A DNA stretch of 23,284 nt from a virus. How positions within the stretch are numbered: position 1 is the stretch's first letter; each line of letters opens with the position of its first letter. Below are positions 1 to 23,284 of the stretch, in pieces. The translations under genes and the position numbers were made by a program. The stretch is from IMG/VR virus record IMGVR_UViG_2162886007_000009, positions 1 through 23,284 of that record. One strand, 5' to 3'. The notes below the pieces were generated by a model. It was not told where the DNA came from and did not search any database. It saw only the letters and a program-made list of their open reading frames with translations.

Positions 1-13
1 ATAGCGCCTTACA

Positions 14-1117
14 TTATGCGCCGGTAGCGTGAGCGACTCCGCAATTACCATTTGCATCGAAGCGAATCTCAGGAACGATCGCGGCCATAATCCGGAAATC
101 GTTTTTCAATCCGCCGAACTCTTGCCAACTGATAGGAGTCACGTCTTGACCAACAACCAGATTTACGACATCTTTGGTCAACTGGTTTACAACCACCTGG
201 CCCGCGGTCAGCCTGGTCCCACGCCGGACGAACTTCAATTCCGGAATGGTTTTCAGGATCACCGACAATTGAGTCTCGTTCTTATTGTCGCCGGTGAGGG
301 TCAATAACTCGCGGTATTGAGCGTTTGCCACATACGCACCGAATGGACCAGGGAAGCCCAGCGCGGCCAGACTATCGATCATGCCGACGAGAGTCTTATG
401 TCCATTTGTGTCGGTCCCGAAATCACCACCACCAAACCCGCCCGCGGTATTCGCCAGGCGATTCGGGTGCGTGGTGTATCCGTAAATGGGGAGGCTCCCC
501 ATCTGGACCGATGAGCCGAGGAATAACATATCCTCAAGCGCCTCGCGTACTTTGATCGTTGCAGTGCGCGCGGTGGATACGTCCAACCCTTCATGACCAT
601 TGCGCCGGGACGCGGAGAGCGTGCGGAGGTCAATCGAAAACGGTTTCGACGTGATGGGAATGGGTGTGGATACCGGCTCGAAGGAAGTCAGATCCTCATC
701 CCCTTTTTTCGGCGTCAAGGTCATGGACACATCAGCCGGAGAGAGATCGGAGGCCTGCTCATACGTGGTAACACTTACGCCGATATCATTGATCGACTTG
801 ACCAATCCATAGGAACGCAGATCATCGATCCCGACAAGAGGAGTCCGGTAGATGTCCTGTACCTCTTTGTCGATTGCTTCCCAATCGCCTTTTCGCAGGA
901 GCGCATTCATGTAAACCTGTTTTTCCATATAGACAGGCTGAGTCTCATGGACTCCATTTTGCACTACATCGCGATAACCAGCGAATACAGACACGACGCT
1001 TATACCCTTCTGATTGACATACGGGCGGAGCGCATCCGGATCAAGAACCTCTCCATTCTGCATGTACCCCCGTGAAAAAATTTCGTGCATATTGTTTGTT
1101 ACAACAGGGGCGACCAT
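14..1117 (-). CDS. Major capsid protein, HK97-fold, encapsulin-like (367 aa)
   Basis: This protein most likely forms the icosahedral shell of the phage head. The call rests on its place after the protease/scaffold and decoration genes and on its sequence pattern. A central stretch around residues 172-202 (RRNGHEGLD, then a helix ending EDMLFLGS) is followed by PIYGYTTHPNR at 210-220. This is the layout of encapsulin-like HK97-fold shell proteins, where a glycine-rich loop follows the spine helix. The C-terminal third alternates strands and helices as in the A-domain. The length fits the family. The start ATG has a strong GGAGG site seven bases upstream and overlaps the stop codon of the previous gene by one base (TAATG), so translation is probably coupled. 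No long N-terminal delta domain is visible, which agrees with a separate scaffold. The family assignment is from memory of the pattern, not a search. Confidence 0.85.
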   Translation of the reverse strand: MVAPVVTNNMHEIFSRGYMQNGEVLDPDALRPYVNQKGISVVSVFAGYRDVVQNGVHETQPVYMEKQVYMNALLRKGDWEAIDKEVQDIYRTPLVGIDDLRSYGLVKSINDIGVSVTTYEQASDLSPADVSMTLTPKKGDEDLTSFEPVSTPIPITSKPFSIDLRTLSASRRNGHEGLDVSTARTATIKVREALEDMLFLGSSVQMGSLPIYGYTTHPNRLANTAGGFGGGDFGTDTNGHKTLVGMIDSLAALGFPGPFGAYVANAQYRELLTLTGDNKNETQLSVILKTIPELKFVRRGTRLTAGQVVVNQLTKDVVNLVVGQDVTPISWQEFGGLKNDFRIMAAIVPEIRFDANGNCGVAHATGA

Positions 1118-1572
1118 TACAGCACCTCCACTTTGATTCGCGCGTATTCATAGGACGCGCTATTATCGACATCCTCCAACGCGCGCAGGAACGTACTCGC
1201 GCCCGCTTGGACTCCGCCGGCTCCATCACTTTCCAATAACGTCCCCTCTGTAATGTCCTCACCTGGAGCCAGCAGACAATTCAAAACATCACCGGCGAGG
1301 GCATAATGACAGGGCACATTCTCCCCAGCCTGGTCATATGGATCAGCGATTCCGCTGCCTAAATTACTACCGGCAGACCTTGGCCGGAATGGCATCTCGA
1401 CCGCGATCATAAGCGGTGAGGGCACCGCCGACGCGGATGAATGTGGCTGAGCATCTCCAGAAGAAAGCTCGACCCACATCCCCGGCGTGATTTCTTCCCC
1501 GTCTTTGAGCGGATACTCGCGCGGGACAAATTCATTCCGGACATTTATCAAAATAATATTATGTGTTCCCAT
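1117..1572 (-). CDS. Probable capsid decoration or cement protein (151 aa)
   Basis: This small beta-rich protein sits directly before the major capsid gene, the usual place of head decoration proteins. Around residues 98-125 it has the pattern CLLAPGEDITEGTLLESDGAGGVQ: a strand, a glycine turn, then GT-LLESDG-GGV. Phage cement proteins of the DUF2190-like and related types show similar sequences on their beta-barrel surface. The ATG is preceded by AAAGGAG nine bases upstream. Its stop overlaps the capsid start by one base, so the two are probably made in a coupled fashion and at high level. No membrane segment or signal peptide is seen. The function is inferred mainly from position and composition; a head-tail connector protein is the main alternative. 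Confidence 0.6.
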   Translation of the reverse strand: MGTHNIILINVRNEFVPREYPLKDGEEITPGMWVELSSGDAQPHSSASAVPSPLMIAVEMPFRPRSAGSNLGSGIADPYDQAGENVPCHYALAGDVLNCLLAPGEDITEGTLLESDGAGGVQAGASTFLRALEDVDNSASYEYARIKVEVL

Positions 1573-1611
1573 TGTTTTATTCTCCTTTGCAGTGTGGGAG
1601 TACCACCGCTT

Positions 1612-2115
1612 TTAATTTTGCTTTACCGGAGCAAGGATCACAGGCAAGCGAGTCAGCGGAGCAGTGGCGTTTTCAAACACCTGAGGGCCGCCGGCTCCAG
1701 CATAATTAACATGCACTTGCGCGTTTATCTTTTCCAACGTCGCTGTGGACATGGCCTGCAATTCTTCATTGCTGTAAACATTCGCCACGCTGGAGGTAAT
1801 GGAATTGATCAGGTTTTCGCGGCCGTTCATTTCATTGGCCTTGATCTGCTTGGCCATTTGAATCGCCTCGCCTACATCCTGAGTCACTCCCATTAATTGT
1901 TTGAGGGTTGGAAGCAGTGCGATCAATTCCTTGACCGCGGCCATATCCTCAGGGGTCCATTCCCCTTCATTCTGCTTGGGTTCGTCCTCTTTCTTAGGTT
2001 CCGGAGGGACCTGAGCGGCCGGCTCTTTTATTTCTTCGAGTTCGCCGGCGTCATTGGTCTTGACCGTCCAACCATTCCCCTTCAATCTATTTAACAAATC
2101 TTGAATCGTTACCAT
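1612..2115 (-). CDS. Nested in-frame scaffold protein inside the protease gene (167 aa)
   Basis: An internal ATG at 2115, in the same frame as the protease, is preceded by GGAAAGGAG with six bases between GGAG and ATG. This is one of the best ribosome-binding sites on the minus strand and is not explained by the protease reading frame alone. The product (MVTIQDLLNRLKGNGW onwards) would contain only the acidic, proline-rich and helical C-terminal part: a linker of E, P and K residues, then helices around WTPEDMAAVKELIALLPTLKQLM. That is the composition of capsid scaffolds. Lambda C/Nu3 and related phages make protease and scaffold from one gene through such an internal start. Here the arrangement is inferred from the start site and composition; the role has not been shown. 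Confidence 0.65.
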   Translation of the reverse strand: MVTIQDLLNRLKGNGWTVKTNDAGELEEIKEPAAQVPPEPKKEDEPKQNEGEWTPEDMAAVKELIALLPTLKQLMGVTQDVGEAIQMAKQIKANEMNGRENLINSITSSVANVYSNEELQAMSTATLEKINAQVHVNYAGAGGPQVFENATAPLTRLPVILAPVKQN

Positions 2116-3231
2116 TTGTGACTCCTTTCCAATAGTCTCATTTTGTTCCAATGCCCCGGCGCTTCTGGTCGCCGGCGTCATTGTATTTTTATTTTTATAT
2201 GGACAATCACACGAGGCACAATGCAGATACATTTGATCGTTTTTGTGTAACCATTCTTTATATAAGATTTCTGCATTGATCGGTTGTAAATCCTGGTTGA
2301 CACACTCAACCGGGATTTGTTCTATTCCCAGCTCCTGGGCCATGGCGACTCGGTGGTTGCCGTCCAGGATTCTTATTTCCCCTTCCTCTGTCCGCATCAA
2401 TGAAACAGGTTTATCGATTCCCTTTTCTTTGATGTGATTGCGTAACCCTTCCAACTGCTCCGCCGTTCTGCTCCCCTTATTGAATGAATACCCGTACAGC
2501 ATCGCGGCCGGCAGATGGTCCGCTTTGTATGCCGGGACCGTGGATTCGTTGAGATTGACTCCGCAGCCATCCCGCACCGAGCAGGCCCCAACCTTATCCG
2601 GCAAAATGGCGATATGGTCCGGGCGTAAATTTCTATGAATGAATTGATACGACTGGCCGTTATACATTCCCGGCGTATGGTCCTCCTGTGCAAAATAACC
2701 TGTGGAGGTTTCCAGGATCTTCCCCGCTTCAATGTTTTGAAGAATAGTATTCCCCTCTTCGTATTTCTTCGCCTCGTCCAGGTCGATCCAATATTCGCCG
2801 GTCATCCTCTGCCCATCAAATTTGGACCCATAGAATCGGCCGATGATTGCGACATCCGGATCAGGGACATTGACAGAACCATTATTCATTTTAGGGTGGT
2901 GGATGGTGATGGGTGTTCCGTTCCAGGCTTGGACAAAATCCCCGATCTCAGCCGGCGGAACCAGATAATCATTCATCACTTGGGCCCGGACCGGGACGCC
3001 TGGCACGACCCAATAATTTCGGCCCTTGTGACTTATAGGCTCATATGAATTCCCAAAGATCCTGGAATTCATGATCGACTCTTTTACATTGGTATTTGCA
3101 TACAGGGCCTTGATCTGTGCCATGGCCTCCCCTTCTGAATCATGACATCCAACCTCCTCCCCTTTTGAATCATCTGCATTCAATTTGTGGACGCAGTAGC
3201 GGCCGTTTTCGGGAAACACTTTCCAGGGCAC
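1612..3231 (-). CDS. Prohead protease (DUF2213-like) with ParB-like insert and C-terminal scaffold (539 aa from GTG)
   Basis: This gene probably encodes the protease that matures the phage head, joined to its scaffold. An N-terminal segment (about residues 8-47, with YCVHKLN, CHDSEGEA and QIKALYA) resembles the short domain found at the front of many phage prohead proteases. The DUF2213-like protease region spans about 60-225. It contains THE-like blocks HHP (111-113), LETSTGYF with Ser176, and RPDHIAIL with His206, which are candidate catalytic residues. Residues 259-311 form a ParB/sulfiredoxin-like segment with LDGNHRVAMAQELG. From residue 373 the protein is helical, charged and proline-rich, as in scaffolds. 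The frame stays open up to a TTG at 3297. I chose GTG at 3231 because CGGAG lies nine bases upstream and because the earlier codons run through the conserved leader hairpin. An ATG at 3072 is a weaker alternative. Confidence 0.75.
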   Translation of the reverse strand: MPWKVFPENGRYCVHKLNADDSKGEEVGCHDSEGEAMAQIKALYANTNVKESIMNSRIFGNSYEPISHKGRNYWVVPGVPVRAQVMNDYLVPPAEIGDFVQAWNGTPITIHHPKMNNGSVNVPDPDVAIIGRFYGSKFDGQRMTGEYWIDLDEAKKYEEGNTILQNIEAGKILETSTGYFAQEDHTPGMYNGQSYQFIHRNLRPDHIAILPDKVGACSVRDGCGVNLNESTVPAYKADHLPAAMLYGYSFNKGSRTAEQLEGLRNHIKEKGIDKPVSLMRTEEGEIRILDGNHRVAMAQELGIEQIPVECVNQDLQPINAEILYKEWLHKNDQMYLHCASCDCPYKNKNTMTPATRSAGALEQNETIGKESQMVTIQDLLNRLKGNGWTVKTNDAGELEEIKEPAAQVPPEPKKEDEPKQNEGEWTPEDMAAVKELIALLPTLKQLMGVTQDVGEAIQMAKQIKANEMNGRENLINSITSSVANVYSNEELQAMSTATLEKINAQVHVNYAGAGGPQVFENATAPLTRLPVILAPVKQN

Positions 3232-3260
3232 TGATAAACACTCCGGTTTAAACGCGACTA

Positions 3261-3290
3261 GCCGCACCCGTTCATTTGAACGAATGCGGC
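3261..3290 (-). promoter_or_regulatory. Leader RNA hairpin upstream of the protease gene
   Basis: On the minus strand the arms GCCGCATTCGTTC (3278-3290) and GAACGGGTGCGGC (3261-3273) pair over 13 bases, with two G-U wobbles, around the loop AAAT. The hairpin lies in the untranslated leader between promoter and GTG start. A matching hairpin with a different 3' arm but preserved pairing lies before the portal gene at 11080-11110. Confidence 0.7.
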
Positions 3291-3331
3291 CAGTCAATCA
3301 TGGAACAGACAAGGAACGCGGGATTAAATTG
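3278..3331 (-). repeat. Conserved late leader, copy A
   Basis: Two blocks match the segment upstream of the portal. Positions 3278-3295 are identical to 11099-11116 over 18 bases. Positions 3304-3331 match 11123-11150 over 28 bases with one difference. The spacer between blocks is eight bases here and six in copy B. The distance from the leader to the TATAAT box is the same in both copies. Confidence 0.85.
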
Positions 3332-3339
3332 TTAGCCTG

Positions 3340-3348
3340 ATTATATCA
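3340..3348 (-). promoter_or_regulatory. Extended -10 promoter for protease-capsid transcript (TGATATAAT)
   Basis: The minus strand reads TGATATAAT, a perfect extended -10 element. No TTGACA-like hexamer is found 16-18 bases upstream. It sits between the stop of the preceding gene (3352) and the conserved leader. The same arrangement, TGTTATAAT, occurs before the portal. The absence of a -35 box suggests an activator or a phage factor, which is inference. Confidence 0.65.
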
Positions 3349-3351
3349 TAT

Positions 3352-3636
3352 TTATTCAGGCAGATATTCCTTTTTTCTCAGGGACAATCTCCGGATAAAC
3401 TCCGATCGAATGATCTCGACTCTCCAATCTATTTCATCCAATTCATTTTTCACGACCTGGATCGTATATGTAAACCCAGGCGGGAGCCGGTCAATCTCGC
3501 GCGCCAGGCTGTGCGCGCGGGCGGAGATATCTGAAATGGTCCTTCTGTCTGCTTTTACCTGAATCATGCTGGAGGACATGACGTAATTATATTCCAAAAG
3601 ATACGCTATGAACTCCGCCGAAAGTCCGCCCGGCAT
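3352..3636 (-). CDS. Unknown small protein between head morphogenesis and protease genes (94 aa)
   Basis: I do not recognise this protein. The chosen ATG at 3636 overlaps the end of the Mu F-like gene by about 30 bases. The frame also allows a TTG at 3654, and a later ATG at 3579 would give 69 residues; none has a strong Shine-Dalgarno site (GGGA lies before the ATG at 3636). The product begins MPGGLSAEFIAYLLEYNYVM. It continues with a basic stretch, a helix rich in Arg and Ala (ISARAHSLAREIDRLP), and a strand-helix C-terminus rich in Glu and Arg. There is no signal peptide or membrane segment. Its place within the head cluster and just before the late promoter suggests a minor structural or assembly protein. 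It is also possible that only the shorter form is made. Confidence 0.5.
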   Translation of the reverse strand: MPGGLSAEFIAYLLEYNYVMSSSMIQVKADRRTISDISARAHSLAREIDRLPPGFTYTIQVVKNELDEIDWRVEIIRSEFIRRLSLRKKEYLPE

Positions 3637-4250
3637 TTGCAATGTTCCCGGCAAGTGGCGGAGCCGATGGGAACAAACTTATCAATGGGCACCCATCCCA
3701 AGGCCGACAATTCAATGCAGCCCGGCCGATCGTGCGTATCATGACAATGATTCTCGTTCGGCCCCAAGATCCGCCGCGCCTCTGTAAATCCACTTATACC
3801 GGCGGACCAGAGCCGCCAGTTTTCAAATAAACCATTCCCGGCCCCGATCAATCTCCCGGAGCGAGCCAGCGCGATTCCATTGGCCGGCATCCGTCCCGAG
3901 GAGATATCATCCGTCAAATCGTTTAGGAATAGGAGCAGGAGCAAGGCAATCTCCAGCCAGTGATTCCTCTCCTCTTCGCTCATCTGCTCATCACTGCCGC
4001 GCGCAATGTCGGCCGTGACCCGATAGGATAATTTAGCAAGCCGGGCCGTTTCGTCGTACCATCGCTGAGGGTCAATGGTCCCAGCTATCAATTGAGACAT
4101 GAGCGCCCGCGCCTCTGCCTGGACCCCGGCGACAAATCGATTGATATCCAATTTGATCGATTTGTCTGGAATGGTCCGCCGGCCCCTGGATGTTTCGGCA
4201 TAGTAGGAAAGATTATTCGGATTGTATCCATAACGTGGCCGCGCGCTCAT
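3606..4250 (-). CDS. Mu F-like head morphogenesis (minor capsid) protein (214 aa)
   Basis: This is probably a minor head protein of the Mu gpF type, which acts with the portal during head assembly or DNA ejection. The C-terminus holds the signature: GPNENHCHDTHDRPGC (163-178), W186 in the ALGW segment, then CREHCKC (200-206). It is a cysteine and histidine pattern of the kind found in the Mu F C-terminal domain, where it probably binds a metal. The N-terminal 160 residues are mostly helical, including a strongly hydrophobic helix IALLLLLFLNDL near 101-112. The gene starts four bases before the end of the upstream zincin gene (ATGA overlap), with GGGAGAG as ribosome-binding site, so they are likely made together. 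It is shorter than classical Mu F proteins, and the toxin-like C-terminal extension often seen there is absent. That role may be taken by its upstream neighbour. Confidence 0.7.
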   Translation of the reverse strand: MSARPRYGYNPNNLSYYAETSRGRRTIPDKSIKLDINRFVAGVQAEARALMSQLIAGTIDPQRWYDETARLAKLSYRVTADIARGSDEQMSEEERNHWLEIALLLLLFLNDLTDDISSGRMPANGIALARSGRLIGAGNGLFENWRLWSAGISGFTEARRILGPNENHCHDTHDRPGCIELSALGWVPIDKFVPIGSATCREHCKCRADFRRSS

Positions 4251-5008
4251 TTTCTCTCCCTGGCATAGAAGTCATAAAATCTCATGACCTCCTCATCATA
4301 GGTTTGACCATCCCGCAAGCCAGCGTAAACCTCGGAAACAAATTCACGCGGATTGACGGCCGCATATTTGCTAACCCGCAGCGCCGCATCCCGGCCGCCG
4401 TTCCAATTGATCGGCGGATCAAATTTTTCATGGCCGTGTTCGTGATAAACCGGGTGTAATGGATTCGAGGAGGACCACCAGCCCGCTTTATGAATCTTTG
4501 ACGCGTTCCCTTTTGGGTCCTTCCAATAGCCCGCCCGAGGATTTATAAATATTTCGCCGGTCACATTGTTATAACTAGCCGGCTCATCTTTGGGGACTTT
4601 TGTAAGGCTGGTTGTTGTGACTTTCATTCCGAGCCGTTCCGCTTCTGCTCCTGCAATCGATATATTATTGGACTTATTGAAATCCAATCCAGACGCCCCG
4701 CCGGACTCCCTTGGCAGACTCCCCCCCACTTGACCAGGACGCCCGGCATGGTCCGGAAAATCATTCTGCAAAACTTGATTATCGAATAATCTCAAATCGC
4801 TCCGCTTTTCATCTGCAGTGAATTCAATCAGATCCCCGCGGCCGGCATACGCGCGCCAAAGGTCTTTTGCCTGGCGGATCTCATCGGGTGTGAATTCATC
4901 GATGAATCTATATATCTCATGACCTTCCATTTTCCGGATCGGTCCCGCCTGGATGATCCTTGGACCCGTAAAAATGGACCGTACGCGCGGCCGGCTGGTT
5001 TGGAACAT
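4247..5008 (-). CDS. Virion-associated protein with zincin-like metallopeptidase domain (253 aa)
   Basis: This protein appears to have three parts. Residues 1-80 are a short N-terminal region of unknown fold. Residues 82-104 are the linker NDFPDHAGRPGQVGGSLPRE and following residues, nearly identical to one in the portal protein. Residues 115-253 form a small alpha/beta domain with HEHGH at 189-193, an HExxH zinc-binding motif, and a downstream Glu in EFVSEVYAG (225) that could be the third ligand. This arrangement is typical of compact zincins found in phage polyvalent and head-associated proteins. The role is inferred: such domains ride in the virion and may act on host proteins after injection, or process virion proteins. 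No good Shine-Dalgarno site is seen. A TATAAT box at 5015-5020 lies so close to the ATG that a leaderless transcript is conceivable. Confidence 0.6.
   Translation of the reverse strand: MFQTSRPRVRSIFTGPRIIQAGPIRKMEGHEIYRFIDEFTPDEIRQAKDLWRAYAGRGDLIEFTADEKRSDLRLFDNQVLQNDFPDHAGRPGQVGGSLPRESGGASGLDFNKSNNISIAGAEAERLGMKVTTTSLTKVPKDEPASYNNVTGEIFINPRAGYWKDPKGNASKIHKAGWWSSSNPLHPVYHEHGHEKFDPPINWNGGRDAALRVSKYAAVNPREFVSEVYAGLRDGQTYDEEVMRFYDFYARERK
4697..4765 (-). repeat. Shared linker-coding segment, copy in the zincin gene
   Basis: Encodes residues 82-104 of the zincin protein. It shares 21 of 23 residues with the portal segment encoded by 9509-9577, with key residues DHAGRPG and VGGSLPRESGG. The DNA has diverged more than the protein, which argues for selection on the peptide and against a very recent duplication. 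Confidence 0.85.
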
Positions 5009-5034
5009 AGGGAAATTATACCCCCCAACCCCCT

Positions 5035-5062
5035 AAAATTGGTGTGTTAGCAACCCTTGACA
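5035..5062 (+). repeat. Early promoter upstream repeat, copy 1
   Basis: AAAATTGG, three variable bases, then GTTAGCAACCCTTGACA. The same arrangement is found at 13190-13217, with the 17-base block identical. It overlaps the -35 box, so it may be a repressor or activator site. Both copies lie between divergently oriented genes. Confidence 0.85.
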
Positions 5063-5085
5063 GACCGTTATATATCGGGTATAAA
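5057..5085 (+). promoter_or_regulatory. Early promoter 1 (TTGACA, 17 bases, TATAAA)
   Basis: TTGACA at 5057-5062 and TATAAA at 5080-5085 are separated by exactly 17 bases, close to the sigma70 consensus. It drives the plus-strand operon starting at 5112. The in-frame ATG at 5085 overlaps the -10 box, so it cannot be the translation start. Confidence 0.85.
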
Positions 5086-5111
5086 TGGGTCATAACAAGG
5101 AGATAAAACCA

Positions 5112-5354
5112 ATGAAAACAAACGTTTCCCTCCACATCACATTTAGCCCGGAACGCTGGAGCCAGGTATGCCAGGCTACCATTCCGGCCCATTATGAAGG
5201 TTTCAGCCCTTCAATCTGTTACGGCGGAAATACAGCCCTTGCCGGTGAGCAGATCCGCTTTGATGGCAATTCCCGCCAGGATGTTATAAATTCCGTTATT
5301 GCGGAATTGCACTCCCGGAACCTTCATGGCTCATTGAAAGTTATTGACGGGTAA
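5112..5354 (+). CDS. Unknown small early protein (80 aa)
   Basis: I do not recognise this protein. It is the first gene of the plus-strand operon. I chose the ATG at 5112 because AAGGAG lies nine bases upstream and because an earlier in-frame ATG at 5085 falls inside the -10 box. The product starts MKTNVSLHITFSPERWSQVC and shows a strand-rich first half with GFSPSICYGGNTALAG. A helix follows (RQDVINSVIAELHSRNL), then a short terminal strand (GSLKVIDG). This alpha/beta pattern could be a small globular domain. First genes of phage early operons often encode host-takeover or anti-defence factors, but nothing in the sequence identifies a function. The next gene begins five bases after its stop. 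Confidence 0.65.
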   Translation: MKTNVSLHITFSPERWSQVCQATIPAHYEGFSPSICYGGNTALAGEQIRFDGNSRQDVINSVIAELHSRNLHGSLKVIDG

Positions 5355-5358
5355 TTCA

Positions 5359-5754
5359 ATGATTGATCAAAATAATCCCTACGATTACCCCAACAAACCG
5401 GAAAACAAAACCCGGCGTTTTGCGTTCAAGTGCCACTATAAACCATGTGGATTCCGCTGGACTGCCGATCTCGTTTTGACTTGCACCGGCTGGACCTTCG
5501 ATACCCGGTACGGCTACCATAAACCCCAATGGGGTTTTCTCGGAGCCGGCCCGTTTCGTGGTGAATATGGACATTGCCCAAATTGTAATTCCAACCGCAT
5601 CAGCGGCCAGACCATCATAGGCCACAAGAATGATACTCCCTGCGATCATCGATGCACTGGAGCCAGAGGCCATATCTGTGAATGCTCCTGCGGTGGTGAA
5701 AATCATGGCAAGGATCGTTTGATAACCCTAACCAAAACAAACAAGGAGATTTAA
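5359..5754 (+). CDS. Cysteine-rich zinc-ribbon-like early protein (131 aa)
   Basis: The protein has two probable metal sites. The first comprises CHYKPC with W at 441-461 of the region (residues about 24-33) and CPNC near residues 73-76, a spacing suggesting a zinc ribbon. The second is the motif CDHRCTGARGHICECSCGG near residues 95-113, followed by NHG. I believe this Cys-His motif recurs in phage-encoded proteins of unknown function, but I cannot verify that here. The ATG at 5359 was chosen over an upstream TTG at 5344, which lies inside the previous gene; the ribosome-binding site is weak and translation may be coupled. The C-terminus is short and basic. A nucleic-acid-binding role is possible but is only inference from the metal sites. 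Confidence 0.65.
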   Translation: MIDQNNPYDYPNKPENKTRRFAFKCHYKPCGFRWTADLVLTCTGWTFDTRYGYHKPQWGFLGAGPFRGEYGHCPNCNSNRISGQTIIGHKNDTPCDHRCTGARGHICECSCGGENHGKDRLITLTKTNKEI

Positions 5755-5757
5755 CCA

Positions 5758-6387
5758 ATGACAACCAAACCCAAACACTTTGAAAAGCCCGCCGGTTTTC
5801 TGGCTGGATGCGACGCCAGCGAAGATAACCACAACGGAAGCGCCCTGTACCTCCTGGAAGGTATTGAGGAAACACTCAAAACGCTCCGCCGGAAATACGT
5901 CATCACGGCAATTGAATCCAACAGCATCCCAGCTTGGGCCAAAGAATTCAACGCCGTTAGAATTCGCTTCCACTATAAGGACCAGCCCAGCCCCATCCAA
6001 AAGGCCTTGGACGCGGCCGCCAGTCGAGACATCCGGATCGCCAAAAAACATGGCTCCGTGGTCATTGCACAAACCAAACTTGGCACCCTTCAACTCGTTT
6101 TCAATGGTAGCGCGTTCACCCTTACGCAATGGGGAACCACAGACCGGGGACCGGCGACAATCGCCAGAGACGCCGGCGAATCCATTATCCGGAGCGAATT
6201 GAAAAATGCGTATGATGTGGTGACCGACGAATGCCAACACTCATGGCGAGCCGTCACAAATGGCGAGCATTTTGTTTTATATCATGTCTGTGATAAATGC
6301 GACGTTCGCCAAACCCAACCCATTCCGGCGGAACAGACTCGGATCGAAAATGAATTATCTGAATGGGGTCACCCTTCCCGCCAGTAA
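5758..6387 (+). CDS. Unknown early protein with C-terminal CxxC motif (209 aa)
   Basis: I do not recognise this protein. The ATG follows AACAAGGAGAT, a ribosome-binding leader shared word for word with three other early genes. The first 150 residues look like an alpha/beta domain, with a helix LLEGIEETLKTLRRKY, strands around AVRIRFHYK, and a basic stretch DIRIAKKHGSVVIAQTKLG. The C-terminal 50 residues contain CQHSWRAV and VCDKCDVRQTQPIP, a Cys-His and CxxC pattern that could bind zinc in a ribbon. It is the second consecutive gene with possible zinc sites. There is no signal peptide or membrane segment. The operon continues after a structured intergenic region. Confidence 0.65.
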   Translation: MTTKPKHFEKPAGFLAGCDASEDNHNGSALYLLEGIEETLKTLRRKYVITAIESNSIPAWAKEFNAVRIRFHYKDQPSPIQKALDAAASRDIRIAKKHGSVVIAQTKLGTLQLVFNGSAFTLTQWGTTDRGPATIARDAGESIIRSELKNAYDVVTDECQHSWRAVTNGEHFVLYHVCDKCDVRQTQPIPAEQTRIENELSEWGHPSRQ

Positions 6388-6406
6388 ATTGATTTATTCC
6401 CTCTAG

Positions 6407-6438
6407 CCTGGTCCGGACCTTATCGGGTCCGGAGCAGG
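6407..6438 (+). promoter_or_regulatory. Strong intergenic hairpin upstream of the DUF932-like gene
   Basis: TCCGGACC (6412-6419) pairs with GGTCCGGA (6426-6433) around a six-base loop. CCTG (6407-6410) pairs with CAGG (6435-6438) after one G-G mismatch. There is no T-run downstream, so it is not a standard terminator. It may act as a processing or mRNA-stability element within the operon. Confidence 0.6.
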
Positions 6439-6441
6439 ATA

Positions 6442-6472
6442 GACGGTATAAAACCATATTTTCCCAACCGTC
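6442..6472 (+). promoter_or_regulatory. Second intergenic inverted repeat before the DUF932-like gene
   Basis: GACGGT (6442-6447) and ACCGTC (6467-6472) could pair around a 19-base AT-rich loop containing TATAAAAC. It ends shortly before the AACAAGGAGAT ribosome-binding site. It could regulate translation of the next gene or be part of a protein-binding site. Confidence 0.35.
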
Positions 6473-6493
6473 ATAAAAACAAGGAGATTCAAA

Positions 6494-7552
6494 ATGTTAG
6501 ACACGACCAGCACGACCACCGTACAAAGCCTGTTAGATCAAAGCATCGAGCAGGACAGCCATAAGGCCGACTATCAAGCCCCGGCCCGGCAATTCAGTTT
6601 TGATGACCAATCCAGATTGGTCCCCGCCGTTGAAAATAATCTTTTCGGCGAAAGTGTTTCCCCTTCCCCTCTACATCCTACGCCGTGGGCCTGGAGCCAG
6701 ATTTTTACTAAACTCGGCCCCACTGTTTTCGGCAAAGATAAAGTAAAGGGACTCCCCTCTGATTATCTGCTCGCATTGCGCCCGGAGCAGCGGGCCGGCC
6801 TTTTGAACGATCATCTACAAGGCACTTCGACAAACTGGCTTGTGCGTTCATTCGACGACAACGCCCGCGCGGTCCTATCGGATAAATTCACGAAGATCGA
6901 TAATTCTCACCTGTTGGATATTCTCAACAAGGTAGCCGAGGGAAGCAATCTCCCTTACAGTGTGACCCGTAATTCATCCGTGAACCCGGACAGCCTGAAT
7001 ATTCGAATCATCTGGAAAGATATTCAACTGCCCGGCGGCCGCGGTGGTTATGGCATCGGAACATATATCCGCAATGGTGAAACCGGGAACCGCAGAGGCG
7101 GAATCTTCCCCCTCATTCAGCGGCATTCCTGTCAGAATTCCATCATTGTCGATGATCGAACCAATGCCTATGAATTCCTACACCTGGGCAACGCCTCCAG
7201 CAAACTAACATTGATCAAGGCCGCGATCGTTGATATTCTACCTTTTGCCGCTCATCTGCTGGATCAATTCATCAAGGCCGACGCGGAGCAGATCCCGGAT
7301 TTTTCAGATGTGATTTCCGGACTGTGCAAGCAGTACGGCTGGGGTGAATCGGTCCAGACCCGAATCGCCGTCGGCACCGAAGGCCGGGACACTCGATTCG
7401 GTTTGATCAATGGCATCACTTGGGCCGCTCATGAGATTTCTAATCCGGACCTTGAATCAGACCTGGAGATCATCGGCGGATCTCTTTTACTTGCCCCGGA
7501 TAGTGTATTCCACAAAGCCGCCCAGCTCGCACAGCTTGAGCGCCGATCGTAA
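6494..7552 (+). CDS. DUF932-like phage/plasmid protein (352 aa)
   Basis: This protein matches the general pattern of DUF932 proteins, which occur widely on phages and plasmids and whose biochemical role is unknown to me. The key stretch is at residues 114-141, NWLVRSFDDNARAVLSDKF followed by the TKIDNSHLL segment. Family members carry a comparable V-R...RA-LSD-Y...DN segment. Downstream are a glycine-rich strand region (GGRGGYGIGTYIRNGE), then PLIQRHSCQNSI and helical segments. The length is normal for the family. The ATG lies six bases after AACAAGGAGAT. A long structured leader precedes it and another strong hairpin follows it, which would allow its expression to differ from its neighbours. 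It is the largest gene of this operon. An anti-defence or DNA-metabolism role is plausible from the company such proteins keep, but is inference. Confidence 0.7.
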   Translation: MLDTTSTTTVQSLLDQSIEQDSHKADYQAPARQFSFDDQSRLVPAVENNLFGESVSPSPLHPTPWAWSQIFTKLGPTVFGKDKVKGLPSDYLLALRPEQRAGLLNDHLQGTSTNWLVRSFDDNARAVLSDKFTKIDNSHLLDILNKVAEGSNLPYSVTRNSSVNPDSLNIRIIWKDIQLPGGRGGYGIGTYIRNGETGNRRGGIFPLIQRHSCQNSIIVDDRTNAYEFLHLGNASSKLTLIKAAIVDILPFAAHLLDQFIKADAEQIPDFSDVISGLCKQYGWGESVQTRIAVGTEGRDTRFGLINGITWAAHEISNPDLESDLEIIGGSLLLAPDSVFHKAAQLAQLERRS

Positions 7553-7560
7553 TCAATCAT

Positions 7561-7589
7561 TCCCCTCCCTGGACCATCCGGGGAGGGGA
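7561..7589 (+). promoter_or_regulatory. Strong hairpin between DUF932-like and DUF3560-like genes
   Basis: TCCCCTCCC (7561-7569) pairs with GGGAGGGGA (7581-7589). The stem continues inward through a U-G pair and GG/CC to a five-base loop (ACCAT), making about 12 pairs. No T-run follows, and a ribosome-binding site begins eight bases later. A processing or attenuation element is likelier than a terminator. Confidence 0.6.
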
Positions 7590-7614
7590 ACCAATAGACA
7601 AGGAGAAAAAAACC

Positions 7615-8424
7615 ATGTCCAGACTAACCCCCGAAGAATACGAAGAAAAACGATATAAGCGATATTTAAGATTGAAAGCCGCCAGCCTCCGGACCGAAAA
7701 GGAATCGACCGGCTTGATCGCTCAGGCCCATGATATGGCCAGCATTATTCCATTCGGTCAGCCGATCCTGATCGGTCATCACAGCGAAGCAAGGGACCGC
7801 AATTATAGAGGGCGCATCGAAAACAAATTCCGCAAAGGCTTTGCCCTTTACGAAAAGTCTCAGGACCTCGCCGATCGAGCGGAAGCGGCAAAAAATAATA
7901 CCGCCATATTCACAGATGACCCGGCCGCCGCGGACAAACTGGAGGAGCGCATAGCGCAACTGGAGCAGCGCCAGGACCTAATGAAAGCCGCGAATAAACT
8001 GGCCCGCAAACAGGACCGGGCCGGACTGGCAGCCCTTGGATTTTCTGAAACCCGGATCAATGATTTATTGACTCCGGATTATATCGGCCGCCTTGGATTT
8101 GCCAGCTTTGAAATCACAAACAACGGAGCCAACCTCCGCCGATTGAAAGAGCGCCTGCAGTTTATCAAGGCTCATGAGAATGACACCAATTCAGAGAAAA
8201 CCATTTGCGGCGTTCAGATCGTGGACAATGCGGAAGCCAACCGGCTCCAGCTTATCTTTTCCGCCCGCGTATCTAGGGAATGTTACGCAGAATTAAAAAA
8301 GAACGGTTTCCGGTATTCCCCCTCCGTCGGTGAATTCGCTTTCCAGGCTTATCGCGGCCGCTGGAATAGTGACAACGCCGAACGGATCATAAAAAAATAT
8401 TTTGGACCCACAGAACAGGAGTAA
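7615..8424 (+). CDS. DUF3560-like protein (269 aa)
   Basis: The segment at residues 41-70, MASIIPFGQPILIGHHSEAR with DRNYRGRIENKF, is the hallmark of DUF3560 proteins. These are found on plasmids, phages and mobile islands, and their biochemistry is unknown to me. After it come a helical Ala- and Lys-rich region (residues about 75-140, with a likely coiled coil DKLEERIAQLEQRQDLM) and an alpha/beta C-terminus (CGVQIVDN; LQLIFSARVSRECYAELKKNGFRYSP; YRGRWNSDNAERIIKKYF). The C-terminal part looks like a small domain that recurs alone in mobile-element proteins. The ATG is preceded by GACAAGGAGA. Its stop is five bases before the next start, so translation is likely coupled. Co-occurrence with the DUF932-like gene fits the mobile-element habit of these families. 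Confidence 0.75.
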   Translation: MSRLTPEEYEEKRYKRYLRLKAASLRTEKESTGLIAQAHDMASIIPFGQPILIGHHSEARDRNYRGRIENKFRKGFALYEKSQDLADRAEAAKNNTAIFTDDPAAADKLEERIAQLEQRQDLMKAANKLARKQDRAGLAALGFSETRINDLLTPDYIGRLGFASFEITNNGANLRRLKERLQFIKAHENDTNSEKTICGVQIVDNAEANRLQLIFSARVSRECYAELKKNGFRYSPSVGEFAFQAYRGRWNSDNAERIIKKYFGPTEQE

Positions 8425-8429
8425 ACCTT

Positions 8430-8663
8430 ATGCCTAAATTCATCGATATACAAATTTCAGACGCCCTTAATTGTGAGGTCAGCGATCTTGATTTCACAGA
8501 TTTCACAGACGGGACTCTCTCCCCCTCTCAATACTCCTGTACTGTGGAAGTGAAGGGAGTCGCCGTCGATTGTTATTTCATCGACGGGACAATCTCCCGC
8601 ATCCTGGACGCTACCACCGGCGAGCAGGTATTCATCAGGGAAGGGGAGCAGAATGAAAGATAA
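8430..8663 (+). CDS. Unknown small acidic protein (77 aa)
   Basis: I do not recognise this protein. AGGAG lies nine bases before the ATG, and the gene follows the DUF3560-like gene with a five-base gap. The product is acidic, with a repeated DFTDFTDG segment near residues 21-28. The remainder is strand-rich (YSCTVEVKGVAVDCYFIDGTIS). It overlaps the start of the next gene by 11 bases. A small acidic protein could be a DNA mimic, an inference from charge alone. Confidence 0.6.
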   Translation: MPKFIDIQISDALNCEVSDLDFTDFTDGTLSPSQYSCTVEVKGVAVDCYFIDGTISRILDATTGEQVFIREGEQNER

Positions 8664-8847
8664 ACCCGAATCCGTGAAAGGCAGGCAGGCAAAGCGCCGG
8701 GCGGATCTCAACAGAATCGCCCGCGCGGCCGGTTATTCATCCTGGACCGTTTACGAAACCGCCGTCATTCATTCTCTAATCAGATTATCAGGATATAATA
8801 AAAGGAATAAGAACGGAGTCAGACATGGCAAAAGACAAACCAACTAA
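8653..8847 (+). CDS. Unknown small basic protein, possible helix-turn-helix-like (64 aa)
   Basis: I do not recognise this protein. The start overlaps the previous gene by 11 bases and has GGGGAG about six bases upstream. The sequence is basic: KGRQAKRRADLNRIARAAGY is followed by SSWTVYETAVIHSLIRLSGY. It would form two helices separated by a turn, a shape found in small DNA-binding proteins and in some plasmid-encoded peptides. The C-terminal NKRNKNGVRHGKRQTN tail overlaps the next gene. Because it is so short, its reality rests on the ribosome-binding site and tight packing. Confidence 0.5.
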   Translation: MKDKPESVKGRQAKRRADLNRIARAAGYSSWTVYETAVIHSLIRLSGYNKRNKNGVRHGKRQTN

Positions 8848-9025
8848 GCCAACCCGAATCCAATTCCCCCAGGGAGTGGAGTCCCCGCAGATCCTGCAGA
8901 CCATCAAGCAATTACGCGATGAATGGGCCGCACGTAATCCAGAGATAGCGCATAAACTCTACCCGGACCTATACCCGGCTCCGCCTCCAGATGGTAACCC
9001 GGATGAAACAAAGCCGGCAGAATAA
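8825..9025 (+). CDS. Unknown small proline-rich protein (66 aa), last gene of the early operon
   Basis: I do not recognise this protein. GGAG lies six bases before the ATG, and the start overlaps the previous gene by 23 bases. The middle forms a helix, ESPQILQTIKQLRDEWAARN, and the C-terminus is proline-rich (YPDLYPAPPPDG) and probably disordered. The stop codon lies five bases before the bidirectional terminator, so this is the last gene of the operon. There is no clue to function. Confidence 0.55.
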   Translation: MAKDKPTKPTRIQFPQGVESPQILQTIKQLRDEWAARNPEIAHKLYPDLYPAPPPDGNPDETKPAE

Positions 9026-9030
9026 AAAAA

Positions 9031-9050
9031 GCCCTCCGATCTCGGAGGGC
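9031..9050. terminator. Bidirectional rho-independent terminator
   Basis: GCCCTCCGA and TCGGAGGGC form a perfect nine-pair inverted repeat with a minimal centre. It is flanked by seven A bases on the left and TTTTACTTT on the right, so each strand gets a U-run. It separates the plus-strand operon (stop at 9025) from the portal gene arriving from the right (stop at 9053). Confidence 0.9.
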
Positions 9051-9052
9051 TT

Positions 9053-11068
9053 TTACTTTGGATTCGCGGCATACCATTCTCGTTGATCGGCTGGAATATC
9101 CAGCCCCGGATTTTCGGATAGATAGTCAGACAAGAAAACAGTGTTGAAGGTATTCATATCAAAGATCGCTTTCTGCTTTGTGGCGGCCGCGACTTTTATG
9201 GTTTCGTCCAGGCTGTCGAAATTCCCGGACGCGTCCAAATAGAATTTACCATCCTCTTCATTCAACCATCCCCCGACATACATATTTGAACCCTTTAGCA
9301 AATCGGCTTTTGAGGTCAGGAATGAATCAATCTGCTGGAGCGCCTCATCATCAGACAGATCCGGCGAAAAGATTGGACCATCTTCGATGGAGGTCATATA
9401 TCCGCCCTTTGGCGAATCCTTCGACGCCGGCCGATAAGAAAACCCGCCTGGACTATCCCGGAGCAGTTCCAGGATCTTCCGCGATCCCGTATCCTTAGCC
9501 GGTCCGCCTCCGCCTGATTCGCGCGGCAGGCTCCCACCAACTTTCCCGGGCCGGCCTGCATGGTCCTCAAAATCATTATGGACCGCCAGCCCATGGCCAT
9601 TCGCTCCGTTCCCATTCCCGCCGGCCTTGAGAAGATCCGGGAGAGAGGTCATTGTCGGAAGTTTCCCCGGAACCATCCCCGGCGGTTTGATCAATGGATT
9701 CGCCGGCTGGATCACAACCATCGGCGGCATTCCCAATTCGCCGCGCCATTCATCGATAGATATGGCCTCATCCGGTACGCCGTTCGTTATTGTGTTCGCT
9801 CCCTGTGCAACGACCAGCGCATAATTGGCGCGCTCGATTTCATTCATGGTATAGACCGGCGGCCATTCGACATTAAATTTTCCGCTTGCGGGTGGTGGGA
9901 TAACTTTATGCTGAATACACCACTGGACAAACGGCCGTAATACTTCCGGCTCTGCAAAATTATTTTGCCGGCTCTTGATCGTTCCATTCCATTCCTGTTG
10001 GTCCTGGCTGGAGGCCAATTCCCCGCGCTCGGCACCGAATAGAATCCGCTGAGGGATTCCAACAGATCCGGACAAATCCGTTTTGAGTGTGTCGTATATA
10101 TCCCGGATGCGGACTTCCTCGACTCCGAGATCATGCACGTCCGCCCCATCGATCACGGCGTACCGCTGGATCTGATTCATGAGTTTGGTCATTTGCTCAT
10201 CCAAATTTTTCATGACCGGCGAATCAGATTCCGGCGTGGTGTATCCCTCGCGCGGCAATAAGAGAATGCCCTTATACACTGCCAGCCATGCAGCCTCCGC
10301 GCCTCCGCCGGTGACCTTTTCCAAATCGAATAAACGATTAATAATGGTCTGCAGTCGCGGCCGTCCATAGATCCGAGAGCCGAGTCGGTTTTCGGATACA
10401 TGCACAACCCTGGAATAATGGACCGATGACCCTCCGGTAAATTGGACGCCTTGATCGACGGAATTGAATGAGACGGTATACTCTGCCGGCATCCCAAATT
10501 TTTCGTTCCGTTCATCCTGGATGAATTGGGTTATGCTCGCTTGATTTTCATCATAGGCCGCCAGATAAAATAAACCATTCTCCCCGGCCGGCTCTGCATA
10601 ACTTTCTCCAGGAGCGCCCAAAAAGATTATGGAATACTTTCCAATGCCACACATGATATCTGCCTGGCGGAAGATTTGATAAACCCCCAGGCGATTGACA
10701 AGTTTATCCCATTGGACCAGGAAGGGAGTCGCCTGCTCCCCGATATCATCCGAGCGCCCATTGCCATCGATCAAAACCGGAGCCTTGCCCCAGGTGGAGT
10801 CGGCGAACTTATCAATGATACGCGCGGCCAGCCCATGCCGATCATATAGATTCCGGTAGTCGTGATAATCTGGACTGAATGGATAACCAAAGGTTTTATA
10901 TAGATCCCGCTTTCCCCCAAATTGAGTCCCCAGCCGGCCATGCAACATGGCCCGCGACATCTCCTGAGCATTGCGGAACGTACTGAGAACGAATTGAGCC
11001 TGGTCGAATTCTTTCGATCGGGCTTTCTTGTTGTTGGTCCTTACGCTTGGTTTTCGTTTGGCAGGCAT
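9053..11068 (-). CDS. Portal protein, DUF1073-type, with added C-terminal domain (671 aa)
   Basis: The portal forms the ring through which DNA enters and leaves the head. The body resembles DUF1073 portals, with LYDRHGLAARIIDKFADSTW near residues 74-93, SRVVHVSENRLGSRIYGRPR near 219-238, and FGAERGELASSQDQQEWNG near 344-362. Residues 498-520 are the linker NDFEDHAGRPGKVGGSLPRE, shared with the zincin protein. Residues 539-644 add a separate domain with GGFSYRP, GGYMTSIEDG, MYVGGWLNEEDGKFYLDASG and KQKAIFDMNTF. I recall this pattern in head-associated proteins of other phages. The ATG at 11068 gives MPAKRKPSVRT. The frame runs on to a TTG at 11131 and an ATG at 11089, but those codons lie in the conserved leader and hairpin, so they are less likely. 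No strong Shine-Dalgarno site is seen for any of them. The stop adjoins the terminator. Confidence 0.8.
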   Translation of the reverse strand: MPAKRKPSVRTNNKKARSKEFDQAQFVLSTFRNAQEMSRAMLHGRLGTQFGGKRDLYKTFGYPFSPDYHDYRNLYDRHGLAARIIDKFADSTWGKAPVLIDGNGRSDDIGEQATPFLVQWDKLVNRLGVYQIFRQADIMCGIGKYSIIFLGAPGESYAEPAGENGLFYLAAYDENQASITQFIQDERNEKFGMPAEYTVSFNSVDQGVQFTGGSSVHYSRVVHVSENRLGSRIYGRPRLQTIINRLFDLEKVTGGGAEAAWLAVYKGILLLPREGYTTPESDSPVMKNLDEQMTKLMNQIQRYAVIDGADVHDLGVEEVRIRDIYDTLKTDLSGSVGIPQRILFGAERGELASSQDQQEWNGTIKSRQNNFAEPEVLRPFVQWCIQHKVIPPPASGKFNVEWPPVYTMNEIERANYALVVAQGANTITNGVPDEAISIDEWRGELGMPPMVVIQPANPLIKPPGMVPGKLPTMTSLPDLLKAGGNGNGANGHGLAVHNDFEDHAGRPGKVGGSLPRESGGGGPAKDTGSRKILELLRDSPGGFSYRPASKDSPKGGYMTSIEDGPIFSPDLSDDEALQQIDSFLTSKADLLKGSNMYVGGWLNEEDGKFYLDASGNFDSLDETIKVAAATKQKAIFDMNTFNTVFLSDYLSENPGLDIPADQREWYAANPK
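9509..9577 (-). repeat. Shared linker-coding segment, copy in the portal gene
   Basis: Encodes 23 residues of the portal (key residues DHAGRPG and VGGSLPRESGG) that match the zincin protein segment encoded by 4697-4765 at 21 positions. In both proteins it is the border between an N-terminal part and a different C-terminal domain. Confidence 0.85.
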
Positions 11069-11079
11069 ATAATAAAAAT

Positions 11080-11110
11080 CCGCATCCATCCCACAGGGGA
11101 ACGAATGCGG
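11080..11110 (-). promoter_or_regulatory. Leader RNA hairpin upstream of the portal gene
   Basis: On the minus strand CCGCATTCGTTCC (11098-11110) pairs with GGGATGGATGCGG (11080-11092) over 13 bases with three G-U wobbles and the five-base loop CCTGT. It ends 11 bases before the portal ATG, followed by ATTTTTATTAT. The 5' arm is identical to that of copy A, while the 3' arm differs and still pairs. Confidence 0.7.
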
Positions 11111-11150
11111 CCAGTCTTTTGAAACAGACAAGGAACGCGGGATTAATTTG
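11099..11150 (-). repeat. Conserved late leader, copy B
   Basis: Carries an 18-base block identical to 3278-3295 and a 28-base block with one difference from 3304-3331. It lies between the TATAAT box and the portal start. See copy A for the partner. Confidence 0.85.
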
Positions 11151-11158
11151 TGACTGGA

Positions 11159-11167
11159 ATTATAACA
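11159..11167 (-). promoter_or_regulatory. Extended -10 promoter for the portal transcript (TGTTATAAT)
   Basis: The minus strand reads TGTTATAAT, one base after the large terminase stop codon. No recognisable -35 hexamer is present at 17 bases. Its distance to the conserved leader is identical to that of the protease promoter at 3340-3348. Confidence 0.65.
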
Positions 11168-12712
11168 CTACTTGACCGGCCACGCCCCCATTTGTTTTAG
11201 GCCCCCGGTCAGATCCTTGTGGGTCCAGAACCATGAATCGGCGACATCAAGCGGAGCCTTTGGGAATCTGCGGAGCGCCGATTCAATTACTGCATGGGTC
11301 CCGATCATATGCCGAACCATTCCATTCTCATATGATGGAAGCAGTTTACTATTTCGCTCGACCTTGGACCCGTACGCGTGCCCGGTCGTTTCATCGGTCC
11401 CGCCGGCTTTGGCATAATTGAATCGCGGCCATGAGATGGATTTGTATTCCGCCTCTGTCAATTCTTTTTTTAATTTCTCCTTGACCTCATCCAGTGCCCG
11501 GAGATAGACACTCCGCCAGGTATCCCCGCCCTGGTCCGTTTCGACTCCCACGGTCAGGGATTTTATTTCAATGGCTTTTCTTATGGCCCGTTCGAGCGCG
11601 TCCTCCGGTGTGGTGATATCCTCCCATCCATAAATATAATCGACGACTTTGAGTTTTGTTATTCCGCCGGCCGTGATCCCCATCGAATCGGATTCATCGG
11701 TTGAAGATACCGCCGGATCGACCCATACAGCCGTACGCACATAATCCGGCTTGTCCTCAAATCTAAAGTGCTGGAAATCTATCTCATCCCAGATCCCGCC
11801 GGTCTTGTCGACTCGGTGTTGTGCCTCATTCATGAATGCCGTGAACCCCCAGCGAGTCATTTGTGCCTGGCACGTTTCGAGGTCTTGCCCTTCCCAGGTC
11901 GGCCGGCCGCCGGTGATGGTATACGCTCCGTTGATCTGCTCGTATTCCAAATTCTCCACAGCTGGGAAGGGACCGGAGACTATTTTATCCGCCAGCATCT
12001 CCGCGCGGCCATCCAACAACCGGGAGGCGATTGAGTCAGCAGTAATCAGATTTTGAATGAATAGAATCGCGCAATCATTGGAGCCAGCCGGCAGGATCGT
12101 ATTGGATAAGGTTTCCAATTTCTTTTTGGTTGTGGCGAAGCTATCAAATTTTTCGTCAACGTCATCGATGATCATCAAGTCGGGCCGGTGTTCGTCCATC
12201 TTTCCGCCCCGCGCGCCGGTGTCCAATCCCAGCGCGTCGATCGTAAATCCGGAAGCGGTCCGCAAACGTGACCGCCGCCAGCCCTTTGAATTTCCATATT
12301 TATTGACAGCCCGATCCGATATCTCCGGATAGTATTTATTCGTCTCACTGGACTCCAGCATGGTCGAAATAGAGTCGACGTGTTGATCGGCTTTGTCCTG
12401 GATTGAACAGATATACCAAGCGTAATGGCGGACATTATGAGCCGCCAGTTTGATGACTGCTCCCTCTGCGCTCATTGACTTAGCGCCTCCCCTGGACCAG
12501 AACGCACAGAACGGCCGCGGAGCAATCCCCGGCCGGATACCATCGATCCATTTCCAAAAGTCCGCATGACGCGGCGCAAATGGTTTATTGAAATGATTCG
12601 GGAATAACGTGGTCAGCCATTCATCCCAGCGGGCCGGAGCCGTGAGAGTAATCCCCGCGCGCTTGCGCCGCCGGATTTCTAATTCCGCCTGGATGGTCAG
12701 ATCGAGATTCAT
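11168..12712 (-). CDS. terL: Terminase large subunit (514 aa)
   Basis: The large terminase pumps DNA into the prohead and cuts the concatemer. The N-terminal ATPase half shows FWSRGGAKS at 71-79, a Walker A-like loop of the terminase variety, and PDLMIIDDVDE at 177-187 as Walker B with adjacent acidic residues. The C-terminal RNase H-like nuclease half shows AVWVDPA (Asp332), VGVETDQGGDTW (Glu391, Asp393) and PLDVADSWFW (Asp489, Asp492), the spaced acidic residues expected for metal binding. The length is normal. The start overlaps the small terminase stop by four bases (ATGA), and since the ribosome-binding site is weak, coupling is likely. The late promoter for the portal begins directly after its stop. 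All key motifs are present and there is no sign of an intein or frameshift. Confidence 0.93.
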   Translation of the reverse strand: MNLDLTIQAELEIRRRKRAGITLTAPARWDEWLTTLFPNHFNKPFAPRHADFWKWIDGIRPGIAPRPFCAFWSRGGAKSMSAEGAVIKLAAHNVRHYAWYICSIQDKADQHVDSISTMLESSETNKYYPEISDRAVNKYGNSKGWRRSRLRTASGFTIDALGLDTGARGGKMDEHRPDLMIIDDVDEKFDSFATTKKKLETLSNTILPAGSNDCAILFIQNLITADSIASRLLDGRAEMLADKIVSGPFPAVENLEYEQINGAYTITGGRPTWEGQDLETCQAQMTRWGFTAFMNEAQHRVDKTGGIWDEIDFQHFRFEDKPDYVRTAVWVDPAVSSTDESDSMGITAGGITKLKVVDYIYGWEDITTPEDALERAIRKAIEIKSLTVGVETDQGGDTWRSVYLRALDEVKEKLKKELTEAEYKSISWPRFNYAKAGGTDETTGHAYGSKVERNSKLLPSYENGMVRHMIGTHAVIESALRRFPKAPLDVADSWFWTHKDLTGGLKQMGAWPVK

Positions 12713-13146
12713 TTCTTTTTCGTCTTGGCCTGCATGACCTCCCGGATCACCTCAGCCAGAATTGACTCACCTGATTCACCGGCCCGCAGTCTCTGCAGTT
12801 GACCATCTGTAAACAGTTCTATATTCTCCTGGATGAATCTGCTCACGTCGAATGTATTGACATTGATTTCATCCGGGACCTTTCCGAATCCAATCTCCAG
12901 TGCTTTATTCTGCTTGAACCCGTCTTGAGAGAGTATCCAGGTCCGGAGCATAAATTCCGCCTGTGTCTGCTTGACTGTTTGTTCCCCCACATCGACGGAT
13001 ATTTCCTCCTCAAATAGCCTCAAGACCATGGCCCGCAGTTCATCGAATTTCCGCGGCGGGCCGTCCAGGTGTCGCCGTGGATCAAATCCCGGTTGAAATG
13101 GTTTCCCCTTTCCCCTTGGTTTTCCCTTCGGTTTTTTCGCTACCAT
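12709..13146 (-). CDS. Probable terminase small subunit (145 aa)
   Basis: The position directly before and overlapping the large terminase, the size, and the sequence make this the DNA-recognising small terminase. It begins with a basic tail, KKPKGKPRGKGKPFQPGFD and PRRH, a pattern common at the front of small terminases and of DUF5681-like proteins. Helices follow (KFDELRAMVLRLFEEEI; VKQTQAEFMLRTWIL), then a long acidic helix near the C-terminus (LQRLRAGESGESILAEVIREVMQAK). I chose the ATG at 13146, with AAAGGG about seven bases upstream, over the more distant in-frame codon at 13218, which would lie inside the divergent early promoter. It is transcribed away from the RadC gene. No promoter with a clear -35 was found for it. 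Confidence 0.7.
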   Translation of the reverse strand: MVAKKPKGKPRGKGKPFQPGFDPRRHLDGPPRKFDELRAMVLRLFEEEISVDVGEQTVKQTQAEFMLRTWILSQDGFKQNKALEIGFGKVPDEINVNTFDVSRFIQENIELFTDGQLQRLRAGESGESILAEVIREVMQAKTKKK

Positions 13147-13163
13147 AATATACCCTTTGAATA

Positions 13164-13190
13164 TGGCAGATTTTCGCAGACCATCTGCCA
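13164..13190. promoter_or_regulatory. Inverted repeat in the divergent region (TGGCAGA / TCTGCCA)
   Basis: A perfect seven-base inverted repeat, TGGCAGA (13164-13170) and TCTGCCA (13184-13190), with 13 bases between. It lies between the small terminase start and the early promoter. The spacing puts both halves on about the same face of the helix, as in operators. It has no counterpart at the other early promoter. Confidence 0.4.
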
Positions 13191-13217
13191 AAATTGGACG
13201 GTTAGCAACCCTTGACA
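13190..13217 (+). repeat. Early promoter upstream repeat, copy 2
   Basis: AAAATTGG, three variable bases, then GTTAGCAACCCTTGACA, matching 5035-5062. The first base is shared with the adjacent inverted repeat. Confidence 0.85.
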
Positions 13218-13240
13218 CCTTAGAAAGTGTATGATATATT
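13212..13240 (+). promoter_or_regulatory. Early promoter 2 (TTGACA, 17 bases, TATATT)
   Basis: TTGACA at 13212-13217 and TATATT at 13235-13240 are 17 bases apart. It drives the RadC-ParB operon. An in-frame ATG at 13231 overlaps the -10 region and is therefore not the translation start. Confidence 0.85.
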
Positions 13241-13266
13241 CAAAGGTAACAAGGAGATACCAACCA

Positions 13267-13839
13267 ATGAACCAGAACGAAATTTCCATCTTAAATGATC
13301 TTTTGTCCATCAGCCCAAAGGATCGAATCGGCGAAACCCTTCTGAAAGAATGGGGCACCCTTACCAATCTGTACCAGAACATTGACGCCGCAGATTTGAC
13401 CCCCCGCCAGCGTAAGGTATTGAGCGCGGCCAAGCAAGTTTTATTCGTCCGAGAAGAACGGCCGCTTATCCAATCCCCTGCAGATACGGCCGCACTTCTG
13501 GCGGATCTCAAAACCGAAATCCAGGAGCATTTTATCGTGTTGGTCCTGGACCGCCGAAATAGAATTCTGGAACGTGTCAATCTATATAAGGGGAACGCCA
13601 GTTCCATCCAAGTCCGTCCCGGCGAAATTTTCCGCAAAGCCATCATTCTAAACGCCTCCGCGATCATCATAGCTCATAACCATCCAAGCGGCGACCCAAC
13701 CCCCAGCCCGGATGATGTCGCCGTGACTCGGGCCGTCGTGGCCGCCGGTAAAATTCTTGATGTTGACGTTTTAGATCATATCGTAATCGGCATCGATGGT
13801 TTTGTTTCACTGAAAGAACGGGGACTCGGATTTTCATGA
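13267..13839 (+). CDS. radC: RadC-like JAB/MPN domain protein (190 aa)
   Basis: The C-terminal 110 residues carry the complete RadC JAMM site: EHFIVLVLDRRNRIL near 87-101, then AHNHPSGDPTPSPDD at 136-150, with His137, His139 and Asp150 as zinc ligands. The ending VLDHIVIG with FVSLKERGLGF is also typical. The N-terminal part (residues 1-65) is a short helical domain like that of cellular RadC. The length is a little below that of bacterial RadC. RadC genes are common on phages and plasmids, yet their biochemical role is unsettled; the old DNA-repair name should be used with care. The start has AAGGAG ten bases upstream, within the shared AACAAGGAGAT leader. It is the first gene of the operon and overlaps the ParB start (ATGA). 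Confidence 0.88.
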   Translation: MNQNEISILNDLLSISPKDRIGETLLKEWGTLTNLYQNIDAADLTPRQRKVLSAAKQVLFVREERPLIQSPADTAALLADLKTEIQEHFIVLVLDRRNRILERVNLYKGNASSIQVRPGEIFRKAIILNASAIIIAHNHPSGDPTPSPDDVAVTRAVVAAGKILDVDVLDHIVIGIDGFVSLKERGLGFS

Positions 13840-14711
13840 AAAGTGTCCAACAGATCCCGATCAAATCCATTCGCACCGGAAACAACGACCGCAAAGCCTT
13901 TGACCAAAAGGCTTTGCGGGAACTCGCGGACAGCATCCGGGAGCATGGATTGATCGAGCCGATCATCTTGAGAAAATCCATCGATGGACTGTATACCCTG
14001 GTCGCCGGTGAGCGCCGGCTCCGAGCCTGTACGTTATTAGGACTTGAATCCATACCCTCAATTATAGCCGACTTGACCGATGAGGAAGCGGCCGCGATCA
14101 TGCTTGCAGAAAATGTTTCCCGCGTGGACCTGGACCCGATCGACGAGGCGCAAGCCTATAAAATCCGGATCGATAAATTCTCCTGGACAATCGAAGAATG
14201 CGCCAGGCGGGCCGGGACTTCCAAGATCAAGGTCCAATTTAGACTCAAACTCTTGACACTCAATCCAGAACTCCAGCATTTGATCCGCTCCGGCAATCTG
14301 CAGATCGGATATGCACAAATTTTATCAGACGGCGGACTCGATCCAAACCGCCAGCTTATGGCCGTGTCTGCACTCCGAGACAACCCCCGACCGACTCCGG
14401 GATGGTTCCGGAACATCGTGAACCAGTACCAGACCCAACAGAATCAGGCCAATCTATTCGATGATGTTTTCCTGGTATGTCAGCCGGTCCCGGTCCAAAT
14501 CCAAAAGAATGACCCGCCGCATCCATCCACGACCACGCCCCCAACCATCGGCCGGACCAAATTGGCCATATTGAAAAATCAGGCCGCATTCTGGCTTTCA
14601 GCGGCCCGAGCCTGGGCAGAGATTGGAAAGCCATTCAAAAAACAAGAGTGTGAGGTGGCCGCTCTGGCCGTCCAACATGCCGCTAATCTTTTTATTTCAG
14701 AAAGGAAATAA
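13836..14711 (+). CDS. parB: ParB/Spo0J-family protein (291 aa)
   Basis: The N-terminal domain (about residues 5-96) shows the ParB pattern: LRELADSIREHGLIEPIILR, then VAGERRLRA with GERR at 58-61, then MLAENVSRVDLDP with ENVSR at 92-96. A helix-turn-helix region follows (SWTIEECARRAGTSKIKVQFRL), in line with canonical ParB/RepB proteins. The C-terminus is divergent. It contains QANLF at 204-208, which fits the beta-clamp pattern Q-x-x-L-F. There is no ParA gene in the window, so partition of a plasmid-prophage is uncertain. Phage ParB-like proteins may instead act as regulators or in DNA metabolism; CTP binding through the GERR motif is known for the family. The start overlaps the RadC stop by four bases. 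Confidence 0.88.
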   Translation: MKSVQQIPIKSIRTGNNDRKAFDQKALRELADSIREHGLIEPIILRKSIDGLYTLVAGERRLRACTLLGLESIPSIIADLTDEEAAAIMLAENVSRVDLDPIDEAQAYKIRIDKFSWTIEECARRAGTSKIKVQFRLKLLTLNPELQHLIRSGNLQIGYAQILSDGGLDPNRQLMAVSALRDNPRPTPGWFRNIVNQYQTQQNQANLFDDVFLVCQPVPVQIQKNDPPHPSTTTPPTIGRTKLAILKNQAAFWLSAARAWAEIGKPFKKQECEVAALAVQHAANLFISERK

Positions 14712-14716
14712 TCATC

Positions 14717-15247
14717 ATGTCATCCATCAATAATAAATTATCCAAAACCTATGGGATCAGAGACCTCGGCCTATTCGGCTCAGAGATCATCCGGGACGGT
14801 AAGCAGATATTTAAATCTACTTCCAAGGCCTCGAAATTTGAAAACTGGCAGGAGTGCCTCAACTACGCCCGGACTCATATCGGCCTACGCCACAGGGACT
14901 CCGACCCGGTATTGATTTATATAACGGATGTATACGGCGAAAAGGTCCGCATCAATGAAAAGGCCTTGAACGATCCCGACCGCCATATTATTCCAATCTA
15001 TAACCGCCTCGGAGATAAGATCGTTGACTCCAAAACATATGACGGGGACAAGGGAAAGGCCTTCATCCACAAAGCCAACATCCCCGGCACCCCGGAACAT
15101 AAAGAGAGCCAGGCGGAAGCGGCCCAAGCCTCCGCTCCTGCAGAGACTGCAGAGCCGGACCCGGAATCATTCCCCAAAGTCAAGGGAGCAGGCGCGGCCC
15201 AATATACATTTGATCTGCAACCCGGCGAACAACTATCATTATTTTAG
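14717..15247 (+). CDS. Unknown early protein ending in a beta-clamp motif (176 aa)
   Basis: I do not recognise the body of this protein. Residues 1-120 form an alpha/beta domain with YGIRDLGLFGSEIIRDG, a helix FENWQECLNYARTHIGL, and IYITDVYGEKVRINEKAL. A disordered Ala, Glu and Pro-rich stretch (about 125-155) follows, then KGAGAAQYTFDL and PGEQLSLF. The last five residues, QLSLF (172-176), match the canonical bacterial sliding-clamp-binding pentapeptide. A clamp motif at the tip of a flexible tail is a common design. I infer that the protein is recruited to replication sites through the host or phage clamp. AAAGGAAA lies nine bases upstream of the ATG. Confidence 0.7.
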   Translation: MSSINNKLSKTYGIRDLGLFGSEIIRDGKQIFKSTSKASKFENWQECLNYARTHIGLRHRDSDPVLIYITDVYGEKVRINEKALNDPDRHIIPIYNRLGDKIVDSKTYDGDKGKAFIHKANIPGTPEHKESQAEAAQASAPAETAEPDPESFPKVKGAGAAQYTFDLQPGEQLSLF

Positions 15248-15261
15248 GAAAGGAAAAAATC

Positions 15262-15555
15262 ATGAATACAGTATCAGAACGTTATGAAATCAAACAGGAG
15301 GGATTCGACGTGATTGTTTATGCCAACACCCTGAACGAGGCCGCAACCAAGGCCCTCAACGCGCTTGAAAGTAAAGTTGAGGGACACGACGCCCCAATAA
15401 CCATAACCGACCGCAGAGCGCGCAAAGGTAAACCGTCTGCATTCACTGCAACCCTTTGCACAGGCGCAGCCCATAGCAATCCCTTTATCGATCATTGCGG
15501 TGTATGTATGCCCTTTTGGGGTGTAGTGATTAGACCGAAAGAATCCAATGAATAA
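15262..15555 (+). CDS. Unknown small early protein (97 aa)
   Basis: I do not recognise this protein. GAAAGGAAA precedes the ATG. The first half is a compact strand-helix unit (RYEIKQEGFDVIVYANTLNEAATKALNALES), a shape reminiscent of small beta-alpha-beta domains. The second half contains a basic RRARKGKPS and three cysteines (LCTGAAHSNPFIDHCGVCMPFW), of which CGVC could bind metal. The stop overlaps the start of the next gene by eight bases. No function is assigned. Confidence 0.6.
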   Translation: MNTVSERYEIKQEGFDVIVYANTLNEAATKALNALESKVEGHDAPITITDRRARKGKPSAFTATLCTGAAHSNPFIDHCGVCMPFWGVVIRPKESNE

Positions 15556-15805
15556 CGAACCAATCAAACAAAGCAAGCGCGGCGGATACCGCAAGAATGC
15601 CAAGCGGCCGACCCTCTACAAATCCGGGAGCATGGCACGAACGACGATCAGCCTCCCGCCTCATCATATGGCCATCTTATCCAAAATCGATAAGGAAACA
15701 TCCCCGGCGATCCGGGTTATCCTGGACGATCCCCGGATATTATCCATCATTCAGACTATAATTAATGAAAGGAAGAAAAACCATGTCACAGATCAATCTA
15801 TTTGA
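15548..15805 (+). CDS. Possible ribbon-helix-helix DNA-binding protein (85 aa)
   Basis: The N-terminus has KRGGYRKNAKRPTLYKSG, similar to the GG-R-GA-RP-tails found in front of many phage DNA-binding proteins. Residues 31-60 (RTTISLPPHHMAILSKID, then a helix) have the pattern of the ribbon-helix-helix fold: a strand with alternating residues that inserts in the major groove, followed by two helices. The C-terminal helix is LSIIQTIINERKK. It overlaps the previous gene by eight bases and the next by 23. The ribosome-binding site is weak, so translation is probably coupled. It could be the repressor of this operon or of the shared early promoters. That is inference. A small terminase-like or accessory replication protein is the alternative. 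Confidence 0.55.
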   Translation: MNNEPIKQSKRGGYRKNAKRPTLYKSGSMARTTISLPPHHMAILSKIDKETSPAIRVILDDPRILSIIQTIINERKKNHVTDQSI

Positions 15806-16664
15806 GCAACACGATCAAACCCCCACGCCGGAAGATCCGCAGCCGGTCCATTCCGGAAAACTTCCGGAATTGAATGAGGACGGTTATTCCGTCAAAGGGT
15901 GTACATACATTTACGCCCCGCGCGGTCAAGCCGGGGAGTATGCCATGCTTTCGACAAATCCATACCGCGGCTGTGGCCATAAGTGCGCTTATTGTTATGT
16001 CCCGGATGTTCTGCGAATGAAGCGCGAAGAATTCGACGCCGGAGCCATAAGCCGGCCGGACTTCCTGAACCATCTAACAAAGGACGCCCGGAAATATCAG
16101 GCGCTCGGCATTGACAAACAAGTTATGCTATCTTTTACCACCGATCCATTCAATGGGAATAATGAAACCCTGACCCGCCCAACGATCGAGATTATCAAGG
16201 AGCATGGACTCGCATTCTGTACCCTCACCAAGGGCGGGCACAGGGCCAGACCCTACCGGGATTTATTCCGCCCGGACCGGGACGCGTTCGCCTCGACTCT
16301 GACATCCCTGGACGAAAAATTTTCCCTCAAATGGGAACGCGGCGCAACCCTTCCGGCGGACCGAATGGAAACCCTGAAATGGTTTCACGATCAAGGAATT
16401 TTTACATGGGTGTCGCTGGAGCCGGTCCTTGACACAGAGGCGACTCTGCAGATCCTGGAGGAGACTCGCGGCTATGTGGATTTATTCAAGATCGGCCGGG
16501 TCAATTACATCGGCTTGACTAAAACGACCGATTGGGAGGACTTCACTCATCGGGTGGTGGATGTGGTCCAGAAATATAATATTCCCCATTATATAAAAAA
16601 GGATCTCCAGCCACATCTACCGGCCGGGTATCTTAATCCTAAGTATGTCCCTCAGCATAATTAG
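15783..16664 (+). CDS. Radical SAM protein of the SPL/Rv2578c-like type (293 aa)
   Basis: Radical SAM enzymes use a 4Fe-4S cluster to make a 5'-deoxyadenosyl radical. The cluster motif is STNPYRGCGHKCAYCYV, with Cys64, Cys68 and Cys71 (C-x3-C-x2-C). Further pieces of the SPL-like family follow: MLSFTTDPFNGNNETLTRP, then CTLTKGG, then WVSLEPVLDTEATLQIL, and IPHYIKKDL near the end. The substrate is unknown. The family is common on phages and related to spore photoproduct lyase, but photolyase activity is not implied. I chose ATG 15783 (AAAGGAAG eight bases upstream) over a codon 18 bases earlier. The N-terminus then reads MSQINLFEQ, with QINLF at 3-7 fitting the beta-clamp pattern. The stop overlaps the stop of the convergent methyltransferase gene. 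Confidence 0.85.
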   Translation: MSQINLFEQHDQTPTPEDPQPVHSGKLPELNEDGYSVKGCTYIYAPRGQAGEYAMLSTNPYRGCGHKCAYCYVPDVLRMKREEFDAGAISRPDFLNHLTKDARKYQALGIDKQVMLSFTTDPFNGNNETLTRPTIEIIKEHGLAFCTLTKGGHRARPYRDLFRPDRDAFASTLTSLDEKFSLKWERGATLPADRMETLKWFHDQGIFTWVSLEPVLDTEATLQILEETRGYVDLFKIGRVNYIGLTKTTDWEDFTHRVVDVVQKYNIPHYIKKDLQPHLPAGYLNPKYVPQHN

Positions 16665-17203
16665 AGACTAAAACAAATATAATGCTTTCGAGCGTGGCTC
16701 CGGTGAAACATGGATTTGACTCCATAGCCGGCCAGCCATTCCGCAAAACGATCAAAGCCCCGCGCATTCAGAAGCGCCGGGGCTTTGTCAATCATGGCAT
16801 CCGTGAATCCCACATCATGAAGTAAACCGCTCGGCATTTTTACAAATACACTTTGAATAAAAGTCACAAATACGATTCCTTTATATCCACGATCCAGGAT
16901 AATTTTCAATTGCTCATAAGGTACGCCGTAGGCGTCCAGATCAATCACATTGAACTTTGACAGATCCATTGATTTCAGCCAGGCAAGATTATCTCCAGGC
17001 AAATGAAACCCAATATTCTTTTTGTCCATGGCCAAAATTCGGATATCCTTTTTAGGGTGTCGCCTCTTGACCGCGCGCCAGATCCGCCCCGATCCCGCAA
17101 AGCAATCCAGGACCGTTATGGTATGCCCGGCCGGTAAATGCTCCGCGCGTAATCCAACCTTATCCGCTAAATATGAATTATCTGTTTTTACTTTGTCAGT
17201 CAT
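16661..17203 (-). CDS. Class I SAM-dependent methyltransferase-like protein (180 aa)
   Basis: A Rossmann-like methyltransferase fold is suggested by VLDCFAGSGRIWRAV at 31-45 (motif I, SAM binding), RILAMDKK near 55-62 (acidic end of strand 2) and FNVIDLDAYGVPYEQL at 84-99 (a motif IV-like strand ending with D-x-D-AYG-P). Strand YKGIVFVTFIQS and a long helix follow. The DLDAYG-P stretch recalls N2,N2-guanosine tRNA methyltransferases of the Trm1 type, but the length is much shorter, so the substrate is unknown; DNA, RNA or a small molecule remain possible. The ATG at 17203 overlaps the stop of the ParB-like gene by eight bases; a TTG or ATG farther upstream is possible. It carries a strong palindrome at 16753-16787 inside the coding region. 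Confidence 0.6.
   Translation of the reverse strand: MTDKVKTDNSYLADKVGLRAEHLPAGHTITVLDCFAGSGRIWRAVKRRHPKKDIRILAMDKKNIGFHLPGDNLAWLKSMDLSKFNVIDLDAYGVPYEQLKIILDRGYKGIVFVTFIQSVFVKMPSGLLHDVGFTDAMIDKAPALLNARGFDRFAEWLAGYGVKSMFHRSHARKHYICFSL
16753..16787 (+). terminator. Terminator-like palindrome inside the methyltransferase gene
   Basis: CAAAGCCCCG (16753-16762) pairs perfectly with CGGGGCTTTG (16778-16787), with CGC/GCG continuing inward. Stems framed by AAA and TTT are characteristic of intrinsic terminators, but the T-run is only three bases. Its position about 90 bases beyond the radical SAM stop could end plus-strand transcription at the convergent junction, which has no intergenic space. Confidence 0.45.
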
Positions 17204-17861
17204 TGCCAGATACATCCACTTCGACGCCGGGAATCTCGCGCAATGCGTCTATATATTCCTTTGCATCCAAAGCCAGATCGACCGGGACCGATATCAAAAC
17301 CCGGAGCATGGTTTTCGGCCGGATCTCCTCATTGCGTTCGTTCAATTGTTCCCGCTCCGCCTCCAGGAGCGAGTCTAACCCTTCCGCCGATATACTAACC
17401 GGCAGCGCCCCGGACCCCTGCAGTCTCTGCAACATCGTGGCCGCCTGGTCCGTGTAGGCTTGCATCATCTGCCCTAGGTCCAAATCCCCGCCCATCATGG
17501 TTATTTGATTATGATCGAACCCATAAGACTCGGCCATGGCTTGGGATTTGGCATCCACGCCAAACAGGACCGGGACCGCCCATATTCCCCCCTCCCCGAT
17601 CAAGATCCCGCGCGGTGGCTTTTTGGGGTTTTGTGCAAACATCGATTTAAGAGCCTGGTCGCGGCCATTCCCTTCGACGATCCCGCCGGCTCCATTATTA
17701 AGCGCCGGCTCGAATTTTAGCGGATCTTTGAATCCGTGGGTTTGAATACTCTTGATTATCGTGTCCAGATCATGGCGCTTGACATTATCCCCCCACTGCT
17801 TGACCGTGGAGAGAGGGACATATTTGAGACTCAAGGTTTCCTCAGGCTGTTGTTTTTTCAT
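17196..17861 (-). CDS. ParB-like nuclease-domain protein (221 aa)
   Basis: The N-terminal third matches the ParB/sulfiredoxin fold: LKYVPLSTVKQWGDNVKRHD (about 12-31), a helix DLDTIIKSIQTHGFKDPLKFE (32-52), and IVEGNGRDQALKSMF with GNGRDQ replacing the GERR box of canonical ParB. Later come a strand region GIWAVPVLFGVD, the segment AESYGFDHNQITMMGGDLD and a helical C-terminus. I chose the ATG at 17861 since the upstream codons overlap the preceding gene by a long stretch. It still overlaps that gene by 20 bases, with a GGAA site upstream. In phages, ParB-like domains commonly precede DNA methyltransferases, sometimes fused; here the methyltransferase-like gene follows with an eight-base overlap. 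A DNA-modification role is inferred from that pairing. Confidence 0.7.
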   Translation of the reverse strand: MKKQQPEETLSLKYVPLSTVKQWGDNVKRHDLDTIIKSIQTHGFKDPLKFEPALNNGAGGIVEGNGRDQALKSMFAQNPKKPPRGILIGEGGIWAVPVLFGVDAKSQAMAESYGFDHNQITMMGGDLDLGQMMQAYTDQAATMLQRLQGSGALPVSISAEGLDSLLEAEREQLNERNEEIRPKTMLRVLISVPVDLALDAKEYIDALREIPGVEVDVSGND

Positions 17862-18840
17862 GGAGAAATTCCAATATCGAATTGACCGCGCGCCAGGCTG
17901 AATAACCAAAGTGAGGATATAAATCCGCCTTGGCTCTTTGCCGCGCAGCCTCATAAGGACTCGGATCGGCGAGGGTGAGTGAGATCGCATCCCCCAACTG
18001 TCCGCGATCATCGATCATCGGTCCAATGTCTGTGTACTCCCAAAACCGAATCCCATAATGCTTTTCCTTTCGGAACCAGGGAGCATTCAATAAAATAACC
18101 GGCTTGCCAGTCGTGATGAATTCATAAAGAACGCTGGAGATATCATGGACCAGCAGCGCCGCGCGTTTTATGACCTCATTGAAGTCGGGGACATATTCCA
18201 CGCCGAAACCCTCAAAAAATTTTCTAAGCCTAATCTCTGCCATCGGGTGACCATGGCCAATGATCTTGAATCGCCCGGCCAGCTGGGGGATGATATCTTT
18301 ATAATACTCGAATGCACTGCCCGACTCCGGCGGATTGGTATTCCGGTCCCCCCAATGAAATCCAATGCAAACCGTTTTATCGAGCGCCCGCGTCCCGGAC
18401 CAGTGGAGCCAGTCCAATTTTGGAGTCCCGATCACCTGATATGGTATATCATAATTTGCCGCGTGCTTTGCGGCCAGATATTCATTCGGGAACAAATACA
18501 ATGACGCCTTATCCCGGCGGCCCCGGCCGTCGGCATAGCCGGCAGTCCCAAAGGTCACGCCGACTCCGTGTTCCATCCGGATAAGCGACCGGCCCGGGTT
18601 TTGCTTCCAGGCGTGGAGCATATCTCCATAAGAAGCGGTGAGCAGTGGATAGGGACTCGAGGGCAGGACCTTATTGAATATCGAATAAAGCAGATCCCAC
18701 TTTTCGATTTTACTTTCCGCGTGCTGGATTAGATTGGGTGTGATATAAAAATTTCCGCGGTGGGACTCCGGAAGTGCATTCCATACCGGAGCCATGTGAT
18801 CGACTGAATTGGATTGAGAGGCATAGAAATCAATTTTCAT
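17842..18840 (-). CDS. CDP-glycerol glycerophosphotransferase-like (TagF-like) glycan enzyme (332 aa)
   Basis: The protein has the outline of the C-terminal catalytic domain of TagF-type enzymes. It shows RMEHGVGVTFG at 88-98, FKIIGHGHP at 191-199, and HDISSVLYEFITTGKPVILLN at 232-252. The last block is the family's nucleotide-binding signature (D-S-S-hydrophobic-E-...-KPV). Members transfer glycerol-phosphate or polyol-phosphate units, or related sugars, to wall polymers or glycans. The gene sits in a cluster with other glycosyltransferases and overlaps its neighbours at both ends (four bases upstream, 20 downstream), so it belongs to one transcript. No membrane segment is seen. It may decorate virion proteins or modify host surface glycans. 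Both are inference. Confidence 0.75.
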   Translation of the reverse strand: MKIDFYASQSNSVDHMAPVWNALPESHRGNFYITPNLIQHAESKIEKWDLLYSIFNKVLPSSPYPLLTASYGDMLHAWKQNPGRSLIRMEHGVGVTFGTAGYADGRGRRDKASLYLFPNEYLAAKHAANYDIPYQVIGTPKLDWLHWSGTRALDKTVCIGFHWGDRNTNPPESGSAFEYYKDIIPQLAGRFKIIGHGHPMAEIRLRKFFEGFGVEYVPDFNEVIKRAALLVHDISSVLYEFITTGKPVILLNAPWFRKEKHYGIRFWEYTDIGPMIDDRGQLGDAISLTLADPSPYEAARQRAKADLYPHFGYSAWRAVNSILEFLHEKTTA

Positions 18841-20954
18841 TTGGTCCCGTTCCTGCTCCGTACAATCTGCAAATAATAATCAGGCAATACGAAATCACAA
18901 ACTACACCACGCGCGCCGCGCTCATATAGAATTATATTCTGTCTGTACCAAAATTCAATGTCCGGACAATCCCGAATCGCCGGCTGGATCTCCGCCGCGC
19001 CGAATCCATGCTCCGCAAACAGGCCGGCCCAATAGGTTTGGAACCTTTCATTTATATGGCCCGTCCCGCCCTGGTAGGGAATAGCGGCACTGAATAAAAC
19101 CCGATCGGATAGAGAGCAGAGCATTTTTATCAAGCCCTCCGCGCGGTTGGGTCGTAAATGTTCAGCGACCTCCAGGCATAACGCCAGATCATATTTCCGC
19201 CCCGGCTCCAGGTAGGTATTATTCAAATCACAGGAAATAAAATTCTCAGCTGGGATAAGCAGATCCTTTTTGTTTATCCGAAAGTCAACCCCTGTATAAT
19301 CCGGGTGACCGTTATTCCATTCGCCGACTCCGCATCCGATATCGATTACAGACTCCGGCATCCATCCAAGCGCCTCCAGGACCAGCCGCGCGGACCGGAT
19401 CGAGCCGTCGCTTATCTGATGGTAATACCTGGATGTATACGGGTGACGCCATGGCCAACTGTCTACATATTCCCGGAGTGTCTGCCGGTCCATGGCCCGG
19501 ACCTTTTCCAGTTCTTTGTGATTGTCAGCAAAATGTTTATTCTTTGGGCTTGAATTGGGTCCCACATAATGATTGAGATGGAACAGGGTACCGCCGACTC
19601 TCTGGACATCATAACCAAGCATTTTGAATCGGTCGTTTCGTTCGCTGTCCTCGGGACCAAATGAAACCATGTTTTCGTTTTCCATTCCCCCATCATAAAA
19701 ACTTTCCCGATTGAACATGACCGCACCCCCCACGCTATTATGATTCGGCTCCCGGCCCTTGAATGGCTCATCGCGTACGACTCCAATATCTAAAGCCTTT
19801 TGGATCACAGGGAACCAGGCGCGCGGCATCCTGGCGAATTCTCCGCCATAGGGAAAAACCATATCAGCGCCGGAGCGTAGCTCCTCCACTGCCAAAAGGA
19901 TCTGCATGGGTGGGAGTATTACGTCACAATCCCAATTTACTATATAAGCGGTATCCGCCAGATTGCACATATCGTTTAGCATCCGGGTCCTGTGGAAATC
20001 CGGATACTCTGCCCGGATGTATTTGGACCAGGCAGAGACATAATCAAACATTCCCGCGCCCTGCTCCGTGATGATTATATTTGTATCAAAGGAGGACAAT
20101 AGAAAGTAGGCCGACAGATCCAGATTTTCTTTTCTGTACTGATGATCGTAATAAACCGGAATCGTGAAAGTCACATCCCGCAGCGGAATTTTATAACTTT
20201 CTTTTTTATGTTCAATCCATCGATCCGGGTAATAATCCCGGTGACCTTTTTTTGCCAGCCGGCCGGCGTGCAATTGCCCGCAGTGAATTATTTTAGTATG
20301 TGGCTTTTCCCCCAGGTACGCGCACCACCAGGCGAATGATGAATTTGAAATAATGAAATGATCGCATCCGGAGGCGAACGCCATGTCCTCAATATCTGAA
20401 AAGCCTTTCGAGAAATGGGCATTCGGCAGACAGCCGAAATGGACCCGGCAATATTCCGGATCATCTGAGATGAATAATATATTACAATTCCGCCAGTGTG
20501 GGAAATGAGTGATCAGCGCATCAATATAAAACTCCGGTTTGAGTTGATAATAGTTTTCATTATTGACATAATCCCCCCGGCGGATGTGGATACAAATGGT
20601 TTCATCCTGGAAGAAATCCAGCAGCCCGGCCCGAGCCTGGCAGAGATGGACAAATTCATCTTTCAGTTTAAACCGGAACGAACCAAAATACTTTTCACTC
20701 TGCAGATAACCAAGCAGATCCGAATCGCCTGTCAGCGCCCAATCATAATGATGGAAATATCGCTCCGTGACCTGGCTGGATTGCATCTCCCCGCGCGGGA
20801 GCAGGGTTTCAAAATAGGGTTGATACGACCATTCCGGAAACGCGGCCTGAGCCTTATACTTTTCCGCCATCCCCATGACGCCGGCAATCTGGAATAATTG
20901 ATTTCCGAGCCGTCCATATTTTCCCAGCTGAGAGAATGATATAGTTTTTATCAT
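18837..20954 (-). CDS. Three-domain GT11 / GT2-like / methyltransferase fusion (705 aa)
   Basis: Three domains can be read from the sequence. The first (about 1-250) is a GT11-type fucosyltransferase fold: RLGNQLFQ at 15-22, ICIHIRRGDYV at 120-130, and FSDIEDMAFASGCDHFIISN followed by SSFAWW (185-210). The second (about 260-485) resembles a GT2 / galactosyltransferase-C type enzyme: DCDVILPP near 342-349, GGAVMFNRESF at 409-419, and FGPEDSERNDRF at 432-443. The third (about 535-665) is a SAM-dependent methyltransferase: VIDIGCGVGEW at 536-546 and DLALCLEVAEHL at 589-600. I chose ATG 20954, which overlaps the FkbM stop by four bases. All three active-site regions look intact. The chain could build and cap a short glycan on one scaffold. 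The acceptor is unknown. Confidence 0.8.
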   Translation of the reverse strand: MIKTISFSQLGKYGRLGNQLFQIAGVMGMAEKYKAQAAFPEWSYQPYFETLLPRGEMQSSQVTERYFHHYDWALTGDSDLLGYLQSEKYFGSFRFKLKDEFVHLCQARAGLLDFFQDETICIHIRRGDYVNNENYYQLKPEFYIDALITHFPHWRNCNILFISDDPEYCRVHFGCLPNAHFSKGFSDIEDMAFASGCDHFIISNSSFAWWCAYLGEKPHTKIIHCGQLHAGRLAKKGHRDYYPDRWIEHKKESYKIPLRDVTFTIPVYYDHQYRKENLDLSAYFLLSSFDTNIIITEQGAGMFDYVSAWSKYIRAEYPDFHRTRMLNDMCNLADTAYIVNWDCDVILPPMQILLAVEELRSGADMVFPYGGEFARMPRAWFPVIQKALDIGVVRDEPFKGREPNHNSVGGAVMFNRESFYDGGMENENMVSFGPEDSERNDRFKMLGYDVQRVGGTLFHLNHYVGPNSSPKNKHFADNHKELEKVRAMDRQTLREYVDSWPWRHPYTSRYYHQISDGSIRSARLVLEALGWMPESVIDIGCGVGEWNNGHPDYTGVDFRINKKDLLIPAENFISCDLNNTYLEPGRKYDLALCLEVAEHLRPNRAEGLIKMLCSLSDRVLFSAAIPYQGGTGHINERFQTYWAGLFAEHGFGAAEIQPAIRDCPDIEFWYRQNIILYERGARGVVCDFVLPDYYLQIVRSRNGTK

Positions 20955-21562
20955 GGCAATATATAAAGATCGTCCAGGTCTAAAGCCTGATAAAGCCAAT
21001 ACCCTTTTGACTCTAAAAAATTTCCTGCCCTGCGACGTGTCCCCATATCATCATTGTGTTCATAACAGAGGACGCGAATAGTATATCGATTGAAATCAAT
21101 GCTTTCTATAATCTCCGCCTCACTGCCCTCGGTGTCAATGGATAGGAAATCGATTAGCTCCGGTAATTGATATTCATTCCCTAGCTGGTCCCATGTGATC
21201 GTTTCGAGCGGAATAATTTTATAATTGCAATATGTCCGGATCGTGACTTCATGCCGGCCGATCGTATCCAGGAACCCGGAGAAATAAGACACGTCCCCAT
21301 TATGCCGCCGGTCCGTGGTGACTCGGATGAAATCCCGGACTCCTCCCTCTGCGCTTATTGCTTTCGAGCAGACTTGCGCGCGCCGGCTCTGGAAGTTTTG
21401 GGGAAATGGATCAACGCACAGACCGCGCCAGCCTTTATTTTCCAGATAAAGGGAATTAGAAATATTTTTCCCGTCCCAGGCTCCCACTTCCACAAAGAAT
21501 CCGGGCCGCTGGAATAATGCATCGAGATATTTTTCAATCCCAAATTGACTATATGTAATCAT
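20951..21562 (-). CDS. FkbM-family methyltransferase (203 aa)
   Basis: FkbM methyltransferases O-methylate sugars or other hydroxyls on glycans and antibiotics. The key segments are GFFVEVGAWDGKNISNSLYL at 21-40 (SAM-binding glycine and acidic residues), GLCVDPFPQNFQ at 47-58, KIIPLETITWDQL around 115-127, and IDFLSIDTEGSEAEIIESI at 137-155. The SIDTEGSE box is characteristic of the family. The length is slightly short but all core motifs are present. Translational overlaps of four bases on both sides place it in one unit with the glycosyltransferase fusion, so methylation of the same glycan is likely. Confidence 0.85.
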   Translation of the reverse strand: MITYSQFGIEKYLDALFQRPGFFVEVGAWDGKNISNSLYLENKGWRGLCVDPFPQNFQSRRAQVCSKAISAEGGVRDFIRVTTDRRHNGDVSYFSGFLDTIGRHEVTIRTYCNYKIIPLETITWDQLGNEYQLPELIDFLSIDTEGSEAEIIESIDFNRYTIRVLCYEHNDDMGTRRRAGNFLESKGYWLYQALDLDDLYILP

Positions 21563-21813
21563 GAGGAGGCCGCATGTCGAAATAAATCTCTGGCCATCTT
21601 TTCCAGGTCCCGGGCCATCTTTTCACCGATGCGGACTCTTATCTCATCATCGATTGCCCAATCGATTCCGATATGATAATGTGCCTCCCATCGAACGACG
21701 ATCAGCGGCACTCTGTAAACGCCGTCCGCATCCTGGACCGCATCCAACACAACCGGCGGAGATTCCTTGTATATGTCCATAATTCGACTCATTTCCTTTG
21801 TACCGGCCGGCAT
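21559..21813 (-). CDS. Unknown small protein with internal repeat (84 aa)
   Basis: I do not recognise this protein. It overlaps the FkbM start by four bases. The first 60 residues form strands and turns (PPVVLDAVQDADGVYRVPLIVVRWEAHYHIGIDW). The C-terminus holds a tandem repeat EKMARDLEKMARDL, two identical seven-residue heptads that would form an amphipathic helix; in DNA this is a 21-base duplication near 21590-21630. The start is uncertain: ATG codons at 21813, 21792 and 21780 are possible, none with a clear Shine-Dalgarno site. A chaperone or structural role is possible but unproven. Confidence 0.5.
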   Translation of the reverse strand: MPAGTKEMSRIMDIYKESPPVVLDAVQDADGVYRVPLIVVRWEAHYHIGIDWAIDDEIRVRIGEKMARDLEKMARDLFRHAASS

Positions 21814-21895
21814 TCCCCATAGCGGTTGAAATAAGAAATAATCAAGCGGGTGATGAATCGGCGGATCATTTATCTACTCGTTTCTATTTGGTGTC

Positions 21896-22702
21896 TCATG
21901 GGTTATATGGGTGAGGCGGGAATTTTTCTCCCTGCTGCAAGATCCGGACTCGACTCGGCGGAACATAGACAATCCCGCTCCCACTTATCAGTGGCACCGG
22001 GACTCCCTTCCCGGATAAATAATGGAATGGATCAACCCGCCAGGGTCCGGACTTGGTTATTATTCCATTGAATCCATAGGGTGTTGAATTTGTGGCCCAC
22101 GTAAAAAATTGAGGGTGTGTTTTATATGTGTAGTTTTTCCACATCAAATACTTGACCGGGTCCAGGGTCCGGACCTTGTATCCCCTGGACAGCGGAGTCG
22201 CCTCCGCCAATTCCAACAGGCTCCCGCCGCAAGTGTTCTCGAATAGCAGTGGATAATCTCCGCCCATATGAAGTTTCCGGATATAGTCGACTCCGGTATC
22301 CGTTCCGCGGCCGTTTGTAAATGCCGTCTGTTGTTTGGTCAATCCCGCCCAGGCATTCTTAATATATTCCTGTCGGTCCCTGGTCAGCTTTGTATAAAAT
22401 TCATTTTCAATCGTGATGGTATGCCCATCCTGTTTATGCTCGACTAATTCAATTCCATACCTGGAGAGAACCAACTGCTTGACCCAAAACCATTGGAGAT
22501 CGCGAGTCAATTTGACTCCCAGGCGTGGAGCCAGCGGGCACATCTCGGGCCATCCGAGATCATCTTTTAATTTATCGTTCGGATCAAACAGCGGCCGCGG
22601 GAGATGGTTATATACTTCCGTCTGGTAATCATGCAAGACAAACGCCCATATGCCAGGCGGTAACGTCTGAATACTTTGCTTGACATGAATCGTGAATTTC
22701 AT
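21896..22702 (-). CDS. Unknown protein, possibly virion or lysis related (268 aa)
   Basis: I do not recognise this protein. It begins MKFTIHVKQSIQTLPPGIWA. Aromatic residues are frequent, with segments LGWPEMCPLAPRLGVKLTRD and LQWFWVKQLVLSRYGIEL. The middle, TNGRGTDTGVDYIRKLHMGGDYPLLFENTCGG, and the late part, TWATNSTPYGFNGIITKSGPW, look like a globular alpha/beta fold. There are no predicted membrane segments. A gap of three bases separates it from the SH3-like gene upstream, and about 80 bases without a clear promoter separate it from the glycan cluster downstream. Neither the sequence nor the neighbours decide between a tail, lysis or accessory function. There is no long-range truncation sign. 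Confidence 0.55.
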   Translation of the reverse strand: MKFTIHVKQSIQTLPPGIWAFVLHDYQTEVYNHLPRPLFDPNDKLKDDLGWPEMCPLAPRLGVKLTRDLQWFWVKQLVLSRYGIELVEHKQDGHTITIENEFYTKLTRDRQEYIKNAWAGLTKQQTAFTNGRGTDTGVDYIRKLHMGGDYPLLFENTCGGSLLELAEATPLSRGYKVRTLDPVKYLMWKNYTYKTHPQFFTWATNSTPYGFNGIITKSGPWRVDPFHYLSGKGVPVPLISGSGIVYVPPSRVRILQQGEKFPPHPYNP

Positions 22703-22705
22703 CGA

Positions 22706-23284
22706 TCAATATAAATGATCAAAGGGAGTCCCGAATTTATCCACGCCGGATATATGCCCGGTGATTTGTCCATTGACGATATCTATTTCTATATGGAACT
22801 CCTCCGCCGGCGGTGTGGGTGTTGGTGTGGGATTCGGATCTGGAGTCGGCTCATGTAATACGGTGATTATGGCGTACACGATTCCCAAATGACGCGCGGC
22901 AACCCATCCGGTAATGGATTGTCCATCTGCTTCCATGATCGGGAGCCACTCCTCTTGAGTCCCTTCTTTATATGGGGCATTCATCCCATAAGCAAAGCGA
23001 CCAAAGGGGAGCCGGCCGATCGGCGCTTGACTCAAATTCGGGACCGGGCGTATATTGGACCCGTCGGAATTCCTGGGCGTGATTTGATAATTCCAATCTG
23101 TCATGGGTGTAACCTCCTCAGGCTCAGGCAGTGGGCCGAGTCTGAATTCGTGAATGAGATCGGATTCATTTCCGCGATAGAAAATTAAGTCCACTTCTTT
23201 TTTACCATCTCCGCCGGCGTAATATCCCCCAACCCATTCGGTACTGCCGCGCCCGGTCCATTGAATGAATGAGGGCTGTCCGAT
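22706..23284 (-). CDS. Partial protein with SH3-like domain and Pro-Thr linker, cut by window edge
   Basis: The frame is open from the window edge: 30 codons (starting IGQPSFIQWTGRGSTEW) precede the GTG at 23194 without a stop, so the real start is probably outside. The visible part is beta-rich. A bacterial SH3-like domain follows (NIRPVPNLSQAPIGRLPFGR; EEWLPIMEADGQSITGWVAARHLG), matching the usual N-R-P-S-x-IG-x-G...W-V segments. It is then linked by PTPDPNPTPTPTPP to a C-terminal strand unit (FHIEIDIVNGQITGHISGV). SH3b domains bind peptidoglycan in many phage lysins, but no catalytic domain is visible here. The next gene follows after three bases. A virion surface or cell-wall-binding role is inferred. 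Confidence 0.65.
   Translation of the reverse strand: MGQPSFIQWTGRGSTEWVGGYYAGGDGKKEVDLIFYRGNESDLIHEFRLGPLPEPEEVTPMTDWNYQITPRNSDGSNIRPVPNLSQAPIGRLPFGRFAYGMNAPYKEGTQEEWLPIMEADGQSITGWVAARHLGIVYAIITVLHEPTPDPNPTPTPTPPAEEFHIEIDIVNGQITGHISGVDKFGTPFDHLY

Follow-up and report, generated by a model that had tools for sequence, protein, structure and literature searches.

Gene layout around P1 and P2

The window is the complete sequence (23,284 bases) of one IMG/VR virus record and represents a genome fragment of a tailed phage. Its virion genes lie on the - strand: TerS, TerL, portal (Phage_portal_3), gp4247, gp3606, the DUF2213 protease and a capsid protein. Two operons, each predicted to be driven by a sigma70-type promoter, lie on the + strand (Table 1). 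P1 lies between gp4247 (-), for which a family match was not found, and the ORF beginning at 5112 (+); P2 lies between TerS (-, ATG 13143) and RadC (+, 13267). The first-pass annotation had placed a sequence block common to both promoters between divergent structural and early genes, and the two gene pairs bear this out, with the + strand operons predicted to be early from their gene content and orientation. In operon 1, the ORF at 6494 is DUF932-like (a weak tblastn match) and the ORF at 7615 belongs to DUF3560.

Table 1. Promoters, block copies, genes and operons discussed in the text, with positions in the window.
Feature	Position	Strand	Remarks
Block copy 1, AAAATTGG-TGT-GTTAGCAACCCTTGACA	5035..5062	+	Exact match and identity profile; about -58 to -31 of P1
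Block copy 2, AAAATTGG-ACG-GTTAGCAACCCTTGACA	13190..13217	+	Exact match and identity profile; about -58 to -31 of P2
Promoter P1, TTGACA-17-TATAAA	5057..5085	+	11/12 consensus positions
Promoter P2, TTGACA-17-TATATT	13212..13240	+	11/12 consensus positions; TG ahead of -10
Ribosome-binding sequence AACAAGGAGAT, P1 operon	5094..5104	+	7 bases ahead of ATG 5112
Ribosome-binding sequence AACAAGGAGAT, P2 operon	13248..13258	+	8 bases ahead of ATG 13267
Operon 1 (P1-driven, predicted)	5112..9025	+	ORF starts 5112, 5344/5359, 5758, 6494, 7615, 8430, 8653, 8825
Bidirectional terminator AAAAGCCCTCCGATCTCGGAGGGCTTTT	9027..9054	.	Separates operon 1 from portal gene
Operon 2 (P2-driven, predicted)	13267..16664	+	RadC, ParB, small genes, radical SAM
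RadC	13267-13839	+	Operon 2
ParB	13836-14711	+	Operon 2
Small ORFs	14717-15247, 15262-15555, 15548-15805	+	Operon 2; last one "RHH-like" in the first-pass annotation
Radical SAM	15765/15783-16664	+	Operon 2
gp4247	4247..5008	-	Divergent gene adjoining P1; ORF from 5008, alternative start 4930
TerS	12709..13143	-	Divergent gene adjoining P2; L048 counterpart, 35% over 101 aa
TerL	11168-12712	-	After TerS; phrog_38

The late genes of L048, a relative, run in the order TerS-TerL-portal-gp3606-protease-gp1117-MCP, and no homologue of operon 1 was detected there between portal and gp3606. This interval is occupied in the window by gp4247, the P1 operon and its terminator. Since no such homologue was detected in L048, operon 1 has the look of a cassette inserted among the late genes.

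The DUF2213 head protease (1612-3069, - strand) contains an embedded ParB_N-like domain at residues about 177-271, and the L048 protease has a different insert of ~500 aa at that position. The motif H.GR.G..GGS (DHAGRPGxVGGSLPRE in the window) occurs at 9586 and 4774 (- strand), at 3387 in L049 and at 14686 and 15289 in L048. It precedes differing C-terminal domains: the portal tail, a part of gp4247 with a zincin-like HEHGHEKF, and the L048 protease insert, in which we read an ART-like "LYHGTS" stretch. The motif may mark virion-borne enzyme domains for processing or packaging. A 704-aa protein (18837-20951, - strand) combines glycosyltransferase 11 (fucosyltransferase-like), Glyco_transf_7C and methyltransferase domains; a 60% identical relative lies near the portal gene of L049.

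The sequence block shared by the two promoters

Matches to TTGACA-N16-18-TATAAT at 11 of 12 positions are limited in the window to P1 and P2, both of which carry the block; the first-pass annotation had likewise found no other near-consensus sigma70 promoters. A simple promoter scan overlooked P1 because its -10 ends in A. Both sites have the hexamers, the 16-18 base spacer and the downstream ribosome-binding sequence and start codon expected of sigma70-type promoters, and their predicted transcription starts lie near 5092 (P1) and 13247 (P2).

The recurrence of the block at P1 and P2 is confirmed and lies beyond chance. The window contains AAAATTGG-N3-GTTAGCAACCCTTGACA at just two places, both on the + strand, with exact identity at 25 bases where shuffled sequence gives an expectation of 0. 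A search of the rest of the window, proposed as a check in the first-pass annotation, found no third copy; the next best match agrees at 13 of 19 positions, and shuffles reach 13-15.

To describe the extent of the identity, the two promoters were aligned on their -35 boxes. Identity is 19/22 directly upstream and 6/6 in the -35 box, 4/17 in the spacer, 4/6 in the -10, and 25/98 upstream of the block, so that the values for the spacer and the outer flank are at chance level. Across the window, the remaining 26,564 pairs of -35-like hexamers (26,565 pairs in all) never exceed 15/22 in upstream identity. The identity between P1 and P2 is therefore a block with sharp edges, from about -58 to -31, and both copies end exactly on the -35 box, a perfect TTGACA. 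Past the -10, identity stems from the common ribosome-binding sequence, which also precedes ATG 5758 and ATG 6494 and is distinct from the block, a feature general to the + strand genes of this phage. With no more than chance agreement in the spacer and outer flanks, the block does not stem from recent copying of a longer segment; this, together with the contrast between 19/22 here and at most 15/22 elsewhere, implies selection or exchange acting on the block alone.

In the block, AAAATTGG (about -58 to -51) and GTTAGCAACCC (about -47 to -37) form two boxes, set roughly one helical turn apart and fused to the perfect -35 box. Dyad symmetry in the block is not above that of shuffles of the same letters, and GTTAGCAACC within it offers hyphenated arms of only 3-4 bases. 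A site of this asymmetric kind, in fixed register with the -35, can serve as an asymmetric operator, as a binding site for an activator, or as an extended promoter module. A coding origin of the identity was considered, since both copies translate on the - strand to SRVANxPIL in the same frame, and was rejected: at copy 1 a stop codon closes the frame within a few codons, and at copy 2 a good TerS start, at 13143, lies downstream of it.

The window also contains a second, late pair of promoters with leaders on the - strand, at the protease (3348-3278) and the portal gene (11167-11099). Each has an extended -10 (TGA/TGT-TATAAT) followed, after 12 bases, by identical TTAATCCCGCGTTCCTTGTCTGTT and GACTGGCCGCATTCGTTC. 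The latter opens a long RNA hairpin, of -41 kcal/mol (z -4.0) in the protease leader and -27 kcal/mol (z -1.9) in the portal leader; both 3' arms pair despite their different sequences. A search of Rfam with these leaders gave no match.

Copies elsewhere and candidate regulators

The only other exact match to the 17-mer in IMG/VR is on L003, a 9,795-base contig that has no differences from the window and therefore provides no independent evidence. Among bacterial and archaeal genomes totalling 257 billion bases, exact matches were confined to 8 stretches, versus about 30 expected by chance. A DNA search of annotated phages for the block gave nothing meaningful, and the block is absent from distant relatives whose TerL is about 54% identical. 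A match to the upstream half alone, AAAATTGGN3GTTAGCAACC, in one other IMG/VR contig was dismissed as chance; it lies within a reading frame and lacks a -35 box. The first-pass annotation had regarded absence of the block from all other phage early regions as evidence against shared control. Apart from the identical L003 the block is indeed absent, a result of little power because the collections hold no close relative of this phage. A search for the host by way of TerL gave no match in two phyla (398 and 392 genomes).

None of three relatives (G001-G003) has a block upstream of -35 boxes that is repeated within its genome. In two of them, G002 and G003, GTTAAAAACCCTTGACT occurs at a divergent regulator promoter, next to the gene of a small sigma-region-4-like protein. 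The motif GTTANNAACCCTTGAC-17-TATA was found across the whole collection in about 6 independent families besides the window, versus 3 for the reversed control, and the GTTAAAAACCCTTGACT likeness is accordingly treated as a generic strong-promoter feature. It gives no good support for a conserved operator, as the relaxed motif is not clearly enriched over that control.

Of the proteins put forward as the regulator, that at 15548-15805 had been called RHH-like, a description that we could not substantiate. No relevant Pfam, PHROG or NCBIfam model matches it at E up to 10, and a low-confidence single-sequence fold (pLDDT 70) has helices at 38-46, 53-60 and 62-82 and no strand. Another small candidate, at 8653-8847, gives a low-confidence helical hairpin model. 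ParB, also proposed, is confirmed as a genuine ParB, but the block contains no parS-type palindrome above shuffles. Among the window proteins scanned, from an incomplete fragment, none is repressor-like and none matches an HTH, CI/Cro or integrase family. Probably, the regulator gene lies beyond the 23.3 kb fragment, or the regulator is one of the small uncharacterised proteins that the two operons encode.

Readings of the block

We give an even chance to the reading that the block is a repressor operator shared by both sigma70-type early promoters and bound by one DNA-binding protein. Such a protein would recognise the non-palindromic site at P1 and P2, and its occupancy would switch both operons on or off jointly. 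Repression would serve lysogenic control, or an early shut-off before the divergent late genes come into use. Shared control sites that keep gene blocks in step are common in phages. A selected site covering and adjoining both -35 boxes fits the sharp edges of the identity, which makes coordinate control the most economical reading, and from the sequence a single regulator coordinating both operons is plausible. The earlier proposal of one regulator for both operons is thus consistent with the pattern of identity; support for the proposed regulator was not found. Repression is more likely than activation, given that the site extends into the -35 box of core promoters that are already close to consensus. 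In favour of an operator, both block-bearing promoters lie in divergent late/early intergenic regions, with the same ribosome-binding string after each. Against it, only two copies are present in the window and dyad symmetry, which most phage operators have, does not rise above shuffles; nor was a regulator gene recognised among the proteins scanned, or the site found in other phages or in the distant relatives.

The block might instead be an extended promoter module that is read by the host RNA polymerase alone and tuned for strength, with no dedicated regulator; we regard this as unlikely, though a serious alternative. AAAATT would occupy the distal UP (alpha-CTD) position, judging from geometry, and would be joined in the module by a favoured -47/-37 sequence and the -35 box; both cores are near consensus, T4 early promoters work in this way, and unrelated viral promoters with GTTAnnAACCCTTGAC-17-TATA exist. 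However, GTTAGCAACCC is not A/T-rich, alpha-CTD contacts would not require letter-for-letter identity, and the excess of 6 over 3 families makes the relaxed motif only weakly commoner than its reversed control. We think it somewhat less probable still that the block is a recently moved piece of promoter, whose identity is young rather than selected: a moron-like P1 cassette would have gained a P2-type promoter by recombination, or the block would be homology for module exchange. The insertion-like position of gp4247, operon 1 and the terminator relative to L048 is consistent with such a transfer, as is the ribosome-binding string common to both operons. A moved piece would be expected to be longer or ragged-edged, however, whereas the identity halts exactly at a functional edge, the end of the -35, and agreement in the spacer, the -10 context and the upstream flank is no better than chance.

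Two boxes just upstream of the -35, about one helical turn apart, are also the typical geometry of activator binding, and an activator in a class I/II position (about -40 to -58) could boost both promoters. Promoters with perfect or near-perfect sigma70 hexamers and 17-base spacing generally require no activator, and the cores of P1 and P2 are of this kind, so we consider this reading improbable. Only a slight chance attaches to a two-way switch, in which the block would provide the early -35 rightward and its CCAATT(TT) half would be an activator box replacing a late -35 leftward; one asymmetric site would then switch early genes off and late genes on. The - strand does carry CCAATT-16-TATAAT at 5042-5015 and CCAATT-16-GAAAAT at 13197-13170. 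CCAATT-16-TATAAT has exactly one match on that strand, is not commoner than chance when mismatches are allowed, and CCAATT is absent from the two late-leader promoters. Least credible, and very improbable, is a site for ParB loading, packaging or replication that stands beside the promoters by chance. The ParB gene of operon 2 and the position of copy 2 next to TerS, a neighbourhood where packaging signals are common, speak for it, but both copies are exactly in register with near-consensus -35 boxes and contain no parS-like palindrome.

The operator reading can be compared with known systems. PL and PR of lambda are two near-consensus sigma70 early promoters that serve two operons under one repressor, with like sites at the -35 region, and the window likewise has two near-consensus promoters, predicted to be early, with the same type of site at the -35. 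In lambda the operators are symmetric, are grouped in threes and lie on either side of the repressor gene, whereas each promoter here has one non-palindromic site, neither dyad symmetry nor a linked repressor gene (by family match, among the window proteins scanned) was found, and both operons run in the same direction, 8 kb apart. The immunity repressor of Cluster A mycobacteriophages (L5/TipsytheTRex) has asymmetric 13-bp operators (PMC9283540). The likeness lies in an asymmetric, direction-dependent repressor site at early promoters (PMC9283540), which is putative here; L5-type phages have >20 sites, many of them intergenic, whereas the window has two copies, both at promoters, rather than the many asymmetric copies of a stoperator system, and no repressor homologue was found in it. 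T4 early promoters have additional common regions past the core hexamers and match alpha-CTD UP elements (PMC2988021). P1 and P2 resemble them as strong phage promoters, predicted to be early, with common sequence past the core hexamers, UP region included, but T4 has many promoters with a degenerate consensus and the window has two with an exact 25-base set.

If the block is an operator, it would define co-regulated early genes of an uncultured phage group by sequence alone, supply a ready probe for fishing out the regulator, and extend non-palindromic operators beyond mycobacteriophages. Were it no more than an extended promoter module, it would be ordinary.

Promoters and repeats of other kinds were seen in relatives. 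L053 (~9500-9560) and L054 (~5338-5390) have two back-to-back promoters whose -35 boxes form an inverted repeat, AAAGTCAAG...CTTGACTTT, between an operon and the gene for a 72-aa sigma-region-4-like regulator; this arrangement is likely a genetic switch. In L048, GTGTATCCAGTGTATTGAGTGTAT repeats and inverted copies flank a region upstream of TerS (8793-9100).
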